A stretch of DNA of 64,000 nt from a virus, in IMG/VR virus record IMGVR_UViG_3300031539_000008, positions 1 to 64,000 of that record. One strand, written 5' to 3'. The position numbers and the translations under genes were made by a program. This document shows positions 1 through 64,000 of this stretch, piece by piece. Every line of letters starts with the position of its first letter. Within the stretch, counting starts at the first letter, position 1. The notes beneath the pieces are model-generated. The model was not told the origin of the DNA and did not search any database. It worked only from the letters and a program-made list of their open reading frames with translations.

Positions 1-36
1 GAATCCAGAAGCTCTGCCCCAGGAACAGCAGCATGG

Positions 37-819
37 TCAAAGGACGCTTGCGCCGTTGACCTTGAAATCGAGGATCTTCTTGCCAGATTTGGTGACGTTG
101 CCCGAGTCACCTGACACCAACAGGATGGCCGGAGTGATGGCGCCGGCCGGAAGTCCCCCGTCGCCGGTGAACACGTCGCGGAGCACTGCGCCAGGATTTG
201 CGGCGATCAGGTCGGTCCACTTGTAGCTGTTCTCCAGCGTGCCAGGGCCAACGGTCACGTTCGGCAGAACGCCGCCTGGGCCTGGCCCCGCTCCCGAGCC
301 GATGACGATGACGTTCTGTGTCGCCCCGCTCCACCCGTACGTCAGCACGTTGCTGCCGTTGTTGACGTAGGTGCCGATGCTGGCGGTGATCGCTCCCGGA
401 AGGGAATCATCGTTGGTGACTAACACCCTGATGTCTCCGGCCCCTAGCGGATCGAAGTCCACAATCAGGTTGATGTACGGCGTCTGCACGCTCGGGCCGC
501 CTGGCGGCAGGAAGAACGGTCCGCCTGGGCCGACCACGTTTTCCCAGACGTACTCCAGCGACAAGAGCGACGCGATAGGGAGTCCGTTGAATCCAAAAAC
601 GCCAGCGATCGACTTGTTGCCAGTGCCGCCTCCCGTGAAGGAGCCAGCCGCGTTTACGCGCGACCCGGTTCTCAGCACGATGCTGCCGTCGTCGTACCCG
701 CCGTCCACGTTGGCCGCGTTGACGGAAAAGTCGGCGGTGTTACCGCCCAAGCCTCCACCTCCGCCTCCCCCTGCTGCGTGTTGCTTCCATGATGCTTGGC
801 TTCCTTGTACTCGTGACAT
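37..819 (-). CDS. Fibre-like protein with N-terminal RVQG-WK module
   Basis: 260 residues, function not recognised. It opens with MSRVQG followed by WK, the same start module seen in the genes at 832, 20534 and 59822, and then a run of seven glycines. The rest is rich in Gly, Val, Asn and Thr with predicted beta structure, no signal peptide and no membrane helix, which suits a fibre or surface appendage domain. The ATG has a good ribosome site (AAGGAGAG) and lies 12 nt after the previous gene, making it the third gene of a 2418-to-37 operon. A role as an attached virion fibre is inferred only from composition and the shared N-terminus. Confidence 0.65.
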   Translation of the reverse strand: MSRVQGSQASWKQHAAGGGGGGGLGGNTADFSVNAANVDGGYDDGSIVLRTGSRVNAAGSFTGGGTGNKSIAGVFGFNGLPIASLLSLEYVWENVVGPGGPFFLPPGGPSVQTPYINLIVDFDPLGAGDIRVLVTNDDSLPGAITASIGTYVNNGSNVLTYGWSGATQNVIVIGSGAGPGPGGVLPNVTVGPGTLENSYKWTDLIAANPGAVLRDVFTGDGGLPAGAITPAILLVSGDSGNVTKSGKKILDFKVNGASVL

Positions 820-831
820 GGGTTTCTCTCC

Positions 832-1767
832 TTACGGGACCAGATCGCCCTGGATGGTTTTTTGGGCCACGGTGACGCCGGCCGGGTTGAAGGTTTTTTG
901 CCACCAGTTTGTGTAGGAGTCGCAGTTGAAGGTGCCGGCGCCGCCCGTGTAGAGGCCGGCGAAGGACGTGAGCAGAATCCCGTTGGGGCGGATCCCGGCA
1001 AACCCGGTGCTTGCGATTGTCATGCCTGCGTTGATTCGGCACGACTGGAACAGGCTGTAGTTGTCCACGTTGATCAGCCCGTCGAACCGCGTGCGCTCCG
1101 CGACCTGGAACTGCCAGTTGATCCCGGTTAGACTGCCGCGCATTCGGCTGTGGTAGATATAGCTCTGGACGATGGCCGCCCCGGCGTCGATGGAGACCCC
1201 CGCGTCCCCGAAGATCTCGCAGATCAATCCGAGTTCGACCGAGCCGAAAGCGGCGCCGGTAAGGTCGATTTTCCCCGAGATCCTGGGTTTGGTCAGGTAC
1301 GACTCGTGGGTGGTCATGGCCTCGGTTACGGGTAGATTCGAGGCGATCACCAGGCCAGGCCGGATCCCGTCAATGTCGGGCCCCGCACCCGTCACCACGA
1401 CGTTCCGGGGAGGGCCGGAGGGCGCCCAGTCCACCCCGGCAAAGGTGCCAAGGTTCCAGGAGCCGGGGCCCGTGAGGACGATCCGGCGGCGGGAAATGTC
1501 GATGGCCAGATCCTCGTCGTAGTCTCCAGGGCTGATCTGGGCGACGAACACGTTGCGCGCGCTCGCGGAATCGACACCCTGGGGCACCGCGTCGATGAAT
1601 CCCTGGATCGTCCTGAACGGCCTCGGCGTCCCTATCGCCCCGGTCGCGTCGTTGCCGTCGTCGGGATCCACCAGGCCCACGTTGCGCTGCCCAAAGGCTC
1701 CACCTTGCCCGGGGAGGTGGTGCTTCCACTGGGAGCCTCCGCCGAATCCTTGTACTCGGTCTGTCAT
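832..1767 (-). CDS. Spike-like beta-helix protein with RVQGFGGG-WK start
   Basis: 311 residues. It begins MTDRVQGFGGG followed by WK, closely matching the collagen-like protein at 59822. Residues 30-60 hold a DDGND / PFRTIQGFIDAVPQG stretch of the kind that opens right-handed parallel beta-helix (pectate-lyase-like) phage spikes, followed by many short hydrophobic strands with Gly/Asn turns. No catalytic residues can be named. The start has ribosome site TAGGAGA and lies 9 nt after the peptidase gene. Probably a receptor-binding or surface-degrading spike; the beta-helix call is from sequence texture, not from a profile match. Confidence 0.65.
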   Translation of the reverse strand: MTDRVQGFGGGSQWKHHLPGQGGAFGQRNVGLVDPDDGNDATGAIGTPRPFRTIQGFIDAVPQGVDSASARNVFVAQISPGDYDEDLAIDISRRRIVLTGPGSWNLGTFAGVDWAPSGPPRNVVVTGAGPDIDGIRPGLVIASNLPVTEAMTTHESYLTKPRISGKIDLTGAAFGSVELGLICEIFGDAGVSIDAGAAIVQSYIYHSRMRGSLTGINWQFQVAERTRFDGLINVDNYSLFQSCRINAGMTIASTGFAGIRPNGILLTSFAGLYTGGAGTFNCDSYTNWWQKTFNPAGVTVAQKTIQGDLVP

Positions 1768-1776
1768 AGTCGTCTC

Positions 1777-2418
1777 CTACGCCTGCGCCTTCGCGCGGTC
1801 GATCCAGTCCCTGGCGTTCTTCCACACCCGCTGGCTGCTGCCGGTGTCGATATGAATGTTGCTGGCCGAGCCTGGTGAGCCGTAGACCCCCAGGCCCATG
1901 CGAATCCGAGTGCCTGACCGAATCCACAGGTCGGCAGCGATCAGCGCCTGCTTGTTGGCCATGCCAGAGGGGGCCACCATGTCCAGAGCCTCGAAAAACT
2001 GATGGCGTGATCCTTCCTCGCCGCCGACTGCCTCATTGTAATCGGCGGGCCTGTAGGCACTGGTGACCGTAATCGGACCCTTCAGCGCATTCCGGATCGG
2101 CTGAAACCCGTACACGATCGTGGCCGCCATCCTGGGCCAATACGACTTGGGCGGGATGGCGTGGTAGCCGTTGGTCTTGCGCATGACCGTCACTTCGGCC
2201 GCGTCTATCAGGTCCAGCTTGACGCCATAGGACCGAAACATCGCGTCCATCTGGGAGAGCAAAGTCTCCAACTCAGGGTCGCCTCGCTGACCAACGTGGA
2301 TGGGCTCAGGAGGGGTCTGGTCGCTCCACGGTCCGACAGGAGCAGCTCCACCGCCACGTCTGCCACCGAACGCCAGCGCGGCGAGGGGCAGAAGGATCAG
2401 GATGACGGGGAAGGCCAC
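1777..2418 (-). CDS. Membrane-anchored M15-type D,D-peptidase
   Basis: 213 residues. Residues 2-18 form one hydrophobic helix followed by GGRRGGG, an N-terminal anchor with no evident cleavage site. Residues 115-195 carry the peptidase M15 pattern: SAYRP near 120-123, then S-R-H139 ... A-L-D146, and H189-I-D191. H139, D146 and H189 match the three zinc ligands of D-Ala-D-Ala carboxypeptidase/endolysin M15 enzymes. It should cut peptide cross-links in peptidoglycan, either during DNA entry if carried in the virion or at lysis. The GTG start (first gene of its operon) has TATCGT six nt upstream and no ribosome site, so the mRNA may be leaderless. Confidence 0.8.
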   Translation of the reverse strand: MAFPVILILLPLAALAFGGRRGGGAAPVGPWSDQTPPEPIHVGQRGDPELETLLSQMDAMFRSYGVKLDLIDAAEVTVMRKTNGYHAIPPKSYWPRMAATIVYGFQPIRNALKGPITVTSAYRPADYNEAVGGEEGSRHQFFEALDMVAPSGMANKQALIAADLWIRSGTRIRMGLGVYGSPGSASNIHIDTGSSQRVWKNARDWIDRAKAQA

Positions 2419-2424
2419 GACGAG

Positions 2425-2430
2425 ACGATA
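2425..2430 (-). promoter_or_regulatory. -10 box TATCGT of leaderless gene
   Basis: TATCGT on the minus strand lies exactly six nt before the GTG of the M15 peptidase gene. With transcription starting about seven nt after a -10 box, the transcript would begin at the start codon. No clear -35 or Shine-Dalgarno site is visible. Confidence 0.5.
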
Positions 2431-2529
2431 CCATAGCGCCCTCTCGCCAGCGCCGGTTGCTACACGACCCGTCCGACTTGATGGAATGGACGACCGGGGT
2501 GACGAAAGGGCAGCGGTATCGTACCGCGG

Positions 2530-3675
2530 CTAGGACGCCATGTACTTCTTGCTCTTGGTTGCCCCGTGGGCGACCACGAGCTTGGCGTCTACGAGGCGTG
2601 CCAGGCTCTTGCGGAGCTGGTTCGCGTTCACGCCACGGATCAGCGGGGCGATGTCACGCGAGGGGGTCCAGTCGTTCTTGGCCTTGAGCAAGGCGAGGAC
2701 GTGTTCATCCAGCGCGCCAGTGCCCGACGGCGCGGCGCCCTCGGCAGCACGCTGTGGAGCCTTGCGCTTCGCCGTCGGCTTGGCCTTGGGCTCCGGCTTG
2801 GGTGGGGGCGCCGCCGCCTTCGGCTTCGCTGCTGCCTTCTTCTTGGCCTTCGCTGGCTTGCGCTTGCGAGGTGATGGGGGCGGGCGGAAATCCCGACCGT
2901 TCGGCGGAAAGCCACCGGGCGCGTCGAAGGTCACCGTCTCCTCCTCTTCTTCCTCTTCATCGGACGCATCGCGTCCTAGCTGATACCCGCCGATGAATTC
3001 CTCCAGCATTGGCATCGCTGATTCGACGAGTTCCTCCACGGTCATGTGCTTGATCTGGGAGTAGATGGAAAACAAAACTGCCGGCCCAACGACCCGCAGC
3101 AGGGATGGTGGTTCTTCGTGTAGCATTCCGTCCATGGCAGTCCGTATCCTGCGCGGGGGATCTTCCAGTGTCAAGATGCTCCTCGGCGGAGTGATTACGG
3201 CCCCCAGTGAACTCCAAGCGCGCCGAAACCGCGCCACGTCACTCCCGTAATAGATTACCGCCTGGTCGTAGCGATTCCCCTTCTCGGGCACGCCGTCGTA
3301 CAAGAACGCCACCCGAGTCTCCAGGAAGCAGATGGCGGAAGCCTGCCCCCAGACGTAGCGGTGCCAGTACCGAGAGCCCGACTGCACGTTCACGATGGCG
3401 AGCGTCTCGGCCAGCCGGTAGCGCCAGTGAAGGGCCGCCCGCATCAGCCACATGGCCGGCTCGGAGTAGGGGCAGTTCAGCCAGACTCGTCCGCGCCATG
3501 GCAGGACCAGGCCGTCCTGGCCGCGTCTGATGTCGTAGTTCCGATGGGCGAGCGTCAGTCCGCTCTGGTCGTGGCACGGGTCCAGGTCGGCCAGACCTCC
3601 GAAGGTCCTGGCCATCCGCTTGGCGATGGGTATGGGGGTGCAGTAGCGGTCACGATCACGCTCGTTCTCTGGCAT
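2530..3675 (-). CDS. Dam-type DNA N6-adenine methyltransferase with H1-like tail
   Basis: 381 residues. Residues 1-160 resemble the phage DNA N-6-adenine methyltransferase (Dam) family: a Y-C-T-P start, L-D-P-C, an R-x-G-x-D-G-L segment, and NCPYSEP as the catalytic (D/N)PPY-type motif. Then come an acidic run (DEEEEEEE), a Lys/Ala/Pro-rich stretch like a histone H1 tail, and about 60 C-terminal residues that look like a winged helix (ALLKAKNDWTPSRDI...). It could mark phage DNA against restriction; the basic tail would add non-specific DNA binding. The ATG at 3675 was chosen because family similarity begins there and a purine-rich leader, GGAACGAAACGGA, precedes it. Confidence 0.75.
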   Translation of the reverse strand: MPENERDRDRYCTPIPIAKRMARTFGGLADLDPCHDQSGLTLAHRNYDIRRGQDGLVLPWRGRVWLNCPYSEPAMWLMRAALHWRYRLAETLAIVNVQSGSRYWHRYVWGQASAICFLETRVAFLYDGVPEKGNRYDQAVIYYGSDVARFRRAWSSLGAVITPPRSILTLEDPPRRIRTAMDGMLHEEPPSLLRVVGPAVLFSIYSQIKHMTVEELVESAMPMLEEFIGGYQLGRDASDEEEEEEETVTFDAPGGFPPNGRDFRPPPSPRKRKPAKAKKKAAAKPKAAAPPPKPEPKAKPTAKRKAPQRAAEGAAPSGTGALDEHVLALLKAKNDWTPSRDIAPLIRGVNANQLRKSLARLVDAKLVVAHGATKSKKYMAS

Positions 3676-3695
3676 TCCGTTTCGTTCCGCCGCGG

Positions 3696-3701
3696 ATGGT
3701 A
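3696..3701 (-). promoter_or_regulatory. -10 box TACCAT of methylase gene
   Basis: Minus-strand TACCAT 20 nt before the ATG of the methylase. Unlike most first genes here it leaves a short leader, which contains GGAACGAAACGGA. The same 13 bases recur upstream of the gene at 31183. Confidence 0.4.
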
Positions 3702-3733
3702 CAGGGCGGAAGATCTGCGCGCAACCGCCGTGA

Positions 3734-3739
3734 TAGGCT
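3734..3739 (+). promoter_or_regulatory. -10 box TAGGCT of leaderless gene
   Basis: TAGGCT ends six nt before the ATG at 3746. It is divergent to the methylase promoter 33 nt away. No Shine-Dalgarno site precedes the ATG. Confidence 0.45.
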
Positions 3740-3745
3740 CGACGC

Positions 3746-5458
3746 ATGCCCAAGGTCAGCCTGGACACCGTGTTCGACGGAGTGAAACCGTTTGCCGAGT
3801 TCGCTGTAACGAGCGATTTCGAGTCTGACTTGCCAACTGAGGATACGTTTGCTGCCGCCAACGTGTCCGCTCTCTACAACATCACGCAGTACGAGCTGTC
3901 GGGCCTGAGTTTCAGCAACTGGGCTGACCTCTCGGTGCGATCCCTCTATAACATCGGAAGCTCCTTCGGCATAGAAGCGTACCAGATGGAGTCAGTGGGT
4001 GATTTTGCCAATCAGCTCCTCACGCTATGGCGCCAGCCCCCTGGAACTACGGGCACGGATATAATTGAAGGGACGCTCATCTCGGCACTAGATCTGTCGA
4101 TGTCAGCGATTGGCCAAATCCCAATCGTTGGATGGGTCGTCCAAATCGCCTACGAGCTGGCGATGATGATCTACGACGCCGTCAAGATGTTCAAGGACTC
4201 AAAGAAAGATGTCCCCATCAAGGCGCTGGCCTACAGCTCTGGACGCGACAACGACATGGTGAAGCGGGCCTTGAAGTTCACTAACGCGGTGGACTGGACC
4301 GAGGTGTTCTTACCGGCCACGTCTCCTTCATCGTTCAAGAGCAAGTCGATTTCCTTCGGAAATGACGACGACGGCGTGAATCTCTTGGGCTATCTTGTTA
4401 TGCCGGATCAGCACGAAATCCTCGGCGGGCTCGGAGTTCTCCCGGGACTTCCAAAAGTATTCGACAACTTTCAGCTCCCGCATTGGTACAAGGAGAGCAA
4501 GACGCCTCTGCCCGGAGAGAGCCCGTCTGGTTGGCCAGGCACTTCCTCGGGTCAGGACACTCCATTTTGCAGGGTTGGCTGGTACTCAGGCAACAAGCAC
4601 ATCCAGGCCAATCTCTGCAAGAACATCGGAGAGTTCCAGCCGACCATGCAGCAGTTCGGCTACAACCTGTGGAGCATGGTGCGGACGAATGGCGCCAATG
4701 CCTTCAAGATCGCACAGAACTATACCGCCGGGCACTGGGAAGACTATTTCGGAGCCCTGGTCGAGTACATCGAGAATCAGGCGGCAAACAGCGGAGACAA
4801 CAACGCGAGACAGCGCGCCTACGACACGGGGATGTCTTCCTCTGTCGGGTGGTACAACCCCTACACGGGTGACTACTACGCCTTCGGCGAGATTGGAAAC
4901 GTCCCTGGATTCGCCAAGTACCTACAAGATGAAGGGGACCGGAACGGAGCATTCATCAAGAACCCGCTGCGAGCCGGAGGGGCTCCCCCGGAGAACACTT
5001 ATCTGGTGACCTATGGAGCGCTGGTCAAGTTCTTGCTCAACGGGCAGCTTCGCGCCTGCTACCAGAACTTTCTCAAGACCATTACTGTCGCGTACGTCAA
5101 CGAGTCGTTTCCGGCCATCGGCGGCCCCGTCGTTGCCCCCAGTTTCAAGCAGCGGTGGTTCGACAACCGCAAGCTCCTCTTGAAATCCTCGGCGGTCCAT
5201 GACGTGGAGCTGGACTTGATCCCCGACAACGAGTACGCGGCTGCGGTCTCCCAGGCGCAGAAGCTCGGTGGCTTCCAGATCACTGCCGCGCCCATCCCTG
5301 GGATCATCGGGGACATCGCCCCTCCGCCTGACTACCCTGAGTACCCCCACCCTCCTCCGCTTGTTCCGCCGGGACGCGGCCGTGGGGGGAAAGGCGCTGG
5401 AGCGGTGCTCGCCATCGCTGCCATCGCCGGGCTCATCCTGCTCGGTAGGCGTAGGTAG
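3746..5458 (+). CDS. Large protein with C-terminal Gly-rich membrane anchor
   Basis: 570 residues, not recognised. No N-terminal signal. Residues about 105-145 are amphipathic and hydrophobic (SMSAIGQIPIVGWVVQIAY) and could insert in a membrane. The C-terminus is a Pro-rich stretch (PPPDYPEYPHPPP), then GRGRGGKGAG, then a hydrophobic helix of about 17 residues and LGRRR. That order, Gly linker + helix + Arg cluster, is like a tail anchor or a CTERM sorting tail, but it lacks the hallmark residues of PEP-CTERM. First gene of a plus-strand trio of membrane proteins; likely a virion or DNA-delivery component by context. Confidence 0.65.
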   Translation: MPKVSLDTVFDGVKPFAEFAVTSDFESDLPTEDTFAAANVSALYNITQYELSGLSFSNWADLSVRSLYNIGSSFGIEAYQMESVGDFANQLLTLWRQPPGTTGTDIIEGTLISALDLSMSAIGQIPIVGWVVQIAYELAMMIYDAVKMFKDSKKDVPIKALAYSSGRDNDMVKRALKFTNAVDWTEVFLPATSPSSFKSKSISFGNDDDGVNLLGYLVMPDQHEILGGLGVLPGLPKVFDNFQLPHWYKESKTPLPGESPSGWPGTSSGQDTPFCRVGWYSGNKHIQANLCKNIGEFQPTMQQFGYNLWSMVRTNGANAFKIAQNYTAGHWEDYFGALVEYIENQAANSGDNNARQRAYDTGMSSSVGWYNPYTGDYYAFGEIGNVPGFAKYLQDEGDRNGAFIKNPLRAGGAPPENTYLVTYGALVKFLLNGQLRACYQNFLKTITVAYVNESFPAIGGPVVAPSFKQRWFDNRKLLLKSSAVHDVELDLIPDNEYAAAVSQAQKLGGFQITAAPIPGIIGDIAPPPDYPEYPHPPPLVPPGRGRGGKGAGAVLAIAAIAGLILLGRRR

Positions 5459-5467
5459 GCTCGGTGC

Positions 5468-5473
5468 TAGAAT
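5468..5473 (+). promoter_or_regulatory. -10 box TAGAAT before GTG start
   Basis: TAGAAT nine nt before the GTG at 5483, a short-leader variant of the TANNNT-start pattern. There is no recognisable ribosome site. Confidence 0.35.
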
Positions 5474-5482
5474 GCCACCTGG

Positions 5483-6154
5483 GTGTCAGAGTACAGCCAA
5501 GCCTATCCGGGCCATGACGTGGTGACGAAGCCAGGTCGTCCAGACATCGCCAAGGCCGGCGTGCCATCGCGCATAGCCACCGATCGTACTCCGGTCGACG
5601 GCACGCTCCCGAACTTGGACCGCACGCTTGAGCAGGTCAACAAGACCATGCAGCAGATGCAGGCGTCGCTGGCCACCATGGGTCCGTCGCCCGCCGACAG
5701 CGAGGAGCGGCTCAACAAGGTCGAGAAAGCCGTCAAGTGGTTCAGCCCATGGAAGGCGCTGCTCGGGCTCATCGCATTTCTGGTCGTCGGGGGAGTCGGC
5801 GTCTTCACGTCCCTACGCGACTACGCCGAAAATGCCGTGGTCGAAACGGTCAAGGCCGCACACGCCGACGTGGACAATCCCGTGGAGCCGTCGGTGCAGA
5901 CGGTGGAGGCCATGAAGAGTGACCTGAACAAGACCGCCGAGGGAGTCCAGACGCTCCTCAACGACCGAGAGCGTCAGAAAGCAATCAAAGTCGTCGAGGT
6001 CGAGCTGGATCTACACCAGCAGCAGTATCAGGGGCTCATCCAGGAATGGACGGCCAAAAAGGCAGCCCGGAGAAACGCGGGGGACAAGCCCACGAAAACC
6101 CCGGAACACATCAAGCTGGAGGCCCACTACAAAGGCCTCCTGGAAGGATCGTAG
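5483..6154 (+). CDS. Single-pass membrane coiled-coil protein
   Basis: 223 residues. Residues 40-90 are helical with heptad-like spacing (LEQVNKTMQQMQASLATM), residues about 95-112 form one membrane helix (LLGLIAFLVVGGVGVFTSL), and residues 115-223 form a long charged helical region. GTG start taken because the upstream TAGAAT box leaves little room for another. Function unknown; between a tail-anchored protein and a holin-like protein, it might belong to a membrane-acting or lysis group. Confidence 0.65.
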   Translation: MSEYSQAYPGHDVVTKPGRPDIAKAGVPSRIATDRTPVDGTLPNLDRTLEQVNKTMQQMQASLATMGPSPADSEERLNKVEKAVKWFSPWKALLGLIAFLVVGGVGVFTSLRDYAENAVVETVKAAHADVDNPVEPSVQTVEAMKSDLNKTAEGVQTLLNDRERQKAIKVVEVELDLHQQQYQGLIQEWTAKKAARRNAGDKPTKTPEHIKLEAHYKGLLEGS

Positions 6155-6156
6155 TC

Positions 6157-6585
6157 ATGGAAGACACCGGAATGCAGGTCTGGAACGCCACCTCACCCTG
6201 GATGGAGGCTGCCGCCAGCTTCATCTTCACCGTCGCGCTGCCGTTCATGCTGCGCGAGCTGTTCAAGTGGATGCGGTCCAAGTCGCACAGCGCCGCGTTC
6301 GCCTGCGCGATGGAGAAGGCAGAGAAGGCGGCGAAGTTGGGGCTGGAGGTGACCGAGCAGACGATGGTTGCCAAGCTCAAGGACGCGCGGTCCGACGGCA
6401 AGCTCACGCCCGAGGAGGCCGGTGACGCGATGACCTCGGCCATGAAGCACGCGGTGCAGTCCCTTGGCGAGCGTCAGCTCAAGGAGATGGAAGGATGCCT
6501 CGGCCTGGCCCGCGAGGAGGTCACAAGCCTTCTGGAGCGCCTCATCGAGTCCAAGCTCCACCAGAACAAGGTAGCCGCGGCCTAG
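6157..6585 (+). CDS. Holin-like membrane protein
   Basis: 142 residues. One membrane helix at about 18-38 (AASFIFTVALPFMLREL) is followed by a long amphipathic helical domain with the pattern of Gram-positive phage LL-H-type holins: A-x-x-A-x-x-G-L-E-V-T-E ... DGKLTPEEAGDAM. Such proteins have one N-terminal membrane segment and a cytoplasmic helical tail. Ribosome site GGAAGGA precedes the ATG by eight nt. It ends 4 nt inside the convergent phosphatase gene. Holin identity is an inference; a structural membrane protein is possible. Confidence 0.5.
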   Translation: MEDTGMQVWNATSPWMEAAASFIFTVALPFMLRELFKWMRSKSHSAAFACAMEKAEKAAKLGLEVTEQTMVAKLKDARSDGKLTPEEAGDAMTSAMKHAVQSLGERQLKEMEGCLGLAREEVTSLLERLIESKLHQNKVAAA

Positions 6586-7049
6586 CGGAAGCCCATGTGC
6601 TCGGCGGCAGCTACCAAATGAGTGCCCATCTGCTCGTCAGCCAGGCGGAGTAGCAGCTTGTTCGGGTACACGTACCTGCGCATGGGGAACTCCCGGGATA
6701 CCGACATCTCGCTCATCGCCCGGGTCTCATCTCCGGTGAGCAGGTAGTAGCCGATCGCGGTGATGGCGGCCGAGCGCGAGATTCCAGCCTCGCAGTGGAC
6801 GAGCGTAGGGCCCTCGCCTGCCTTCGTGTAGTGGTCCACCACCCTCCGGATGACATCGGCATCGGCGGTCTTGTAGCCCTTGCGGGACCTTGTCACATCG
6901 TCGAAGCGTAGGCGTAGGACATTGTCACCCTGGACTGCTGGACGTGGGCTGCTCGGGTCGGAGATCGAGATCACGCTCGGGAAGGCGTACTGCTGAGTCA
7001 GATCCTCAGCCTCAGACCGGCCCACGAAGAAGATGGGGCGAAAGTTCAC
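6582..7049 (-). CDS. Dual-specificity/tyrosine phosphatase-like protein
   Basis: 155 residues. The active-site loop H85-C86-E-A-G-I-S-R92-S is the Cx5R signature of cysteine-based protein phosphatases, and LRFDD (D50/D51) supplies a likely general acid. YGYYLLTG-type helices follow as in small dual-specificity phosphatases. Start is GTG at 7049, overlapping the superoxide dismutase stop as GTGA with ribosome site TGGAGG. It could dephosphorylate host proteins or RNA 5' ends; the substrate cannot be told. A kinase-like protein at 11257 is a possible partner. Confidence 0.75.
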   Translation of the reverse strand: MNFRPIFFVGRSEAEDLTQQYAFPSVISISDPSSPRPAVQGDNVLRLRFDDVTRSRKGYKTADADVIRRVVDHYTKAGEGPTLVHCEAGISRSAAITAIGYYLLTGDETRAMSEMSVSREFPMRRYVYPNKLLLRLADEQMGTHLVAAAEHMGFR

Positions 7050-7648
7050 ATGGCCTCCAGGTTTGCCTCGGCGAATCTCCAGTTGACGAGGTGCTGCAAG
7101 AATGCCTGCGTGTACTCGTTCTTGCGCATGGGGTAGTCGAAGATGAAGGCGTGCTCCCACACGTCCATGACGAGCAGCGGCTCCATGCAGCCCATCTGCC
7201 AGGGCTGGTCGGAGTTGGGTGCGGACAGAATCTCCAGGTCGCCCGATTCTGGGTCGCATCCGAGCCACACCCATCCAGACCCGAACAGCCCCGCCGCGGC
7301 ACCGATCCACTCCTGGGCGAAGGCTCCGTAGTTCTGCCATCGCTCTCGGACTAGACCGGCCAAGTCCCCGACGGGGGACCCACCTCCGTTGGGCGCCATG
7401 CTCTCCCAATACAGCTCGTGATTCAGCGCCTGCTGGACGTTGTGAAGCAGCTCCAGGTCACCGGAGGTATTCACGGCGTAGTCCAGGGCGTCAGAGAGAG
7501 TGGCGGGGACAAATCTCGCAGCACGGAAAAAGTCGACCGTCCGCTGGATGTATCGCTGGTAGAGCTGGTAGTGCAGCGAAGTCGTCGCACACGAGATCCA
7601 TGGCTCCAAGGCATCGGCTCGGTAGGGGAGTGGGATCGGGGAGATCAT
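7046..7648 (-). CDS. Fe/Mn-type superoxide dismutase
   Basis: 200 residues, the normal length of the family. All four metal ligands are present: H26 in SLHYQ, H77 in LNHELYW, and D162/H166 in DVWEHA. Other family blocks are clear: LPYRADALEPWIS, APNGGG-P-G, FGSGWVWL and LVNWRF. The usual HHQTY near the first ligand is altered (YQLYQRY). It should convert superoxide to peroxide and oxygen. Start ATG at 7648 overlaps the upstream stop (ATGA). Superoxide dismutases are rare in phages, and this one sits in an operon of phage-type small genes. Confidence 0.9.
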   Translation of the reverse strand: MISPIPLPYRADALEPWISCATTSLHYQLYQRYIQRTVDFFRAARFVPATLSDALDYAVNTSGDLELLHNVQQALNHELYWESMAPNGGGSPVGDLAGLVRERWQNYGAFAQEWIGAAAGLFGSGWVWLGCDPESGDLEILSAPNSDQPWQMGCMEPLLVMDVWEHAFIFDYPMRKNEYTQAFLQHLVNWRFAEANLEAM

Positions 7649-7842
7649 CCAACCGCTTCCTCGACCCTCATCGGACGGAAGCTGCCGCTGTGGTCCCGAC
7701 AAATCACCTCGACCTTCCCCGCGCAGACGCATAGCTCAACATGGCCTCCGCGCGGGATCGAGAAGACAGCCGCCCCCTTGGGCAGCCACCCTGTGACCTG
7801 GAAGACGGAACCGTCGTACTGGACCTCAACTCGCTTGGTCAC
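7645..7842 (-). CDS. Small beta-rich protein
   Basis: 65 residues from GTG 7842 (MTKRVEVQYDGSVFQ...). Predicted short beta strands with VELCVCAGKVEVIC; no family recognised. It overlaps the stop of the upstream gene by 17 nt and its own stop overlaps the dismutase start. The short frame is favoured over a longer one from 8034 because the longer N-terminus overlaps the upstream gene and is of low complexity. Confidence 0.5.
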   Translation of the reverse strand: MTKRVEVQYDGSVFQVTGWLPKGAAVFSIPRGGHVELCVCAGKVEVICRDHSGSFRPMRVEEAVG

Positions 7843-8329
7843 CGCGGCACCGTACCACTGGAGGCTCGCCCTGGTGAAGGGACTCCTGGGGAACGAAGTA
7901 GGCGGGGCGCCCATCGCCGGGGTGCTGGAATCGCGCCTGCTTCCCTTCGCGCCCCGTGGTCCATCCCCGGATGTGAAACTCGGGGAGTCGACCGGTGACC
8001 AGCACGAACACTGCGTCGTCTGCGTCGCGGTCATGCAAGATCAGGCGCCCGTTATCGCGCGGCGTTGAGCGGACCTGGAGCGCCTGGAGACCGAACCCCA
8101 CATCGCCGTCCAGCTCCTTGGGCTCGCGTACCACCGGCGTCCAGAATAGGTTGAAGGACTTGGCGACCGCCATCTCCGCCGCCGCTCCCTCGATGTCTAC
8201 GCCCCATTCCGCGTGGACCTTCGTGTCGCCGTAGACGGGTACCCTGCCGAGCCTCAAGGCCTCGATGCGGCGGCGGGTCCCGGCCTGTGCGGCCAAAAAG
8301 CACTCCCTCCACGTCAGAATGATTTTCAC
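7826..8329 (-). CDS. PD-(D/E)XK-like phage protein
   Basis: 167 residues. The pattern IEGAAAEMAVAKSFN ... DGDVGFGLQALQVRST matches a widespread phage family: a helix with a conserved acid, then D-x-G ... Q-V-R-S, consistent with a PD-(D/E)XK nuclease fold in which the last Lys is replaced by Arg. This is followed by FVLVTGRLPEFHIRGW. It may be a nuclease or an inactive relative. GTG start at 8329 has TAGAAT six nt upstream; first gene of the dismutase operon. Confidence 0.6.
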   Translation of the reverse strand: MKIILTWRECFLAAQAGTRRRIEALRLGRVPVYGDTKVHAEWGVDIEGAAAEMAVAKSFNLFWTPVVREPKELDGDVGFGLQALQVRSTPRDNGRLILHDRDADDAVFVLVTGRLPEFHIRGWTTGREGKQARFQHPGDGRPAYFVPQESLHQGEPPVVRCRGDQAS

Positions 8330-8335
8330 GCGCGG

Positions 8336-8341
8336 ATTCTA
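8336..8341 (-). promoter_or_regulatory. -10 box TAGAAT of dismutase operon
   Basis: Minus-strand TAGAAT exactly six nt before the GTG at 8329; no Shine-Dalgarno site. It predicts a leaderless transcript for the four-gene nuclease-like/dismutase/phosphatase operon. Confidence 0.5.
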
Positions 8342-8357
8342 CCTGCCACCTCGGCGG

Positions 8358-8371
8358 TATGCTACAAGCGC
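8358..8371 (+). promoter_or_regulatory. -10 region TATGCTAC of plus-strand gene
   Basis: TATGCT at 8358-8363 lies 11 nt before the ATG at 8375. It overlaps the 12-base string TGCTACAAGCGC (8360-8371), which recurs at 27902 before another plus-strand operon, so the string may be part of a phage promoter class. Confidence 0.4.
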
Positions 8372-8374
8372 GTC

Positions 8375-8701
8375 ATGCCCGACCCAGAGCTGCCCCAGGA
8401 CATCGCCGTGGACAAATCCCACTGCCAGCATGAGCCACTGGAGATCTTTCGGCCCGGATCGCAAAGCCCATGGTCAGATGACCCAATGGCGCTCATCGCC
8501 CTGCTTCGCGGAGGCGGCGCCGCCGTGCTCAAGGTTCGGGTGTGCCGTCACTGCCAGGTGGTCTACTCCACCGTGGAGAATTGGCCTACGCCAACGCACG
8601 AGCTAGAGGCAGAGAACGATCGACTGCGAGAGGAGCTGGATGCGCTCAAGTCAGCGGCGCAGCAGCCGGCGGAGACCGGAGCCTCCACCGACGCGTCGTG
8701 A
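8375..8701 (+). CDS. Small zinc-ribbon/coiled-coil protein
   Basis: 108 residues. Residues 17-70 contain C-x-H ... C-R-H-C, a likely zinc site, and residues 75-95 form a coiled coil (HELEAENDRLREELDALK). No family recognised. Its last 51 nt overlap the convergent gene ending at 8651. Confidence 0.55.
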   Translation: MPDPELPQDIAVDKSHCQHEPLEIFRPGSQSPWSDDPMALIALLRGGGAAVLKVRVCRHCQVVYSTVENWPTPTHELEAENDRLREELDALKSAAQQPAETGASTDAS

Positions 8702-9910
8702 CCTGGCCGGGTTGGGCAGCGTCACGTTCTTGGGGTCGAGCAGGCCAGCCCTCGCCTGGTACTTGATGGCCTCGTCGATCATGTGCAGGCGGTCCTCCAG
8801 TGAGAGCGCATCGAACTTGCGGTAATACTCCGCATTCACGCCCGCAGGCAGAGGCAGGTGACCAGCGCGCGCCAGCTCGATCGCCCGCGCCACCGTGGAT
8901 CGGCTGATCTTCTCCCGGCCGCTGTCGAGCCGGTCGATGACGTGGTTGATCAGGTCATCTACGTGCCACAGGTCCCTGTCGTACACGTCGATGGTGTGGC
9001 GCGCATTTGCCAGCGCCTCCTGTTGGTCGTGCCCCCAGACACCTCGCTCCATGCCTTCTTCCGATGGCTCTTTCCACTCTGCCCGATAGTCACCGTTGGG
9101 TCGCTGGTGCACCCGAATCCGTCGGCCCTTGTACTCCCACTCGGTGTCAGCGGGGTAGCCCGCGAGAAACCTGGGAGGCTTAGCCTTGGTGTCGATGGGG
9201 TTTCCTGACGCGCCGTCATTCTCCAACTGCTTTCGGCCCTTGGCCGTGAGGAGGTAGCGTGGATCCTTGCGACGCGCATCCTTGCGGATGTACCCAAGGT
9301 GCTTGGCTGAGATGATGCTCGTGCCGTTGGCCAGCCCAGTGGTCACGTAGCCCTTCTTGCTGGCGATTCTGACGGCCTTCATGGCCAGGGCATGCAAGTC
9401 TGCACCCTTCTCCTCCAGGGCCCGTGCATGAGCCTCAGCGCTCAGCGGATCCGGCTTGGATGGATTGGCCGTGTGCAGGAGCCTGGCGTCGCCCATCGCG
9501 ATGGCTCCGCTCTCGATGCTGCCTTGGACTGGGTGGTCGCTAGGCAGCACAGCGAACTGGGGCTTGGACTTGAGGCGGTAGACGTAGTGGGGGTTCTTGG
9601 TCCGCAAGGCCCGACGGTCGGCATCGCGAGTGGCGGTGGCCAGATCCTTGAAGCGGCGGAGGCCAGGATTCGGCTTGGGCGCCCGCTCCAGGGCGCGAGC
9701 GATCTGAATCGAGAACTCTGCCGCGTTGTGGAACAGCGCTTTGTCGTTGGCGTCCGCGGCATCGGCCATCGCCTGACAGGCTTCGCAGTGCGCGGCGAGC
9801 AGAGCGCTCATGCCAACGGCGGATCCCTGGCCCGCTCCGTAGAGCATCTTGGCCATCGAGAGCCGCTTGTGGGCTCGGTCGATCCGGTCGGTGCGGCGAG
9901 CGCGTGCCAT
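8651..9910 (-). CDS. Tagged protein with N-terminal helical module
   Basis: 419 residues, not recognised. Residues 8-80 are a helical bundle rich in Ala (AHCEACQAMADAADANDKALFHNAAEF), similar in pattern to modules in the genes at 12822, 49357 and 51537. The middle contains short basic beta segments (YLLTAKGRKQLEN, YKGRRIRVHQRPNGDY) and the end carries an NP-R stretch and the tag LRRLLRR. The ATG overlaps the stop of the 33-residue gene before it (TGATG). If the tag is a loading signal, this is a virion cargo protein. Confidence 0.65.
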   Translation of the reverse strand: MARARRTDRIDRAHKRLSMAKMLYGAGQGSAVGMSALLAAHCEACQAMADAADANDKALFHNAAEFSIQIARALERAPKPNPGLRRFKDLATATRDADRRALRTKNPHYVYRLKSKPQFAVLPSDHPVQGSIESGAIAMGDARLLHTANPSKPDPLSAEAHARALEEKGADLHALAMKAVRIASKKGYVTTGLANGTSIISAKHLGYIRKDARRKDPRYLLTAKGRKQLENDGASGNPIDTKAKPPRFLAGYPADTEWEYKGRRIRVHQRPNGDYRAEWKEPSEEGMERGVWGHDQQEALANARHTIDVYDRDLWHVDDLINHVIDRLDSGREKISRSTVARAIELARAGHLPLPAGVNAEYYRKFDALSLEDRLHMIDEAIKYQARAGLLDPKNVTLPNPARSRRVGGGSGLRRLLRR

Positions 9911-10011
9911 CAGCCCTTGGCCGAGTAGGCGAGCGCGACCAGTTGGAGGGCGAGCACTGCACCGAGCCCCATGATGAGCGTGCCCATCTTGCTGTTGTTC
10001 TTGGCAGCCAT
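9910..10011 (-). CDS. 33-residue membrane peptide
   Basis: MAAKNNSK followed by one hydrophobic helix (MGLGAVLALQLVALAY) and SAKG. It is translationally coupled to the tagged gene downstream (TGATG). TAAGCT lies six nt before its ATG. No family; probably a small membrane protein. Confidence 0.55.
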   Translation of the reverse strand: MAAKNNSKMGTLIMGLGAVLALQLVALAYSAKG

Positions 10012-10017
10012 GTCCGG

Positions 10018-10023
10018 AGCTTA
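10018..10023 (-). promoter_or_regulatory. -10 box TAAGCT of leaderless gene
   Basis: Minus-strand TAAGCT six nt before the ATG of the 33-residue membrane peptide; no ribosome site. Confidence 0.5.
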
Positions 10024-10072
10024 TGCGGTTTTCTCGGAATATCCAAGGAACACGCCGGTCATGCAGTGCGGG

Positions 10073-10468
10073 CTACAACCGCATAATCCGGCGAAGCGCA
10101 TTGGGATTAGCCTTCTTTTTTGGGTTTCGCTTGGCCACTCTGAGTGCAGGGTGTGACACCACCCCAGTCCAGCCCATGCGCTCGTCCTCGGGAATCACGT
10201 CTCCAATGGCAGACTCAAGACGGTCGCGCAGGGCAATCACCGTATTGGCCTTCCGCTCACCCATGTATCCGTTCTCCCACTGTGCTCGCGCGTGCTCCAT
10301 CACGGCACCGTACAGGCTCGCCATGGCGTTCCGCGATCCAATCAGACGCGTACCTTCGATACGCGTCTCGGGGTGCGTCTCCTGCACACCTTCCAGGTGT
10401 CCCTCAAGCAGATGGTGGACCATCGCCTTGGTGATCGGAACCCGGACCTCCTTCGCATCGCTCGCCAT
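10073..10468 (-). CDS. Tagged helical protein (LRRIMRL)
   Basis: 131 residues. Mostly helical; ends RNPKKKANPNALRRIMRL, one of the clearest examples of the basic NP stretch plus C-terminal tag. No enzymatic motif seen. The ATG follows TAGCAT by six nt. Confidence 0.65.
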   Translation of the reverse strand: MASDAKEVRVPITKAMVHHLLEGHLEGVQETHPETRIEGTRLIGSRNAMASLYGAVMEHARAQWENGYMGERKANTVIALRDRLESAIGDVIPEDERMGWTGVVSHPALRVAKRNPKKKANPNALRRIMRL

Positions 10469-10474
10469 GCCCGC

Positions 10475-10480
10475 ATGCTA
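10475..10480 (-). promoter_or_regulatory. -10 box TAGCAT of leaderless gene
   Basis: Minus-strand TAGCAT six nt before the ATG at 10468. The other strand reads TACCAC here, so the plus strand lacks the box that would make this site bidirectional. Confidence 0.5.
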
Positions 10481-10514
10481 CCACGCGTCCATGCTGGACA
10501 ACATCACCGCAGGA

Positions 10515-11066
10515 CTACGTGTCCTGCGTGATGCCCAGGTCAGCCAGCTCCTGTGGCGTGAGCGGGTTGCCAGATACGGTCACCCGAGGCTTGGGTTCAA
10601 TTTGACCGGCTCGCTTGAAGCGCTCGGCGATGTCTTCCCAATCCTTCGCCGACACGGTCTTGCCAGCCTCCGTGATGTTCGACATGAGAAACCGATAGGC
10701 CCAATCCAGCACGTCGTTCATCTTGGAGATCTGGGCGCTCTCGCGGGACTGCATCATCGCGCTGATGCACGCGGCGAAAACTTGACCCTGGACGAGTGCA
10801 TCCCATGGATTCGGCGTGAGCACCGCCTTGCCACCACACTCGTCGCAAACGCCGGTGACATTCTCGTAGATGGTCCGCTTTTTCGTCCCTGAGCAGATGG
10901 CGCACGTGCCGTAGGAGGCCTGCCCTTGCTCATCGCAGTTATCGCAATCAACCTCGGTCGCAACCTGCTTGGTTCGTACCCCGGAATCACAGGCCCAACA
11001 TTCGGTCTCGAAAAGGCGGATGGCGTACTCGACATGGCCGTCGAGCATTTCCTCGGTCGTGGGCAT
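10515..11066 (-). CDS. DnaJ-type zinc-finger protein
   Basis: 183 residues. Residues 22-80 hold four Cys pairs: CWAC, CDNC-x-x-Q-G, CAICSG and CDECGG, like the zinc-binding domain of DnaJ chaperones but without a J domain or the full CxxCxGxG repeats. The C-terminal half is helical. Stand-alone proteins of this kind bind nucleic acid or protein; the role is unknown. Start ATG is 3 nt after the stop of the Cys-rich gene before it. Confidence 0.65.
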   Translation of the reverse strand: MPTTEEMLDGHVEYAIRLFETECWACDSGVRTKQVATEVDCDNCDEQGQASYGTCAICSGTKKRTIYENVTGVCDECGGKAVLTPNPWDALVQGQVFAACISAMMQSRESAQISKMNDVLDWAYRFLMSNITEAGKTVSAKDWEDIAERFKRAGQIEPKPRVTVSGNPLTPQELADLGITQDT

Positions 11067-11069
11067 CAG

Positions 11070-11189
11070 CTAGCCTTGCGCGTGGTTTTCTACGCGCACT
11101 TGTCCGTGGCCGCAAGCCGGGCACACGGGCGCCAGCCACTGCCACTGCATGGAGCAGCGGTCGCAGCAATAGACCACCACGGGCCACAT
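11070..11189 (-). CDS. 39-residue zinc-ribbon peptide
   Basis: MWPVVVYCCDRCSMQWQWLAP followed by VCPACGHG and a basic end. Two CxxC pairs make a minimal zinc ribbon. It directly precedes the larger DnaJ-type zinc protein. Confidence 0.55.
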   Translation of the reverse strand: MWPVVVYCCDRCSMQWQWLAPVCPACGHGQVRVENHAQG

Positions 11190-11256
11190 GGGCCTACTGG
11201 TGGGGGCTGGCGGAGTGTGTTTCACCCTTTCAGCCTGCATCAGAAAAGATCCGGCG

Positions 11257-12627
11257 TCAAATTCGCATCAAGCGGTGGAATGCACTTTTGCGTCTTTTGG
11301 TCGCTTTTGTTTCAGGATTCGGCGTTTTGCTACCAGGAGCGTCCAGGTCCGCCCGGCGGAACAGGTCGTCGAACTTGCCGTCCAGGAACACGGCGTGACC
11401 TGGATCGGTGATGACCGTTATCTCGTGGTCCTCGCGTACAACCTGTCCGATGTTTCCGTAGTGAACGTCCGCCAGCACGATGCCGTGCTCCAGGTAGAAG
11501 CCGAATGTCCCTCCCACTGCGTCCGACCCGTAGCTGTGCTCCATCAACTCCGCCGAGATTCGGCACGCATCAAGAAGTGTGGACAGTCGGTGGATGCCCT
11601 TGAGGTGGCCGAGCATGTCTGCGCCTCGGTGCCACCGATTCACGAAGTCCACGGCGTCCTCGTAGTGGTCCAGCTTCTGAGCGTACTGGACGTTGTGCCG
11701 AAACTGCTCCCGACCCTTGCGCTTGCACCAATCACGGATTCGGCCAGCGGCTTCCTGCCACACGATCAGGTGCTTCTGAAACTCCTTCTCTGCTCTCCCC
11801 AGATACTGGGCCTCAGTGGTCCGCTTGCCCTGGACCCACTTGTCCGCACGCTCGCGGTCCCTGGCTGTAAGCAGGTCCCCCGTGCGCGTGGCCTCCTCGC
11901 GCCAAATCGCGTAAAGGGGGCGCCGTCGGTGCGTGCCAGGCAGGCGCATGATGTCGAAGTAGCGGACGATTCCCTCGGGTAGCTCCCCCAGTGAGAGCGC
12001 CGCCACGATGAATCTAGCCTCGGAGTCGTCCGAGGTGATCTTCATCACCACCCCTGGCGTGTGCGTGCGAAAGACCACGCCGTAGTGCCCCTCTCCAAGC
12101 TCCTGGTAGGGGTGGTCTAGGTAGCCCGGCTTCGGCGTGTAGTCCAGCGGCATCCACTTGGCCCCGACCTCCTTCACCATGGCCTCCCAGTTCTTCGCGA
12201 TGGCTTTGTCGGACCACGGTGGGTTGGGCGTCTGAGATTCACGGCGACCATTTGGCCAGTCGGTCACGCGCACGCCCGCCTTGGTGGTGACTCGATCCAT
12301 GGGCCCCGGTCCCCGGACAAAGGGGCGCTCCATGTCGCCCACCCGTCCGAGCTTCTCCTGGCCGGGCTGCTGCACGTAAGACGACGCGCCGCCGCGCCAG
12401 TCCCACTCGCCACCGTGCTCCTTGAGCTTGGCGCGGCGGTCGAGCTTCCGGCTGATGCTGTATCCCACCTTGGCGAGCTTGGCGTCGATGACATTACGGT
12501 CGGGCCTGTTCTCCCATTGGGGCGAGACCTGGAACTCGATCCGCCGGAACGGGTGATTCGGGTGCTTGACTGCGCCGTCCTCGGTCTCGTAGAGGCTCAG
12601 GCGCCACCAGTATTTCCGGCCAGCCAC
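11257..12627 (-). CDS. Tagged protein-kinase-like protein
   Basis: 456 residues. Residues about 178-196 read LGEGHYGVVFR ... VVMK, a glycine-rich loop and ATP-binding Lys. LADVHYGN at about 386 matches the catalytic loop (D-x-H-x-G-N) of kinases in the aminoglycoside-kinase/RIO style, and ITDPG at about 407 is the metal-binding DFG equivalent. The N-terminal 170 residues are unfamiliar. It ends NP ... AFHRLMRI, the basic NP stretch and tag. It may phosphorylate host proteins. GTG 12627 is chosen because TAGCAT lies five nt upstream; ATG 12642 would place that box inside the gene. Confidence 0.7.
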   Translation of the reverse strand: MAGRKYWWRLSLYETEDGAVKHPNHPFRRIEFQVSPQWENRPDRNVIDAKLAKVGYSISRKLDRRAKLKEHGGEWDWRGGASSYVQQPGQEKLGRVGDMERPFVRGPGPMDRVTTKAGVRVTDWPNGRRESQTPNPPWSDKAIAKNWEAMVKEVGAKWMPLDYTPKPGYLDHPYQELGEGHYGVVFRTHTPGVVMKITSDDSEARFIVAALSLGELPEGIVRYFDIMRLPGTHRRRPLYAIWREEATRTGDLLTARDRERADKWVQGKRTTEAQYLGRAEKEFQKHLIVWQEAAGRIRDWCKRKGREQFRHNVQYAQKLDHYEDAVDFVNRWHRGADMLGHLKGIHRLSTLLDACRISAELMEHSYGSDAVGGTFGFYLEHGIVLADVHYGNIGQVVREDHEITVITDPGHAVFLDGKFDDLFRRADLDAPGSKTPNPETKATKRRKSAFHRLMRI

Positions 12628-12632
12628 GGCCC

Positions 12633-12642
12633 ATGCTACCAT
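12633..12642. promoter_or_regulatory. Shared bidirectional -10 ATGCTACCAT
   Basis: The ten bases ATGCTACCAT contain TACCAT on the plus strand (12637-12642), six nt before the ATG at 12649, and TAGCAT on the minus strand (12638-12633), five nt before the GTG at 12627. The two divergent promoters overlap by two base pairs, so they should exclude each other. The same arrangement occurs at 13957-13966. Confidence 0.5.
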
Positions 12643-12648
12643 CGCTCC

Positions 12649-12825
12649 ATGAGCAAGCGGTTGGAGAAGAAACTCCAGTTCGTGGCCCGCGCTTTCGTCT
12701 GGGAGAACCGCTTTCAGAAGACACGCCAGGTCGTCAGACTCGTGCGTGGCCACGTCAACACGGCCAAGGACGCGAAGCAGGCTGTGAGCTTCTGGGCCCG
12801 GCTCCTGCTGCCCAAGACAGACTAG
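12649..12825 (+). CDS. Small basic helical protein
   Basis: 58 residues (MSKRLEKKLQFVARAF...), basic and helical, no family. TACCAT six nt upstream supports a leaderless start. It ends 4 nt into the convergent sigma-factor gene. Confidence 0.5.
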   Translation: MSKRLEKKLQFVARAFVWENRFQKTRQVVRLVRGHVNTAKDAKQAVSFWARLLLPKTD

Positions 12826-13949
12826 CTGAGCCCGAGTCGCCTGCGGAGAGCTGAGCGGGCTCGCTTGTGCGGGTTCTGCCCCGGTCCTCCGCCCGCCCGC
12901 TTCTTGGCCTCCTCCAGCGCCTTGATGGCCACGTCCATCTTCTTGCTCTCTTCGGCCAGCAGCTCCGCCTCCGCCTTGAGGTCCTCCATCGCCTCCTTTT
13001 GCTCCGGAGGGGACATCGTCATCAGCTTCTCGGGCGTGACGCTGACATCGGCACCGAGGCGCTCGTGGATGTCCTTTTGTAGCTTGGTGCGAGCCTTGGT
13101 CAGCGCGTCAGCCACGAGTTGGCGGTCGGCGAACCCGCCAACTACCTCCATGATCTTCGCAGCCGACATCTTCTCCATGTCTGCCAGGCGGACCAGCTCG
13201 CGGTTCTTCTCGGACAAGCTGTCCATGGCCGCCGCGACTGCGCGAGCGATACGGCGGGCACCGAGGCTGTACCCTGCCGTGCCCGTGGCGATTCCAGGAC
13301 TAATGCCAGCGATCTCCTCTTGAATCTTCGCGGTCGGCCTGACCGACTTGGCAAAACGGCCAAGGCGACGCGACCACTGCTTGCAGTTGTTGGTCACAAT
13401 CCTGTACAGCCAGGTGTAGAACTTCGATTTCCCTTGGAAGGAGCTGATCTTTTCGAGCGCGGTGAGGAAGGCGTTTTGCGTCAGATCCTTGGCATTCTGC
13501 TGGTCACCGATGGACCATCCTTTTCGTCCTGCACGCACGCAGTTGAGGGCGATTTGGTAGACCCTGTCGTAGTAGAGGGAGTAGAGCGCGCCAAATGCCT
13601 CCTGGTTGCCTGCCTGAGTTTGACTGACCAGCTCGACGATGGCCTCTTCATCCTCGCGGTCTGGCACTTTGGCCTTGGGATTCGTCCAGAGAATCGGGAC
13701 CGCCAGCATCTCCCGATCCGATCCCATGTCAGCGAGCACTCTGGACTGAAGCTGCGACGCCAATCCCACCGCCTCGTCGAGTAGGTGCACGTCTCCAGAA
13801 TACTGAGCATGCTCAGCAGCCGCGACCGCGTGCTCCAGGGCGTGAAGGCCAGCAGCCGGCGCGCGTAGGCGACTGAGCTTTCTGGCCGACTTGAGGTAGC
13901 TCTTGGCGACGTGCGCATGCACGGGCTGCGTCGGGTTGGTCCGAGCCAT
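12822..13949 (-). CDS. Tagged ECF-like sigma factor
   Basis: 375 residues. After a helical module (residues 8-65, AVAAAEHAQYSGDVHLLDEA), residues about 85-165 form sigma-70 region 2 (GNQEAFGALYSLYYDRVY ... DLTQNAFLTALEK ... WLYRIVTNNC) and about 225-290 form region 4 (LSEKNRELVRLADMEKMSA). Regions 1 and 3 are missing, as in extracytoplasmic-function sigma factors. The C-terminus is a long charged helix ending NPHKRARSALRRRLGLS, a divergent tag. It should redirect host RNA polymerase to phage promoters; the tag suggests delivery with the DNA. ATG 13949 has TACCAT seven nt upstream. Confidence 0.8.
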   Translation of the reverse strand: MARTNPTQPVHAHVAKSYLKSARKLSRLRAPAAGLHALEHAVAAAEHAQYSGDVHLLDEAVGLASQLQSRVLADMGSDREMLAVPILWTNPKAKVPDREDEEAIVELVSQTQAGNQEAFGALYSLYYDRVYQIALNCVRAGRKGWSIGDQQNAKDLTQNAFLTALEKISSFQGKSKFYTWLYRIVTNNCKQWSRRLGRFAKSVRPTAKIQEEIAGISPGIATGTAGYSLGARRIARAVAAAMDSLSEKNRELVRLADMEKMSAAKIMEVVGGFADRQLVADALTKARTKLQKDIHERLGADVSVTPEKLMTMSPPEQKEAMEDLKAEAELLAEESKKMDVAIKALEEAKKRAGGGPGQNPHKRARSALRRRLGLS

Positions 13950-13956
13950 CGGCGCC

Positions 13957-13966
13957 ATGGTAGCAT
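13957..13966. promoter_or_regulatory. Shared bidirectional -10 ATGGTAGCAT
   Basis: TACCAT on the minus strand (13962-13957) is seven nt before the sigma-factor ATG; TAGCAT on the plus strand (13961-13966) is seven nt before GTG 13974. This is the mirror image of the site at 12633, again with overlapping divergent -10 boxes and no leaders. Confidence 0.5.
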
Positions 13967-13973
13967 CCACAAC

Positions 13974-14981
13974 GTGTTCCTGACGACAGACCAGCCGGAT
14001 GGGGCCCCTTCCGAGACCTACGACTTCGTGGGCAAGTACCGCGGGGGGCACTTCTACATCAAGCTAAAGTCCCCGCCGAACGCGACAACGGCGAGCTATC
14101 GCCTGGACTACAGCAAGGCGCGCAGGGGGAAATGGGGGAGCCACCTCGACTTCCACCTGTTCGCAGAGACCCTCGCACTGGCCATGCGCGAAATGAAGTG
14201 CAGGGCCGATTGGGAGCTGTGGCAGGACGAGTGGGTTGCTTCGGACAGTCTCATCCACCGGGTGGCCAAGAGCAACATCGCGTGGCACATCCACCAAGGA
14301 TACTCCATGGGCCCGTGGGGGTTGGTGGGCATGGCGGAGGAGGCTGACAAATGGTTCAAGCACCTGGAGGTGACCCGCGGCGCGAGCGTGGTCCAGGAGT
14401 GGTGGCGCGCCCTGACATTGGACCAAAAGAGCGCTTTTCTGCGGGACGTTTGGATTTGCGAGGGGAAGGAAGTCGAGGGGCCCGCCGAGCCGTCCCCGCC
14501 ACCGAAAAGGTCCAAGCCGGATTCCGGAAAAAAATCGAAGGCCAAGACGATGCGCCATCGTGTCCGCGTGAAGGCGTCCGACACCCCGATTGTCGACCGC
14601 CTATTCGGCCACTGCAAGAAATGCCGTGTCTGCCTGGCCTACGATGTGAGCCACGGCTGCTGCACGGTCTGCGGACGACAGCTCACCCCCAACCCCGAAG
14701 ATTGGTACAAGGAGTTCATCGGGGACTGGATTCTTTCCCTCTACCCCTGGGGAGGTGCATGGAGATTCGAGCTTTACAACGAGAAAATGGACCAGGAACT
14801 CACCGGCAGCGAGCCCACGCGCTCGCGTGCTCTGGCGGCTGCCCGCCGCATCGTGATGCGCTGGCGGGCGAAGGAGAATCCGCAGCGAAAGAAGGTGGTC
14901 AAGTCACGGAGGTCCCAGACGAAACGCAAGAGGACCGAGAAGGACCGCGCGGATGTCTTCCGAAGGATGATGAAGCTGTGA
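13974..14981 (+). CDS. Tagged zinc-ribbon protein (FRRMMKL)
   Basis: 335 residues. Residues 1-150 are mixed alpha/beta with many Trp. At about 211-233 CKKCRVC and CCTVCG form a zinc ribbon. The C-terminal 60 residues are strongly basic with an NP motif, ending FRRMMKL. No enzyme family recognised. GTG start follows TAGCAT by seven nt, divergent from the sigma factor; its stop overlaps the next start (GTGA). A DNA-binding virion cargo protein is possible. Confidence 0.65.
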   Translation: MFLTTDQPDGAPSETYDFVGKYRGGHFYIKLKSPPNATTASYRLDYSKARRGKWGSHLDFHLFAETLALAMREMKCRADWELWQDEWVASDSLIHRVAKSNIAWHIHQGYSMGPWGLVGMAEEADKWFKHLEVTRGASVVQEWWRALTLDQKSAFLRDVWICEGKEVEGPAEPSPPPKRSKPDSGKKSKAKTMRHRVRVKASDTPIVDRLFGHCKKCRVCLAYDVSHGCCTVCGRQLTPNPEDWYKEFIGDWILSLYPWGGAWRFELYNEKMDQELTGSEPTRSRALAAARRIVMRWRAKENPQRKKVVKSRRSQTKRKRTEKDRADVFRRMMKL

Positions 14982-15535
14982 AGCTGTTTCACATCACCTA
15001 CGAGCGGAATCTGCCCGGCATCGCGCAGGATGGCCTTGTTCCCGGCCACACCTCGCTCTACCCATCCGGACTACACCACCACCTGCGCGGAGCGATCTTC
15101 CTGACCAGCCCAGATGGGGTGTTCTTCTGGTACACGAACTCCGAGGAGGCGATGATTCACGTCTCGGACGATCCGCAGGCAGATGGCTACACGCCAGTGG
15201 TGCTGCGCGTGCCCGAGCCAGAGCATGGCTGCGCGTACGACGAGTTGGGGACCGATGACGCTAACGCGCCTGCGTTTCGCTGTGTCACGTCCATCCCGGC
15301 CAGCAAGATCGAGCTGTGGGATGGTGAGCACTGGCTCCCGATCTCGCAGTACCAGCGTCTCGATACGTCATCGTCCTACGACGAGGACGGCTATTTCTCC
15401 GGGGACTATCCACTGCTGCCGGAGTGGAGGGATATGCAGAAGAAGGCGACGGCCAAACGGGACCAACATGCCAAGCGGTCATCTCCACGTCGAGTGAATC
15501 GCTCGGCAGCCCTGCGCAGAATGATGAAGCTGTGA
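14978..15535 (+). CDS. Tagged ADP-ribosyltransferase-like protein
   Basis: 185 residues. MKLFHITYERNLPGIAQDGLVPG matches the first block of ADP-ribosyltransferase-fold enzymes such as DarT, Tpt1/KptA and PARPs (h-x-H-x-T ... N-L-x-x-I-x-x-x-G-L). GAIFLTSPDGVFFW follows as the second strand, where an aromatic residue stacks on NAD. The catalytic Glu cannot be assigned. It ends SAALRRMMKL, the tag. T4 Alt is a known virion-packaged ADP-ribosyltransferase injected into the host, a close functional parallel. GTG start overlaps the preceding stop. Confidence 0.55.
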   Translation: MKLFHITYERNLPGIAQDGLVPGHTSLYPSGLHHHLRGAIFLTSPDGVFFWYTNSEEAMIHVSDDPQADGYTPVVLRVPEPEHGCAYDELGTDDANAPAFRCVTSIPASKIELWDGEHWLPISQYQRLDTSSSYDEDGYFSGDYPLLPEWRDMQKKATAKRDQHAKRSSPRRVNRSAALRRMMKL

Positions 15536-16080
15536 GTAGCAAAAATCCATCCGGAAACTACGTCGACAGCGACAGCTACGCCATCCAGCTTTTCATCCCG
15601 CGCCACATCAAGAAGTGGAAGGGGGTGCCGAAGAAGTTTCCGCCTGCGGCACGACATCCAAACAACAAGCCGGCTGGCGCATTTTGGACCTCGACACTGG
15701 CCGGAAATACCTCCGACTGGGACGAGTGGATGAAGGGCGAGATGCCTGAGTGGCGCGGGTCGGAGGGTGTGGTCCTGGGCGTCAAGCCAGGCGCAAGGAT
15801 CAGGCACCTGCGCACCAAGCAACAGGCGGAGGACTTCCTGGACGAGTACGGCGTGGAGACACCGGACTTCCCCTCGCTCCGGTCTGGTGGCGGTGTCTGG
15901 ACCGGCCTGTTTGAGAAGGTCCCCGACTGGCCTCGGGTCTACCGCGACTACGACGCCATGCACATGGAGGGCGCAGCCCTGCGCCATCCTGCCTTCTACG
16001 GGTGGGACGCCGAGAGCACGGGGTGGTGGAACACCAAGCATCTCAAGGACATCGGCCGCGTCGTGTTGGAGGTAGACTGA
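15532..16080 (+). CDS. Conserved-looking protein, possible ART relative
   Basis: 182 residues beginning MSSKNPSGNYV. Contains GAFWTSTL followed by S-D-W-x-x-W, VVLGVKPGARI and YDAMHMEG, an order seen in some uncharacterised proteins with an ADP-ribosyltransferase-like fold. It has no C-terminal tag. GTG start overlaps the preceding stop (GTGA), so it is coupled to the tagged ART-like gene. The ART link is weak. Confidence 0.5.
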   Translation: MSSKNPSGNYVDSDSYAIQLFIPRHIKKWKGVPKKFPPAARHPNNKPAGAFWTSTLAGNTSDWDEWMKGEMPEWRGSEGVVLGVKPGARIRHLRTKQQAEDFLDEYGVETPDFPSLRSGGGVWTGLFEKVPDWPRVYRDYDAMHMEGAALRHPAFYGWDAESTGWWNTKHLKDIGRVVLEVD

Positions 16081-16083
16081 ACC

Positions 16084-16257
16084 ATGGCCAACCGCAACGT
16101 GATCATCCTGCTGGCCCTGGCGGGCTTGGGGGCTGCCTCGTTCGGCGTGTCGGCCCTCGCGCAGTCCGAGAAGACGAGTCACGACGCCGCGATGGCCCGA
16201 GAGCTGGCCCTGCTCCGCATGCGCGCAGGCAGGACTCGACGGGCCTTGGGCGCTTAG
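16084..16257 (+). CDS. 57-residue membrane protein
   Basis: MANRNVIILLALAGLGAASFGV forms a signal-like hydrophobic helix with a possible cleavage after SALA; the rest is helical and ends in an Arg-rich stretch (RMRAGRTRRALGA). No family. Confidence 0.55.
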   Translation: MANRNVIILLALAGLGAASFGVSALAQSEKTSHDAAMARELALLRMRAGRTRRALGA

Positions 16258-16258
16258 G

Positions 16259-16288
16259 GGTGACAGGCCCCTGGTCGGGACTTACCAT
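16259..16288 (+). promoter_or_regulatory. Sigma-70-like promoter, short leader
   Basis: GTGACA (16259-16264), an 18-nt spacer and TACCAT (16283-16288); shifting the -35 by one base to TGACAG gives 17 nt. The ATG of the next gene is eight nt downstream. It is one of the few leaderless-type promoters here with a recognisable -35. Confidence 0.5.
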
Positions 16289-16296
16289 CCGCGACG

Positions 16297-16512
16297 ATGG
16301 AAAAGAAACGACCCTCCAGTGACTTCGGGCAGTATGTCTCGATGACCGCTGCCCTATTCATGTTCCGCAAGGAGAAAATCTCCAAGGAGACCGAGGCGGA
16401 GTTGACCGAGGCCCTCGACAGCGTCTGGCGCCGAATGTCCCCCGAGGAGCAGAAAGAGGCTGAGAAGTTTCTCCAGCAAAACGGGGTCTTTGCTCAGGAG
16501 CAGACGAAATGA
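16297..16512 (+). CDS. Small helical protein
   Basis: 71 residues, charged helices (KEKISKETEAELTEALDSVW). No family recognised. Its stop overlaps the next start by ATGA. Confidence 0.55.
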   Translation: MEKKRPSSDFGQYVSMTAALFMFRKEKISKETEAELTEALDSVWRRMSPEEQKEAEKFLQQNGVFAQEQTK

Positions 16513-17357
16513 AACGGATTTGGCTAGGAAGTCGGCGCATACGGCTCCGTGACGCGCAGAACTACCCATCTCCGGTATGCGACCTGTGCGGCGCGGTCAC
16601 CGAGGGCCTCCCCGTCGAGGGCATCACCCTTGGATACCGTTCGGCCGCGTACGTGCTGGACGGACGCGCGTGGGTCTGCGCGAGCCCGGACTGCATGGAT
16701 GCGTGGAGCGACGCTCTGGAAGCTGACGACGCTGATAGGGCCGCCAGGCGAGGCGCCGTTGACAGCGCGCCGACTGAGACCGAGAGTGCGCCAATGACGG
16801 ACACGCGGATCAGCGACATCAAGCACGACCTTCTATCCTTTGCCGGGGCGGCCACGCGGCGGACCCTGGAGAACGTCTGGACGGAGGGAGGTAGCGTGTA
16901 CGGCGTCGCCAGGAGCGTGGTGACCCGTACGGCATGGGGCGCGGTATGCGGAGCGGCTGGAGCGGGCCTGGGCGCCATGACTGGGTTCCTGATCGGGCCA
17001 CCAGGGCCGCGGGGAGAGATGGACCCCAAGGAGCGTCTGGTCCGCCAGGTGAAGTACAGCCAGATGGTCCGTGACGCGGCACCGATGATCGTGAGCGCCC
17101 TCTCCACCATCGAGTACGAGGCCCGCAAGAAGCTGGAGGAGATGGGCCACTACCCCTGCGAGGAGTGTGGCATCCCTCACGTCAAGGCTCAGCGCCATCA
17201 GATGCCTCCCGGTACCTACTGGGACGTTGAGCGCAACTGCTACCTTCGGCCAGACAATGCAGACTGGAAGCAGGCTGCCTACGAGGCCGCCGCGGAGGAC
17301 GACAGGTGGGAGCTGGAGGACGACGAGGACGACGACTCAGAGGAGCAGGTCCACTAG
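16509..17357 (+). CDS. Zinc-binding protein with Gly-rich hydrophobic segment
   Basis: 282 residues. Two zinc-type pairs: CDLCG with CASPDC near 24-60, and CEECG near 215. Residues about 150-170 are a Gly/Ala-rich hydrophobic stretch (WGAVCGAAGAGLGAMTGFLIG) that could sit in a membrane. The C-terminus is acidic (EDDEDDDSEEQ). Function unknown. Convergent 4-nt overlap with the fibre-like gene. Confidence 0.6.
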   Translation: MKRIWLGSRRIRLRDAQNYPSPVCDLCGAVTEGLPVEGITLGYRSAAYVLDGRAWVCASPDCMDAWSDALEADDADRAARRGAVDSAPTETESAPMTDTRISDIKHDLLSFAGAATRRTLENVWTEGGSVYGVARSVVTRTAWGAVCGAAGAGLGAMTGFLIGPPGPRGEMDPKERLVRQVKYSQMVRDAAPMIVSALSTIEYEARKKLEEMGHYPCEECGIPHVKAQRHQMPPGTYWDVERNCYLRPDNADWKQAAYEAAAEDDRWELEDDEDDDSEEQVH

Positions 17358-19057
17358 GCTGCCATCCCGCCGATTTGCCACTCGACCCAGAACATCCACC
17401 GCGACGCGTTCGTAGTCAGCGCGTTCGCCTCTACGAGTATCTGTGATCCAGATGGGGTGAGGGTCACGAAGACAGTGGGCGGCCAGCTCCCCGTGCCCTG
17501 TACGTTGTTCACGTGGGCAGTCATGGCCGTGGTCGTGGCCAGATTCCTGATGAACACTTGCTCGATAAGGTGGCCAAGTTGGTCAGCCGGATTCGAGGTG
17601 TCCACGGCCGTGGCCCACACCTTGATCTTCACATTCTGACCGTCCACAGTCGGACCCTGGATGGCTACCGCTGTCGAGGCCCCCGTGCCTCCCGAGATCG
17701 CCAGGCCCTTCGTGACTATGCGGTGGTCGCTGCCTGCGAAGCTGCCCGACTGCGTGTCCGTGGAGACGTGCGCCGCGTCGGAGGTCCCCGCACTTTGAGC
17801 GATGAGCTTGACCTTCCCCGTGCCGCCCGAGGCAAATCCAGCTTCCACGGTGGCGTCTCCAGCAAGACCCGTGTTGCTGTTGTTGCCGCCTTTGAGACGC
17901 GCCGTACCGCCGCCACCAGTGGCGTTCGGGTTTGCCGACGTGCCGCAAGCAATATCGATGTCGCCCGTTCCGCTGCCCGCCGAGCTAGTAGTCGAGGTCC
18001 GGTTGCCCGTGACAATCGACACTTTCCCGGTGCGCTCGTTGGTATCGTTGCTGCCGGTGTTCCCAGAGCCGATTGTAACGTCGCCGGTGATCCCGTCTGC
18101 GGCTGTACCCGACCTGAGAAATACGTCCCCGCTGAATCCAGAGACCGTCGCGGCTCCCGAACCAAGGGTCAGGTCTCCCGAGCCGGTGATATTCGAGGTC
18201 GAGTTCGAGTCCCCTGTGAGGACTTGGATCTCGCCGGTCTGCCGGTTGGTACCGGACAGACTTGTGGTGGTCATGAAGATTCGGCCGGTGCGGCCGTTGG
18301 CCGTGCCGCCAGGCTGGCCACCCTGGATAACCAAATCACCCGACGTGCCGCTGCCGCGAGCGTTGCCACCCCGGAGCGTGCAAGACCCGCCTGCGTCGTT
18401 GCCAGAGCCGCTAACGCAGTCTCCGCCGCGGAAGGTCGTGTCTCCGCCCTTGCCCGTAGCCGTGTTGTCGCCGCCGTGGCAGGTCAGGACACCGCCACTG
18501 TTGGCTGCGATGCCTTCACCACCCGCGACCTCGCATTCGCCGCCGATGCCGCCTGTGCCGCCTCGGAACGTGCCCTTCCCGCCCGTGGCGCCGGTGGCGG
18601 CAAGGTTGTCTCCACCCGCCGCAGTGAGTGCGCCGCCGGCTGCACCGTTGCTGGTGCTGACGTTGTTACCGCCCTGGACGAGTAGGGCTCCACCCGCAAA
18701 GCTGCCGGTGCCTGCCGTGTGGTTGCCCGCTCGGATCGTGTAGCTGCCCGCGTTCGCTCCCCCAACGTCGCCACCGATGATGGCGCGGCCGTCATCGATG
18801 ATGGGGTCGTTGGCGCCGGAGTTCGGCCCGGTCGCCAACACAGTCGCCCAGTTCGGCGTCCCGATGAGTCCATCCACGTAGAACTTGGTGGTGAAGTCGT
18901 CGGGCGCCGAAGGTGTGGCACCCTGCATCCGCGCGAACGCAGCCCCCGCGTTGTCCACGACCTGGAGGAAGGCTCCCCCAGTGTCGCGGACGCGGTTCCC
19001 GCCCTTCCCGTACTCCACGGAAGGGCCGATTCCCGAGAGGGTATAGTCGAACGGCAT
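17354..19057 (-). CDS. Gly-rich repetitive fibre-like protein
   Basis: 567 residues. Residues 1-60 (MPFDYTLSGIGPSVEYGKG...) resemble the N-terminus of the next protein upstream. Residues 90-420 are an irregular beta repeat of about 10-12 residues rich in G-G-(N/D) and T (LVIQGGQPGG, FRGGTGG), typical of stacked beta-solenoid phage fibres. The C-terminal 120 residues look globular (KIKVWATAVDTSNPADQLGHL). Likely a trimeric fibre or spike. Its ATG is 12 nt after the preceding stop. Confidence 0.7.
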   Translation of the reverse strand: MPFDYTLSGIGPSVEYGKGGNRVRDTGGAFLQVVDNAGAAFARMQGATPSAPDDFTTKFYVDGLIGTPNWATVLATGPNSGANDPIIDDGRAIIGGDVGGANAGSYTIRAGNHTAGTGSFAGGALLVQGGNNVSTSNGAAGGALTAAGGDNLAATGATGGKGTFRGGTGGIGGECEVAGGEGIAANSGGVLTCHGGDNTATGKGGDTTFRGGDCVSGSGNDAGGSCTLRGGNARGSGTSGDLVIQGGQPGGTANGRTGRIFMTTTSLSGTNRQTGEIQVLTGDSNSTSNITGSGDLTLGSGAATVSGFSGDVFLRSGTAADGITGDVTIGSGNTGSNDTNERTGKVSIVTGNRTSTTSSAGSGTGDIDIACGTSANPNATGGGGTARLKGGNNSNTGLAGDATVEAGFASGGTGKVKLIAQSAGTSDAAHVSTDTQSGSFAGSDHRIVTKGLAISGGTGASTAVAIQGPTVDGQNVKIKVWATAVDTSNPADQLGHLIEQVFIRNLATTTAMTAHVNNVQGTGSWPPTVFVTLTPSGSQILVEANALTTNASRWMFWVEWQIGGMAA

Positions 19058-19069
19058 GAGCGCTCAGGA

Positions 19070-20185
19070 CTAGGCGACGCGCGCCAGGTCCACCTTGAGT
19101 TCCGCGACGCCGACGGTTGGAGCCGCGGTGACGGTAGTGACGCGCGCGAGGAGGGCGGTGGCCCCGGCGTAGATGGAGGCCTTGCTGGACTGGTAGGTCC
19201 CCGTGGCCGCCAGGTCGTTCTCCGTCGCGGCGAATACGGCGTCGAGATCGGCCGCGACACCGATCTGCAAGGTCACCCCATTGTCGAACGCCGTGGTCAC
19301 CAGCACGACGCCGCCCTGGACAAAGGAGTTGGCGGGCATCGTAGCGCCGAGCGCGAGGTTGGTGGAACCCGGGGTACCCGGGAAGTCCGCGAAGGTGACC
19401 TGTAGGTAGCGGTACAGGACGGCGACGCCGGCGGCCAGCTTGCCCTCGGTGATGGTGCTGTTGGCGATCTTCGCTCCGGTGATGCCGAGCGCGACCACCG
19501 ACACCAGCACGTCGGTCCCCGAAAGCGACGCCACCAAGACGGTGGACTCGCCCAAGATTCCGCGAACCGTGGGAACCGGCGCCGCACCGCTCTCCAGCAC
19601 GGTGATGCCAGTGACGCCAGCAGCCGTGGCGATGCTGGTGACTCCGGCTGAAACCGAGGCAAACTGCAAGAACGTCAGCGGGTCGGTACCCACGATGGCC
19701 GGGTCACCCGTCTCCACGTAGGCTTGGTCAGCCTGCGTCGTGCCCTCGCTCACGAACATGGCGGCGTTGGTCGCATCCGATCCAGCGGCCATGTCTGTGG
19801 CACGCACCAGCGGCGTCGCGGCCGTGTCGAACACGTAGATGCCGTTCTCGATGGCCGCCGTCTGGTTCTTGAGCAGTACCCGGTCGCCGAGGACCAGCGC
19901 CACGCCGTCCAAGCTCGCGCCTGGCGCCGCGATCGTGACGTTCGCGGTCGAGGCAGCGCGGACGTACTCCTTCCAAGAGAGTCCCAGGATCGCAGCATCC
20001 AACTGGGACTTGATGACGAAATCGTTGGCCGCGACCGCTGCGGCGCCCGACATATTCACATCTGCCGCGTTCGCGTTGTCGCGCGCACGAAGCTGCGTGG
20101 CCGATGCTCCGACGATGGTGGCGTTGCCCTTGCCGAAGTTGACGACGGACGCGAGGCCCGCGAGGGTGAAGTTGTATGCTGCCAT
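19070..20185 (-). CDS. Fibre-like protein sharing attachment domain
   Basis: 371 residues. N-terminus MAAYNFTLAGLASVVNFGKGN parallels that of the gene at 17354 over about 60 residues, suggesting a common virion-attachment domain. Residues 70-170 contain an A-x-x-N-V-T-I ... GVALVLGDRVLLKNQTAAIENGIYVF block that is common in phage tail-fibre proteins. The C-terminal part is beta-rich. Probably a second fibre that docks at the same site. Confidence 0.7.
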   Translation of the reverse strand: MAAYNFTLAGLASVVNFGKGNATIVGASATQLRARDNANAADVNMSGAAAVAANDFVIKSQLDAAILGLSWKEYVRAASTANVTIAAPGASLDGVALVLGDRVLLKNQTAAIENGIYVFDTAATPLVRATDMAAGSDATNAAMFVSEGTTQADQAYVETGDPAIVGTDPLTFLQFASVSAGVTSIATAAGVTGITVLESGAAPVPTVRGILGESTVLVASLSGTDVLVSVVALGITGAKIANSTITEGKLAAGVAVLYRYLQVTFADFPGTPGSTNLALGATMPANSFVQGGVVLVTTAFDNGVTLQIGVAADLDAVFAATENDLAATGTYQSSKASIYAGATALLARVTTVTAAPTVGVAELKVDLARVA

Positions 20186-20218
20186 GATGTGTTCTCTCTT
20201 CTGTGTGACCCGTGGCTA

Positions 20219-20524
20219 TCAGCCCGGTGGTGAAGCCTCGGATGAATCCTCGGCGAGTTGCTGTTGGTCCCTGATCTGCTTCATCTGGTCCTCGGACGTG
20301 ATGACGTATCCGAGAGAGGCGAAGGCGTTGCGAGTGAGCTGCGGGATGAGAGCGTCCAGGCTCGCCCCGTCGCGCGCCTCGGTGTCGATGAGCGTCCCGC
20401 AACGCATGCACCAGAGGACGGCCTCTTTGTCCACGACGGGCGCGATGAGCCCGTCGCGCTGGCCGCAACCGAGGCAGGGAATCTTGGTTTGAGGTTTTTC
20501 ACCCATGTCGGAGATGTCGTGCAT
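20219..20524 (-). CDS. Small zinc-ribbon protein
   Basis: 101 residues with CLGC and CMRC pairs 20 residues apart, a treble-clef or ribbon zinc site, then a helical tail. The ATG at 20524 has AGGA eight nt upstream. Sits between fibre genes; role unknown. Confidence 0.6.
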   Translation of the reverse strand: MHDISDMGEKPQTKIPCLGCGQRDGLIAPVVDKEAVLWCMRCGTLIDTEARDGASLDALIPQLTRNAFASLGYVITSEDQMKQIRDQQQLAEDSSEASPPG

Positions 20525-20533
20525 GGCGAAATC

Positions 20534-21055
20534 CTAAAAGGCTCTGATGATTGTGTCCACCACGCGGTAGTTGACCGTCGTGGCCACACCCCCGCCCGAT
20601 CCGGTCAGCCGCACAATGACCGAACCGGCAGAAAGCAGAACGGTCACGTCGATGTCGGTCAGCGGCGCATCGCTGTCGATGATGAGCGTGGAAATATCGA
20701 CCCCGGTACCCGACACAGCGATGTCAAGCCGAAATGAGGAAGACTCCCCATTCGCCTTGGAGATGTTCATTTCGACCGCGACCTGCCCCAGGGTGTCGGG
20801 CCCCACGTTCAGGTCCTGAGTGGCGCTGTCCAGGAAGCTCGCGGTCTGGAGCGGCGGGAGGGCCCCGCCGGGCACATCCACGTTGGCCTGGCCGGGCGGT
20901 CCAGGGGTGACCACGACGCCGGGTCCGGTGAAGTTCAGGGCTGTGGCCGCAGGTACGACAACGACGCCGTCGTCCTGCACCTCAATGTCGCCGCCGCCAC
21001 CGTCGGGGACGTGGTTTCTCCAGGCGGATGGGTTGCCCTGAACGCGTTGGACCAC
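20534..21055 (-). CDS. Virion-type beta protein with RVQG-W start
   Basis: 173 residues. It starts MVQRVQGNPSAWRNH, a variant of the RVQG-WK module, then Gly-rich linker and beta-rich segments (VDVPGGALPPLQTAS, VTVLLSAGSVIVRLTGSG). No membrane helix. GTG start lies six nt after TATACT. Possibly a fibre-base or accessory fibre protein; first gene of the 21055-to-17354 operon. Confidence 0.6.
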   Translation of the reverse strand: MVQRVQGNPSAWRNHVPDGGGGDIEVQDDGVVVVPAATALNFTGPGVVVTPGPPGQANVDVPGGALPPLQTASFLDSATQDLNVGPDTLGQVAVEMNISKANGESSSFRLDIAVSGTGVDISTLIIDSDAPLTDIDVTVLLSAGSVIVRLTGSGGGVATTVNYRVVDTIIRAF

Positions 21056-21061
21056 GACGGG

Positions 21062-21067
21062 AGTATA
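21062..21067 (-). promoter_or_regulatory. -10 box TATACT of fibre operon
   Basis: Minus-strand TATACT six nt before the GTG at 21055, the best -10 match of the set. The 17-nt-upstream position is ATCCTA, so no standard -35. Confidence 0.55.
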
Positions 21068-21084
21068 ACGTCCGCGTCGCCTGC

Positions 21085-21090
21085 TAGGAT
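21085..21090 (+). promoter_or_regulatory. -10 box TAGGAT of small-gene operon
   Basis: TAGGAT six nt before the ATG at 21097. The six intervening bases are GGAGGC, so this start could be used either leaderless or, if transcribed from further up, with a Shine-Dalgarno site. Confidence 0.5.
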
Positions 21091-21096
21091 GGAGGC

Positions 21097-21291
21097 ATGG
21101 CGCAGGTGCTGTACGACGCGGCGGGAGAGGTTTCGCGCGACCTGATGCGGCTGGCCGACGAGCTGCGGGCAGCGGGCAAGACCAGGGAGGCCGCCCGCTG
21201 CGACGCGATGAGCCAGCGGCTCAGCCGCGCACTTCACGATGCCCTGACGGAGACGCAGCCGCTGACGTTGCCCATCGAGAGGAAGAAGTGA
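21097..21291 (+). CDS. Small helical protein
   Basis: 64 residues, two amphipathic helices (EVSRDLMRLADELRAAGKTREAA pattern). No family recognised. First gene of the 21097-24382 run. Confidence 0.55.
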   Translation: MAQVLYDAAGEVSRDLMRLADELRAAGKTREAARCDAMSQRLSRALHDALTETQPLTLPIERKK

Positions 21292-21509
21292 TGCCAGGAT
21301 ACACTCTCATCGTTCGCTGCTTGCTGTGCAAGGGCGAGCAGGTCGTCCAGCTCCCCGACCACACCGAAGAAGAAGCGCGCATGTTCGGGGCTCTACTGGA
21401 CGGCAGCTCGGACTTCTACGTGAAGTCTCCACGCGACTCCGATGACTCTACAATCGGCCGCTGCGTCCAGTGCGGAGGCCGGATCGACTGCGAGGTGGTC
21501 AAAACGTGA
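21291..21509 (+). CDS. Small zinc-ribbon protein
   Basis: 72 residues from ATG 21291 (stop-start overlap TGATG; GTG 21288 is the alternative). CLLC near residue 10 and CVQC-G-G near 60 form a zinc ribbon around a helical insert. Confidence 0.55.
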   Translation: MPGYTLIVRCLLCKGEQVVQLPDHTEEEARMFGALLDGSSDFYVKSPRDSDDSTIGRCVQCGGRIDCEVVKT

Positions 21510-21688
21510 GCGAGGTCGCGCACTTCCAAGCGCAGCTCGTCCTGGGGGAGTCCGAAACGGCCGTCTTGTTTCTGTACGGCGACCGCGAGCTGGAGATCCC
21601 CAGGCAAAAACTCGTGGAGTTTGACGAAGATGGAAGATTCTCGCTTTCTGCCGATGACGCTAGGGCCCTGGGTCTGCTAGAAGGCTGA
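21506..21688 (+). CDS. Small hypothetical protein
   Basis: 60 residues from GTG 21506 (GTGA overlap). Acidic, short beta strands (AVLFLYGDRELEIP) then a helix. No family recognised. Confidence 0.5.
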   Translation: MSEVAHFQAQLVLGESETAVLFLYGDRELEIPRQKLVEFDEDGRFSLSADDARALGLLEG

Positions 21689-21689
21689 C

Positions 21690-21920
21690 GTGGACGAAAC
21701 GGGACCGACGCACTGGAACCCCCAAGGTTGGGTGGATCCGGTCGAGAAGTACAAGCGACTCGTGCGCGAGATTCTCTCGGAGCGGGGCTTTCGCCTGATT
21801 CCGCCCGGCGAGGAGGCTCAACGCGCCCAGGAGCGAGCTGACATCTGGGACATCCTGCTCAAGCACCAGCAGCGCGAGCTGGAAGACTGGATCGAGCAGG
21901 AGCTGGAGAGACGGACATGA
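21690..21920 (+). CDS. Small hypothetical protein
   Basis: 76 residues from GTG 21690, one nt after the preceding stop. Trp-rich N-terminus (HWNPQGWVDP) and a long charged helix. No family recognised. Confidence 0.5.
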   Translation: MDETGPTHWNPQGWVDPVEKYKRLVREILSERGFRLIPPGEEAQRAQERADIWDILLKHQQRELEDWIEQELERRT

Positions 21921-22246
21921 GCAAGAGAACTCACGCCTCGTTCAAGGTGGACAACGGCACCGCTATCGTCCAGAACATGGTCATCGGCGGAACGGAGGCG
22001 GAAGTCGCCAAGGTCTTTGCCGCTGAGGAGGCCGCCGCCCTACGCAAGGGGCACACGGTCATCCATGCGGACGGGCGAAGGGTGTGGAGGGATCGGATGC
22101 CGGAGATGACCGGCGGCGAGTTCACCTGGCACGCCGACGGCAACCGGGTGCGGGCCAAGCTGATGGAGTACACCCTGTATCCCGACGGCCGCAAGGAATC
22201 GCGCGTGATTCGGCGGTCGTGGGTGCACTACGACAACCTGGAGTGA
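21917..22246 (+). CDS. Hypothetical alpha/beta protein
   Basis: 109 residues, ATGA overlap with the preceding gene. Mixed charged strands and helices; ends W-V-H-Y-D-N-L-E. No family recognised. Confidence 0.55.
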   Translation: MSKRTHASFKVDNGTAIVQNMVIGGTEAEVAKVFAAEEAAALRKGHTVIHADGRRVWRDRMPEMTGGEFTWHADGNRVRAKLMEYTLYPDGRKESRVIRRSWVHYDNLE

Positions 22247-22248
22247 CC

Positions 22249-22530
22249 ATGAGACGCCTTCGCCTACCGCCGATGATTCTGCACTTCCCCGTGTTCTTTC
22301 CCACTTTCCGTGATCTTCACGGGCAGCTCCGCTGTTGGTGGCACGACGCACACGAGTGGGTCGAGGATCCGAAGGAAGCCGGAACCTACAGAACCTGGAC
22401 ATGCAAACGATGTCGGAATCACGTGACAGTCTTCGGGGCAGACGGACATACCCTCCACCTGAAGGACCACGGGTACAAGCGTGTACTGGTGAGCTACCAA
22501 CGGGATCCGATGGATTTCACGTGCGAGTGA
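22249..22530 (+). CDS. Small protein with CxxC
   Basis: 93 residues. CWWHDAHEW and TCKRCRNHVTVF suggest a metal-binding site with C and H ligands. No family recognised. Confidence 0.5.
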   Translation: MRRLRLPPMILHFPVFFPTFRDLHGQLRCWWHDAHEWVEDPKEAGTYRTWTCKRCRNHVTVFGADGHTLHLKDHGYKRVLVSYQRDPMDFTCE

Positions 22531-22916
22531 TCGTGACCGGAGGTCGGGACTACCAGCCCACTTACCAGGACTTCTGCGTCCTACGGGACGCGCTGTGGGA
22601 GCTGCGCGCCATCTGCGTGGTTCACGGTGGCGCGTCTGGGGTGGACCAGTGGGCCGGGAAGTCAGCGAAGACCCTGGGATTCTGCGTGAGAGCGTTCTCG
22701 TATCGCGGAGACCTGGGACGCGCTGGAGGGCCGGCACGGAATCAGGAAATGGTCGACTACGCCGTCATCGGCGCGGGGAGGGGCGGCTGCATCCACCTGC
22801 CAGGCGGCGCGGGGACGGCTGACTGCGTACGCCGGGCGACCAAGGCGGGGCTGCGCATAGTGGCGCTGCATCCAGACACCTCACCGTCCCCACCCCAACA
22901 AACGGAGCTGTTTTGA
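22527..22916 (+). CDS. YspA/SLOG-family nucleotide-binding protein
   Basis: 129 residues from GTG 22527 (GTGA overlap). Blocks match the YspA (DUF2493) branch of the SLOG superfamily: VTGGRDY at the start, VVHGGASGVDQWA for the first phosphate loop, G-R-A-G-G-P-A-R-N-Q-E-M for the second, and HLPGGAGTADCVRRA. SLOG domains bind nucleotides or nucleotide-derived ligands; stand-alone phage members have no settled role. Confidence 0.75.
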   Translation: MIVTGGRDYQPTYQDFCVLRDALWELRAICVVHGGASGVDQWAGKSAKTLGFCVRAFSYRGDLGRAGGPARNQEMVDYAVIGAGRGGCIHLPGGAGTADCVRRATKAGLRIVALHPDTSPSPPQQTELF

Positions 22917-23146
22917 CGACCTACGAAATCACGAGCAAGAAGTACCGGGACATGATGATCTGGTACGGCCTCAAGCGGGCAGAAGAGGACAACGCCTCGG
23001 GCGGCCTCGTCATGCCCCACGAGGGGATCAACGAACTGTGCCTCGGCGAGACCGTCTCAGCGTCGAATCTCGGGAAGGACGACGCGTCATTCATCTACAG
23101 GGGCCGAACGTGCAAGTGGGAAGATGGGAGATGGAGGTGGACATGA
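22913..23146 (+). CDS. Small hypothetical protein
   Basis: 77 residues from a TTG start at 22913 overlapping the previous stop (TTGA); MTTYEITSKKYRDMM. No family recognised. No other in-frame start codon suits the length. Confidence 0.45.
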   Translation: MTTYEITSKKYRDMMIWYGLKRAEEDNASGGLVMPHEGINELCLGETVSASNLGKDDASFIYRGRTCKWEDGRWRWT

Positions 23147-23457
23147 GTGACGACATGCCACAGGTCACTCAGCGGCAGTTTGAGGCCGACTACGCCAAGA
23201 AGTCGGGCCGGTCGATCGAGGAGCTGCGTGCGGGCGGATTCCACTCACAGCGGCACCGCTGCGAGGAGGGCGGCTGCCAAGGGTGGGAGATGCTCTCGAC
23301 GCCGGCACGTACGCTTGAGGAGCGAATCAAATACTTCAAGGAGCGCTACATCCACGACGCCATCTCCAAGACCACCAGGGCGATGATGCTGGAGCAGATC
23401 GACGAGCTGGATTCTAAGTTGAAGGAGCAGAATGACCAAGCCACGAAGACCTCCTGA
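23143..23457 (+). CDS. Small helical protein with CxxxxC
   Basis: 104 residues, ATGA overlap. H-x-C-E-E-G-G-C-Q-G-W near residue 38 could bind metal; the rest is helical (EQIDELDSKLKEQ). No family recognised. Confidence 0.5.
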   Translation: MSDDMPQVTQRQFEADYAKKSGRSIEELRAGGFHSQRHRCEEGGCQGWEMLSTPARTLEERIKYFKERYIHDAISKTTRAMMLEQIDELDSKLKEQNDQATKTS

Positions 23458-23659
23458 TGTAGCCCTCTCCGAGCTGTTCTGCTGCGTGCAGCAGTGCGTG
23501 CTCAACGGCTCCCTCACCAGCATGGCGGTCGACGATGACCTGCTCGCGCGGGCGAAGGCAGCCTGCAACCTGGCCTATCAGCAGCACCCCTGGCTCGGTG
23601 ACGTAGTGATCGACACCGGGAACTACGATCCTGGCCATGGGGACAGCTACGATGCCTGA
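23432..23659 (+). CDS. Small helical protein
   Basis: 75 residues, overlapping the previous gene by 26 nt. ALSELFCCVQQCVLNG followed by DDLLARAKAACNLAYQQHP. No family recognised. Confidence 0.45.
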   Translation: MTKPRRPPDVALSELFCCVQQCVLNGSLTSMAVDDDLLARAKAACNLAYQQHPWLGDVVIDTGNYDPGHGDSYDA

Positions 23660-23819
23660 ACGCTGCATTCACTGCAAACGGGTGGTAGCGCTACCCCTAC
23701 GCGACATTGGGAATCGCCCGGTCTGCGGGATCTGTGCGCTGAAACGTCTTGCTCTGATTCCGCTGGCGTTGGCGGCCTCTACGCGGGAGACTGTGGACGA
23801 TGGGACAGCGTCTCAATAA
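23652..23819 (+). CDS. Small zinc-ribbon protein
   Basis: 55 residues from ATG 23652 (MPERCIHCKRVV; a start at 23637 would add five). CIHC and CGIC pairs 22 residues apart make a zinc ribbon. Confidence 0.5.
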   Translation: MPERCIHCKRVVALPLRDIGNRPVCGICALKRLALIPLALAASTRETVDDGTASQ

Positions 23820-23982
23820 CGGCCACGCGACTGATCTCGACCGCCTGCTCTACTTGGTGGCGCTGGCACGTGCGGGCGGCCTGGACGCACGCATCACCAT
23901 CGAGCGGACCAAGAATGGATATTTTCAGGCTGCGGCCTACTTCCCCAGGGATACGATGGCCGAGGTGCGGGATGAGCGATGA
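23800..23982 (+). CDS. Small hypothetical protein
   Basis: 60 residues with LDRLLYLVALARAGGLDA and ITIERTKNGYFQAAAYF, a compact alpha-beta pattern. Overlaps the previous gene by 20 nt. No family recognised. Confidence 0.45.
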   Translation: MGQRLNNGHATDLDRLLYLVALARAGGLDARITIERTKNGYFQAAAYFPRDTMAEVRDER

Positions 23983-24382
23983 TCCCGAGAACGTCATCGA
24001 ACTGTTCCCCGAGGTGAAGGGCCCACCTGTCCTAACCCGCGGACAAAACTACCGTGTCTGCAAGCACAGGAAAATTGAGATAGACGTGGAGGACCGCATC
24101 ATCGAGTGTTCGACCTGCGGAGCCGCTGTGGATGCCATCGAGTGGCTGGTGAGGAACACGCAGGCTTGGCGGAATGCCAATGCGGACTACAAGGCGACCA
24201 AGGATGAGGTTAGGCGACTGGAGCGCGACCAGGCGTCGCTCAAGCGCGAGGTGAAGAACCTCAAGGCGCAGGAGAAGCGTTGGCTGAGCAAGCTGGCGGC
24301 CCTGCATCGCGAGCACACGGTTGAGGAGCAACTACCCGCAAGCATCGAGCTGGCCAGGTCCAGGCAGAAGGGCGACGGTTAG
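23972..24382 (+). CDS. Zinc/coiled-coil protein
   Basis: 136 residues. N-terminal half carries CKH ... CSTCG, the rest is a long coiled coil (KDEVRRLERDQASLKREVKNLK). The pattern recurs in other small genes here. Last gene of the 21097 operon. Confidence 0.55.
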   Translation: MSDDPENVIELFPEVKGPPVLTRGQNYRVCKHRKIEIDVEDRIIECSTCGAAVDAIEWLVRNTQAWRNANADYKATKDEVRRLERDQASLKREVKNLKAQEKRWLSKLAALHREHTVEEQLPASIELARSRQKGDG

Positions 24383-24387
24383 CCGTC
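24374..24387 (+). terminator. Short hairpin at end of operon (weak)
   Basis: GACGG-TTAG-CCGTC forms a 5-bp stem spanning the stop codon of the last gene of the 21097-24382 operon. No T-run follows, so it is at best a weak or non-canonical terminator. Confidence 0.25.
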
Positions 24388-24527
24388 ACCATCACCGTGT
24401 AAGCACTTGATATTATTGAGGAAATCGGTAGAAATGCGTGCGTAAAGGCACGTTCAACGTCGCCGTTAGAGTCCGAATTCGTACGTCTAAGGTGGGTTGA
24501 CGGGCTCCCTCACCGGCTTACTCTTGG
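24388..24527. other. Intergenic, AT-richer, candidate attachment region
   Basis: About 140 nt without a gene, less GC-rich than its surroundings (TTGATATTATTGAGG). It holds an inverted repeat CGTGC-GTAAAG-GCACG at 24437-24452. Position next to a recombinase gene and base composition fit a phage attachment site or recombinase-binding arms, but no core can be defined from one sequence. Confidence 0.3.
24497..24524 (+). promoter_or_regulatory. Promoter TTGACG-16-TACTCT of recombinase
   Basis: TTGACG (24497-24502), 16-nt spacer, TACTCT (24519-24524). The ATG at 24528 is only three nt after the -10, so transcription would start just inside the reading frame; the real start codon could be GTG 24558 or ATG 24588. 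Confidence 0.5.
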
Positions 24528-25859
24528 ATGTCCGATAAGTGCGAGTTGTCGGTCATCGTGGGGCGCAAGCGAAACAACAACACGGCCATGGAGCTGTTGC
24601 CGAATGCGGCTGCGGCACTGCGCACCGAGGCACTGAAACGTCACCTGGAGCGTGGCGATGATCTGGCCAGCTACGCGCGGTCGGATCGGACGCAACAAGC
24701 CTACGAGTCGGACGTGCGCCAATGGCTCGACTACGCGAAGCGCCATGGCATTCCGCCGTACCCGATCTCTCCTTCCGCCCTGGTGGCGTACCTCGGGTAC
24801 ATGGACGAGCGCGACTACAAGGTGGCGACCGTCAAGCGCCGCCTGGCCGGTCTGGTGCAGTGGCACCAGAGCCGTGGCGATGCGCTTCCGATGGGCCCTA
24901 AGCTAAAGGAGCGCCTCAAGGGGCTCCGGCGGAAAAAGGGGGTGGCCCAGACTGCGAAGCGGGCATTCACCCTGGAGCAGATTGCCGAGATGCTCTTGCT
25001 GATGGGGGATAGCGATGTGGAGTGCCGCGACAAGGCCATGCTGCTCGTGGGGTTTCAGAGTTCTGCGCGCCGAAGCGAGCTGGCCGAGCTGACCTGGGAA
25101 GACGTAGAGGAGCACCAGACCTTCTGGCTTCTTCACATCCGCAGGTCGAAGACCGACCAAGAGGGCCTGGGTCAGGATGTTGTCCTACCGCAGGAGGGCG
25201 GCTTCAGTGCGCTTGCCGCCCTGAGAGACTGGCGAGAGCGACAGGGAACCGGCACTGGACCAGTCTTCGGCATCACAGATCGGACGATAGCCAGGCGCGC
25301 GCAGCACTGCGCGAAGATGATAGGCCTAGACCCCGGCGTCTACGGGGCTCACTCCTTGCGCAGCGGTTTCGCCACCGAGGCCGACCGCAAGGGCGCATCT
25401 GTGAGGGAGATTCAGGGGCAGACGCACCATAAGGATGCAAGGATGGTCGACAGGTACATTCAGAAGCGTGCGCAGGCCGAAAACAAGGCCGCGCGTCTGG
25501 TAGCCGAAGGGCTGAGCGAATTGACGCCGAAGAAGCCGCGAGGGTACGAGGTTGACCTCGGCGACTATCGCGTCTTGCTCGTCGACTCAAGCTCAGGAGA
25601 GCCCGTCGCGTGGGGCTTCCCGCTGCTCAAGTCGCTCGGCGAGGAACGCTTCTCCGCCCTCGGTCAACTGGGCGAGTTGGCGTGCCTGGATCACGTCAAC
25701 GGCGGCAAGTACGGCTTCGTGGTGCGCCGGCTGAACCATGCCGAGGCGATTCGCAAATACGGAGAAGTCACCGGGCGGGAGACTGGTCCGCGCGGCGGCT
25801 GGCGCTCGATCACGTACGGAAAGACACAGTTCCTGAGCAAGCTGGACGGGGACCAATGA
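24528..25859 (+). CDS. Tyrosine recombinase/integrase
   Basis: 443 residues. N-terminal SAM-like core-binding domain (residues about 40-135, TQQAYESDVRQWLDYAKRHG) and catalytic domain 145-320 with the full set: R181 (SSARRSEL), K208, H275-x-x-R278 (HSLRSGFAT), H300/H301 and nucleophile Y310 (MVDRYI). It should carry out integration/excision or genome resolution. Residues 335-443 are an extra C-terminal domain of mixed alpha/beta that I do not recognise; typical phage integrases end soon after the Tyr. No excisionase is evident nearby. The N-terminal 20 residues may not be translated given the promoter. Confidence 0.85.
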   Translation: MSDKCELSVIVGRKRNNNTAMELLPNAAAALRTEALKRHLERGDDLASYARSDRTQQAYESDVRQWLDYAKRHGIPPYPISPSALVAYLGYMDERDYKVATVKRRLAGLVQWHQSRGDALPMGPKLKERLKGLRRKKGVAQTAKRAFTLEQIAEMLLLMGDSDVECRDKAMLLVGFQSSARRSELAELTWEDVEEHQTFWLLHIRRSKTDQEGLGQDVVLPQEGGFSALAALRDWRERQGTGTGPVFGITDRTIARRAQHCAKMIGLDPGVYGAHSLRSGFATEADRKGASVREIQGQTHHKDARMVDRYIQKRAQAENKAARLVAEGLSELTPKKPRGYEVDLGDYRVLLVDSSSGEPVAWGFPLLKSLGEERFSALGQLGELACLDHVNGGKYGFVVRRLNHAEAIRKYGEVTGRETGPRGGWRSITYGKTQFLSKLDGDQ

Positions 25860-25877
25860 CCCGCCTGCGCTCCGTGA

Positions 25878-25883
25878 TACCCT
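25878..25883 (+). promoter_or_regulatory. -10 box TACCCT of leaderless gene
   Basis: TACCCT six nt before the ATG at 25890; no ribosome site. Drives the small membrane peptide and the coupled lipoprotein gene. Confidence 0.45.
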
Positions 25884-25889
25884 CCCATC

Positions 25890-26012
25890 ATGGCCAAGCC
25901 CTCCCGTCTCGCCTCGTTCGCCCTGGGCGGTGCCACCTTCCTGCTGGCGTCCTACATCCTCCACTGCGGCTACGGCATGGGCCCCTGGCGCTGCCAGAAA
26001 CGGTGCCCATGA
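25890..26012 (+). CDS. 40-residue membrane peptide
   Basis: MAKPSRLASFALGGATFLLASYILHCGYGM then PWRCQKRCP. One hydrophobic helix and three Cys. Stop overlaps the next ATG (ATGA). Confidence 0.5.
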   Translation: MAKPSRLASFALGGATFLLASYILHCGYGMGPWRCQKRCP

Positions 26013-26632
26013 CTCGCAAACTCCTCCCCATCCTCCTTCTCCTGGCTTGCAACGGGATCCACCCCGACGGCACGCAGGTCTACGTCGAGAATCAGCGCAC
26101 GGACGCCACCACCGTCTACGTCAGCTTTTCGGGGACATCGGTGCTCACCCCCGCTGACTGGACGTTCTGCGAGGGCACAGGACTGACCTGCTCCTTCCAG
26201 CTCGACGGAAAGACCACCAAGCAGCTCCCGAACAAGGCTCACGCCTACCTCAACGCCACGTTCAGCTTCGATGCACCCGTGGGCTGCGGCGCGACCAAGG
26301 CGGAGGTGAACGTCAACAACCCCGACTGGTACGACATTCTTGATGTGAGCCTGGTCGACGGCTACAACGAGAAGTTGGAGATCAGCGCCACGCCCACCGG
26401 CGGCAAGGCCGTGAAGATCGGCCCGCCAGTTGGCAAGGACGGTAATGAGGCGGTGTTCGGGGTGTTCCCCTACGGCTGCGACATCTGCGTGGCGCGCCAG
26501 GACCCTCCCTGCGACATCCCCACGGGCAAGTCGGGCTGCAAGAAGGGGACGCAGTACGACCCGGACGTGCCCTGTCAGTGGCAGGGTCCGGTCAAAGGCG
26601 GCGGCGGGGACGTTACGGTTTCCCTGCTGTAG
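26009..26632 (+). CDS. Thaumatin-like lipoprotein
   Basis: 207 residues. N-terminus MTRKLLPILLLLAC is a lipoprotein signal with a lipobox (LLAC). The mature part resembles the thaumatin/PR-5 fold: VYVENQRTDATTVYVSFSG, then WYDILDVSLVDGYNEKLEI, which matches the thaumatin D-x-S-x-V-D-G-(F/Y)-N signature, and a Cys-rich end (YGCDICVARQDPPC). It would be lipid-anchored at the cell envelope. Role unknown: surface exclusion, inhibitor binding or host-derived moron. The lipobox and the VDGYN block are clear; the family assignment is by motif. Confidence 0.65.
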   Translation: MTRKLLPILLLLACNGIHPDGTQVYVENQRTDATTVYVSFSGTSVLTPADWTFCEGTGLTCSFQLDGKTTKQLPNKAHAYLNATFSFDAPVGCGATKAEVNVNNPDWYDILDVSLVDGYNEKLEISATPTGGKAVKIGPPVGKDGNEAVFGVFPYGCDICVARQDPPCDIPTGKSGCKKGTQYDPDVPCQWQGPVKGGGGDVTVSLL

Positions 26633-26636
26633 AGAG

Positions 26637-27044
26637 ATGGTACCATCTGCCCATGCCTCGGAACCAAGGGATGCGTACCTCTGGGCCCTGGGCTCGGGCA
26701 CCTACGCGCAGAGCTTCCCGATCCGATCCTCTGGCCTGATGAAGATCGTGCAGCTCAGCGGGCGCATCGACTACCCCGCCTCGGGCGCCGAGAACGCGAG
26801 GATTCGGCTCTACCGCTACCGCAAGACCGCGCCGTTCGGCACCTTCAACTACACGCAGATCACCTCATTGTTCGACATCAACGCGGCGTTCCCATGGTCA
26901 TGGACCATGGATGAATCCGACAAGATCAACGCGTTCACGTTGGACCCCGTCACCGACAGCCTGGCCGTAAGTAACGTCTACACAGCAGGCGCGACGCCCA
27001 CCATGCGGGCCCTGCGAATCGACTTCATCCTCGGACCCGCGTAG
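26637..27044 (+). CDS. Beta-rich protein, start uncertain
   Basis: 135 residues from ATG 26637 (MVPSAHASEPRDAYLW...). From residue 15 it is a convincing beta-sandwich-like sequence (IRLYRYRKTAPFGTFNYTQI, TMRALRIDFILGPA), suggestive of a virion decoration protein. A TACCAT box at 26641 is correctly placed for a leaderless ATG at 26653, but that ATG is in another frame and stops after 28 codons, so either the start is 26637 or a frameshift lies near the 5' end. Confidence 0.5.
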   Translation: MVPSAHASEPRDAYLWALGSGTYAQSFPIRSSGLMKIVQLSGRIDYPASGAENARIRLYRYRKTAPFGTFNYTQITSLFDINAAFPWSWTMDESDKINAFTLDPVTDSLAVSNVYTAGATPTMRALRIDFILGPA

Positions 27045-27053
27045 GAGACCGCC

Positions 27054-27119
27054 ATGCCCGATCCAGAAGATCTGCCCCCAGTTTGGCCGCCCGTTCCGAC
27101 CGACGGAGAAGACCCGTAG
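27054..27119 (+). CDS. 21-residue Pro-rich peptide ORF
   Basis: MPDPEDLPPVWPPVPTDGEDP, acidic and Pro-rich, with ribosome site GGAGACCGCC before its ATG, nine nt after the previous stop. It may be a real micropeptide. Confidence 0.3.
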   Translation: MPDPEDLPPVWPPVPTDGEDP

Positions 27120-27281
27120 TCACTCGGCCTGTTCGTCCTGGAGCGCGTGGCGACCTGCCGCGCACTGGCCGAGCAGCCATTTGACCTCCTCGGTGCTGAG
27201 GATGACGATGGCCTCGTTGTCCAGCGCCTTCCAGGCGATCTCACGCAGTCGCCGTTTGCTCGGGGCCTTCGCGCGTGTCAT
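27120..27281 (-). CDS. Small helical protein
   Basis: 53 residues (MTRAKAPSKRRLREIAWKALDNEAIVIL...), basic helix at the N-terminus. Third gene of a three-gene minus operon linked by ATGA/GTGA overlaps. Confidence 0.5.
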   Translation of the reverse strand: MTRAKAPSKRRLREIAWKALDNEAIVILSTEEVKWLLGQCAAGRHALQDEQAE

Positions 27282-27481
27282 TTCGTGCGGTCCGTGGTCA
27301 GCGCGTTCTGCTGATGCTGGCTCACGAGCTTCCTCACCGCCTCTGCATAGCATTTGAAGCAGGCGCGTCGCTCCCAGTCCTCGCGCTCCCACTCCTCTAC
27401 CACCAAGAAGCAGATGAAGGGAACTTTGCCGTGGAGCGGGCACTCTCCCACAAGATCTGCGCTCAGTTTGACCTCGCTCAC
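27278..27481 (-). CDS. Small protein with C and H metal ligands
   Basis: 67 residues from GTG 27481 (GTGA overlap). GECPLHGKVPF and ERRACFKCYAEAVRKL suggest a zinc site of the Cx2-4C/H type seen in many phage DksA-like or ribbon peptides. No exact family. Confidence 0.5.
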   Translation of the reverse strand: MSEVKLSADLVGECPLHGKVPFICFLVVEEWEREDWERRACFKCYAEAVRKLVSQHQQNALTTDRTK

Positions 27482-27873
27482 TTCATCATCCCTTCCAGCA
27501 GTGCCCGACCCTTGGCCAACGCGTCGCGCACATCGGGGTCCTCCAGCGCGTCCTGGCTGCATGAGAAGCGGAACTCGCCCTCACCAATCGGGAAGCTGAG
27601 AGTGATCTCGTCCCGTCGCCGGCGCAGCATGGTCGCGCTCGCGTCGGATACCGCCGACAGAGACTGCGCCGCATCGCGCATCATGGAGGTGAACGTGCCG
27701 TGCAGCTCCTCCGACTGGTGCTGGAGACGGTCGATCAGCATGTCCTTGTCGCGGTTGGACGAAAGACGCCGTTTCAGCCGCTGCCCCGCATCCCACAGCT
27801 CGCGCTTGGTCACGGTCTTGAGCTTCTCGTTGATCTGCTCCTCGGTCTCCGAGGTCTCGATTTCGTCGTGCAT
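27478..27873 (-). CDS. Helical protein
   Basis: 131 residues, largely helical and charged (DMLIDRLQHQSEELHGTFTSMM), C-terminus ITLSFPIGEGEFRFSCS then helix. The ATG has AAAGGGG upstream. No family recognised. Confidence 0.55.
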   Translation of the reverse strand: MHDEIETSETEEQINEKLKTVTKRELWDAGQRLKRRLSSNRDKDMLIDRLQHQSEELHGTFTSMMRDAAQSLSAVSDASATMLRRRRDEITLSFPIGEGEFRFSCSQDALEDPDVRDALAKGRALLEGMMK

Positions 27874-27881
27874 TTGACCCC

Positions 27882-27910
27882 TTTACCACGTGGTGCAGTC
27901 GTGCTACAAG
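27882..27910 (+). promoter_or_regulatory. Promoter TTTACC-17-TACAAG
   Basis: TTTACC (27882-27887), 17-nt spacer, TACAAG (27905-27910) inside the 12-base string TGCTACAAGCGC also found at 8360. The next ATG (27953) follows a leader with ribosome site GGAGGA. Starts the 27953-31121 run. Confidence 0.45.
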
Positions 27911-27952
27911 CGCATTGGAACGGAGCGGCGCCGAATTGCGCCTGGAGGATGA

Positions 27953-28192
27953 ATGAGCGTCAAGAACTGCCACCTGTGCCGAACGCTTGGCCCACCATCG
28001 GCTCGCAAGGTCCACGGCTTCCGTGTCGATGGCCTGGGCATGGTCGACTTTGCGTGCCCGACGAGCCAGGACGCCTACGAGCGTGATTTGGCCGCCTGCC
28101 GAGACATCGTGAATGGAATCAGTATGCAGGCCCAGGCGCTCCGTGAGATCGAACGCGCTGCGACCACCAAGAAGGAACCGGACGATGACTGA
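27953..28192 (+). CDS. Small zinc-ribbon protein
   Basis: 79 residues. CHLC near the start and a single C at 35, then a helical acidic tail. Ribosome site GGAGGA. No family recognised. Confidence 0.5.
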   Translation: MSVKNCHLCRTLGPPSARKVHGFRVDGLGMVDFACPTSQDAYERDLAACRDIVNGISMQAQALREIERAATTKKEPDDD

Positions 28193-28691
28193 CCCCACCC
28201 GCCCGGACGTATCCGCCATCAAGGCCCGCGCCATCCTGGGACGTGGTGCGCCGTGTGTCCACAACAGCGACGTGATAGCGCTGTGCGACCGCATCCTCCA
28301 CCTTGAGGACCGCGTGGTCGAGCAGGCGGACTCGTCCCGCCGCCTCCTGCTCAACCTCCTCGCCGTCATCCACCGGGACGGGGGCCAGCACACGGACTCG
28401 GTTGGGGTAAGCCGGTCCGCCGCTGATGCGCACGAGGCATGGGCGGCGCTTATGGTGATGCGGGACGAATGCCCGCGGTGTGGCGGTCTAATGAGCCACG
28501 ATGAGGCCGAGGCCGGAGAGTGTGCGCACCCTGACTGCAAATGGCGGTCGCGCCTCGCCGGGAGGGTGGCCGAACTGGAGACGGCTATCGAAAAGGTGCT
28601 CATCCTGCCGCCCGGGATGCTCAGCGCGGATGCGCGTCGGTGTCTTGATGCAGCCCTGCTCACCCCTACAGGAGACACGACCGATGAGTAA
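28185..28691 (+). CDS. Zinc/coiled-coil protein
   Basis: 168 residues. Helical with CPRCGG and CAHPDC at about 98-118 forming a zinc ribbon between two coiled-coil regions. No family recognised. Confidence 0.5.
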   Translation: MTDPTRPDVSAIKARAILGRGAPCVHNSDVIALCDRILHLEDRVVEQADSSRRLLLNLLAVIHRDGGQHTDSVGVSRSAADAHEAWAALMVMRDECPRCGGLMSHDEAEAGECAHPDCKWRSRLAGRVAELETAIEKVLILPPGMLSADARRCLDAALLTPTGDTTDE

Positions 28692-28971
28692 ACCCAAAGC
28701 ACACTACTCAGACGGCACCCCCAAGAGCCGGTCGGTCAAACCTGGCTGGTGCTGCGAGGACCACGCGGCCGAACTCGCCGAAAAGTGCGCCCGCCTAGAG
28801 CGTGAGCGGGACGAGGCGCGGGCCCGGTGTGAGGCACTGGAGACGGCGCTGGAGTGTTCGAATTCCGCTGATGTGCGAAGGTTACGCGCCGACACTGACG
28901 CCCTGCTCACGGGACAAAACCCCGCCACATCCCCACAGGTGGAGACGCCGCCCACGGACGGGAACCCATGA
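28684..28971 (+). CDS. Small coiled-coil protein
   Basis: 95 residues. CCEDHAAELAEKCARLERERDEARARCEALE, a Cys-bearing coiled coil typical of small phage accessory proteins. No function known. Confidence 0.5.
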   Translation: MSKPKAHYSDGTPKSRSVKPGWCCEDHAAELAEKCARLERERDEARARCEALETALECSNSADVRRLRADTDALLTGQNPATSPQVETPPTDGNP

Positions 28972-29042
28972 CCGCCGGTTGGATCGTCTACCTCATCCTG
29001 TGGCCACTTGCCCTGTACGACTGGATCTGTGACCGCCTATGA
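28968..29042 (+). CDS. 24-residue membrane peptide
   Basis: MTAGWIVYLILWPLALYDWICDRL, nearly all one membrane helix. Coupled on both sides by ATGA overlaps, which supports it being translated. Confidence 0.45.
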   Translation: MTAGWIVYLILWPLALYDWICDRL

Positions 29043-29209
29043 CCGACGCCGAACTCATCGCCGCCATGATCGAGCGCAGGGTATCCGAACTCTGCGACCT
29101 CGCCGATTCCGCCAACATTCGGATGGAGGCTAACCGATTCGAGACTAAGGCTGCCGAGGCCGAGGCTCTCGCATCGGCCGTGCGACGCGGAGGGTGGAGA
29201 CTACGATAA
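29039..29209 (+). CDS. Small helical protein
   Basis: 56 residues (MTDAELIAAMIERRVSELCDL...), Ala/Glu-rich helix ending RRGGWRLR. No family recognised. Confidence 0.45.
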   Translation: MTDAELIAAMIERRVSELCDLADSANIRMEANRFETKAAEAEALASAVRRGGWRLR

Positions 29210-29211
29210 CC

Positions 29212-29388
29212 ATGTCGACCGAAGAACCGACCTGCACCTGCCGCTTCAACCCCTCCGACCGCGATGCCAAGGGCCACCCGGGCGTTGCTCCGCACAAGTG
29301 CCCCTACTCCGAGGAAATCTGCGACGACAGCGAGACCCTCTGCACCTGTTGCTCCTTCAAGGAGCACGAATGCTTGATGGATATATGA
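29212..29388 (+). CDS. Cys-rich small protein (CPY-EEI-CTCC family)
   Basis: 58 residues. HKCPYSEEICDDSETLCTCC then EHECLMDI. Nearly the same C-terminal half occurs in the gene at 38637, so they are paralogues. The family is widespread in phages without known function; the Cys pattern points to zinc binding. Confidence 0.6.
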   Translation: MSTEEPTCTCRFNPSDRDAKGHPGVAPHKCPYSEEICDDSETLCTCCSFKEHECLMDI

Positions 29389-29909
29389 GCGACAACGACA
29401 AGTGTGAACACGGATGGCTCCACCCGCACGAGCACTGCATCCCGTGCCTCAAGGCCGAGGTCCAGCGTCTGAGCGAATCAACCGCTGAGTGGAAGGGGCA
29501 CGCCGAACGCATGCGCAGCTACTACGCGCGCGTCTGCGTCAGCCTGGAAGATGCAGAGGCTGAGATCAACCGGCTCAGCGGAGCGCATGTCTGCGTCGCG
29601 TGCGGCCACATGGGCCCCGAGGCTCCACCATCCGGCCGAGAGCTTCCCATCGTCAAGGGCGCGCTGGATGCCCAGGCGGACGCGGAGAAGAGGCTAATCG
29701 AGGTGCTGGCGGAGGTGGCCCTGTTGCGCGAAGCGCTCGCGGATCCAGGCAACGCGCCGCTTCCCCACGCCCTGGCGATGAGCCAGGCGAACCTGATCAA
29801 GCGTCGGGAGTCTGAGCGTGACCAGGCCCGCAAGATCGCCGCCGATCTTCGGGCTCAAAATGAACGGCCCGGCGGGTACTGGAAGCCATTTCCATGGGAG
29901 GACAAATGA
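29385..29909 (+). CDS. Zinc/coiled-coil protein
   Basis: 174 residues. CEHGWLHPHEHCIPC at the start and HVCVACGHMGP at about 70 give zinc motifs; the remainder is coiled coil (DAEKRLIEVLAEVALLREAL). ATGA overlap. Confidence 0.55.
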   Translation: MSDNDKCEHGWLHPHEHCIPCLKAEVQRLSESTAEWKGHAERMRSYYARVCVSLEDAEAEINRLSGAHVCVACGHMGPEAPPSGRELPIVKGALDAQADAEKRLIEVLAEVALLREALADPGNAPLPHALAMSQANLIKRRESERDQARKIAADLRAQNERPGGYWKPFPWEDK

Positions 29910-30070
29910 TGGATAACGAAGAAGAATCCGAAAAGCTGATGGCCATGATCGAAGGCAAGTATCCAGCGGAGCGCTGTTCCCTGGCCGAATACCGCGATGT
30001 ACTGCACGAACTTGCGTGCGCCCTCCGCGAACGTGTGAGCCAGCTCGACGAGGAGATCGGAGATGGCTGA
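29906..30070 (+). CDS. Small acidic helical protein
   Basis: 54 residues (MMDNEEESEKLMAMIEG...), helical and acidic. ATGA overlap with the previous gene. No family recognised. Confidence 0.45.
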   Translation: MMDNEEESEKLMAMIEGKYPAERCSLAEYRDVLHELACALRERVSQLDEEIGDG

Positions 30071-30317
30071 CGTGCTCAGTGGACCGGAAATGAAGGAGCG
30101 GCTCACCCGGAACATGGCGTACTCTACTCAGCACGCGATCGGTCAGACACGCAAGAATGCCGAGGCGGCTCTCCAGTCAAAGGTGATCACGGATGGCTGG
30201 ACCGTGACCTTCCACGATGAACAGGACCACGACGCCTACTGCCTCGCGGAAGTCCGCGGTGGCGAGCTGGTGGTACTCTGCAAGACTTACGGCGAGCTGG
30301 CCATGGAGTCCCACTGA
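30063..30317 (+). CDS. Small hypothetical protein
   Basis: 84 residues. Helical N-terminus, then WTVTFHDEQDHDAYCLAEVRGGELVVLCK, a compact beta unit. No family recognised. Confidence 0.5.
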   Translation: MADVLSGPEMKERLTRNMAYSTQHAIGQTRKNAEAALQSKVITDGWTVTFHDEQDHDAYCLAEVRGGELVVLCKTYGELAMESH

Positions 30318-30529
30318 TGCACCCACAAACCGAGAAAATCCTGGGCTACTTCAAGCACGACCACCTACCCGAGCCACTGTATTCGGCAGCGGCAGCGTTC
30401 TCGGATTTGGCTTACGCCATCGCTACACAGACAAGCGGCCCGGAGACCCAGGTTTGCCTGCGCAAGCTGCTGGAGGCCAAGGACGCCGGGGTACGTGCGA
30501 TGATGGACGAGAAGGTGGCAGGAACATGA
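30317..30529 (+). CDS. Helical-hairpin phage protein (FK-DHLP type)
   Basis: 70 residues. YFKHDHLPEPLYSAAAAF and LRKLLEAKDAGVRAMM match a very common phage protein with the consensus F-x-Y-x-H-L-P ... L-R-K-L-L-E-x-K-D-A-x-V-R-A. Its two-helix shape resembles the hairpin of the Acb2/Tad1 anti-CBASS/anti-Thoeris sponge family, but the classic Acb2 motifs are different, so function is open. Confidence 0.6.
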   Translation: MHPQTEKILGYFKHDHLPEPLYSAAAAFSDLAYAIATQTSGPETQVCLRKLLEAKDAGVRAMMDEKVAGT

Positions 30530-30804
30530 GGAGCAGGATCCGAAACTTTCTGGAGCCTCTGCGCCTGGAGATTGTGACAGTCTTCCTCTCTGATGCGACC
30601 GTGGATATAGGACGACCATTTTGGAAGCAGAACGTCGGTCTCGGACCGGACTACGATCGCCTCGCTGACATGATCGCCGCGAAGTCAGCCCGCTATTCCG
30701 TCGCTCGGCTCGATGTCATCCTGCTCAGTGGGATACGGCGCACGATGCTACTGCTGAACCCCGAGGCCCAGGATGAGTTCGTGTGCGAAGACACTGAAGG
30801 GTAG
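30526..30804 (+). CDS. Small hypothetical protein
   Basis: 92 residues, mixed helix and strand (LEIVTVFLSDATVD). ATGA overlap with the previous gene. No family recognised. Confidence 0.45.
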   Translation: MRSRIRNFLEPLRLEIVTVFLSDATVDIGRPFWKQNVGLGPDYDRLADMIAAKSARYSVARLDVILLSGIRRTMLLLNPEAQDEFVCEDTEG

Positions 30805-30809
30805 AAGTA

Positions 30810-31121
30810 ATGATCCGCGACATCACCGAGCCTATCCTTCTGTCCCTACTGCGCAGCGATCCACTGGTCCTGGTGAAGATTGGTGCACCCTGGTGTGGCG
30901 CATGCAAGCAACTTGAGCCGCATCTATCTCGTTTCGCTAGCCAGCATCCGAATGTGGCAGTGGTCAGTCTGAACGCCGACCACGCCCAATGGACGGTCAA
31001 AAGCTACGGAATTCAGGCGCTACCCACCCTGCTTGTCTTTCGCATGGGGGAGCCCACAAACCAGGCCGTGGCTGGCGGATTTACCGCCCGCGACATCGAA
31101 GCCCTGTTTTCAGTCCGCTGA
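30810..31121 (+). CDS. Thioredoxin
   Basis: 103 residues, normal thioredoxin length. PLVLVKIGAPWC29GAC32KQLEP is the redox site (C-G-A-C rather than C-G-P-C), AQWTVKSYGIQALPTLLVF contains the cis-Pro. Cytoplasmic disulfide reductase; phage thioredoxin-like proteins can serve ribonucleotide reductase or as polymerase factors, but neither partner is in this window. Confidence 0.85.
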   Translation: MIRDITEPILLSLLRSDPLVLVKIGAPWCGACKQLEPHLSRFASQHPNVAVVSLNADHAQWTVKSYGIQALPTLLVFRMGEPTNQAVAGGFTARDIEALFSVR

Positions 31122-31127
31122 TTTCCG

Positions 31128-31157
31128 TTGACGCTCTCTTACCGGCTGTGCTATGCC
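31128..31157 (+). promoter_or_regulatory. Promoter TTGACG-N17/18-CTATGCC
   Basis: TTGACG (31128-31133), then CTATGC at 17 nt or TATGCC at 18 nt. The leader that follows holds GGAACGAAACGGA, also found before the methylase gene, and GGAGGCGGA before the ATG at 31183. Confidence 0.5.
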
Positions 31158-31182
31158 GGGGATGGAACGAAACGGAGGCGGA

Positions 31183-31410
31183 ATGGACCCGCGATTCATC
31201 GAGCAATTGTACGAGGAGGTCGCCGACAGCTTGTCGGACAAGCAAGAGGCGTTCGTGGTGGGCTTTCTTTCTGCCCTCCGGTCAATCGAGAGCGGCTGTC
31301 TCGGTATCCGTGAGGAGCTGGAGCAGGCATTCGGCGTTGAGCTGGTCGAGCGCGATCCCGGGCTGATGAACATTTTGGCCCGCGACAACGAGGAGGACGA
31401 GGATGGCTGA
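31183..31410 (+). CDS. Small helical protein
   Basis: 75 residues (MDPRFIEQLYEEVADSL...), acidic C-terminus. ATG 31183 has the better ribosome site (GGAGGCGGA); 31153 is an upstream alternative. No family recognised. Confidence 0.5.
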   Translation: MDPRFIEQLYEEVADSLSDKQEAFVVGFLSALRSIESGCLGIREELEQAFGVELVERDPGLMNILARDNEEDEDG

Positions 31411-31588
31411 CCTGAAGAAGTGGGCCTACGTCCACCTGTGGGGCGTGATGACAGCCGACGGTGACCTCTGGGCGGTCTTTGCCGACAAGGACGACGCCGA
31501 GGCGTACGCCAACGGAGGCACGTTCGGAGAATCCGACAAGCCAGAGGTGATCGTGATCAACCACGCTGATCTGGAGGAGATCCAATGA
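31403..31588 (+). CDS. Small hypothetical protein
   Basis: 61 residues, AYVHLWGVMTADGDLWAVF followed by DDAEAYANGG, a common small alpha/beta unit in phages. No function known. Confidence 0.5.
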   Translation: MADLKKWAYVHLWGVMTADGDLWAVFADKDDAEAYANGGTFGESDKPEVIVINHADLEEIQ

Positions 31589-32331
31589 TCGAACACGTCG
31601 TCACCGTCGAGAGCGCCCGTGGATGTGGGTACCGCAAGCCAGGAGCATCTGGAGTCGGAATCTACCTGATGGGGCCAGACGCCCGCGTTCACTGCGGTCG
31701 GCTCCCTTTCCCTCTCAGCGTCTGCCCGTGTTGCGGCGCTGGAATCAAGCCGGCTCGTAGTTGGGCCTGGATTGAGCCGAGTTCACTATTCGCTCCGAGC
31801 GTGGAGCCTCACTGCGACGCAACACTGCTTCAGCGTCGTTACCCGGACCTTGGCATGGCTCCGGCACGGCTGTGTGCATCGTGCCCACTTGGCGGAGGCG
31901 TACCGTCAGGAAGGCACGGCCTAATTTGGATCGGTGGCAAGTTCTACGCGACCACCACCGACTTCATGCGTGAGGCCGACGTGATGGGAGTCAGCCGAAA
32001 GATCGGCGCTCTCCCGCGCGGATTTGTCCTGGGAGAGACCTACGTGTACCTGGCGCACCGGAAGGCCGTCCCCATCTATGACGAGGAGGACCCACGCATG
32101 GAACCCGGCGTGTTCACGGTTTTTCGGCCGACGAGAATCGACTTGGTGGTGGACGACATTGAGAACGTGCCGGAGAGGGCAGATAACCTGGCTCATCAGA
32201 TTCAGAAAACAGCGGCGGACTCCGAGGCCGCAAACAGTGCCCCCAGTCTCGTACGCATCGTACAAGTGACGCGGGAGAAGCAAACTGACATCGAGGACGA
32301 GCGAGACGATGAAACTGACGAAGATTCTTGA
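31585..32331 (+). CDS. Conserved phage protein with Cys clusters
   Basis: 248 residues. RGCGYRKPGASGVGIYL, CGRLPFPLSVCPCCGAGIKPAR and CASCP follow a phage family of unknown function whose members share R-x-C-G-Y-R ... R-L-P-x-P-L-x-x-C-P-x-C. The Cys pairs should bind metal. C-terminus acidic. Confidence 0.6.
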   Translation: MIEHVVTVESARGCGYRKPGASGVGIYLMGPDARVHCGRLPFPLSVCPCCGAGIKPARSWAWIEPSSLFAPSVEPHCDATLLQRRYPDLGMAPARLCASCPLGGGVPSGRHGLIWIGGKFYATTTDFMREADVMGVSRKIGALPRGFVLGETYVYLAHRKAVPIYDEEDPRMEPGVFTVFRPTRIDLVVDDIENVPERADNLAHQIQKTAADSEAANSAPSLVRIVQVTREKQTDIEDERDDETDEDS

Positions 32332-32638
32332 GGTGTTCATCTCCGACGACAAGCAGATCGCCGTACACGTCAACCCCATGCCCATCGTCGAGAGTCGTGG
32401 CCCGGATCCGGCAGTCTGGTGCGGCATCGTGGCCTTGATCATCGAGACGATCGCCGTGGAGCACTCGGAGTGCCTGGTCAACGCAGAGACCGGGGAGAGC
32501 CCGGAGCGCGCTCACGTCCGCGCGCGCCTAATCTCGATGCTCGACGAGGCTCTGGAAAAGACCGACGGCCAGGATCCGTCAGCTTCGATTCTCCGAGGCG
32601 ACATGGAAAATGGACATGACGAGCCAGAGGAGGAGTGA
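32309..32638 (+). CDS. Hypothetical protein
   Basis: 109 residues overlapping the previous gene by 23 nt. Beta strands then VWCGIVALIIETIAVEHSE, a buried helix, and an acidic tail. No family recognised. Confidence 0.5.
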   Translation: MKLTKILEVFISDDKQIAVHVNPMPIVESRGPDPAVWCGIVALIIETIAVEHSECLVNAETGESPERAHVRARLISMLDEALEKTDGQDPSASILRGDMENGHDEPEEE

Positions 32639-33138
32639 TGCAGTTCGACAGACAGATCGAGGGCATCGACAAGGCCGAGTGGGGTAACGGCCCCTGGCAC
32701 TCTGAGCCCGACCTGGCTGAATGGCGGGACGAGGCGACCGGCTTACCATGTCTCGCTCTGCGCCACCCTCGTAACGGGCACTGGTGCGGGTACATCGCGG
32801 TGGCAGCCGATCACCCATGGACCATGGAGGACTGGAGCGACTACGAGGCCGGCGTCGAGGTTCACGGCGGGATCACGTTCGGGCCGGCGCGGTGCCAACC
32901 TGAGCGTGAGGGCGACAAAATGCCCTGGCATCGCGTCTGCCACGTGCCCCGGGCGGACGAGAGCGAGGACGTGCGATGGTTTGGTTTCGACTGTGGCCAC
33001 AGCGGCTATCACGACGCCGACCTGGAGCCCGGGGGCGACCCATGCTGGCACAAGAATGCGACCTACCGAGATCTGGACTTCGTGGTGGAACAGTGCGCGC
33101 TTTTGGCCAAGCAGGCGAAGGAGGCTTCCAGTGGATGA
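32638..33138 (+). CDS. Conserved phage protein (VHGGITFG type)
   Basis: 166 residues. HPRNGHWCGYIAVAADHPWTMEDW, EVHGGITFG and RWFGFDCGHSGYHDADL are the conserved blocks of a common phage protein of unknown function; the C/H/D residues may bind metal. ATG 32638 with GAGGAG upstream. Confidence 0.6.
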   Translation: MQFDRQIEGIDKAEWGNGPWHSEPDLAEWRDEATGLPCLALRHPRNGHWCGYIAVAADHPWTMEDWSDYEAGVEVHGGITFGPARCQPEREGDKMPWHRVCHVPRADESEDVRWFGFDCGHSGYHDADLEPGGDPCWHKNATYRDLDFVVEQCALLAKQAKEASSG

Positions 33139-33370
33139 GCCGTACATCGTCGACCCGGAGCGTAAGCGAGAGTGCAAAGGTGACACCGGCATCTACGTGC
33201 GCGCGCAGCAGGAGGATGGGAAGTGGGTTGCGGCGGACATCCTCCACCTCACCACCGAGAGCCTGCTGCGGTGGCTGCGTAGCCGCGGCGGTGAGAACAA
33301 GATGGCCGAGGACGTGGTCGGGATCCTGCTCGGTCACGGCCACCTGCACGAGCACGTGGAGGCGCCGTGA
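33131..33370 (+). CDS. Small hypothetical protein
   Basis: 79 residues from GTG 33131. Acidic/basic mix, VAADILHLTTESLLRWLRSRGG. Ends VGILLGHGHLHEHV. No family recognised. Confidence 0.5.
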   Translation: MDEPYIVDPERKRECKGDTGIYVRAQQEDGKWVAADILHLTTESLLRWLRSRGGENKMAEDVVGILLGHGHLHEHVEAP

Positions 33371-33897
33371 GCCGCAGCCCGAACAAGCGCTACGACTGGC
33401 GCTGGAAGCAGTGGCCGCTCTACGCGGTGTTCTGGATCGTGGGCCTGGTGATTCGGGACCGTGGCGTGGCCGACTTCTACAGGAAAGGTCCATGGTGCGC
33501 CAAGTGCGGTAGGCTCTGGACCGACCAGGGCCGTCCGGAAAAGCGTCTGTCCTGCTCAGGCTGTGGGCTCTCCGACCCCGTCGCCCAGGATGAGTTTGAG
33601 CGCGCGCAGTGCCTTCCATCGGGGAGCACGTCTAGCCTGCTCGGTCTGCCTCTCTGGGCACTCTACTTCGCCGTAGCGGCGAGGATGCTGTCTGCCATGC
33701 CCAAGCGGTCAGCATCCGACCCGTGGTGGCGTCATCTGGGACTCCAGCACCGACCGGATACCGCTGAGGAAGCTCGTGTGGCCTACCGGCTGGCCCTCTC
33801 CCAGGCACACCCAGACCACGGAGGCAGCCGCGAGCAAATGGAGAAGGTCCGCAAGGCGTGGGAGAGTGCAGAGCGCCACTACAGGAGAGTGTCCTGA
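33367..33897 (+). CDS. J-domain protein with zinc ribbon and membrane segments
   Basis: 176 residues from GTG 33367. PLYAVFWIVGLVIRD may cross the membrane; CAKCG ... CSGCG is a zinc ribbon at about 42-68; GLPLWALYFAVAARML is a second hydrophobic segment; residues 115-170 are a J domain with A-H-P-D-H-G-G-S as the HPD loop. J domains stimulate host DnaK. A second J-domain gene lies at 37423. Confidence 0.7.
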   Translation: MSRSPNKRYDWRWKQWPLYAVFWIVGLVIRDRGVADFYRKGPWCAKCGRLWTDQGRPEKRLSCSGCGLSDPVAQDEFERAQCLPSGSTSSLLGLPLWALYFAVAARMLSAMPKRSASDPWWRHLGLQHRPDTAEEARVAYRLALSQAHPDHGGSREQMEKVRKAWESAERHYRRVS

Positions 33898-33898
33898 C

Positions 33899-34426
33899 AT
33901 GGCTGCCGACCTGACTCCCGTGCGCTACTTCCTCGATACCGAATTCGTGGAGGACGGTGAGACCATCATGCCAATCAGCCTCGCGCTCGTTCAGGAGACT
34001 GCCGTTGGGGTTCATCGGGAGCTGTACCTGGAGTACCAGTTCGACGAAGAGAAGGCTGAGGCTCACGACTTCGTGCGCGAGAACGTCCTCCCGCACCTTC
34101 GTGGCCAGGAACGCTACACGCGCGCCCAGGCGGCGGAGCGCATCCAACACTTCACTCTGCGCCCGGGAGAACAGCCTGAGTTCTGGGCCTACTTCGCTAG
34201 CTACGACTGGGTCCTGCTCTGCCAGACATTCGGAACCATGCTTGGGATGCCGCACGGCATGCCTCACCTGTGCATGGACCTGATGCAGTTCTGGATGCTG
34301 CGCGGACGACCGTGCCCGAGGCCCCCGATGCCGGAGAACGCCCACGACGCGCTGGCCGACGCCAGGTGGAACCTCGATTTTTTCCGTCAGATCCAGGCGT
34401 CCCTGCCTCCTGAACTGCGCATCTAA
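33899..34426 (+). CDS. DEDD 3'-5' exoribonuclease (AS/Rv2179c type)
   Basis: 175 residues. FLDTEF (D13, E15) is ExoI, FWAYFASYDWVLLC is ExoII, and NAHDALADARWN is ExoIII of the RNase T-like DEDDh fold. Size and motifs match the polyadenylate-specific exoribonuclease family found in actinobacteria and their phages. It probably degrades RNA 3' ends. Confidence 0.75.
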   Translation: MAADLTPVRYFLDTEFVEDGETIMPISLALVQETAVGVHRELYLEYQFDEEKAEAHDFVRENVLPHLRGQERYTRAQAAERIQHFTLRPGEQPEFWAYFASYDWVLLCQTFGTMLGMPHGMPHLCMDLMQFWMLRGRPCPRPPMPENAHDALADARWNLDFFRQIQASLPPELRI

Positions 34427-34845
34427 TGTCCGACGAATCCAACGAGCTGGCCGTCACCGTCCACCACAACAACGAGGTGACGGTCAAAGACGAGCGCGGG
34501 TACCCGAACGTGTGCAGGGACTGCCGGCACTCAGGGTGGCTGACCGAGTACGAGCGCCAACACAGCGGAGAGCCCATCACATGCCTTCTGTACTCGGGAG
34601 GAGCGGACCCGATGGAGGGTGACCGCGTAATCTTCGACCACATCCGCAAGACTGGGTACGCGAGCGGGCGTTCCAGGCACAACGAGGCCGTGAAGCACTG
34701 GCGAGGGAGCTTCCCCGCGTGCTGGTCAAAGAACCAGGATGGCAAGTGCGCGGACTTCGTCCGGGCCAAGCCGCTGCCATGGATCGGAAACTTCTGGCGA
34801 AAACTATTCGGCCGCGAGTGGCGGACGAGGAGGATGAGACTGTGA
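34426..34845 (+). CDS. Cys-rich small protein
   Basis: 139 residues. NVCRDCRHSG, ITCLLYS, PACWSKNQDGKCADF form a C4-type metal site similar to small phage proteins of unknown function. Basic C-terminus (RKLFGREWRTRRMRL). Confidence 0.55.
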   Translation: MSDESNELAVTVHHNNEVTVKDERGYPNVCRDCRHSGWLTEYERQHSGEPITCLLYSGGADPMEGDRVIFDHIRKTGYASGRSRHNEAVKHWRGSFPACWSKNQDGKCADFVRAKPLPWIGNFWRKLFGREWRTRRMRL

Positions 34846-34955
34846 CCTTGGTAACCATCACCTTCATCATTGTTTCCCCGCTGACGGGCTTTGCAGGTGT
34901 TCTGTTGGGATACCGGATCGGATCGGGGCGTTGGCCGTGGGAGGAGAGCCCGTGA
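34842..34955 (+). CDS. 37-residue membrane peptide
   Basis: MTLVTITFIIVSPLTGFAGVLLGYRIG, one membrane helix, from GTG 34842 (GTGA overlap). Stop overlaps the next start as well. Confidence 0.5.
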   Translation: MTLVTITFIIVSPLTGFAGVLLGYRIGSGRWPWEESP

Positions 34956-35746
34956 GCACGATGGATCTACAAGCTGCGCTGCAAAAGCGCTTCTCCCCGC
35001 CCGAGCACGCCCTGTTTTTCGAGGTCGCGCCGGGAACAGGGGCCGCTGCACGCTACGCCGATGCGGTGGCCATGAACCTGTGGCCGTCGAGGGGCCTGCG
35101 TATCTCCGGTTTCGAGCTGAAGGTCGACCGGCGAGACTGGCTGCGCGAGCTGAAGAACCCGGCCAAGGCCGAGGCTATCGCCAAGCTGTGCGACGAGTGG
35201 TGGCTGGTGACGACCGCGGGTGTCGTCCGAGACATCGACGAGATCCCCACACCCTGGGGCTGGATGGAGTTGGGCGGAAAGAAATCCAAGGCCCTGCGCA
35301 TCAAGAAGAAGCCCGAGGTTCGGCCGGGACCAGAGCTGAACGGGCAGGTTGTGCTTCCTCGTGCCTTCGCCGCGTCCATCATCCGCCGCGCGCATGAATT
35401 CTCTCAGCGCCGCACCGAGCTGAATTTGGAGCGCGATAAGGCCTACAAGGACGGCCTGAAGGAAGGTGGGTCCAAGACTGAGTGGGCCACCGAAAAGTCG
35501 GTGCTGGATTCGGAGATCCGTTTCCTCAAGGAGCAGCTCAAGTGTCACGAGGGGGCCCAGTCCGCGGCGGGGTTGGGAGAGTATCGCTCCTGGGAGCTAG
35601 CCTCGATAGCCCGAGAGGTGGCCCTGGTACGGCGCATTAGCCCTGGGCGAATCGTCACGAGCTATCAAAACGCTCTACGAATGTTGCAAGCCACAAACGA
35701 GCAGCTTGAAACCGCGCTGACCCAGTTTCAGGAAGAGACGAAATGA
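34952..35746 (+). CDS. PD-(D/E)XK-like (MmcB-type) phage protein
   Basis: 264 residues. RYADAVAMNLWPSRGLRISGFELKVDRRDWLRELKNPAKAE contains D ... E-L-K of a PD-(D/E)XK nuclease core in the arrangement of MmcB-type phage proteins, then LCDEWWLV and IPTPWGWMEL. C-terminal 120 residues are coiled coil. Possibly a DNA-repair or restriction-type nuclease. GTG start, GTGA overlap. Confidence 0.65.
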   Translation: MSTMDLQAALQKRFSPPEHALFFEVAPGTGAAARYADAVAMNLWPSRGLRISGFELKVDRRDWLRELKNPAKAEAIAKLCDEWWLVTTAGVVRDIDEIPTPWGWMELGGKKSKALRIKKKPEVRPGPELNGQVVLPRAFAASIIRRAHEFSQRRTELNLERDKAYKDGLKEGGSKTEWATEKSVLDSEIRFLKEQLKCHEGAQSAAGLGEYRSWELASIAREVALVRRISPGRIVTSYQNALRMLQATNEQLETALTQFQEETK

Positions 35747-36012
35747 CCGAGCAAGAGCAGAAAACGCTCTACGCCCTCGCCCTGAGTCGGTGGGGGACAG
35801 AATCCCAGTGGAGAATGCTCCAGGAGGAGTGTGCCGAGCTGATTGCGGCGATCAATCAGATGGAGCGTTGCCGGGTCCCCATCGAGGACGTGGCCGAGGA
35901 GCTGGCCGACGTGGAGATCATGCTCGGACAGGCTCGCTTGATGGTCGGTGACCTTGTAGATGTCGCCAAGCAGAAGAAGCTGAAGCGCCTGGGCGAGCGA
36001 CTCAAACAATGA
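35743..36012 (+). CDS. MazG-like NTP pyrophosphohydrolase
   Basis: 89 residues. LQEECAELIAAIN and EDVAEELADVEIML give the E-E-x-x-E ... E-x-x-D metal-binding helices of all-alpha NTP pyrophosphatases. It may remove non-canonical nucleotides or lower alarmone levels. Confidence 0.7.
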   Translation: MTEQEQKTLYALALSRWGTESQWRMLQEECAELIAAINQMERCRVPIEDVAEELADVEIMLGQARLMVGDLVDVAKQKKLKRLGERLKQ

Positions 36013-36176
36013 CCGGGGCAGCATGGCGCAGTGACACTGAGTTCCGCCGCGTGGCCAAGCGCCGCTGGAGGCACGACTACGCACGCGCGACCAAGGGCGG
36101 CTACGACGGAGGCGCCGCGCAACGCCTCACCTACCGATACCAGGGATGGACAGCATGCAAACCAGCGAAATCGTGA
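36009..36176 (+). CDS. Small basic protein
   Basis: 55 residues (MTGAAWRSDTEFRRVAKRRWRHDY...), strongly basic. Starts in an ATGA overlap. Overlap with the next gene (about 22-31 nt) leaves some doubt. Confidence 0.4.
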   Translation: MTGAAWRSDTEFRRVAKRRWRHDYARATKGGYDGGAAQRLTYRYQGWTACKPAKS

Positions 36177-36517
36177 GAAGGATCCGCAGCTTTCGAGCCC
36201 GCTTCGGCGCTACTCACCGCGCCGCTCCGGCCATCCTCATCGGCGAGCAGAGCTACGGACCTCCGGGCAAGCGCTACGACACGATCCAGGATGTCTACGT
36301 CCACCGATGCACCGAGTGCGGTGACATCGACATCGAGGACTCACTGGAAGTGATGCGTGGGATTGGCCCTAACGTCATGGAGACCATCTGCGCGGTCCCT
36401 CTCGGACGCGACATGACCGCCGAGGAGATGGAGGGCCGGATGGATGACGCGCGCACCCTGGCGGAATTGTTCGACTGCTTGGACCAAGTCGAAAAAGTCC
36501 TATGCGAGCGCGGCTGA
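36155..36517 (+). CDS. Hypothetical protein
   Basis: 120 residues from ATG 36155 (MQTSEIVRRIRSF; 36146 is an alternative). VYVHRCTECGDIDIED has one CxxC. No family recognised. Confidence 0.5.
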   Translation: MQTSEIVRRIRSFRARFGATHRAAPAILIGEQSYGPPGKRYDTIQDVYVHRCTECGDIDIEDSLEVMRGIGPNVMETICAVPLGRDMTAEEMEGRMDDARTLAELFDCLDQVEKVLCERG

Positions 36518-36554
36518 AACCGTTACAAAGACCTCGGAACGAAAGGTGCACCCG

Positions 36555-36935
36555 ATGGGATATGAAGTCGAAGAGAACCTGGAGAAGGTTTTGTCCGAGG
36601 TTCAGCAGGAGCTGGACGAGGCCAATGAGGAGCTGGAGAGGATTCGGGTTTTCGCCTCGCAGGCCTACCCGGATTTCGCTCGCGGCAGAACCCAGAGCCT
36701 GTCGAGCTGGATCTCCAGCCTACTCAAGCACAAGGTGAGATTCACCACGGGCGACCAAATCTTTGAGGCGCTGCGTTCAGCCGAGGCGATCCGCGAGCTG
36801 GCCGAGAAGCTGGAGGTCGAGCTGACCGACAAAGCCGTGGCGGACTACCTGCGCGTGGGCGCCGATGCGACAGACTTCGACGAAGAGAAGCGACTGCTTC
36901 GGGCAGCCGCTGACGCACTGGAGGACCCGCTATGA
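36555..36935 (+). CDS. Helical protein
   Basis: 126 residues, coiled-coil N-terminus (EVQQELDEANEELERIR), acidic. GTG 36546 is a possible earlier start. No family recognised. Confidence 0.5.
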   Translation: MGYEVEENLEKVLSEVQQELDEANEELERIRVFASQAYPDFARGRTQSLSSWISSLLKHKVRFTTGDQIFEALRSAEAIRELAEKLEVELTDKAVADYLRVGADATDFDEEKRLLRAAADALEDPL

Positions 36936-37426
36936 AGTTCCCCGACGATCCGACGAGCGGCAACATCTTCGGCCCCGCCATGGAAATTACGGACCAGGCG
37001 GAGGCCGACGCATGGTTTGGAATGATCGTGGACTTCGTGATGAAGGACAGGCCGTGCGACCGTGCTACCGCGGAGTCCATCACCCTCCAGAACCTGGGGT
37101 ACTACTCCGGCTACTACGGGGTAGAGACGCAGCGGCGCGTGGAAAAGCTGTTCCGCACCTCTCATCCCATCTTCGGGACCGTTGATGGCGGCAGGAACCT
37201 TACGGCGAATCAGGCCTTACGCCTCGGCGGTGACCTCGCCGAAGGCAAGCCTTTGGAGCGGTCGTTGGCGGAGCTGGATGCTCGGCCAAAGCTGAGCGTC
37301 AGCTTTCGTGGATACGATCCCGACCGGCGCCCCGAGTTCTACGCTACCGTGCACTCCGATCTCACCAGAGAATATGTGCTCACGCTGCTGCGTGAGGGCG
37401 GATTCAACGTGGAGGAAATCAAGTGA
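36932..37426 (+). CDS. Conserved phage protein (GYYSGYYG type)
   Basis: 164 residues. Contains LGYYSGYYGVETQRRVEKLF-type blocks followed by HPIFG, common to a phage family of unknown function. ATGA overlaps on both sides. Confidence 0.6.
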   Translation: MKFPDDPTSGNIFGPAMEITDQAEADAWFGMIVDFVMKDRPCDRATAESITLQNLGYYSGYYGVETQRRVEKLFRTSHPIFGTVDGGRNLTANQALRLGGDLAEGKPLERSLAELDARPKLSVSFRGYDPDRRPEFYATVHSDLTREYVLTLLREGGFNVEEIK

Positions 37427-38079
37427 TCCCCGAGGTCTACCCCCTGGACTGGCCTGGCCACTGGGCTCGTACTCCTGGCTACAAGCGCAAGCCGAGCCGG
37501 TTCGGCAAGCACGGATTCGGCCAGATCCGCGACAACCTATTCGACGAGCTACGCCGACTCGGCGCTCGTAACGTCGTGCTGTCCACGGACATTCCCGTGA
37601 GGCTGGACGGCCTGCCCTACGCGAACCGTGCCGAGTCGGGTGATCCCGGCGCCGCCGTCTACTTCCAGTGGCGTGGCAAGCCGTTCGTGATCGCCGCTGA
37701 CTCCTACAGGCGTACCTGGGAGAATGTGAAGGCCATCGCCAAGACTATCGAGGCGATGCGCGCCATCGAACGACACGGAGCCAGTCAGATCCTGGAGCGC
37801 GCCGTGGCCGGATTCACGGCGCTTCCGCCTGGTTCGGGTGCCGCCCCGGAAGAAGCACCCTCGCGTCCCTGGTGGGAGGTACTCGGGATTCCCAAGCTGG
37901 AGGGCCTGGAGTGGACCGACCTGGACAGCACCAACCCGTTCGCCTCAGCGCTGCTCAAGTTGGCGGAGGCCCAGTACCGCAAGAAGGTGCCCGAGGCGCA
38001 CCCGGATCGCGGAGGCAGCAACGAGAAGATGCGGGAGCTGAGCCTGGCGGTCGAGCAGGCGCGTGAGGTATTGGGATGA
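37423..38079 (+). CDS. J-domain protein
   Basis: 218 residues from GTG 37423. Residues 1-115 are an alpha/beta domain (RRLGARNVVLSTDIPVR ... YFQWRGKPFVIAADSY). Residues 140-215 are a J domain: WWEVLGI, then YRKKVPEAHPDRGGSNEKM with the HPD loop. It could recruit host DnaK to a phage target. Confidence 0.75.
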   Translation: MIPEVYPLDWPGHWARTPGYKRKPSRFGKHGFGQIRDNLFDELRRLGARNVVLSTDIPVRLDGLPYANRAESGDPGAAVYFQWRGKPFVIAADSYRRTWENVKAIAKTIEAMRAIERHGASQILERAVAGFTALPPGSGAAPEEAPSRPWWEVLGIPKLEGLEWTDLDSTNPFASALLKLAEAQYRKKVPEAHPDRGGSNEKMRELSLAVEQAREVLG

Positions 38080-38261
38080 GGCGCACCCAAGATCCGTTCA
38101 GCGTGATGGCAGGACTCTCAGGGTCTCTCTTTCTAGCTGCGCTCATCGCCAGCGTTCAGTCCGCGGGATTTCTGCCGTGGCTGAGCCAGTCCTCTCCATG
38201 GGCCATCATCCTCGGGGCAAGTCTCATCACGTTTTTTTACTCATTCGGAAGGGTGAAGTGA
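38076..38261 (+). CDS. Two-helix membrane protein
   Basis: 61 residues with hydrophobic segments SVMAGLSGSLFLAALIASV and WAIILGASLITFFYSF. No family recognised. Confidence 0.5.
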   Translation: MRRTQDPFSVMAGLSGSLFLAALIASVQSAGFLPWLSQSSPWAIILGASLITFFYSFGRVK

Positions 38262-38653
38262 TGCGCGGAGAAGACCCGGTCATCTGCGACTCCATGATCC
38301 TTCAAGCCAACGTCCCCCCGGGCCACGCTGTGCACGTGGGATCAGCCGACAACGAAATTTGGACCGACGGCGTTTCCTCTTTCTTCCCACGCCGACTCGT
38401 CTACATAGGTTCGTCTGGCATGTGGCTCTCTGCCATGGTGGACGGTTCTTACTGTGACCTAACGCGCTGGCTTCCGCTGGACTCCTACGTCCCGGGTTGC
38501 CCCCAGGATGTCAACTGGACGGCATTTAGCCCAGAGCGCCCGCTGATGTTCTCCGTGCAAAACCGGACCGACAAACCTGGACATTTTTTGGTGAGACTGG
38601 CTGGCGAGATTCATCGCCGGCCCTGGACGATGCCGTATGAACGACAAGGATGA
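38261..38653 (+). CDS. Hypothetical beta-rich protein
   Basis: 130 residues, TGATG overlap. VPPGHAVHVGSADNEIW and MFSVQNRTDKPGHFLVRLAGEI suggest a beta sandwich. No family recognised. Confidence 0.5.
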   Translation: MRGEDPVICDSMILQANVPPGHAVHVGSADNEIWTDGVSSFFPRRLVYIGSSGMWLSAMVDGSYCDLTRWLPLDSYVPGCPQDVNWTAFSPERPLMFSVQNRTDKPGHFLVRLAGEIHRRPWTMPYERQG

Positions 38654-38798
38654 CGACAAGTGCACCTCCGGCTTCCACTGTGGGAACCAGGCCACCGAGC
38701 CTCACCCGTGCCCATACCGTGAGGAGATCAACGATGACAGCGAAACGCTGTGCACCTGCTGCCAAGAATGCGCGCAAGAGTGCGCCAACGACATCTAG
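38637..38798 (+). CDS. Cys-rich small protein, paralogue of 29212
   Basis: 53 residues. HPCPYREEINDDSETLCTCC then CAQECANDI, matching the C-terminal half of the gene at 29212. Probably zinc-binding; function unknown. Confidence 0.6.
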   Translation: MNDKDDDKCTSGFHCGNQATEPHPCPYREEINDDSETLCTCCQECAQECANDI

Positions 38799-38807
38799 GA
38801 GCCAGTG

Positions 38808-38975
38808 ATGGAAGAGTGGTTCCAGAAGATGCAGGACTGGCACGAGAGCCTGTGCAAGAGCCCGAGGGTTCACCGAATCAACGGCAAGGACACGACCCTG
38901 CTCTGCATGCGCGAGAAGGGGCACGACGGAGACTGCATGGAAGCGCTCGCGGAGCCGGAGGATACCGATGACTGA
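38808..38975 (+). CDS. Small Cys-containing protein
   Basis: 55 residues. LLCMREKGHDGDCMEA resembles many phage peptides with C-x-x-x-x-x-H-x-x-x-C, a likely metal site. ATGA overlap with the next gene. Confidence 0.5.
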   Translation: MEEWFQKMQDWHESLCKSPRVHRINGKDTTLLCMREKGHDGDCMEALAEPEDTDD

Positions 38976-39384
38976 CGCCTACCGGACCCAATCTCCGCAG
39001 CACCAAGAAGCGTGGGACTGGGACGTAATCGTGTACCCAGACGGCTCCATCCGCGTGCTGTGCATCGCGAGCGAGTGCGTGCACAAGTGCAGCTACTCGT
39101 GTGACTGCGCGTCCAAGCCTCGGATTTCGTCACCCATCGTGGACGAGTACGAGAGACCATTGGTCGAGACGCCCTACGCCAACGTGTCGACTGGCGATGC
39201 GCGCCATCTGCTGACGACGAGATCCGGCTCGCTGATCTCGGTAATGTCTGGCAAGACCTACCGCCTGCATGGACCCCGGGTCGTTCACCAAGACTTCGCG
39301 AGCACGTCGATCTGGGCGATTTACAGAGATCCGGAGCCACACCCTACGTGGATCCAACGCGTCACGGGGTGGCTGCATGCGTGA
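38968..39384 (+). CDS. Hypothetical protein
   Basis: 138 residues. Has a Cys cluster (CIASECVHKCSYSCDC) at about 32-48. No family recognised. Confidence 0.5.
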   Translation: MTDAYRTQSPQHQEAWDWDVIVYPDGSIRVLCIASECVHKCSYSCDCASKPRISSPIVDEYERPLVETPYANVSTGDARHLLTTRSGSLISVMSGKTYRLHGPRVVHQDFASTSIWAIYRDPEPHPTWIQRVTGWLHA

Positions 39385-39532
39385 GCTGCCCATCGGAGCG
39401 ACCGGGGGCGCCTGCTACCCCGCCGAGCGCTTTCAGATCCGAGAAGGCTGGCAACTGGAGGTGACTCCGCTCACCCTCGGCCGCGCGCGCATCATCCACA
39501 CGGACGGCGTGTCCGTGGACGACTTCTGGTGA
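39377..39532 (+). CDS. Small hypothetical protein
   Basis: 51 residues (MRELPIGATGGACYPAERF...). No family recognised. Overlaps the previous gene by 8 nt. Confidence 0.4.
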   Translation: MRELPIGATGGACYPAERFQIREGWQLEVTPLTLGRARIIHTDGVSVDDFW

Positions 39533-39685
39533 ATGCCATCCATGGAGGCCGCGGTCGTGGCCTTGGCGGAGTTCATGCTGAACGCTACGATGCTGGAACC
39601 CGAGGGCTGGAACCGATCCAGCTACGGCGCGTGGACACGCAGGCGCCCGAACCTGCTGCGTGAAGAGGAGTACGTCGCACCATGA
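39533..39685 (+). CDS. Small helical protein
   Basis: 50 residues (MPSMEAAVVALAEFMLNATML...), ending ATGA-coupled to the membrane protein that follows. No family recognised. Confidence 0.45.
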   Translation: MPSMEAAVVALAEFMLNATMLEPEGWNRSSYGAWTRRRPNLLREEEYVAP

Positions 39686-39915
39686 AACAATTTCTCAGTA
39701 GTGGATTCTCTGGAGCCATGGCCGGTTTTGCCGTCGTCATCTTCGCCGCATTCATCATGTTTCCAAGTGAGGCTCCAAGACGCCCAGATCCAGAGCGCGC
39801 TCGCTTCATGCTGGAGTGCGTCTCCGACCACCAGTACGCTCCGTCGACCTGTGCGGCGATCTGGGAGGGAGAGGACCCCCCTCAGATGGCGAACGGCGTC
39901 AAGCCTGGCTGCTGA
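39682..39915 (+). CDS. Membrane protein with Cys-rich tail
   Basis: 77 residues. FSGAMAGFAVVIFAAFIMF is one membrane helix; the outer part holds three Cys (LECV, STCA, KPGC). Last gene of the plus-strand run. Confidence 0.5.
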   Translation: MKQFLSSGFSGAMAGFAVVIFAAFIMFPSEAPRRPDPERARFMLECVSDHQYAPSTCAAIWEGEDPPQMANGVKPGC

Positions 39916-39943
39916 GCTGTCACTGCGTCGGATCTGCCGCGAG

Positions 39944-42379
39944 CTACGCCCTCATCATCCGCGATAGCCGCCGCCGCTCACCGGCGCGTCGATCATCGCG
40001 ACGGGCACTCTTGCTGCTCCGGCGTTTGCGCGACACGAACCCACCGCCGGTCGCCAGGGCCATGTTGACCCGAGCAAACAGCCTGGTCCCCCAGGCGGAG
40101 GGGTTCTTGAGCCACCCCTCTCGTCGCGCGATAGCCTCTCGCTCCGCCTCGCCCGCCAGCTCGATGCCGCCGAATCCCATGACCGGCGGGGGCTCCGTCG
40201 GCGAGCGCGGCGACTCCTGCCACCGCGGCTTTCCCTCCCACCGCGTCGCGATGGCTTTGATTTGGGCCGCAGAGATGGGGACCCCGATGGCGTCAGCCAC
40301 CATGTCGACCACCTTCTTGGTGATTTTCGTGGCGCCAGTTGCGTCCAGCGCATCCAGAAGCGTCCACTCGAAAGACCTGAGCGCGCTCTCGGCTATCCGA
40401 TCGCTCACTCCCTCCATGGAGGCCGCCTCGGAGAGCGTGTAGCCGCCCAGGACGGCTTCCACGATTCGGAAGTCACGATGCTCCCGTTTGGCTCGGGCGC
40501 GCTCAGAGAGCACGTCTCGCCCCTTGGGCTCAGGTGGGACTGGCGGCCTACGCGCCATAATCCGCATCATCTCCTGGAACTCGCCCTTGCCGAGAGGCGT
40601 GTGCTTCCTCGGCTTCTTCAGCTTGGGTCGCTTGGCGTACCCAAAGGCTGGAGGAGGAGGGGCGACCGGAGCAAAGGTAGATGGCGGAGCCATCGCAGGA
40701 AACTTTCCACGCGGAAGCAAGCGCCTCCCTGGCTTGACGAGTTTCTCCTTGGGCCCACGGATCGGCTCGGTGACCCCCATGAGCTTGAGGGTCTCAGCCA
40801 TCAGCTCCTCAGTGGGCTCCATGCCCTCCGCCGTGGCCAAGGTGCGCACCATCTTGCGGGTCCGCCGGTATTCCGCCAGCTCCGGATCCATTGGACCGCC
40901 CTTGCGCGCCTCGATCGCGTACCGAATCTCCTGGGGCATCCCGCGGCGCTTACGCGTGTACTTGCGCGTTCTCAGGATCCTGGGCGGCTCCGTCTCCCCG
41001 GCAGCGATGGCGGTGAAGACGGCGTCGCGTTCCTTGTCTGTGCCGAGGGCGGCAAACACTGCGTCATTGAAGCGGGCCTGAGCGAGAGCCGCAGCGCGCC
41101 CTTGCCGCTTGTCGATCCTTTGCTGGCGGAAACGTAGCTCGGACCAGAAATCGTGCACGTCGTGGGCCAGGAGGTCGGCCAGGAGCGCTGAGTCCATGGC
41201 CTGACGCGATGCCTCGGTCCCGAGCAGCTCCCACAGCGCAGTACGCAGGCGCTGCTCGGACCAACTGGTCATCTTCCCGGGTTCGCGCCCCTCCTTCCGC
41301 ATCTCCTCACGCAGCTCCATCACCTTCGCCATGAAGGCATCTGGATCACTGCGGAGTAGGTTTTTCAGGTGCTCGACCAGTTTCAGCTCGGCCGTGACTG
41401 CGGCATCCGAATGAGACTTGCTGCTCGCCCCCGCCGCGTCCTTCACTCGGGTGATCTCTTCGGCGAGCGCCGCCTCGGACACCGTGCGTGAGGTCCCCGT
41501 TGGCAGCGCCGCCTGCATGGTGGCCAGGGTCACGAAGTCGGCGATCTGCTCGGCCTCGATGGGCGCCTGGTCGGCAGCCACCTTCTCGCCGTACTTCATC
41601 ATCGCCTTGACACCGCCCTTGCGATAGTGACCGATGTACTCCTTGGGCTCCGCCCCACGCATCATTTGCATGGCGAATGAGGCTACGTCGTTCAGCTCCT
41701 TGACGAGGTTGCGCCCGTCCAGCACTGGTAGGCGCCTGGTCCTGGTGAGTTCTCGCTCTCCTCGTGTCAGCTCCTGATGCAGCCTCTTGACCCTCTGGTC
41801 GTAGGGAGCGTCCATCCCAGGCGTAAGCAGCATCTTGGTAGCGGCGATGGCCCAGGTGAACTCGGCAGAATCCTTTGCCGCCTCGACGACCACCTTCTTC
41901 ACCTCTTCGACGGTCTCTGGCTGTATCTCCTGCTGCTCGATACGCCTGGTGATCCGCTCCTCCATCGGCACCTTGAGCGGACCAGCGCGCTTGATGATCT
42001 TTGCGACGCCAACATGGGTGATCCCCACGATGCGCGCGATCTCGCGGTTGCTCATTCCTTCCGCGCTGAGCGCCAGGATCTTCTCTTGAGTCTCCCTGGG
42101 AGTCTCTCGTCCTTTCGTCGTTCCGCGTCCCTTTTTGGTCAGGAGTTTGCGAATCGTGTCCGGCTTGAGCCCGGTCGCCTTTGAGATTTCTCCGTGCTTC
42201 CGACCATCATCGTGCATCTTGAGGATCAGCGCGGTTGTCCTCTCGTCCGGGTTGGCCATGGCCATGCTGGCCACTGCCGTGCTCAGCCCTAGCAGTTCCC
42301 CACGCGTCGGCGACCGCGCGGCGGACCAGTAGGTGGTGCGCGCGACTCGGCACTTCGATGGTTTCTTGGCCTTTGCCAC
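39944..42379 (-). CDS. Large tagged protein with several helix-turn-helix motifs
   Basis: 811 residues from GTG 42379. Three helix-turn-helix units: about 50-80 (HGEISKATGLKPDTIRKLL), 92-125 (LSAEGMSNREIARIVGITHV) and about 660-690 (GGYTLSEAASMEGVSDRIAES). The middle is long helices; about 580-620 is Lys/Pro-rich. The end is RRAGERRRLSRMMRA, a divergent tag. Homeodomain-like units of this type occur in transposases and terminase small subunits, but no catalytic domain is seen. Likely a DNA-binding virion protein. Confidence 0.65.
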   Translation of the reverse strand: MAKAKKPSKCRVARTTYWSAARSPTRGELLGLSTAVASMAMANPDERTTALILKMHDDGRKHGEISKATGLKPDTIRKLLTKKGRGTTKGRETPRETQEKILALSAEGMSNREIARIVGITHVGVAKIIKRAGPLKVPMEERITRRIEQQEIQPETVEEVKKVVVEAAKDSAEFTWAIAATKMLLTPGMDAPYDQRVKRLHQELTRGERELTRTRRLPVLDGRNLVKELNDVASFAMQMMRGAEPKEYIGHYRKGGVKAMMKYGEKVAADQAPIEAEQIADFVTLATMQAALPTGTSRTVSEAALAEEITRVKDAAGASSKSHSDAAVTAELKLVEHLKNLLRSDPDAFMAKVMELREEMRKEGREPGKMTSWSEQRLRTALWELLGTEASRQAMDSALLADLLAHDVHDFWSELRFRQQRIDKRQGRAAALAQARFNDAVFAALGTDKERDAVFTAIAAGETEPPRILRTRKYTRKRRGMPQEIRYAIEARKGGPMDPELAEYRRTRKMVRTLATAEGMEPTEELMAETLKLMGVTEPIRGPKEKLVKPGRRLLPRGKFPAMAPPSTFAPVAPPPPAFGYAKRPKLKKPRKHTPLGKGEFQEMMRIMARRPPVPPEPKGRDVLSERARAKREHRDFRIVEAVLGGYTLSEAASMEGVSDRIAESALRSFEWTLLDALDATGATKITKKVVDMVADAIGVPISAAQIKAIATRWEGKPRWQESPRSPTEPPPVMGFGGIELAGEAEREAIARREGWLKNPSAWGTRLFARVNMALATGGGFVSRKRRSSKSARRDDRRAGERRRLSRMMRA

Positions 42380-42404
42380 GGTTCAGTGTCGCATGCTCAG
42401 GCGG

Positions 42405-43946
42405 CTAGGTCCCCCGCATGGCCTTGCGGAGAATGTCCCTGGCCACGGGGTTCTTCTTGGCCTTCTTCTTGGCGGTTTTGACGCCCAGATACCCACCAGC
42501 GATGGCGCCGACAGGGCCGAGCAGGAGGGCACCGGCACCGCCGCCAATCGCCGCACGCTCTGCGCGCGATGGATTCTTCTTGGTCCGCTTCTTGGCCTTC
42601 TTCGCCGGCTTCTTCTTGGCTACGCCAGAGCGCCCCTTCGCCTTGCGCAGTGAGGCGCGGATCAGATCGACGGACTTCTTGCTCACTCCGCCGATGTCCC
42701 ATTTCTTGTTCTGTTTGAGGTAGCGCTCGATGTCCGCCTTGGTGAGCGTCTCCGCGGTCTTGCCCCATTCATCTGGCGCGTAGACGATCCCCTTGAAGTC
42801 GGACACGAAGGCCAAGGTTCCGTCTGGAAACTGGACCCACCACTCGACGGTCAGCTTCTCGCCCACATCCTCCGGGCCAAGGGCCAGCGTTGGCTTGCCA
42901 AACGTCTTGACCAAATCTCCGTAGCTGGCGGTGATTTTACCCTTTTGACTGGTCCCATCCAGCAGCTCAAAGTCCACTTCGGACTCGGCGAGGGTGCGGT
43001 GGGGTCCGATTGGCGCAGCGGCACGCACAGGCGCAGCTTCAGCGCCCTTCAGCGCGACATAGGCCGAGGATGCGCGCGACTTCACCGAGGCCGCACGCGA
43101 CTTCACGGTGTCCCAGAACGATGGGTTGTCCAACGCCTTGCGGAACTCGGGATTCGTCTTGACCTGGCAGGCCTCGCACCCGCAGATCTCTGGGACCAGC
43201 GTGAACTTGTCCGGGTTGGCCTGCGGACCGAAGCTGCCCTCGCCGCCGTAGTCCTTGACCAGAAACTTGCGCAGCATCGCGAGCGTGCGTCCGTGGCCGG
43301 CTCGCACCGACGGGACCCGCTCCAGGATCATCACGCTGCCCAAGCAGGATCGGTAGCCGTAGTGGTCCACACACTTGCGCAGGATCTTCTTCTGCGTGTC
43401 GCGCGGCTTGGAGAGAAATCCCTTGCCGCCGAGCTTGCCGGGTCGGGTGATAGCCTTGGCCATCCACTTCGCCTTGGGAGGCGTACCCTTGTTCAGTCGT
43501 GGGTTCGTCTTCATTTCCTTGTTGGCCCACTCAGTGGCCCGACGCACCGCATCGCTGATGGATTTGGCCTGGTGGGTCAGCTCGCGCTGCCTGGTACGGC
43601 CTTCGTCCTGGACGACGGAGTAGTAGTTGCCCGGAACGAACGGATCAAGGCCGACCGTGAGAAATAGAGCACCCTTGGTGAGTGCGGCGGTCTCGTTGAC
43701 GTGGTCGATGGCCTCCAGCATCCAGCCGTTGACGGGATTCTTCACGGCCCCTCGTCTCGCCTTGCTCCTGGCGCCCGGCGGGTAGTAGGTCACCGGACCG
43801 ACCCCCATCATGTGTCCGCCGATGCCTGACGTGGGCACCAGCTCCCCAAGCAAGTAGCTCTCGGGCACCGGGCCCGGCGGCATCCTCTTGATCTTGTGCC
43901 CCTTGGGCACCGATGACTTCCGTTTGGGAGGATTTTTCTTGGCCAT
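42405..43946 (-). CDS. Basic tagged protein with Gly-rich hydrophobic segment
   Basis: 513 residues. Starts MAKKNPPKRKSS and ends KKNPVARDILRKAMRGT, the strongest form of the tag. Middle contains CGCEACQVKTNPEF (Cys cluster), then a globular part with SEVDFELLDGTSQKGKI; residues about 465-490 (AIGGGAGALLLGPVGAIAGGYLG) could insert in a membrane between two Lys-rich runs. No enzyme motif. Probably a structural or cargo virion protein. Confidence 0.65.
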   Translation of the reverse strand: MAKKNPPKRKSSVPKGHKIKRMPPGPVPESYLLGELVPTSGIGGHMMGVGPVTYYPPGARSKARRGAVKNPVNGWMLEAIDHVNETAALTKGALFLTVGLDPFVPGNYYSVVQDEGRTRQRELTHQAKSISDAVRRATEWANKEMKTNPRLNKGTPPKAKWMAKAITRPGKLGGKGFLSKPRDTQKKILRKCVDHYGYRSCLGSVMILERVPSVRAGHGRTLAMLRKFLVKDYGGEGSFGPQANPDKFTLVPEICGCEACQVKTNPEFRKALDNPSFWDTVKSRAASVKSRASSAYVALKGAEAAPVRAAAPIGPHRTLAESEVDFELLDGTSQKGKITASYGDLVKTFGKPTLALGPEDVGEKLTVEWWVQFPDGTLAFVSDFKGIVYAPDEWGKTAETLTKADIERYLKQNKKWDIGGVSKKSVDLIRASLRKAKGRSGVAKKKPAKKAKKRTKKNPSRAERAAIGGGAGALLLGPVGAIAGGYLGVKTAKKKAKKNPVARDILRKAMRGT

Positions 43947-43949
43947 GAC

Positions 43950-44228
43950 TCAGCGTCTTCCGCGACCCTTGAGCGTGAGCCCGATGGCACCACGGCCCAC
44001 GATGGCGTTGTTTTCTTGTGGCCAGCGGCCGGCGATCGGACCGATAATTCCTGCGCGCTCTGGGTTGCCCATGCCACGCGGAAGGACCTGCGCGCTCATG
44101 TGGCGCCCATCGCCCTGGAGCGGTCCGTAGCTCTTGTTGGGCTTGTAGGTGGAAACCAGGACGCTGCGTCCGTCCAGTCCGCCGATGCCAGCTCCCAGAT
44201 CTGTGTCGCTCATTGATGGGTTGTGCAT
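43950..44228 (-). CDS. Small basic protein ending LTLKGRGRR
   Basis: 92 residues. N-terminus MHNPSMSDTDLGAGIGGL is shared with the gene at 44881. Ends GAIGLTLKGRGRR, an instance of the recurring L-T-x-(K/R)-(R/G)-G motif; also PRGMGNP. No membrane helix. Likely a small virion protein. Confidence 0.55.
   Translation of the reverse strand: MHNPSMSDTDLGAGIGGLDGRSVLVSTYKPNKSYGPLQGDGRHMSAQVLPRGMGNPERAGIIGPIAGRWPQENNAIVGRGAIGLTLKGRGRR
44175..44223. repeat. 49-bp direct repeat, copy 1
   Basis: Identical to 45271-45319. It encodes the common N-terminus NPSMSDTDLGAGIGGL of two neighbouring genes that otherwise differ. Confidence 0.8.
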
Positions 44229-44260
44229 GCCCTTGGTCTCTTTCTCTCGTGCAGACTGTC

Positions 44261-44512
44261 CTAGAATTTCGAGCAAAAGGGCGGCAGGTAGTCTCCGAGG
44301 TAGTGATTGCAACATTCGCAATTGAACTGGTTGCCCTGGTCGTCGACAGCGCACCGCTTGTAGTCTCCCTCTCCCGAACACGAGCGTGTGCTACCTGGGC
44401 TAGAGGTGATACGACCGCGACCACGCCGACGCGCGGGCTTCTGGTAGGCGGCACGGGTGGAGGCCGCAGATCCGCGTTTGCTTCTACTGGATGCCATGGA
44501 TGGGTTGTTCAT
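44261..44512 (-). CDS. Cys-rich peptide with conserved basic leader, copy A
   Basis: 83 residues. Residues 1-32 (MNNPSMASSRSKRG ... ARRRGR) are identical to those of the gene at 44598. The rest differs: CSGEGDYKRCAVDD, FNCECCNHYLGDYLPPFC. A constant basic leader before a variable, six-Cys domain resembles processed disulfide peptides. Function unknown. Confidence 0.55.
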   Translation of the reverse strand: MNNPSMASSRSKRGSAASTRAAYQKPARRRGRGRITSSPGSTRSCSGEGDYKRCAVDDQGNQFNCECCNHYLGDYLPPFCSKF

Positions 44513-44540
44513 CTTCGTTTCCTTTCAGTCCCTGACTCGG
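44431..44540. repeat. 110-bp near-identical repeat, copy 1
   Basis: Matches 44765-44874 with two differences seen by eye. Covers the shared leader and ribosome-site region of the two Cys-rich peptide genes, evidence of a recent tandem duplication. Confidence 0.75.
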
Positions 44541-44597
44541 TTGCTAAGTGAAAGCCGCGATGGAGGGCCATCACCTGGACGACCCTCTCCACCCACC

Positions 44598-44846
44598 TCA
44601 CATATTCACGCACCAAGGAGGCAGGTATCCGCCCAACACGCGAGTGCAACACTGACCCTTGCCAGAATGCCAGTAGTAATCACTCCCGTGACTCTTCTTG
44701 CAGTCTGCGTCCTTGCCCAGATTCGATCCTCCAGGGACGCCGAGTGTCGCTCGTCCGCGCCTGCGCGCGGGCTTCTGGTAGGCGGCACGGGTGGAGGCCG
44801 CAGATCCTCGTTTGCTTCTACTGGATGCCATGGATGGGTTGTTCAT
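44598..44846 (-). CDS. Cys-rich peptide with conserved basic leader, copy B
   Basis: 82 residues. Same leader as 44261, then a different domain: DADCKKSHGSDYYW and GQCCTRVLGGYLPPWC. Only the end L-G-x-Y-L-P-P-(F/W)-C is common to both mature parts. Confidence 0.55.
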   Translation of the reverse strand: MNNPSMASSRSKRGSAASTRAAYQKPARRRGRATLGVPGGSNLGKDADCKKSHGSDYYWHSGKGQCCTRVLGGYLPPWCVNM

Positions 44847-44874
44847 CTTCGTTTCCTTTCAGTTCCTGACTCGG
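44765..44874. repeat. 110-bp near-identical repeat, copy 2
   Basis: Second copy of 44431-44540. Confidence 0.75.
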
Positions 44875-44880
44875 GTTTGG

Positions 44881-45324
44881 TTATCGGAACACGTTTTTCA
44901 CTTTACACATGCCCTTGCAGACCTTGAGCTTGTACTCAGCTCCGCCACCATGCTTGGAGATGCAGTCCGCCTCGCAGCGGTTGGATCCGCCGCCACGGGG
45001 AGACATGCCACCGCGAGCGCTGACGGCCTTCAGTGTCCCTCGCGTGCGACGACGCCCCATGCCCAACGTCTTGGGTGCCTGGGTCGAGACCGCGCCACGG
45101 TAGTAGTCGTCACCACGCTCTCCGTCGACCTGGAAGTGGTTGCCGAACACGCGGTTGGCGTAGGAATTGCCATCCGTATTCACCGTGGCTCGAAAGTGAC
45201 CTGGCTGAACCTGCTGGAGGTCCACCGAGAACTCGCTTCCGAACACGCGTTGGGCGTAGGAAGGTGCGCCCAGTCCGCCGATGCCAGCTCCCAGATCTGT
45301 GTCGCTCATTGATGGGTTGCGCAT
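44881..45324 (-). CDS. Basic Cys-rich protein with internal repeat
   Basis: 147 residues. N-terminus MRNPSMSDTDLGAGIGGL as in 43950. Two copies of (Y)A(Q/N)RVFG(S/N)-(E/H)-F-x-V-D at about 25 and 58 suggest an internal duplication. C-terminus has GMGRRRTRG and CEADCISKHGGG ... VCKGMCKV. Probably a small virion protein. Confidence 0.55.
   Translation of the reverse strand: MRNPSMSDTDLGAGIGGLGAPSYAQRVFGSEFSVDLQQVQPGHFRATVNTDGNSYANRVFGNHFQVDGERGDDYYRGAVSTQAPKTLGMGRRRTRGTLKAVSARGGMSPRGGGSNRCEADCISKHGGGAEYKLKVCKGMCKVKNVFR
45271..45319. repeat. 49-bp direct repeat, copy 2
   Basis: Second copy of 44175-44223. Confidence 0.8.
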
Positions 45325-45342
45325 GTCCTTGCTCTCCTTCTC

Positions 45343-45636
45343 TCAGCGATTCGTATGGTACGCGAGCCTACAGACTCCCTGGCAGCAGACCCACAGGCCC
45401 TTGTGGTCAACCCTTGCCTTACAGCCGCGCGGGATCCTGGGTCGACTCGCTCGCTTGGTCGCTCCCACGCCACGGCGACATCCAGAGGACACCGGGGTTC
45501 CGACGGGTAGCATGGTCTGCGCGGCGCATCCACCGATGCCGGGAAACCACAGCCCCATCATCGCTGGCTGTATGGCCGCTAGGTTCTCCAGCGCCATGGT
45601 CTCGCTGTCAGCTTCGGCTCTGCACGGGTTGAACAT
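45343..45636 (-). CDS. Basic Cys-rich protein with RRGVGA motif
   Basis: 97 residues. MFNP start; CRRGVGATKRASRP is the R-R-G-V-G-A motif followed by a basic stretch; C-terminus GCKARVDHKGLWVCCQGVC matches the C-x(6-10)-G-x-W-V-C mini-domain of the genes at 53101 and 54881. Start overlaps the preceding stop (TGATG). Confidence 0.55.
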   Translation of the reverse strand: MFNPCRAEADSETMALENLAAIQPAMMGLWFPGIGGCAAQTMLPVGTPVSSGCRRGVGATKRASRPRIPRGCKARVDHKGLWVCCQGVCRLAYHTNR

Positions 45637-46067
45637 CAGACGATCCGCACGATGGTTGCGCCGCGCACGGTCGGCACCTCGGTCGGGACAACTTGATTCT
45701 GGTCGGAGATGTCGACCTGGACCGCGCCAGGCGCAGCGGCCTCCAGGATGAAGCGATGGATGTACGGCGCGCCCGGCATGGCCTCCTCGGGCTCCTCGAC
45801 CTCCTCGGTGACGATCAGCGTGGGGTCACCCTCGACGGCTTCCGTGAAGATCGTCCACTCGTAGGCCGTGCCGCTGGCATGAGGCAGCTCGATGGTCAGC
45901 ACGTCTCCGAGGTTCAGCTCAACCTCGGTGGGCAGCTCGGACAGCTCGGTGATGAGTACCTGCTCCGGAGGCTGCCCGCCGTTTCCGTCCTTGACTTTGT
46001 CGCCCTTGCTCTTGGCGAGCAGAATGACGGCTCCGACGATGAGAACTGGTACAAGTGGAAATGGCAT
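45636..46067 (-). CDS. Membrane-anchored chagasin-like (I42) protein
   Basis: 143 residues. One hydrophobic anchor (MPFPLVPVLIVGAVILLAKSKGDK), then a beta domain that follows the peptidase inhibitor I42 pattern: LGDVLTIELPHASGTAYEWTI in the place of the G-D-x-h-x-h-x-L-P-x-N-P-T-T-G-Y-x-W block, and MPGAPYIHRFILEAAAPGAVQVDI for the second half. The NPTTG loop is HASGT, so inhibitory activity is doubtful. Alternatively a generic immunoglobulin-like domain. Confidence 0.5.
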   Translation of the reverse strand: MPFPLVPVLIVGAVILLAKSKGDKVKDGNGGQPPEQVLITELSELPTEVELNLGDVLTIELPHASGTAYEWTIFTEAVEGDPTLIVTEEVEEPEEAMPGAPYIHRFILEAAAPGAVQVDISDQNQVVPTEVPTVRGATIVRIV

Positions 46068-46083
46068 CTGTGTCCTCGGTCTT

Positions 46084-46458
46084 TCACCCGCAGATCGGGT
46101 ACCAGCTCGTGCCGCTTTGATGAGCGACGAGCGCGTAGTTTGCTTTGACTTCCAGGACCGTCCCTGGGTAGCTCAGTCCGCCGCAGAAGATCGTTCCGTT
46201 GGTGATGTCGACGCAGCAGCTCGCGTAGGAGCCGTAGTGTCGGGGGTAGTAGCCGGCCCACCACGCCCACCAGTTGCCCCACCATCCGCTGCCCCCGCTG
46301 CCCCCGCTGCCACCTCGGCCGCGCCAAGGGTGGCCTGGGCGCCAACCTCCGCCGCCGCCGCCACCACCTCGACCTCGGCGGGCACGTCCTGCACGTCCTC
46401 CGCCGCGCTGTCCTACGCCGCGACGACTTCGATGAATGGTGAGTTTGACTTCTCCCAC
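46084..46458 (-). CDS. Gly/Arg/Trp-rich protein with disulfide-type tail
   Basis: 124 residues from GTG 46458. VKLTIHRSRRGVGQRGGG carries the L-T ... R-R-G-V-G motif, then a Gly/Arg/Trp-rich run (GSGWWGNWWAWWAGYYP), then CCVDITNGTIFCGG. Low complexity; likely a structural small protein. Confidence 0.5.
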   Translation of the reverse strand: MGEVKLTIHRSRRGVGQRGGGRAGRARRGRGGGGGGGGWRPGHPWRGRGGSGGSGGSGWWGNWWAWWAGYYPRHYGSYASCCVDITNGTIFCGGLSYPGTVLEVKANYALVAHQSGTSWYPICG

Positions 46459-46463
46459 GTGAG

Positions 46464-46787
46464 CTACCTGTCGTAGATCGAGCGAAATTGGTCTCTGACC
46501 AACTGATTGACGAGCTGCTTCTTGGTCACGCGACCGTACCGCTTGAGCACAGGCTTTTTTTTTGCCTTCTTGCGGCGGCGCTTGGGGTTGTGTGACTCGA
46601 TGGTGGCCAGCTTCTTGTAGTAGGCCTTGTCTTCGGTCAGGTGATCCATGGCGATCTCGACGGCCACCATGAAGTCGCTGGTGTGCTCCGTCTCAACCAG
46701 CGCTCCGCGAGCGAGTTCCACGGCGTTGAAGTCAGAGGGGGACTTCCCCACTGACAGACCGCCGGGTATGCGCTCGCGCCACGTCAC
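46464..46787 (-). CDS. Basic protein, resembles DUF5661
   Basis: 107 residues from GTG 46787 (GTGA overlap). KSPSDFNAVELARGALVETEHTSDFMVAVEIAMDHLTEDKAYYKKL follows the pattern of DUF5661 proteins (D-F ... L-x-x-G-x-x-V-E-x-E-H-T ... I-A-x-D-H-L-x-E-x-x-x-Y-Y). A Lys/Arg tail with an NP motif follows. No tag. Function unknown. Confidence 0.6.
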   Translation of the reverse strand: MTWRERIPGGLSVGKSPSDFNAVELARGALVETEHTSDFMVAVEIAMDHLTEDKAYYKKLATIESHNPKRRRKKAKKKPVLKRYGRVTKKQLVNQLVRDQFRSIYDR

Positions 46788-47467
46788 GGAATCCGTAGCT
46801 TTCGCTTCCTCTTCGGAGTCTTCTTCTTCGCCACCTTCTTCTTGGCCTTCTTCTTGGCCTTCTTCTTTTTTCCTCCGCGTGGAACCTGTGTCCACTCGCC
46901 GGATGCACGCATCTCCACGTCCGATGGAGCGTACCGCTCGGTCCACTCGCCAGAGGAGATCATTTCGCGTGACTTCTTGTGCGCCGCCTTGTAGCCGGCG
47001 TCTGGATTGCTGGCCGTGCCAGAGAGCAGGACCGACTCGGTATGCGGGTCGATCAGGCCCCACTGGATCTGACTCTTGGCGCCGGGGTTGGGCACCCAGA
47101 CATATGCCAGCTCGGACGGGTTCTTGGTGAACCGCGTGAGACTGCCAGGCGTGCCCATCACGATCCCCTTCCAGTAACCGAGCAACGCATGCGAGCGCTT
47201 GTCTCCCATGCCCTTGGGCCCACAGCTCATGCGTGGGCTGGCCGCGTATCCGCGAGCCATCGCGGCGTTGGCCCCGGCCGAGCACGAGGTCAGATCGTAC
47301 TTGCTGGCCCCCATTTTTCCCTTCGCGCTCCGGCTGCGAATCGGGACGTAGTAGGCACCGCGCGCCTCGCTCCAGCGGATGCGCGCCTGTCCTCCGGCGA
47401 CGCCGCGGCCCTCCTTGCGAACTGCGGCAAGCGCCTTGGCGAAACTGACTTTCTGCTTTTTGGCCAT
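46784..47467 (-). CDS. Basic protein with Lys-rich C-terminus
   Basis: 227 residues. Globular middle (AYVWVPNPGAKSQIQWGLIDPHTESVLLSGTA), several NP sites, and a C-terminal KKKAKKKAKKKVAKKK run ending KRKRKLRIP. DNA binding through the tail is likely. Confidence 0.6.
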   Translation of the reverse strand: MAKKQKVSFAKALAAVRKEGRGVAGGQARIRWSEARGAYYVPIRSRSAKGKMGASKYDLTSCSAGANAAMARGYAASPRMSCGPKGMGDKRSHALLGYWKGIVMGTPGSLTRFTKNPSELAYVWVPNPGAKSQIQWGLIDPHTESVLLSGTASNPDAGYKAAHKKSREMISSGEWTERYAPSDVEMRASGEWTQVPRGGKKKKAKKKAKKKVAKKKTPKRKRKLRIP

Positions 47468-47475
47468 GACTGATC

Positions 47476-48840
47476 CTAGATCTTGCTGAACTTGCGCAGA
47501 ATCGTCGCCTTCTCACGGGCACTCATCTGCTTGTTCGCCTTGGGTCCACTCGGCTTGACCGAGCGGGGGGTTTTGGCCGCGACAGCGCGAGCCTTGCGCG
47601 ACTTCTTGCTCTTGAACTGCGCAAACAGCCCCTCGTGTCCCCGAATAGGCTCCAGGGGGTTGAGCTGTAGGTAACCACGCGAGGAGAGCTGCATGCGGCG
47701 ACCCGAGGCCGTTGCGCCACGTCCCGCGCCGGAGCCTGGACCGTCGCCGGAGAACCGGCTCATGTTGCGACCGGCCACAGAGAGGCGATGAATCGCCTGC
47801 TCCACCGTCATCTGCGGAGGCACGCCGGCGAACCCTGGGCGCGGCACGTTGCTCGGCCACGGCGCGACGCGCGTGGGCGCTCGCTTGGCCACCTTGCGCT
47901 TCGTGGCCTTGCGCTTGGCGACCTTCCGCTTTCCGGTCGTCTTCCGCTTTCCGGTCGTCTTCCGCTTGGCCACCTTCTTCTTGGCGGTCTTGCGCTTGGC
48001 GACCTTCTTCTTCGTGGCCTTCTTCTTCGTGGCCTTCTTCTTGGCTGGCTTGCGCTTGGCTGTGCTCAGCTTCTTGGAGCACAACTCCAGCCGCATGGAG
48101 CAGCCTTTCAGGGAGTCCTTGAGAGCCTCCTCCTGCTTCTTGGTCAGGTCTCCCCGATGCTTGGCCTTTTTCAGGCGCGTCTCCAGGGACTTGATGTGTG
48201 CCTTGAGCGAGGCGATTTCCTTGCTGTCCTTGCGCTTGGCGGCGGCGATGCGCTTGGTCTCCTGGCGTGCCGCATCGAATCCCTCCATCAGGTCGGACAC
48301 CACGTCGGCTGAAACCATTTCTTCGGTCAACTTGGCCAGCGCAGCCTTGCCCTTGGTGATTTTGGCAATCTTGGCCTTGGACGGAATCGAACCCTGGGCC
48401 ATTCCCCATTGTTTCTTCGTCAGACCGTGCTTGCGTACCTTGCTTGGCGTACCAGACGGGCTGGCGGGGCCGGCGGCAATCCCGACAGCTTTCTTCTTCT
48501 TCGACCGCTTCTTCGTGGCCTTCTTCTTGGCCGGCTTGCTCTTGGTCGCTTTCTTCTTCGCAGTTTTCGCCACCTTTTTCTTGGCCACCTTTTTCTTGGC
48601 CTTTTTCTTGGCTGGCTTTTTCTTCGCCACCTTCTTCTTCTTGGTCGCCTTCTTCTTGGTCGCCTTCTTCTTGGTCGCCTTCTTCTTGGTCGCCTTCTTC
48701 TTGGTCGCCTTCTTCTTGGTCGCCTTCTTCTTCTTGGCGGCGTTGCGCTTTGGCGACTTGCGCTTCGCGGCACGCTTCTTCGCCTTCTTGGCGCGCTTCT
48801 TCTTTCGAGGATTGACGACGTTGACGGTGTAGGTGGCCAT
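47476..48840 (-). CDS. Histone-H1-like Lys-rich protein with tag-like end
   Basis: 454 residues. Residues 10-120 and 270-335 are KKATK/KKVAK repeats as in bacterial and phage H1-like proteins; between them lies a coiled coil (about 150-265); the last 120 residues are globular and end SAREKATILRKFSKI, which resembles ILRKAMRGT. It should neutralise and condense DNA, probably inside the virion. Ribosome site AGGAGA; the long leader contains an inverted repeat. Confidence 0.75.
   Translation of the reverse strand: MATYTVNVVNPRKKKRAKKAKKRAAKRKSPKRNAAKKKKATKKKATKKKATKKKATKKKATKKKATKKKKVAKKKPAKKKAKKKVAKKKVAKTAKKKATKSKPAKKKATKKRSKKKKAVGIAAGPASPSGTPSKVRKHGLTKKQWGMAQGSIPSKAKIAKITKGKAALAKLTEEMVSADVVSDLMEGFDAARQETKRIAAAKRKDSKEIASLKAHIKSLETRLKKAKHRGDLTKKQEEALKDSLKGCSMRLELCSKKLSTAKRKPAKKKATKKKATKKKVAKRKTAKKKVAKRKTTGKRKTTGKRKVAKRKATKRKVAKRAPTRVAPWPSNVPRPGFAGVPPQMTVEQAIHRLSVAGRNMSRFSGDGPGSGAGRGATASGRRMQLSSRGYLQLNPLEPIRGHEGLFAQFKSKKSRKARAVAAKTPRSVKPSGPKANKQMSAREKATILRKFSKI
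48643..48732. repeat. Six tandem 15-bp units
   Basis: Six exact copies of a 15-bp unit (ggtcgccttcttctt) encoding KKKAT on the minus strand inside the H1-like gene. Such perfect repeats can change copy number by slippage. Confidence 0.9.
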
Positions 48841-49007
48841 GGTGGTGTTCTCCTGAGTTTGGACGCCCTTCGCGGGCAGGCGAGGTGGGCGTCAGCGCCC
48901 TCGCGGAAGTTTCGTGATGCTGAGAGTACCTGCTAACAGGGAAAACGAAAAGAGAACCAACCCGACGTGCACGGCAGCGGTGGCAAGAGTGGGTTTCTTC
49001 GGTCCGT
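48841..49007. promoter_or_regulatory. Leader and promoter of H1-like gene
   Basis: 167 nt without a gene. Minus-strand TACTCT at 48928-48923 is a -10 box with a poor -35 (TTTTCG, 17-nt spacer). The roughly 75-nt leader contains an inverted repeat GACGCCC (48862-48868)/GGGCGTC (48887-48893) just before the ribosome site, which could control translation. Confidence 0.4.
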
Positions 49008-49181
49008 TCATCGCCCCTTGCCGAAGTAGAACGCGGTGCCGACGAGTGCAAGCATCGCGGCCCACAACGGGACCTTCCTGCCGTTCTCATCGTCGCCGGC
49101 ACCCACGCCACGGCGTCCGCGAGTACGGACGATACGACGAGGGAGACGCGGACGACGTGTCTTGTACTTGGGTCGTCTCAT
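49008..49181 (-). CDS. Basic membrane peptide with RRGVGA motif
   Basis: 57 residues. Arg/Lys-rich first half (RRPKYKTRRPRLPRRIVRTRG), then RRGVGAGDDENG, then a membrane helix VPLWAAMLALVGTAFYF and GKGR. Same plan as the neighbour at 49178. Start overlaps the preceding stop (ATGA). Confidence 0.6.
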   Translation of the reverse strand: MRRPKYKTRRPRLPRRIVRTRGRRGVGAGDDENGRKVPLWAAMLALVGTAFYFGKGR

Positions 49182-49345
49182 TTTACCGCCTTGATGATGC
49201 CGTAGGATGCGAGTCCTCCGAGGATCAGTGCGGCCCACACGGGTACGCACAGATCGGTGGTGTCACCGTTGGCCCCCATGCCGCGACGACCGCGAGACCT
49301 CGCCTTCTTCTTGCGCTTGTTGGTACGTGGACTGAACTTCGCCAT
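49178..49345 (-). CDS. Basic membrane peptide with RRGMGA motif
   Basis: 55 residues. MAKFSPRTNKRKKKARSRG, RRGMGANGDTT, then helix VPVWAALILGGLASYGI and IKAVK. Paralogous layout to 49008. If the motif is cut, a short membrane peptide with a free N-terminus remains. Good ribosome site (AAGGAG). Confidence 0.6.
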   Translation of the reverse strand: MAKFSPRTNKRKKKARSRGRRGMGANGDTTDLCVPVWAALILGGLASYGIIKAVK

Positions 49346-49356
49346 CTTCTTCTCCT

Positions 49357-50058
49357 TCAGATCCTCATCAGTCTGCGCAGCGTTTTCCGCTGCTCGGGTT
49401 TCAGCTTTTTCTTCGGCATGCGTATTCCGCCGCCGACCGATTCGCCCGCGCGTTGGGCGAGCCAGTTGCAAAGGCCGCCGGGGGATTCGACATCTGGACG
49501 TGCCTCCATGATGGCGAGACAGGCGCTCATACTGCCGCCTGGAATGTCGACAGGATTCCCCTCGTAGGGTCCGACGCCGTATCTGGCGGTAATCTTCTGA
49601 GCCACACGAAGCAGGCTCCGAGCTTCCGTGACTCCGTTTTGTCCAAGTTTGCGGGCTGGCCCAGGGTCGTCTCCAGAGTGTTCCGCTTCGCCCACGGCCA
49701 CCGCTGCGTATTTGATGGTGTCCAGGGCTCCGTTGAAAGCCACTGTGAAATCTTCCACCCGCTGAGCCTTCTCGAAAGCCTTGGCGGCGAGACGCATCGC
49801 CTTGCGGTACCGATCCGCGTGTTCACTGCGTCCTGGGTTGGCTAGCTGCGGATCGAACCCGTACCTCCGCATGATCGAGAGGTTGTTCTTCACCGCCCGC
49901 CAGTCGCTCGGCGTCTGCGACATGAACACCGAGCCCTTCCCGCCCGGGGACGATAGCTTCCAATGACCAGCCTTGCGCAGCGTGGCTGTCCATCCCTGCG
50001 CCTTGGCCTGCTCGATCACCTCGCGCATGCGCCTGGAAAGGTCTGACTTGCGGGACAT
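49357..50058 (-). CDS. Tagged HicA-like protein with helical module
   Basis: 233 residues. Residues 8-70 resemble the HicA/dsRBD-like fold seen in phage proteins: AKAQGWTATLRKAGHWKLSSP ... TPSDWRAVKNNLSIMRRYGF. Residues 78-150 are the helical module (AAVAVGEAEHSGDDPGPARK). Ends LKPEQRKTLRRLMRI, the tag. HicA proteins bind or cut RNA; the usual His of the GHxxf site is present (GHWKL). A packaged RNA-acting effector is possible. Confidence 0.6.
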   Translation of the reverse strand: MSRKSDLSRRMREVIEQAKAQGWTATLRKAGHWKLSSPGGKGSVFMSQTPSDWRAVKNNLSIMRRYGFDPQLANPGRSEHADRYRKAMRLAAKAFEKAQRVEDFTVAFNGALDTIKYAAVAVGEAEHSGDDPGPARKLGQNGVTEARSLLRVAQKITARYGVGPYEGNPVDIPGGSMSACLAIMEARPDVESPGGLCNWLAQRAGESVGGGIRMPKKKLKPEQRKTLRRLMRI

Positions 50059-50066
50059 GGATGGGG

Positions 50067-50399
50067 CTACCGAGCGAAGACCTCGGCGCGTGTGTGAAGT
50101 CGGCCTTCATCGAACTCGATGTGGTCGCGTTCAACCTGATCTACCAACTCGGCCGGGCAATACCTGCGGAACGGAAGCATCTCCCGTGCCGCGTGCTCTG
50201 CGACGAGGTCTGGCGGAAAGCCAAGGTTCCGCAGCATCCGATGCTCACGGCGCAACTTGTGTTGTTGAGCGTTGGGCAGATACGGAAACAGCGAATCCTC
50301 CTCAAATGCGAAGTGGCATTCCAAACAGCACGCCACATCCATGCGGCAACTATTCATCTTGTCTTTGCAGGCTCCGCAACATGGTGGCTTGACTGGCAT
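50067..50399 (-). CDS. Cys/His-rich protein, possible hemerythrin-like
   Basis: 110 residues from ATG 50399. N-terminus has Cys pairs (CCGAC, CCLEC). Then H-x-x-F-E-E, L-R-R-E-H, E-H-A-A-R-E and E-R-D-H-I-E-F are spaced along four helices as in hemerythrin-type (HHE) iron proteins. The match is by spacing only. Confidence 0.45.
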   Translation of the reverse strand: MPVKPPCCGACKDKMNSCRMDVACCLECHFAFEEDSLFPYLPNAQQHKLRREHRMLRNLGFPPDLVAEHAAREMLPFRRYCPAELVDQVERDHIEFDEGRLHTRAEVFAR

Positions 50400-51127
50400 C
50401 ACGTACCTCTCATGGCCTTCTCCAGGATACCCCTGGTTTTCTTGCTACTCGTGCGATTCTTCCTGGATTTCGTCCTCTTCTTCGTCGGGTTCGGGATGAG
50501 ACCCTCTGCCGCCAGTGAGGTAAAGTTACGTGGAGAGACCACCACGTGATCCAACACCGGGATTCCAGTCATCCTGCCGACCTTGACCATGCGTTGTGTC
50601 AGATCGATGTCAGCCTCGCTTGGCGAGGAGTCGCCAGTGGGATGGTTGTGTGCGATGACCACGCTGTGAGCCTGCCGACGGATCGCCTCCCGAAACAACT
50701 CTCTGGGGTGCACCTCCACCGCCGACAGGCTGCCAATGGCGATTCCGAGCACGTCGATCACTTGCTGGCGTGCGTCGAGCAACACGACGACGAAATACTC
50801 CTGCGGCTTCTTGCCGATGACCCTACGCACGAGTTCTGCTACCTCGGATGGCTGCCTGACAGTCCCCGCGCGGTCCTGACAGGCCGCGTCACACAAGCCA
50901 GCAACCGCAAATACAGCAATCACCTTCTTGGCCTGGGCAGTGGGAACCCCAAGATGGGTGAGCGCACTCATGCTCGCGTCGGAGAGTCCACGCCCGTCGG
51001 GGAAGTTCTCGGCCAGGATGGCTGCGCTTTTCTTGGTCAGCCCCAACTCACGCAGGCGGTCCACGAGCTTGCCTCGCTCCCGAATCTCCAGGAGTAGATC
51101 GTTGTGTATCGGTCGACCTCTCGGCAT
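50399..51127 (-). CDS. Tagged RadC-family (JAMM) protein
   Basis: 242 residues. C-terminal domain (100-215) is RadC: EYFVVVLLDARQQVI, then AHNHPTGDSSPSEADIDLT with the H-x-H-P-x-G-D-x-x-P-S-x-x-D metal motif of JAMM proteases, and VLDHVVVS. N-terminal part is helix-hairpin-helix-like. It ends SSKKTRGILEKAMRGT, the tag, beyond the normal RadC end. Phage and plasmid RadC-like proteins often lie with anti-restriction genes; enzymatic activity of RadC is unproven. Confidence 0.8.
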   Translation of the reverse strand: MPRGRPIHNDLLLEIRERGKLVDRLRELGLTKKSAAILAENFPDGRGLSDASMSALTHLGVPTAQAKKVIAVFAVAGLCDAACQDRAGTVRQPSEVAELVRRVIGKKPQEYFVVVLLDARQQVIDVLGIAIGSLSAVEVHPRELFREAIRRQAHSVVIAHNHPTGDSSPSEADIDLTQRMVKVGRMTGIPVLDHVVVSPRNFTSLAAEGLIPNPTKKRTKSRKNRTSSKKTRGILEKAMRGT

Positions 51128-51537
51128 CAGGTTCCTCGCATCGCTTTACGCAGGATCGCGCGGGCGTCTGGATTATTCTTCGCATTTTTCTTGGCGGTCT
51201 TTTTGGCCTTACTGGGCTCTTGGGCGATACGCCCTTCCGCCAGCTCGATCATGCTATCCTTCTCACCGGCCCGCTCATCCAGACGATCCTGGTCGCGCGC
51301 GGCCGTGTACGCCTGGATGTAGAAGCTGTACTCGACCTTGTAGATGTGGCCGTTGACCTTCGTGTAGAGGCCGGGGATGACTCGGTCGTTCAGGCTGTCC
51401 CACAGCTCATGCCACTGGTAGTCGTCTGGGCCGTAGTCTGGCAGCGCCTGCTGTTGCTTGCGGGGGTCTGGGATTCTGGCGCTGCGTCGGTCGAACGACG
51501 ACATCTCCCGATACGGCGATGTGACAACCGGAGCCAT
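51127..51537 (-). CDS. Small tagged protein (ILRKAMRGT)
   Basis: 136 residues from ATG 51537. Helical with WHELWDSLNDRVIPGLYTKVNGHIYKVEY in the middle, Lys-rich region with NNP, then ARAILRKAMRGT. The last 16 residues are nearly the same as in genes 42405 and 51537. Confidence 0.65.
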   Translation of the reverse strand: MAPVVTSPYREMSSFDRRSARIPDPRKQQQALPDYGPDDYQWHELWDSLNDRVIPGLYTKVNGHIYKVEYSFYIQAYTAARDQDRLDERAGEKDSMIELAEGRIAQEPSKAKKTAKKNAKNNPDARAILRKAMRGT

Positions 51538-52331
51538 CACGTCCCTCGCATCGCCTTGCGCAAGATCGTCTTGGCGTCGGGGTTCTTCTTGGCCACCTTC
51601 TTCTTCGCCTTCTTCTTCGCTTCTTTCCTCGCTGGCTTCCCCCAGTTGAGTTCATCCACCAGCGAGATGGCCTTGTCGAAAGCGTCGGCACCACGAAAAG
51701 TCTCGTAGATCTTCGTCTTGTCGCGCACCGCGTATACGCCATGCGGGAGCACGTCAATCCGTACCATCGGGGATGCAGCCTTGGCCCTGGGGTTCTTCAC
51801 CCTCTTCTTGGCGCGCTTGCGCGAGGCTTTGCTCGCGGGGTTGCTGCGCAGTTTCAGCATGTCCTCCACCTCGGAGGATATGGAGCTGGCGCCGTCCATG
51901 ATGGAGTAATCGTCGGCGTGGTGTCCCTCGTTCCAAGCGGCGTGCGCATCTTCCAGGGCTAGGATGGCCAGGACTTTGCGATGTGACCCGTCTGTGGTTT
52001 CACGGGCCTTTTCAAGCGTCTTTTCAGCTTGCTTGAGGTGAGCCTTCGCCAGCCTGGCATGGGTCTTCTTGGCGGGGTTCGATGTCTTTTTGCGCGGGTT
52101 CTCGTACCCCTCGCCCTCCACGCCCCCGGCCTCGCCCCACCCAGACTCGCCGCCCGGCCACTCGTCCGAGAGCTTGGCCCCGAGCCTGGATGCCTTGCGG
52201 TCGCCGCCCTTGGGCTCGAATCCTCCACCCCGTCGCCACTCCCAGTACGCCTCCAGGTGTTCGCCGGCGGCGTGGTAGTCCTTGCGCTTGAGGGCGCTGG
52301 TGGCCATGTCGAGTGCTGCCTGCGGGTCCAT
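51537..52331 (-). CDS. Tagged protein with helical module (ILRKAMRGT)
   Basis: 264 residues. Residues 1-45 helical, 85-155 the helical module (HARLAKAHLKQAEKTLEKA ... ALEDAHAAWNEGHHADDYSIMD), which aligns by eye with the N-terminus of the sigma factor. NP motifs at several sites; the end is KKNPDAKTILRKAMRGT. Start overlaps the preceding stop (TGATG). Confidence 0.65.
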   Translation of the reverse strand: MDPQAALDMATSALKRKDYHAAGEHLEAYWEWRRGGGFEPKGGDRKASRLGAKLSDEWPGGESGWGEAGGVEGEGYENPRKKTSNPAKKTHARLAKAHLKQAEKTLEKARETTDGSHRKVLAILALEDAHAAWNEGHHADDYSIMDGASSISSEVEDMLKLRSNPASKASRKRAKKRVKNPRAKAASPMVRIDVLPHGVYAVRDKTKIYETFRGADAFDKAISLVDELNWGKPARKEAKKKAKKKVAKKNPDAKTILRKAMRGT

Positions 52332-52891
52332 CAGTACACCAGTCCTCTCTCCGTCACGGTTAGCCGACCGCCGCTGATGGCGATGGCCTTGGGCGGGCTT
52401 CCAGGCGACATCGCGATGCGCACGTTCTTGCCCAGGGTGTGGATGTAGTCGTCCGTCATTCCGTCCGACTTCCATTTGGAGCTGCGGTACACGATGTGAA
52501 CCGCGCGACCGTACGGCTTGAGCTGGTAGTCTTGGAGCTTGAGTTCGCCCATCTGCACGGGGTCACGCGCCGCCCATCGACGAAATAGCTTGGCCGACTT
52601 CTCCGCGCCGGCCGCCTTGAACAGCTCCTGGTCCGGACCGAGATGGCCGACCCATCGCACGTGCTTCCCAGGGAAGATCAGCAACGTCTTCAGCGTCGGG
52701 CTCCAATAGAGGTTGGGGCCCTCCCCCGTGAACTTGTGGACCTCTTCCTGCCCGTCGCTGTCGCGCTCGACCTTGATCTCCAGGGCAGTGCCAAGCAGTG
52801 CCACGTCGCCTGGATTCGGCAGGCGTGACGGCTTAGGGCCGGGGTTCCCCGCAAGTAGCAGGCACGGTAGGCAGGGGTTTTGGCGTGGCAT
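52331..52891 (-). CDS. Hypothetical beta-rich protein
   Basis: 186 residues beginning MPRQNPCLPCLLLAGNPGP. Beta-rich middle (LYWSPTLKTLLIFPGKHVRWVGH); no tag. The N-terminus overlaps the frame of the gene before it, so a later start is possible. Confidence 0.5.
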   Translation of the reverse strand: MPRQNPCLPCLLLAGNPGPKPSRLPNPGDVALLGTALEIKVERDSDGQEEVHKFTGEGPNLYWSPTLKTLLIFPGKHVRWVGHLGPDQELFKAAGAEKSAKLFRRWAARDPVQMGELKLQDYQLKPYGRAVHIVYRSSKWKSDGMTDDYIHTLGKNVRIAMSPGSPPKAIAISGGRLTVTERGLVY

Positions 52892-52976
52892 CTTCGTTTC
52901 TCAGCGTCGTCGGGATCCCTTTTTCGGCCGCGACCGCGGCCCACCGGAATACCGTCAGCCAATCCCCGGGCCGCAT
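52833..52976 (-). CDS. Small protein, overlapping frames
   Basis: 47 residues (MRPGDWLTVFRWAAVAAEKG...), with ribosome site GGGGGA seven nt before its ATG. It overlaps both neighbours, so it is uncertain. Confidence 0.35.
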   Translation of the reverse strand: MRPGDWLTVFRWAAVAAEKGIPTTLRNEDATPKPLPTVPATCGEPRP

Positions 52977-53101
52977 GACGCGTCCCCCACTCCCCTGAAG
53001 TCGTGGAAGGACTGTGGTGCGATTTGTGGTGCGATTTGTAGCGTGGAGACGGTCGCCGCGTTGGCGCGGTCCACATCGGCTTTGCTTGGTTGAGTAGCCA
53101 T
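52955..53101 (-). CDS. Small hypothetical protein
   Basis: 48 residues (MATQPSKADVDRANAATVST...), ATG overlapping the preceding stop (TGATG). Contains QIAPQIAP encoded by a 12-bp tandem repeat. No family recognised. Confidence 0.45.
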   Translation of the reverse strand: MATQPSKADVDRANAATVSTLQIAPQIAPQSFHDFRGVGDASCGPGIG

Positions 53102-53664
53102 CAGGGGCGGCTTGTATCCTCATATTGTACGGGGAGCTGCGGGTCGCCGGAGCCAGGACCTGGCCCGGTGTGCTTCGTGCACACCCAGATGCCTTTGACG
53201 TACGCGAACTGCTCGCAGTCACCTGCGTCTATAGGCGTTGATCTTCCGGCTGATAGGGAACGCGAACGAGAGCGCGAACGAGAGCGCCGACGCCCAACCC
53301 CGATCCTTGGGCCCGGTGCTGTTGGTCCATGGGGGAACAGGCATCCGGTAATCATGGACCCTTGGCACTCAGCCAAATCGTGAGCACTCAGCTTGCTCGC
53401 CATCCACTGTTTCTTACACCAGGCTAGACCACTGGAGATGCACTTGCCGCGGGGGCGGCTAGGCGTGGATCCTCCGCGTGAGCCCGCCCTCCCCTTGCCC
53501 CGAGCGCCGACTCCACGGTGCAGAGTCATCTTGACCGGTGCCCCCATGCCTCGCGGCACGATCGGGATGCGGACGTGTCCATCTTGGATGTGAGAACGAG
53601 CCGCGTCGGTGTCCCATGCTCCGAGGCCGACTTGACGCTGATACAGAGTGGGGTTGTTGGCCAT
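53101..53664 (-). CDS. Basic Cys-rich protein with RGMGA/RGVGA motifs
   Basis: 187 residues. VPRGMGAPVKMTLHRGVGARGKGR holds two copies of the R-G-(M/V)-G-A motif; then C-rich parts, an Arg-Ser run (RRRSRSRSRSRS) and DCEQFAYVKGIWVC, the C-G-x-W-V-C mini-domain. Likely a virion component. The Arg-Ser run is encoded by a short tandem repeat near 53265. Confidence 0.55.
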   Translation of the reverse strand: MANNPTLYQRQVGLGAWDTDAARSHIQDGHVRIPIVPRGMGAPVKMTLHRGVGARGKGRAGSRGGSTPSRPRGKCISSGLAWCKKQWMASKLSAHDLAECQGSMITGCLFPHGPTAPGPRIGVGRRRSRSRSRSRSLSAGRSTPIDAGDCEQFAYVKGIWVCTKHTGPGPGSGDPQLPVQYEDTSRP

Positions 53665-53665
53665 C

Positions 53666-54097
53666 TCAGTACCTCCCCGTCGCCCGGTACTGACGCTTGG
53701 CGGTCAGACTGATGGGCCGGCGGTTCTTCCCACCTAGCCGGCGGGTGCCGGCTCCCTTGAAGGTGAGAGACATGCCAGATGCAGGCTCGTACCACCCGCC
53801 CCGGCTCGCGCCCAGGCCCTCGGGTTCGTCCGTGTACTGGTTGTTGTTGGCGTCCACGCCGCCGTCGTCTGGATAGCCAACGGTGTCGTTGTAGTCATCC
53901 ATGCCGCCAGATGGCTGGCCATCCGGAGCGCAGTCCACGTCTGGCTGATGCGGGTAGGGCGTCTTCCCGCAGTGGCAGTAGTGGTGGTGGTGGTGGTGAA
54001 CATCCTGGTGTTCATGCTGCGGCGCACAGCCGGTGTGGCAGCCAGCCACCCCTTGCTGTTTCCCTCGCTGCTTTCGATAGCTTCGTCGTTGAGCCAT
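53666..54097 (-). CDS. His-rich basic protein with LTFKG motifs
   Basis: 143 residues. Natural six-His run (HQDVHHHHHHYCHC) with Cys, likely metal-binding; then SLTFKGAGTRR and ISLTAKRQYR at the C-terminus. No membrane helix. Likely a small virion protein. Confidence 0.55.
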   Translation of the reverse strand: MAQRRSYRKQRGKQQGVAGCHTGCAPQHEHQDVHHHHHHYCHCGKTPYPHQPDVDCAPDGQPSGGMDDYNDTVGYPDDGGVDANNNQYTDEPEGLGASRGGWYEPASGMSLTFKGAGTRRLGGKNRRPISLTAKRQYRATGRY

Positions 54098-54102
54098 TTT
54101 TC

Positions 54103-54876
54103 TTACCTCCGTTGTTTTCCGCGCAAAGTCAGGCCGCGCTTACCGATTCCGCCCTGGTCGCATCCCGCATCGATCCAGTAGGGCATGCTCCTGGTGGGGC
54201 ATCCAGCAAATGGCTCGGCGTAGAACTGCGCGCTCTGCCCGATCCAGTACGGCTGTTGCCCGATAGGATAGGGCACCCGTCGCTGTCGCCTTTTTCGTCC
54301 TCGACGAAATCCATAATACAGGCCGACCGGATTGGTGGTGGGTGCGCAGCCGATGTCCCCGGGATTTGGCCCGATGTACGGGTTGCATGCCGCGCCATAC
54401 CCTGGTCCTGGAGGCACCGGTGGCCGAAGAGGCCGGCGACGCGCGGGAATGGGAGTGGCAGCGGGCGGTGCAGCGGAGGTCTGTCCGACGCCAGGGCTCG
54501 TGCAGTCGCCTGTGCAGTCGCCTCCGCACTCACACTCGTGTCCAGATGCGCAGGACTCACAGCAGTACCCTTCCCACCATGGCTGGTGATGGTCCACCGC
54601 AGGGGGGCAGTCTGAGTGACCGCCGCATGGCCGCTCAGGCAGACAGATGGGAAGCGCGCCGCGAATCGAGTAGGGCGTGTAGATTCCACTCTCCATCGCC
54701 AAATAGCTGCGCTGGAGACCCGGATGCTGGACAGGCTGGCAACCGGGCCGATACGCCGGATAGGCGGGCATTTCGGTATCTCCGCTCCAGGTCCCGTGAG
54801 GCGCGCCCATTCCGCGGCGGTAGGTCAGGGGGATTCTGCGCATCGTCTTGTTCTTCCACTTGTCTCCACAGGGCAT
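54103..54876 (-). CDS. Pro/Cys-rich protein with RRGMGA and LTLRG motifs
   Basis: 257 residues. RRIPLTYRRGMGAPHG near residue 13, Cys-rich middle (CCESCASGHECECGGDC), Pro/Gly/Tyr-rich segments (PGPGYGAACNPYIGPNPG) and C-terminus GLTLRGKQRR. Two motif types in one protein tie the set together. Structural role likely. Confidence 0.55.
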   Translation of the reverse strand: MPCGDKWKNKTMRRIPLTYRRGMGAPHGTWSGDTEMPAYPAYRPGCQPVQHPGLQRSYLAMESGIYTPYSIRGALPICLPERPCGGHSDCPPAVDHHQPWWEGYCCESCASGHECECGGDCTGDCTSPGVGQTSAAPPAATPIPARRRPLRPPVPPGPGYGAACNPYIGPNPGDIGCAPTTNPVGLYYGFRRGRKRRQRRVPYPIGQQPYWIGQSAQFYAEPFAGCPTRSMPYWIDAGCDQGGIGKRGLTLRGKQRR

Positions 54877-54880
54877 TTTT

Positions 54881-55219
54881 CTACCTCTTCGGCTTCGCGA
54901 GCGGGCGATCGTTGTAACAAACCCACCGATAGCCGTTGAAGTGTGGCGTGAACCCGGGGAGGCAGGTCACCCCCCTGGTGGTAGCGGACGCGGCGATGCG
55001 GCGACTGGGAGGCGCTGGCAGTCTGGCGCCCACGCCGTACTGCGTTGGGTGCATGAACACCTGCGGGCGGTAGGGGACTGCGTAGTCGATCACGGTATCG
55101 GTCCACGGGTCGTAGCTCGCACCGACGCCGCGGGTGCTCCCTCCGCCGAGCAGACGCTTGGCAGACTCGACTTCGCGCAGCATGCGACCGCGCCCTTTGT
55201 CACCGCTTGGGTTGTTCAT
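54881..55219 (-). CDS. Small protein with RGVGA and GYRWVC motifs
   Basis: 112 residues. MNNPSGDKGRGRM start, STRGVGASYDPWTD and YGVGARL in the middle, and TCLPGFTPHFNGYRWVC near the end. Combines three modules of this region. Confidence 0.55.
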   Translation of the reverse strand: MNNPSGDKGRGRMLREVESAKRLLGGGSTRGVGASYDPWTDTVIDYAVPYRPQVFMHPTQYGVGARLPAPPSRRIAASATTRGVTCLPGFTPHFNGYRWVCYNDRPLAKPKR

Positions 55220-55261
55220 GGGAACTCCTGGTCCCGATGCTACCGCGGCGGAGCTGTACCC

Positions 55262-56218
55262 TCAAATGTTCATCATGCGACGCATGAACGAGCCACGCGT
55301 TGCCTTCTTCGGGGCGCTCGCAGCTCGTTCCTTCGCGGTCTTCTCTACGAGCGCACACGCGGATGCAAGCGCACGCCGGGCTCCCCACGCTGTGTAGCTC
55401 CCAAGAGCCGTCTCGTCTGGGCCGATCACCGTCGCCATCGCCATGCCGTCATGCTCTGCGATGTCTCCGCCTTCGTACGCGCCAAGCGGTTGCACGTCGA
55501 TGGTGTAGCTGCGGCAGGCGAACAAGCCGCCGTTGCCCTTCACGGTACGCATGCGCACGCCAGCGGGAACTGGTGGCTGCGGTGGAACACGTTTGCGGCT
55601 GCGGTGTTTCGCCTGCTCGTGCATCAGGTCGATCACTGCCAGCGCCTCCAGGTGGGGGAACGGCTGGTCCGAGGACCATTCTGCCAACACGGCACCGGGT
55701 CCGTCTTTGATCTGGCGCGCAATCTGGACGTTTGGCCCCTGCACAAGTATATGACGGCCTCTGTACTTGTAGATGGTTCCGTTTTCGTCCTTCTGGACGG
55801 TGAGCGGAGTCTTGTTCTCGCGGAATCCTCCGTAGAGCAGGTCGTCTTCGGCGGCCTCCCCTGGATTCTTTTGGACCTTCTCCCAGAACCCCCACTCGAT
55901 TGTTCCGTCGGGCATCTTTCGCCCGCTGAAGTAGTGATGTGCCGGAGCCGTCTTTTGCAGCCCGGAGGTGATGTGGTCGAAAAGGGTATCAGCCTGGCGC
56001 TGCCAATCGCGCGGAGCCTCCTCGTACCACTCATCCCCGTCTCCACGCGCATCGGCCTCGGTGATGTAGAGATAGACGCTGCCAAGCTGTCCGCGTAGGG
56101 CACGATCTGCGTCCGGGTCAAGATGGCGCAGCGTCCCCATCAGCTCGACGATCGCCTCACCCCGAGGCCCGTCTGGCATCTGGATGAACACGGGTCCGGG
56201 CTTGGCTCGCTTACGCAT
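55262..56218 (-). CDS. Tagged protein (FMRRMMNI)
   Basis: 318 residues. Mixed alpha/beta: HYFSGRKMPDGTIEWGFWEKVQ, YKYRGRHILVQGPN. C-terminus APKKATRGSFMRRMMNI is the tag. No enzymatic motif recognised. Confidence 0.6.
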   Translation of the reverse strand: MRKRAKPGPVFIQMPDGPRGEAIVELMGTLRHLDPDADRALRGQLGSVYLYITEADARGDGDEWYEEAPRDWQRQADTLFDHITSGLQKTAPAHHYFSGRKMPDGTIEWGFWEKVQKNPGEAAEDDLLYGGFRENKTPLTVQKDENGTIYKYRGRHILVQGPNVQIARQIKDGPGAVLAEWSSDQPFPHLEALAVIDLMHEQAKHRSRKRVPPQPPVPAGVRMRTVKGNGGLFACRSYTIDVQPLGAYEGGDIAEHDGMAMATVIGPDETALGSYTAWGARRALASACALVEKTAKERAASAPKKATRGSFMRRMMNI

Positions 56219-56219
56219 T

Positions 56220-56921
56220 TCACATCCTGGTCAGAACACTGGGCAGGCGTCCACGGGATTTGGCGGCTTTCTTGCCGCCGTTGACCTGTGGCTTGGGAGC
56301 ATAGTAGCGCTGTTCCCACTGCTTTGCAGCGCGCTTGGCCGCACTTATGGCGGTCTGCTCGCTGCGGTAGGGCTTGGAGGACGTGGCGGCGAGCTTGCTC
56401 TTTCGGTTGTCTTGCACCCAGAAGTGCCAGACGGTTCCGTCTCCGTCGACAGTGATGGAGAAGTCTTGCTCCGCCTCTGGATTGCGTCGTCTTCCAAGTC
56501 CACGCACAGACCAGTAGATCGGGTATCGGGCTCGTGAGTCGGCCCTGATGCGTCCACAGACTCGTGCAGCCCGGACAGAATCTCCGTGCCGCTTCGTTTG
56601 GTCGTCCACACACTGGTACCAGGGATAGGTGCCTGGCCCGCGTCGAGCCTTGTCTACCTTGCGACGTGCGGGGATGGTTTTCTGCTTCCTGGCCAGCTCG
56701 CCCGCAGCGCGCTGCAAGGTCTCTGACATGGCGAAGTCACCCGCGTTTTCCGCCTCGTAGATCAGGTCCGAAAGCCGGTCATGGTAGGCGACATAGCTCT
56801 CACCTTTCTTTCTGCGCGGGACGGCGGGACCACGTGGAATCAGCGCGGTTATTCGGCGCCTGGCAACCTTCTTGGTCGCCTTCTTTCTGCCCTTGCTAAC
56901 CTTTTTCTTGGATCGGGCCAC
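56220..56921 (-). CDS. Basic protein with RGLGRRRNP motif
   Basis: 233 residues from GTG 56921. Lys/Arg-rich N-terminus (SKKKVSKGRKKATKKVARRR), helical middle, CVDDQTKRHGDSVRAARVCGRIRA, then SVRGLGRRRNP and a beta domain ITVDGDGTVWHFWVQDNRKSK. Ends RLPSVLTRM, possibly a degenerate tag. Confidence 0.55.
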   Translation of the reverse strand: MARSKKKVSKGRKKATKKVARRRITALIPRGPAVPRRKKGESYVAYHDRLSDLIYEAENAGDFAMSETLQRAAGELARKQKTIPARRKVDKARRGPGTYPWYQCVDDQTKRHGDSVRAARVCGRIRADSRARYPIYWSVRGLGRRRNPEAEQDFSITVDGDGTVWHFWVQDNRKSKLAATSSKPYRSEQTAISAAKRAAKQWEQRYYAPKPQVNGGKKAAKSRGRLPSVLTRM

Positions 56922-56922
56922 G

Positions 56923-57546
56923 CTACCCCTTCGGCCACTGTGATGGTGGAAGGGATAACTTCTCCTCCGCATCGAGAGACGCCCAGTTGGTACGATCGAA
57001 CTCCTTGGCCATCTTGCTCAGCCAGGCGATGGCCGAACTCAGCGTCTTGGAGTCTCTTCGGGCCAGATATTCTCCCTCCGCCAAGATGATCGCCTCGTAG
57101 TGCTTGCTTCCCCACCGGTAGACGATCAGCTTGAACGGCCCCGTTGAGGCAGCGTAGTCCTGCTCGTAGACGTTCTCTGGGCTACCGTGGCGATCGGCCA
57201 AGCTACGGTAGTAGTCGTACGCGGCCCCCTGAACCCCCTTGGACCCAGTGCCCCACATCAGGCGGTGGATGGATTCCTCGGTCTCCGTGCCTTCTGGATC
57301 GAGATGCTCGTTGCCTTGCACAAGGTCGTCAGCCCACTCGGTGTTGCCGACGTACAGGTAGTACCTACGATCCCAGGGGAACAGATGCTCTCCGGGCCCG
57401 GAAGTTTGCGTCGGCTCTCCGCGCTCGATCTGGTACTTCCAGTCTGGGAAGCCAGGCACCCTGAATGAGCTGCGGTCCTTCTTCTGGCGAAGACCAATCG
57501 CCATCGCACCAACGATGGCCATGCCCCAGATCAGTGGAAGTGGCAT
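56923..57546 (-). CDS. Membrane-anchored hypothetical protein
   Basis: 207 residues. MPLPLIWGMAIVGAMAIGLRQKK is an N-terminal anchor; the rest is soluble alpha/beta (YKLIVYRWGSKHYEAIILAEGEYLA type). Shares the short-anchor plan with genes 1777, 45636, 61696 and 62920. Confidence 0.6.
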   Translation of the reverse strand: MPLPLIWGMAIVGAMAIGLRQKKDRSSFRVPGFPDWKYQIERGEPTQTSGPGEHLFPWDRRYYLYVGNTEWADDLVQGNEHLDPEGTETEESIHRLMWGTGSKGVQGAAYDYYRSLADRHGSPENVYEQDYAASTGPFKLIVYRWGSKHYEAIILAEGEYLARRDSKTLSSAIAWLSKMAKEFDRTNWASLDAEEKLSLPPSQWPKG

Positions 57547-57902
57547 CAGTCCTCCATGTCCTCGACCATCTCCTCGATGACCGTACGCTTGACAACGGGC
57601 GGCTTGGGTGCCAACGCCGGAACCGCTATCGTTCCGGCACCAGTCGTCGCGTTGAGCATGAGGCGCTGCGCAGCCTCCCCGGTCACAACGACCCCTTCGG
57701 CCTCGTTCTTCTTCTTGAACATGCGCTCCAGGACGCGGATGGCGAAGAATCCACCCGTCGCCGTGGCGGCGCCCATGAGGGCTCCGGCCCAGAAGGAGCT
57801 GCGGTCTCGCGATGTCTTGGCTGCGGTCTCACCTACACCGCGCGCCTGTCTCCGTTCTTCACGGCGCTTGCGCTGTTCTGGAGTGGAGTAGAGCGATGCC
57901 AT
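57546..57902 (-). CDS. Membrane protein with RGVGE motif
   Basis: 118 residues. Basic N-terminus RKRREERRQARGVGETAAK, helix FWAGALMGAATATGGFFAI, then a Val/Pro-rich acidic tail. Another instance of basic-RGVG-helix order. Confidence 0.55.
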   Translation of the reverse strand: MASLYSTPEQRKRREERRQARGVGETAAKTSRDRSSFWAGALMGAATATGGFFAIRVLERMFKKKNEAEGVVVTGEAAQRLMLNATTGAGTIAVPALAPKPPVVKRTVIEEMVEDMED

Positions 57903-57911
57903 GGTCCTCGC

Positions 57912-58112
57912 CTATTCTGGGTCCCGCCCGAGTAGACCTCGGCCGATTTCTCGGCGCTCTTGGATGCGGTTGATCATGTCCCTGCCGACACCTGATGGGC
58001 TCGCCAGGCGCTTCTGGATCTCCTCAGTGGATAGCCCTTGGTCAACCCACTTGAGGATCTGGTTCACGAGTTCCAGTGCAGGATACACGATGGGGGCGAG
58101 TGGGGTGGTCAT
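57912..58112 (-). CDS. Small helical protein
   Basis: 66 residues. LELVNQILKWVDQGLSTEEIQKRLASPSGVG suggests a small helix-turn-helix. ATG overlaps the preceding stop. Confidence 0.5.
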   Translation of the reverse strand: MTTPLAPIVYPALELVNQILKWVDQGLSTEEIQKRLASPSGVGRDMINRIQERREIGRGLLGRDPE

Positions 58113-59215
58113 GCGGCTTCCTTTGCAGTCTTTGCGAGGCAGAACGCCAGGTTGGTCTCGATGCGCGGTCGCTGCAAGGCAGGGAGGCCATCGTTGGCCA
58201 GGAGTGCCTCGTTGGCCTGCCGTGCTTCCGCGTACCTACCGACCCAATATGCGGAAATCGCGTAGGCGTCCAACGCCATCCAGGTGTAGGCGGCATCCTC
58301 GACGTACAGGAGGTCTCGCTTCGGATAGGGGAGGTCGCGTGCAGCGCAGGCGTACACGTGTGCCATCGCGTATGCCTTGCTTTGTCGACACAGGGCAGAG
58401 AGTGCGACGAGCGGTTCTGACCGCTGCGGATTAGAGCGGTAAGCGGACAGGTATGAGGCGGCGACCACTTCATCCGTCGCTCCCGACCGGGCCTGGAGGA
58501 CGCCGATCTGGTAGAGCGAGAACCACACCTCCTCGTACCATCCTACCATTTCGGCGCGCCTCCGATACCAGACGATGGCGCTTTCCAAGTCGCCGATGTC
58601 ACGGTAGCTCTGCGCGAGATAGAACGTCGCCCGACTGTTTAGCGGATTTTCCTCAAGCTCGGCATGAAAATTGGAGATGTCGGCCTGATACTTCCTTTTT
58701 GGATCCGCGCTCCGTCGGCGCGCTCCGTCGGACGGATGGCTGATTCTGATGCCGTCGATGTTTTCGCTACGAAATCCCTCGCGGCAGTTCAGCGCGCTGT
58801 GGCTTTTCGACCGGTAGAACCATGGCTTATCCGCTCGGATGAGGGTCGGCATCCTCCATGAACTTCCGCTCATGGTGATCCTGGCGAAGTACGCGTCCTC
58901 TGAGAGGTCAGGCAGCGCGAAGCCATCGTCGATCTCCCAGACGTAGGCGGCGTCTGAGAACAGCAGAAAGTCAGCGTGCGGTCTGGCCAGCTCCAGGGCC
59001 TCAGTACGGTTGGACCCGAAGTCGCGCCATGGGCGCTCGTGCAGCTCGCCGGGAATGTGCCCCAGGATGGCCTGGATCTTCTCCTTCGTGTCGTCCGTGG
59101 AGCCCGTGTCCACGATGCACCAGGAGTCGATGAGGTGCTTGATGGGCCCAAGGCAGCGCTCGATGACAGCGCCCTCGTCCTTCACGATCATGTTTAGGCA
59201 GATCGTCGTCCTCAT
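58109..59215 (-). CDS. GT2-like glycosyltransferase with TPR-like repeats
   Basis: 368 residues. Residues 1-95 are GT-A family 2: TICLNMIVKDEGAVIERCLG, IVDTGSTDDTKEKI, then FGSNRTEALELA. In the position of the D-x-D metal site it reads FSDAAYVWEID, so the classical second Asp is missing. Residues 175-360 are helical repeats (LNSRATFYLAQSYRDIGDLESAI) of TPR type, as in bacterial TPR-glycosyltransferases. Neighbouring collagen-like fibre and methyltransferase suggest it decorates virion glycans. Confidence 0.75.
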   Translation of the reverse strand: MRTTICLNMIVKDEGAVIERCLGPIKHLIDSWCIVDTGSTDDTKEKIQAILGHIPGELHERPWRDFGSNRTEALELARPHADFLLFSDAAYVWEIDDGFALPDLSEDAYFARITMSGSSWRMPTLIRADKPWFYRSKSHSALNCREGFRSENIDGIRISHPSDGARRRSADPKRKYQADISNFHAELEENPLNSRATFYLAQSYRDIGDLESAIVWYRRRAEMVGWYEEVWFSLYQIGVLQARSGATDEVVAASYLSAYRSNPQRSEPLVALSALCRQSKAYAMAHVYACAARDLPYPKRDLLYVEDAAYTWMALDAYAISAYWVGRYAEARQANEALLANDGLPALQRPRIETNLAFCLAKTAKEAA

Positions 59216-59814
59216 GTCCTGCCCACTCCAATCCAGTATCCGTACTGGGTCTGCAACCGTCTCACCCAAATGACCGTGAGTTCCTGGAAGCATGGTTGGT
59301 ACCACCTGGCTGCGTCTGAATACCCAGAGAAATAGCGCACGTGTGCGGGGTCGTCAAAGTTGGGGACCGAGAAGATAACCAGCTTCCCACTTGGGATTCG
59401 ACGGATGAACCCTTGGTCGTCGTCGATGTGCTCAAATACCTCGGTGGCGATCACGGTATCGAAATCCCGGTCGAATACTTCACCGTCGCGCATGTCTGCG
59501 ACGGCAAACGCCTCGGCTGGAATCTTTCCGGCATTCTTCCGACGTGCGATTTCGATTGCCTTCGGGGAAAAGTCGATTCCCGCGTAGGCGATCTTCGGCA
59601 AGTGTTGATTCAGGCAGCCCGCGAGCTGCCCAGGCCCGCATCCTATCTCGTAGATGGAGCTGGCGTTGTTAGCCGCCAACACATCCACAATTCGCATCCA
59701 TACTGGGAGGTAGGGCGAGCCCTGCCACGGGTGCGAGTACCAGGAACTCTGTTCGTACATCCGGTCGTAGTACGAGTCGTCGAGCGCCTGGCTAGCCGTC
59801 CCTGCCTTCGGCAT
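59212..59814 (-). CDS. Class I SAM-dependent methyltransferase
   Basis: 200 residues from ATG 59814. IYEIGCGPGQLAGCL is motif I, YAGIDFSPKAIEIAR motif II, FAVADMRDG and FDTVIATEVFEHID the next strands. Same family as sugar or small-molecule methyltransferases found with glycosyltransferases. Stop overlaps the glycosyltransferase start (ATGA), so the two are probably one pathway. Confidence 0.75.
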   Translation of the reverse strand: MPKAGTASQALDDSYYDRMYEQSSWYSHPWQGSPYLPVWMRIVDVLAANNASSIYEIGCGPGQLAGCLNQHLPKIAYAGIDFSPKAIEIARRKNAGKIPAEAFAVADMRDGEVFDRDFDTVIATEVFEHIDDDQGFIRRIPSGKLVIFSVPNFDDPAHVRYFSGYSDAARWYQPCFQELTVIWVRRLQTQYGYWIGVGRT

Positions 59815-59821
59815 CGGTGAG

Positions 59822-60781
59822 CTACAACTCCCAGAGACCGGTTGCGCGCCACTGAAGGGTTGACCCTGTGATTCCGGATCCGACGCCTGGACGAACCTGG
59901 AGGCCGAGCAGATCTCCAACCCCGAAAATCGCGGAGATAGGTGAGAATGCGAACAACACGGGCACGCCCTCAACCATGGGGAAGGGTCCGCTCGTGGAGA
60001 TCACCAGTAGCGGAGGAACGGCCACCGGCAAGTGCGCGAACGCACCTGGCTGCACAGGGGCCACGTTTGGTGGGACGAGATCGAGCAGGTCAATGCTGAC
60101 TCCGCTGAAGCTCCCGGCACCAGGGAGATTTTGCGCGAAGGACATGATGACGGCAACAAGGCGTCCAGCGCGATCGGGGATCCACTCCCAGATCGGCCCT
60201 GGCGGCGCAGTGGGCAGCGCTCCTGGGACCCCCAAGTTCCAGTCCGTGCCGAAGGTGAGGCGGAACGGGTCGGGGATTCCTTCTCCGGCCGCGTCGTTGG
60301 AGTTGGTGTGATGCGTGCGGTGCTCTTGGATAATCGGCCCGGTTGGCCCTGTTGGTCCGACACCGCCAGTGCTGCCAGCAGGCCCTGTTGGTCCGACACC
60401 GCCAGTGCTGCCAGCAGGCCCTGTTGGTCCGACACCGCCAGTGCTGCCAGCAGGCCCTGTTGGGCCGACACCGCCAGTGCTGCCAGCAGGCCCTGTTGGG
60501 CCGGTGACCCCTGTTCCGGTTGGTCCCGTTGGTCCCGCGACGCCGGTGCTGCCAGCAGGCCCTGTTGGGCCGGTTGGTCCGACGGGACCAGGACCTGTTG
60601 GTCCGGTCGGACCAACGCTGCCTGTTCCGCCGGTTCCGCCGGTCGGGCCTGTTGGTCCTGTTCCGCCGGTGACGCCCATGGGTCCGGTTGGTCCCTCTGG
60701 TCCGGTTGGTCCGGTTCCGCCGGTATCAACCCACTGCTTCCACGGAGGGCCACCACCAAATCCTTTGACTCTTTGTACCAT
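59822..60781 (-). CDS. Collagen-like fibre with [10 protein letters not shown] start
   Basis: 319 residues. [17 protein letters not shown] is the shared attachment module; residues 20-150 are Gly-x-y collagen repeats ([12 protein letters not shown] units); residues 160-319 are a beta-rich head ([18 protein letters not shown]). A trimeric collagen-like stalk with a distal receptor-binding head is likely. AAGGA precedes the ATG by four nt. First gene of a fibre/methyltransferase/glycosyltransferase unit. Confidence 0.8.
60345..60488. repeat. Four tandem 36-bp units in collagen-like gene
   Basis: Four near-exact 36-bp units encoding twelve collagen-like residues each. Length variation by recombination is expected. 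Confidence 0.9.
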
Positions 60782-60805
60782 CGTCCTTGCGCCTCTCGTG
60801 GCGAG

Positions 60806-61177
60806 CTAGGGAACACCCTTGACTCGCGCGAAATACTGCCCCGCTTCCGGCGGCAGGTCGTCGACTATTTTCTGAACCTCACGCATCAGCTCGGCGAAAT
60901 CCGGGTCCTTCCCAGTGGCGCGTGCCAGCCAGTACGTCCGCAGCAAAGCCACCGCGGACTGGACCGCTTCGGCCACCTTCGCGTCCGCGTCGTAGGTTGA
61001 GCCAAAACACTCCTCCATTTCGGGGGTCTTAGGCTCGTATCGGCTCTCGCACCTTTCCGCTTCAGATCGGTAGTAGCCGTCCCACGTCGTTTCGGCCGCT
61101 CGCAAGCCCTCTTCCGTGTAGACCACGGCCTTGTTGGCGGAATGAGCGCATCCCATGGTCAGCAAGATGCTGACCAT
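60806..61177 (-). CDS. Small lipoprotein
   Basis: 123 residues from ATG 61177: MVSILLTMGCAHSANK has a lipobox (LTMGC). The mature part is helical with two Cys (RCESRYE, EECFGS). TACAGT lies five nt before this ATG, which favours it over ATG 61210. It could be a u-spanin-type or envelope lipoprotein; a spanin role is a guess. Confidence 0.55.
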   Translation of the reverse strand: MVSILLTMGCAHSANKAVVYTEEGLRAAETTWDGYYRSEAERCESRYEPKTPEMEECFGSTYDADAKVAEAVQSAVALLRTYWLARATGKDPDFAELMREVQKIVDDLPPEAGQYFARVKGVP

Positions 61178-61182
61178 GGCGC

Positions 61183-61188
61183 ACTGTA
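61183..61188 (-). promoter_or_regulatory. -10 box TACAGT of lipoprotein gene
   Basis: Minus-strand TACAGT five nt before the ATG at 61177; no ribosome site in between. Confidence 0.35.
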
Positions 61189-61226
61189 ACCGTGTGGTGC
61201 ACCAACTCATGGCAGCGCGGACCGGA

Positions 61227-61409
61227 TTAGGACGATGGACAGTTCAGCTTCCACTGCTGACCGCCGCCCCAACCTTGGAGCCGGCTTTCGCCCGACTGCG
61301 TGTGCATCTTCCACTGGCGACCCGCGCCCCATCCGGCGGTGGGCACCGTGGCGAGCGGCGTGCACAGCACCTTGTATGTGCTTGATCCGAAACCTTTTGC
61401 GATTGGCAT
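61227..61409 (-). CDS. Tiny protein of three WK repeats
   Basis: 60 residues made of three units: KGFGSSTYKVLC, AGWGAGRQWKMH and QGWGGGQQWKLNC. These match the WK module at the start of fibre proteins. Perhaps a docking or trimer-binding adaptor. Confidence 0.6.
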   Translation of the reverse strand: MPIAKGFGSSTYKVLCTPLATVPTAGWGAGRQWKMHTQSGESRLQGWGGGQQWKLNCPSS

Positions 61410-61460
61410 TTGGGAGTTCTCCTCGCTTGAGTCTACGCGGCCAGGCGCCGCGGGTACAGG

Positions 61461-61658
61461 CTAGTCCTGACCTCCGCAAAAGAGCTTCCACTGCGGTCCG
61501 CCGCCGATTCCCTGAAGTCGGTTACTTGGTCCGCCGCCGATGTGAAACATCTTCCATGGCCTACCCGCGCCCCACCCTCGGGCTCTCACGCCGAGGCTGT
61601 CGTCGCAGTACGTCTTCCAGGTTCCGGGTCCCCATCCTTGTACGATGATCAGCGCCAT
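61461..61658 (-). CDS. Tiny protein of three WK repeats
   Basis: 65 residues made of three units: QGWGPGTWKTYC, RGWGAGRPWKMF and QGIGGGPQWKLFC. Ribosome site AAGGA. Paralogue of 61227; both end in a Cys-bearing unit. Confidence 0.6.
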   Translation of the reverse strand: MALIIVQGWGPGTWKTYCDDSLGVRARGWGAGRPWKMFHIGGGPSNRLQGIGGGPQWKLFCGGQD

Positions 61659-61695
61659 GGTCCTTGCTTCCTTTTCTCGGGTTGGTGATTGAAGT

Positions 61696-62496
61696 CTACG
61701 CGGCCTCGCTGTTGTCGTACAGCCAGTCGAGCAAATGGGTTGCGCCGGGGTAGTCGCCCTCTTCTGCGCGTTCCCACATGAAGTCCGGGTCGGTGCCCGT
61801 CTCGGCGAGGGCGCGGTCGAACCGCTCACGTGTCCCTGGGGATCGCTCATGCTCCTCGTTGTAGTCGTCGATGAGCGAGGACGCGGCCATGCCACGACGC
61901 ACTGCCAGCCAGTTCTGATGCACAGGCGGCATCGCCTTGAACACGGGATTGCGGATCACTCGCTTCACGAAGTCGGCCAGCATCACCACCGACTCCAGCG
62001 GCTCAAACACGAGATGAGGAGACTGATCGGCGAACGGTCCGTGCACCCCTCCCGCCGAGAGACCGGTAGCCGGAAGGAAGCCGAACCATCCACCTGATCC
62101 GAAACACCAGTAGCGCCAGTCGTATGGGTTGTCGCCGTAATAGCCGCGACCGACGGCGCCCTTCCACAAGTTGCATGCCGCCTTGGCCTCGTTGTCAGCG
62201 CCCTTGGTCCCGGTGCGCAGCTTCACGTTGGGCGGCATCGCGCCGTAGTCGATTCCAAGTCCGACTAGATTCTTTCCTCCAGATTCCGTGTATGCCACGG
62301 CGGGCGCGAAGGCTGAAAAGCCGGGAAGGGCACCTGTGGCCTCGACCCATTCGGCCCAGGCCTGCGCATCTTTGAGCCCCCCGCTCAAAGATGCAGTAGA
62401 CACCTTACTCTTGCTGCCGCGGCGGCGCCCTCCCCCTGCAAAGAGCAGGGCGGCGCCGCCGAGAAGCAGGAGTGGCATGGCGCTAGCCACTGTCAC
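61696..62496 (-). CDS. Membrane-anchored lysozyme-like protein
   Basis: 266 residues. N-terminal anchor MPLLLLGGAALLFAGGGRRRG, then AYTESGGKNLVGLG with E71 in the place of the catalytic Glu of lysozyme/transglycosylase (SLT) domains, and later GSGGWFGFLPATGLSAGG. Probably opens the peptidoglycan during entry. The fold call rests on the TESGGKN block. Confidence 0.6.
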   Translation of the reverse strand: MTVASAMPLLLLGGAALLFAGGGRRRGSKSKVSTASLSGGLKDAQAWAEWVEATGALPGFSAFAPAVAYTESGGKNLVGLGIDYGAMPPNVKLRTGTKGADNEAKAACNLWKGAVGRGYYGDNPYDWRYWCFGSGGWFGFLPATGLSAGGVHGPFADQSPHLVFEPLESVVMLADFVKRVIRNPVFKAMPPVHQNWLAVRRGMAASSLIDDYNEEHERSPGTRERFDRALAETGTDPDFMWERAEEGDYPGATHLLDWLYDNSEAA

Positions 62497-62866
62497 CCTC
62501 GGAGGCGGGCGTTGTCTTGCGCTTGCGCTTCTTTCCCCGGAAGCTGGCGCGTTGCAGGCCGCCTAGCAGTCCCTGGACTGCGCGGCCGGCGAAGGCCGCC
62601 ACGAGATCGTCGGGGTCCTCGTACTCATCGTCTCCGTCTCCGTCTCCGTCGTCATCCTCATCGGCCTCAGCGCGGCGAGATGTCTTCGTCTTCGTCTTCG
62701 TCTTCGGTCCCGGCTCGACTTCCATGGTCGGTATGTTCGGGTCGCTGGCGAGGCCCTTGACTGTCTCCCACAGCTCCTCCGCGGAGGAGCATATGTGGAC
62801 ATCCCCACCTGGGTCAGTCACGACCATGGTTTCGCCGTTTTTGGATTGGCGGATGTCGATCAGCAT
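62483..62866 (-). CDS. Acidic/basic linker protein
   Basis: 127 residues. TMVVTDPGGDVHICSSAEELWE small domain, KTKTKTKTSRR, then acidic run EDDDGDGDGDDEYED and a basic end. No family recognised. Confidence 0.5.
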   Translation of the reverse strand: MLIDIRQSKNGETMVVTDPGGDVHICSSAEELWETVKGLASDPNIPTMEVEPGPKTKTKTKTSRRAEADEDDDGDGDGDDEYEDPDDLVAAFAGRAVQGLLGGLQRASFRGKKRKRKTTPASEGDSG

Positions 62867-62919
62867 CGGACACCCCCGATTCGATTGGCGTTGTCGAGTA
62901 GCATGGCCGGGATTCTACC

Positions 62920-63585
62920 CTACCCGCCCGGCTGCTGCTGAAACTTCACCCAGGGGAATGGGCCGTCTGGCGAATAGAGGCCGTAGTAGGCCATCGAGGC
63001 GGCGATGCTCGCGTCGCTGACGGTGGCAGACTCGAAAATTACCTCGCCGCTGTCCTCGTCGATCACGCGCGAGAAGTATCCGCCGAGGTCGTCGTCTGGC
63101 AGGACGCACCAGCGGCGTCCGGGCTCCATGACCTCAAGCGGATCCAGCGTGTCGTCGATGGACTCCCACTGCTCAGTGGCCTCGTTGTAGGCCAGCCAGT
63201 CGAAGGGGCCCGGCTCCGCGTCATCGCACGCGCCCGCGGGCGGCTGGAACTGCGTCTGCGGATCCATGCTGTCCGCCATCTCCTCCAGAGCCGTCAGGAC
63301 CTCCTCCATCGAGTTGGCCATCGGCCCGGATGTCCAGTTGCCGTCGAGAAGCAGCTCCCCCACGTACTTGGCGGTGCCGCTCGGTGTCGACCAGACTCGG
63401 TACTGGTAGGCCGTTCCGCCCTCGGACTCGATCTCACCCTCATCGACGATTTGGTCCTGATCCGCGGATCCGTTTCCTGATCCGGTCTGATCCGTGGATC
63501 CGTTTTGCGCACCGTAGCCGCGCTTCTTGCGTCCGAGGGCCATCAACACGATTGCGCCGATAGCGAGTGGGATGACAGCGTTCAT
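62920..63585 (-). CDS. Membrane-anchored protein with RGYGA motif
   Basis: 221 residues from ATG 63585. MNAVIPLAIGAIVLMALGRKKRGYGAQNG: helix, basic cluster, R-G-Y-G-A. Then a DQTGSGNGSADQDQ linker and an acidic beta-rich domain. Start overlaps the preceding stop. Confidence 0.55.
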   Translation of the reverse strand: MNAVIPLAIGAIVLMALGRKKRGYGAQNGSTDQTGSGNGSADQDQIVDEGEIESEGGTAYQYRVWSTPSGTAKYVGELLLDGNWTSGPMANSMEEVLTALEEMADSMDPQTQFQPPAGACDDAEPGPFDWLAYNEATEQWESIDDTLDPLEVMEPGRRWCVLPDDDLGGYFSRVIDEDSGEVIFESATVSDASIAASMAYYGLYSPDGPFPWVKFQQQPGG

Positions 63586-64000
63586 CGGATCATCCTCGCG
63601 AGCAGCCCCTCTGGGAGAGACCTGGGAAGTGTGGTTGACGCATATTGTACGCCCATGTCGTACCCATGCTGCATGGCCATCTGCATGGCCGTTTCTGAAA
63701 ACGTCTGCTCGGAGAATATCATGGCGGCTGCCGGCCATGGGTCGCCCAGAGAACACCTGGGATCCGTCGCCAGCCTGGTTACTTCTTCGGCGTAAGCGCG
63801 TGCGAAGTCGATGTTGTCAGCCATGACCCCTGGGGCCGGGCCAAGTGCCTTGCGCAACACAACCAGCGTGGAATCTGGCGACGCCGCTTCCTCCGGGGTC
63901 ATGGGGAACCCAAGATTGGTCATCCCCTTCGCCGCCAACTGGGCCACCCTGGCAAGCAAGCGGATGGCCTCCTGCTGTGTCTGCGGTGTGTACTGGATGG
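63582..64000 (-). CDS. Helical protein, partial
   Basis: At least 139 residues, 5' end beyond the window (frame open to the edge). Helical; AAAMIFSEQTFSETAMQMAMQHGYDMG. No family recognised. Confidence 0.45.
   Translation of the reverse strand, partial: IQYTPQTQQEAIRLLARVAQLAAKGMTNLGFPMTPEEAASPDSTLVVLRKALGPAPGVMADNIDFARAYAEEVTRLATDPRCSLGDPWPAAAMIFSEQTFSETAMQMAMQHGYDMGVQYASTTLPRSLPEGLLARMIR

Follow-up and report, generated by a model that had tools for sequence, protein, structure and literature searches.

The four genes between positions 11,257 and 15,535 of an IMG/VR virus record encode otherwise unrelated proteins that end in a similar short peptide, which raises the question of what this peptide does. 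In the initial annotation the four proteins, labelled kinase-like, an ECF-like sigma factor, a zinc-ribbon protein and ADP-ribosyltransferase-like (ART-like), looked like a set of pre-packaged takeover enzymes, and a sigma factor, if injected, could switch host transcription at once. The window analysed here comprises bases 1–64,000 of the 102,604-base record (63% GC); the remaining 38.6 kb were also read, and gene calling by codon statistics yielded 176 genes over the whole record. All four genes proved to be real, with good coding scores, and each carries the peptide (the tag), which is clear in three of them and weak in the sigma factor. The features of this locus and its downstream neighbour are as follows.

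11257–12753, minus strand: kinase-like tagged protein, 498 aa, Asn-Pro (NP) linkers, C-terminus SAFHRLMRI, good coding score
11260–11283, minus strand: its C-terminal tag, AFHRLMRI, leave-one-out PSSM score 13.0
11398–12099, minus strand: its kinase motif block, ordered motifs
12822–13970, minus strand: predicted ECF sigma factor, 382 aa, N-terminal helical module, NP linkers, weak tag, C-terminus SALRRRLGLS, good coding score
12825–12851, minus strand: its weak tag, ALRRRLGLS, leave-one-out PSSM score 5.8, within the blind C-terminus cluster
13074–13601, minus strand: sigma domain from region 2 to region 4, TIGR02937 model positions 1–163 of 165
13743–13943, minus strand: NP-flanked helical module, also found in 51537–52331 (phmmer domain E = 1e-4)
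13974–14981, plus strand: zinc-ribbon tagged protein, 335 aa, C-terminus DVFRRMMKL, PSSM score 14.8, good coding score
14955–14978, plus strand: its C-terminal tag, VFRRMMKL, scored by leave-one-out PSSM
14978–15535, plus strand: ART-like (Tpt1/DUF7002-like) tagged protein, 185 aa, C-terminus AALRRMMKL, good coding score
14978–15421, plus strand: its ART-like domain, homologue at L120:5470–6027(−), weak Tpt1/KptA matches
15509–15532, plus strand: its C-terminal tag, ALRRMMKL, PSSM score 20.4
15532–16080, plus strand: untagged neighbour, its 5' end overlapping the 3' end of the ART-like gene, N-terminal residues SSKNPSGN, phrog_8582 (E = 1.7e-4)

The tag is 8–9 residues long, has the consensus xLR[RK]x[ML][RK] and occurs in two forms, ...ALRRMM[KR]L and ...ILRKAMRGT, which align with each other (xLR[RK]x[ML]R). 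When the RRMM form was written as a regular expression, nine of the 176 called genes matched, against 0.03 expected from shuffles of the last 40 residues, and the ILRKAMRG or ILRKFSKI form ends five further genes. Because this expression was drawn up post hoc, with the tags already seen, we relied on two further tests. By leave-one-out PSSM, 14 tagged genes fall within the best 15 C-termini, and a score of at least 10 is reached by nine C-termini as against only 2 of 27,413 internal windows; the motif is specific to the C-terminus. Unsupervised clustering of C-termini, for which no motif was supplied, returned one cluster of 13 genes. The same clustering gave no comparable cluster in four other large phages examined as kin (G001, G002, G010 and G011), the clusters of which were only small or acidic, with pair counts near the shuffled level. 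The same tag is therefore carried by no fewer than 13 proteins with no other relationship, and a diverged fourteenth tagged gene (47476–48840, ending in ILRKFSKI) lies outside the blind cluster of 13. The tagged genes occupy both strands and two distant clusters; those beyond the four above are listed here.

8651–9910, minus strand: multidomain protein with helical, winged-helix-like and small beta-alpha domains (assigned by eye), five NP linkers, tag GLRRLLRR
10073–10468, minus strand: tagged protein, tag ALRRIMRL, PSSM score 16.2
39944–42379, minus strand: 811-aa HTH protein, tag RLSRMMRA, profile match and PSSM
42405–43946, minus strand: tagged protein, eight NP, glycine-zipper segment, tag ILRKAMRGT, scored by PSSM
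47476–48840, minus strand: H1-like Lys-rich protein, net charge +0.31 per residue, diverged tag ILRKFSKI, PSSM score 9.3
49357–50028, minus strand: HicA-like N-terminal domain, NP and helical domain, tag TLRRLMRI, phrog_2089 (1.6e-13), phrog_353 toxin (0.018), PSSM score 16.9
50399–51127, minus strand: RadC/JAB protein, tag ILEKAMRGT, phrog_10276 DNA repair (3.1e-29), PRK00024 RadC (3.6e-43)
51127–51504, minus strand: tagged protein, tag ILRKAMRGT, PSSM score 21.1, synonymous divergence
51537–52331, minus strand: tagged protein with the helical module of the sigma protein, five NP linkers, tag ILRKAMRGT, synonymous divergence
55262–56218, minus strand: tagged protein, tag FMRRMMNI, regular expression and PSSM

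Over their last 10 codons, the four copies of the ILRKAMRGT form differ pairwise by 4–7 synonymous codons as against 1–2 residues, at a nucleotide identity of 63–80%, a pattern indicating that the peptide is under selection and that the DNA is not conserved. Preceding the tag is a basic linker with a mean net charge of +6.5 over 31 residues, compared with −0.25 in other proteins. Tagged proteins are also sixfold enriched in Asn-Pro (36 observed versus 6.0 expected; 59 versus 41 in the other proteins), which often sits at boundaries between apparent domains, and the helical module common to the sigma protein and 51537–52331 is itself bounded by Asn-Pro. These positions might be sites of processing. 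As for T4-type cleavage beside the tag, no prohead protease was recognised in this possibly incomplete record and the enrichment in NP is at most suggestive; none of the prohead proteases known to us cuts at NP.

The kinase-like label of 11257–12753 rests on motifs. LGEGHYGVVF, VVMKI, HGIVLADVHYGN and ITDPG follow one another in the protein, which has a Gly-rich loop, a Lys, D-x-H-x-x-N and D-x-G in order. The ordered motif, whose design took this protein into account, matches one of 1,088 phage proteins and none of 20,000 shuffles. Comparison with the T7 kinase PHROG gave an E-value of 0.014. Searches of Pfam and the PDB returned no kinase match, the protein does not match the Pfam polyvalent kinase family (PF18762, Kinase-PolyVal), and a single-sequence AF2 model was poor (pLDDT 36). 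Extra residues lie between the His and the Asp, and little follows the DPG.

By contrast with the kinase-like label, the sigma-factor label is firm. The protein encoded at 12822–13970 matches NCBIfam TIGR02937 over residues 124–299 with 64.4 bits (cut-off 42.9) and Sigma70_r2 with an E-value of 8.7e-14; region 4 is weak (E = 0.062). Regions 2 and 4 are found without regions 1.1 and 3, as expected of an ECF factor, and we firmly predict a complete ECF sigma factor from these profiles. Its tag is the weakest of the set and on its own is not significant, since it scores 5.8 by PSSM while one untagged gene scores 7.6. Further support for the tag comes from the NP-plus-basic linker and from the helical module found in tagged 51537–52331.

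The zinc ribbon of 13974–14981 is seen directly in the sequence as CxxC pairs at 14613–14672. For 14978–15535, profile matches are all weak (Tpt1, E = 0.094 and 0.43; DUF7002, E = 0.006). The protein has the ART strand-1 motif [YF]H.T...L..I...GL.P, conserved with its homologue; in the two-sequence alignment, read by eye, it lacks the usual catalytic Tyr (FLT replaces YLT) and the Glu before the IPA motif. It does not match Pfam ART-PolyVal (PF18760), and its single-sequence AF2 model (pLDDT 43) was too poor for use. We very tentatively propose a divergent Tpt1-like ART. The sole homologue found lies in the 118-kb phage G002 (L120:5470–6027, 39% identity, E = 6e-27), and a second scan with the pair of ART-like proteins as query returned the same locus only. 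This homologue has the ART-like domain and ends where the basic linker of 14978–15535 begins, with neither linker nor tag, which marks linker and tag as an add-on. The initial labels hold to different degrees: firmly for the sigma factor and directly for the zinc ribbon, on motifs only for the kinase and weakly for the ART.

The untagged neighbour at 15532–16080 is homologous (E = 4.5e-8) to one gene in an array of the 484-kb phage LR756508. This array consists of approximately 11 consecutive genes just before fibre-like genes, includes a zeta-toxin-like P-loop protein and carries on nearly all of its members the N-terminal motif M..LK[DN]LLxE, whose hydrophobic-basic-polar-hydrophobic-hydrophobic order matches that of LRRMM. 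From its sequence, we take the motif to resemble the capsid-targeting sequence (CTS) of phage T4, and the array is probably CTS-like. In addition, 46464–46787 is similar to part of a multidomain ligase protein (1269 aa) encoded by phage G010, and both have DUF5661. Searches for other relatives returned little. IMG/VR scans queried with the kinase-like protein, DnaB or a capsid candidate, one at a time, searches with patterns of the two tag forms and of an N-terminal motif, an ILRKAMRGT-form scan of genome contigs and tblastn to plasmids all gave no relative; scans of this kind miss whatever is not a close relative or an exact form, and their negative outcome is weak evidence that relatives are absent. 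In tblastn of concatenated structural and tagged proteins against annotated phages, the only matches were an M15 peptidase, the HicA-like protein and LR756508. An AAA-ATPase alignment of 80 loci contained none with the tag, and the four kin phages examined share almost nothing with the record beyond this ATPase. Capsid, portal, prohead protease and terminase (phrog_2) genes were not recognised across the 102.6-kb record, possibly a fragment, which leaves no way of linking the tag to a head. A survey of 7-mers in upstream regions revealed no late-promoter motif, and the 64,000-base window held no tRNA genes. Superoxide dismutase as a pointer to the host did not work out.

The best explanation of the tag, which we hold at roughly even confidence, is that it packages proteins into the virion as a C-terminal counterpart of the T4 CTS. 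The tag would be a short docking peptide at the C-terminus, amphipathic if it forms a helix and carried on a basic linker. It would bring unrelated proteins together in a single assembly, most likely the core of DNA and scaffold in the virion as it assembles. The cargo would be made late, packed with the genome beside the H1-like protein and delivered with the DNA, and the ECF sigma factor and the kinase-like and ART-like proteins could then act ahead of phage gene expression. Virion location, ejection and early action are all suggested by analogy with T4, in which approximately 10 N-terminal residues of IPIII are enough for targeting and the virion carries and ejects Alt (PMC9026906). Circumstantial support comes from the tag as an appended module, absent from the G002 homologue; from the homologue of 15532–16080 inside the CTS-like array; and from the recurrence of the 46464 DUF5661 domain in the ligase-containing multidomain protein. 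Moreover, polyvalent proteins, whose injection is predicted, repeatedly contain ART, kinase and RadC domains (PMC5512222), and approximately 44% of phage ARTs sit in contexts suggestive of packaging (PMC9503650).

Parts of the original proposal fare less well. The shared terminal tag on unrelated enzymes, its appended nature in the ART-like protein and the CTS-like array speak for a pre-packaged set. Against it, no head gene was recognised and no tagged relative was found, the sigma tag is the weakest, and the set is wider than takeover enzymes, extending to the H1-like Lys-rich protein, the RadC-like JAB protein, winged-helix/HTH proteins and several members without an assigned function. Given these members, cargo of a nucleoprotein core fits equally. 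Injection of the sigma factor is plausible, although we consider it doubtful; a virion-packaged sigma factor was not found in the open-access literature, which does not exclude that one exists. The fullest version, in which a C-terminal capsid-targeting code loads at least 13 proteins, including an ECF sigma factor that redirects host RNA polymerase, and Asn-Pro linkers serve as module cut sites, we consider less likely again.

The chief competitor, which we judge improbable, is that the tag gathers DNA-related proteins at the phage DNA or at a replication/transcription compartment in the infected cell rather than in the virion, with basic linker and helix forming a DNA- or partner-binding tail. 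The strongly basic linkers and the H1-like, HTH, RadC and sigma members suit it, but DNA binding is not obvious for the kinase-like and ART-like proteins, and the CTS-like array suggests a virion route. Nucleus-forming phages, moreover, read import from surface residues and use no terminal signal, and a phage-nucleus import tag was rejected as first choice on this ground (PMC12908238). An amphipathic helix that binds the host inner membrane or a virion membrane is unlikely: the hydrophobic/basic pattern would suit a short helix of this kind and about a dozen proteins of the same phage have an N-terminal hydrophobic anchor, but the tag is a mere 8–9 residues and the anchor and tag sets do not overlap.

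A role as C-degron or chaperone tail, by which the lifetime of phage regulators would be set, is still less likely. Short C-terminal peptides can act as protease signals; however, the tag is also found on a Lys-rich DNA-binding-like protein and on multidomain proteins, and the long basic linker would be left unexplained. That the tags are functionless relics of gene-end recombination or duplication is the most improbable of these explanations. Although ATGATGAAGCTGTGA ends two adjacent genes, tags occur on both strands in two distant clusters, and the excess of synonymous over residue changes among the ILRKAMRGT copies, at 63–80% nucleotide identity, led us to reject a neutral relic.

If the tag is indeed a packaging signal, the proteins that a phage delivers could be read from C-termini in its sequence, and reporter proteins of choice could be loaded into particles by means of the tag. 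Unsupervised clustering of termini recovered both the C-terminal set and the N-terminal array of LR756508, and it may uncover comparable sets in further uncultured phages. We know of no C-terminal phage tag common to a whole protein set, and all phage CTSs of which we are aware are N-terminal. Encapsulin cargo-loading peptides are short C-terminal peptides that dock cargo in an HK97-fold shell; their sequence differs from that of the tag, and no shell gene was recognised in this record. The LR756508 array likewise places one terminal motif on many cargo-like genes and includes the homologue of 15532–16080, but its motif is N-terminal, different and confined to a single gene array, and virion location is inferred for it as for the tag.

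The T4 CTS, found on IPI, IPII, IPIII and Alt, is likewise one short terminal peptide on unrelated packaged proteins (PMC9026906, PMC3012670). Both sets include an ART or ART-like protein, Alt acting on host RNA polymerase; however, the T4 CTS is N-terminal and is removed by gp21, whereas the tag is C-terminal and neither a protease nor a cleavage site was recognised for it. Polyvalent proteins, for which injection along with the DNA is predicted, also have ART, kinase and RadC domains, and 11257–12753 resembles the described polyvalent kinases, with their His-Asp insert and short C-lobe (PMC5512222). Here, by contrast, separate proteins have a common tag, Kinase-PolyVal and ART-PolyVal are unmatched, and no zincin protease was seen. 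Transcription machinery is delivered from the virion by phiKZ/SPN3US-type head ejection proteins and by the N4 virion RNA polymerase, and a C-terminal propeptide is proposed to target the SPN3US protease to the prohead (PMC5694885, PMC7411985). SPN3US-type propeptides are mostly long and N-terminal, and these phages bring a polymerase, whereas the phage studied here would bring a sigma factor; if so, this would be a third route to transcription control at entry, besides T4 Alt and virion RNA polymerases.

The N termini of the phage proteins were also compared. Approximately 12 proteins of the phage open with a brief run of hydrophobic residues and then GG/KKK or RRR; they lie at the following positions:

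1777-2418, window
45636-46067, window
56923-57546, window
61696-62490, window
62920-63585, window
L001:109-6445, a further stretch of the same phage

None of these approximately 12 proteins carries the C-terminal tag, and the hydrophobic N terminus would represent a second terminal sorting class, perhaps destined for a membrane. Within this set, the protein at 1777 is probably an M15 peptidase and the one at 45636 probably a chagasin-like inhibitor; both families were matched in the gene set as a whole rather than through a named member.

Two further N-terminal motifs were observed in the window. The paralogues at 43950-44228 and 44881-45324 begin with MxNPSMSDTDLGAGIGGL, for which no match was found in the other viral contigs searched. 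A VQGxGxGxxWK-type motif is common to several virion-like proteins:

832-1767, window
20534-21055, window
61227-61658, window

The sigma gene, 12822-13970(-), and the zinc-ribbon gene, 13974-14981(+), start back to back (13970-13974). Because the gap is only ~3 bases, each predicted promoter must sit within the other gene, the sigma promoter inside the zinc-ribbon gene and vice versa. The gene at 7046-7648 probably encodes a phage Fe/Mn superoxide dismutase; among the genes searched, a single one, not named by the profile match, matched Sod_Fe_C (1.5e-26), and the sole relative located in genomes is 27% identical.

In G010, one of four kin phages compared, a 1,269-aa protein (L111:7921-11730) combines LigD phosphoesterase, ATP-dependent ligase and DUF5661 domains with a glycine-zipper end and, as read from its sequence, is of the polyvalent type and includes a DNA ligase. 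In the 484-kb phage LR756508.1, ~11 genes lie in an unbroken row (L087:19495-27888) immediately upstream of fibre-like genes, nearly all with an N-terminal motif resembling the T4 capsid-targeting sequence; their products may be virion-delivered proteins.
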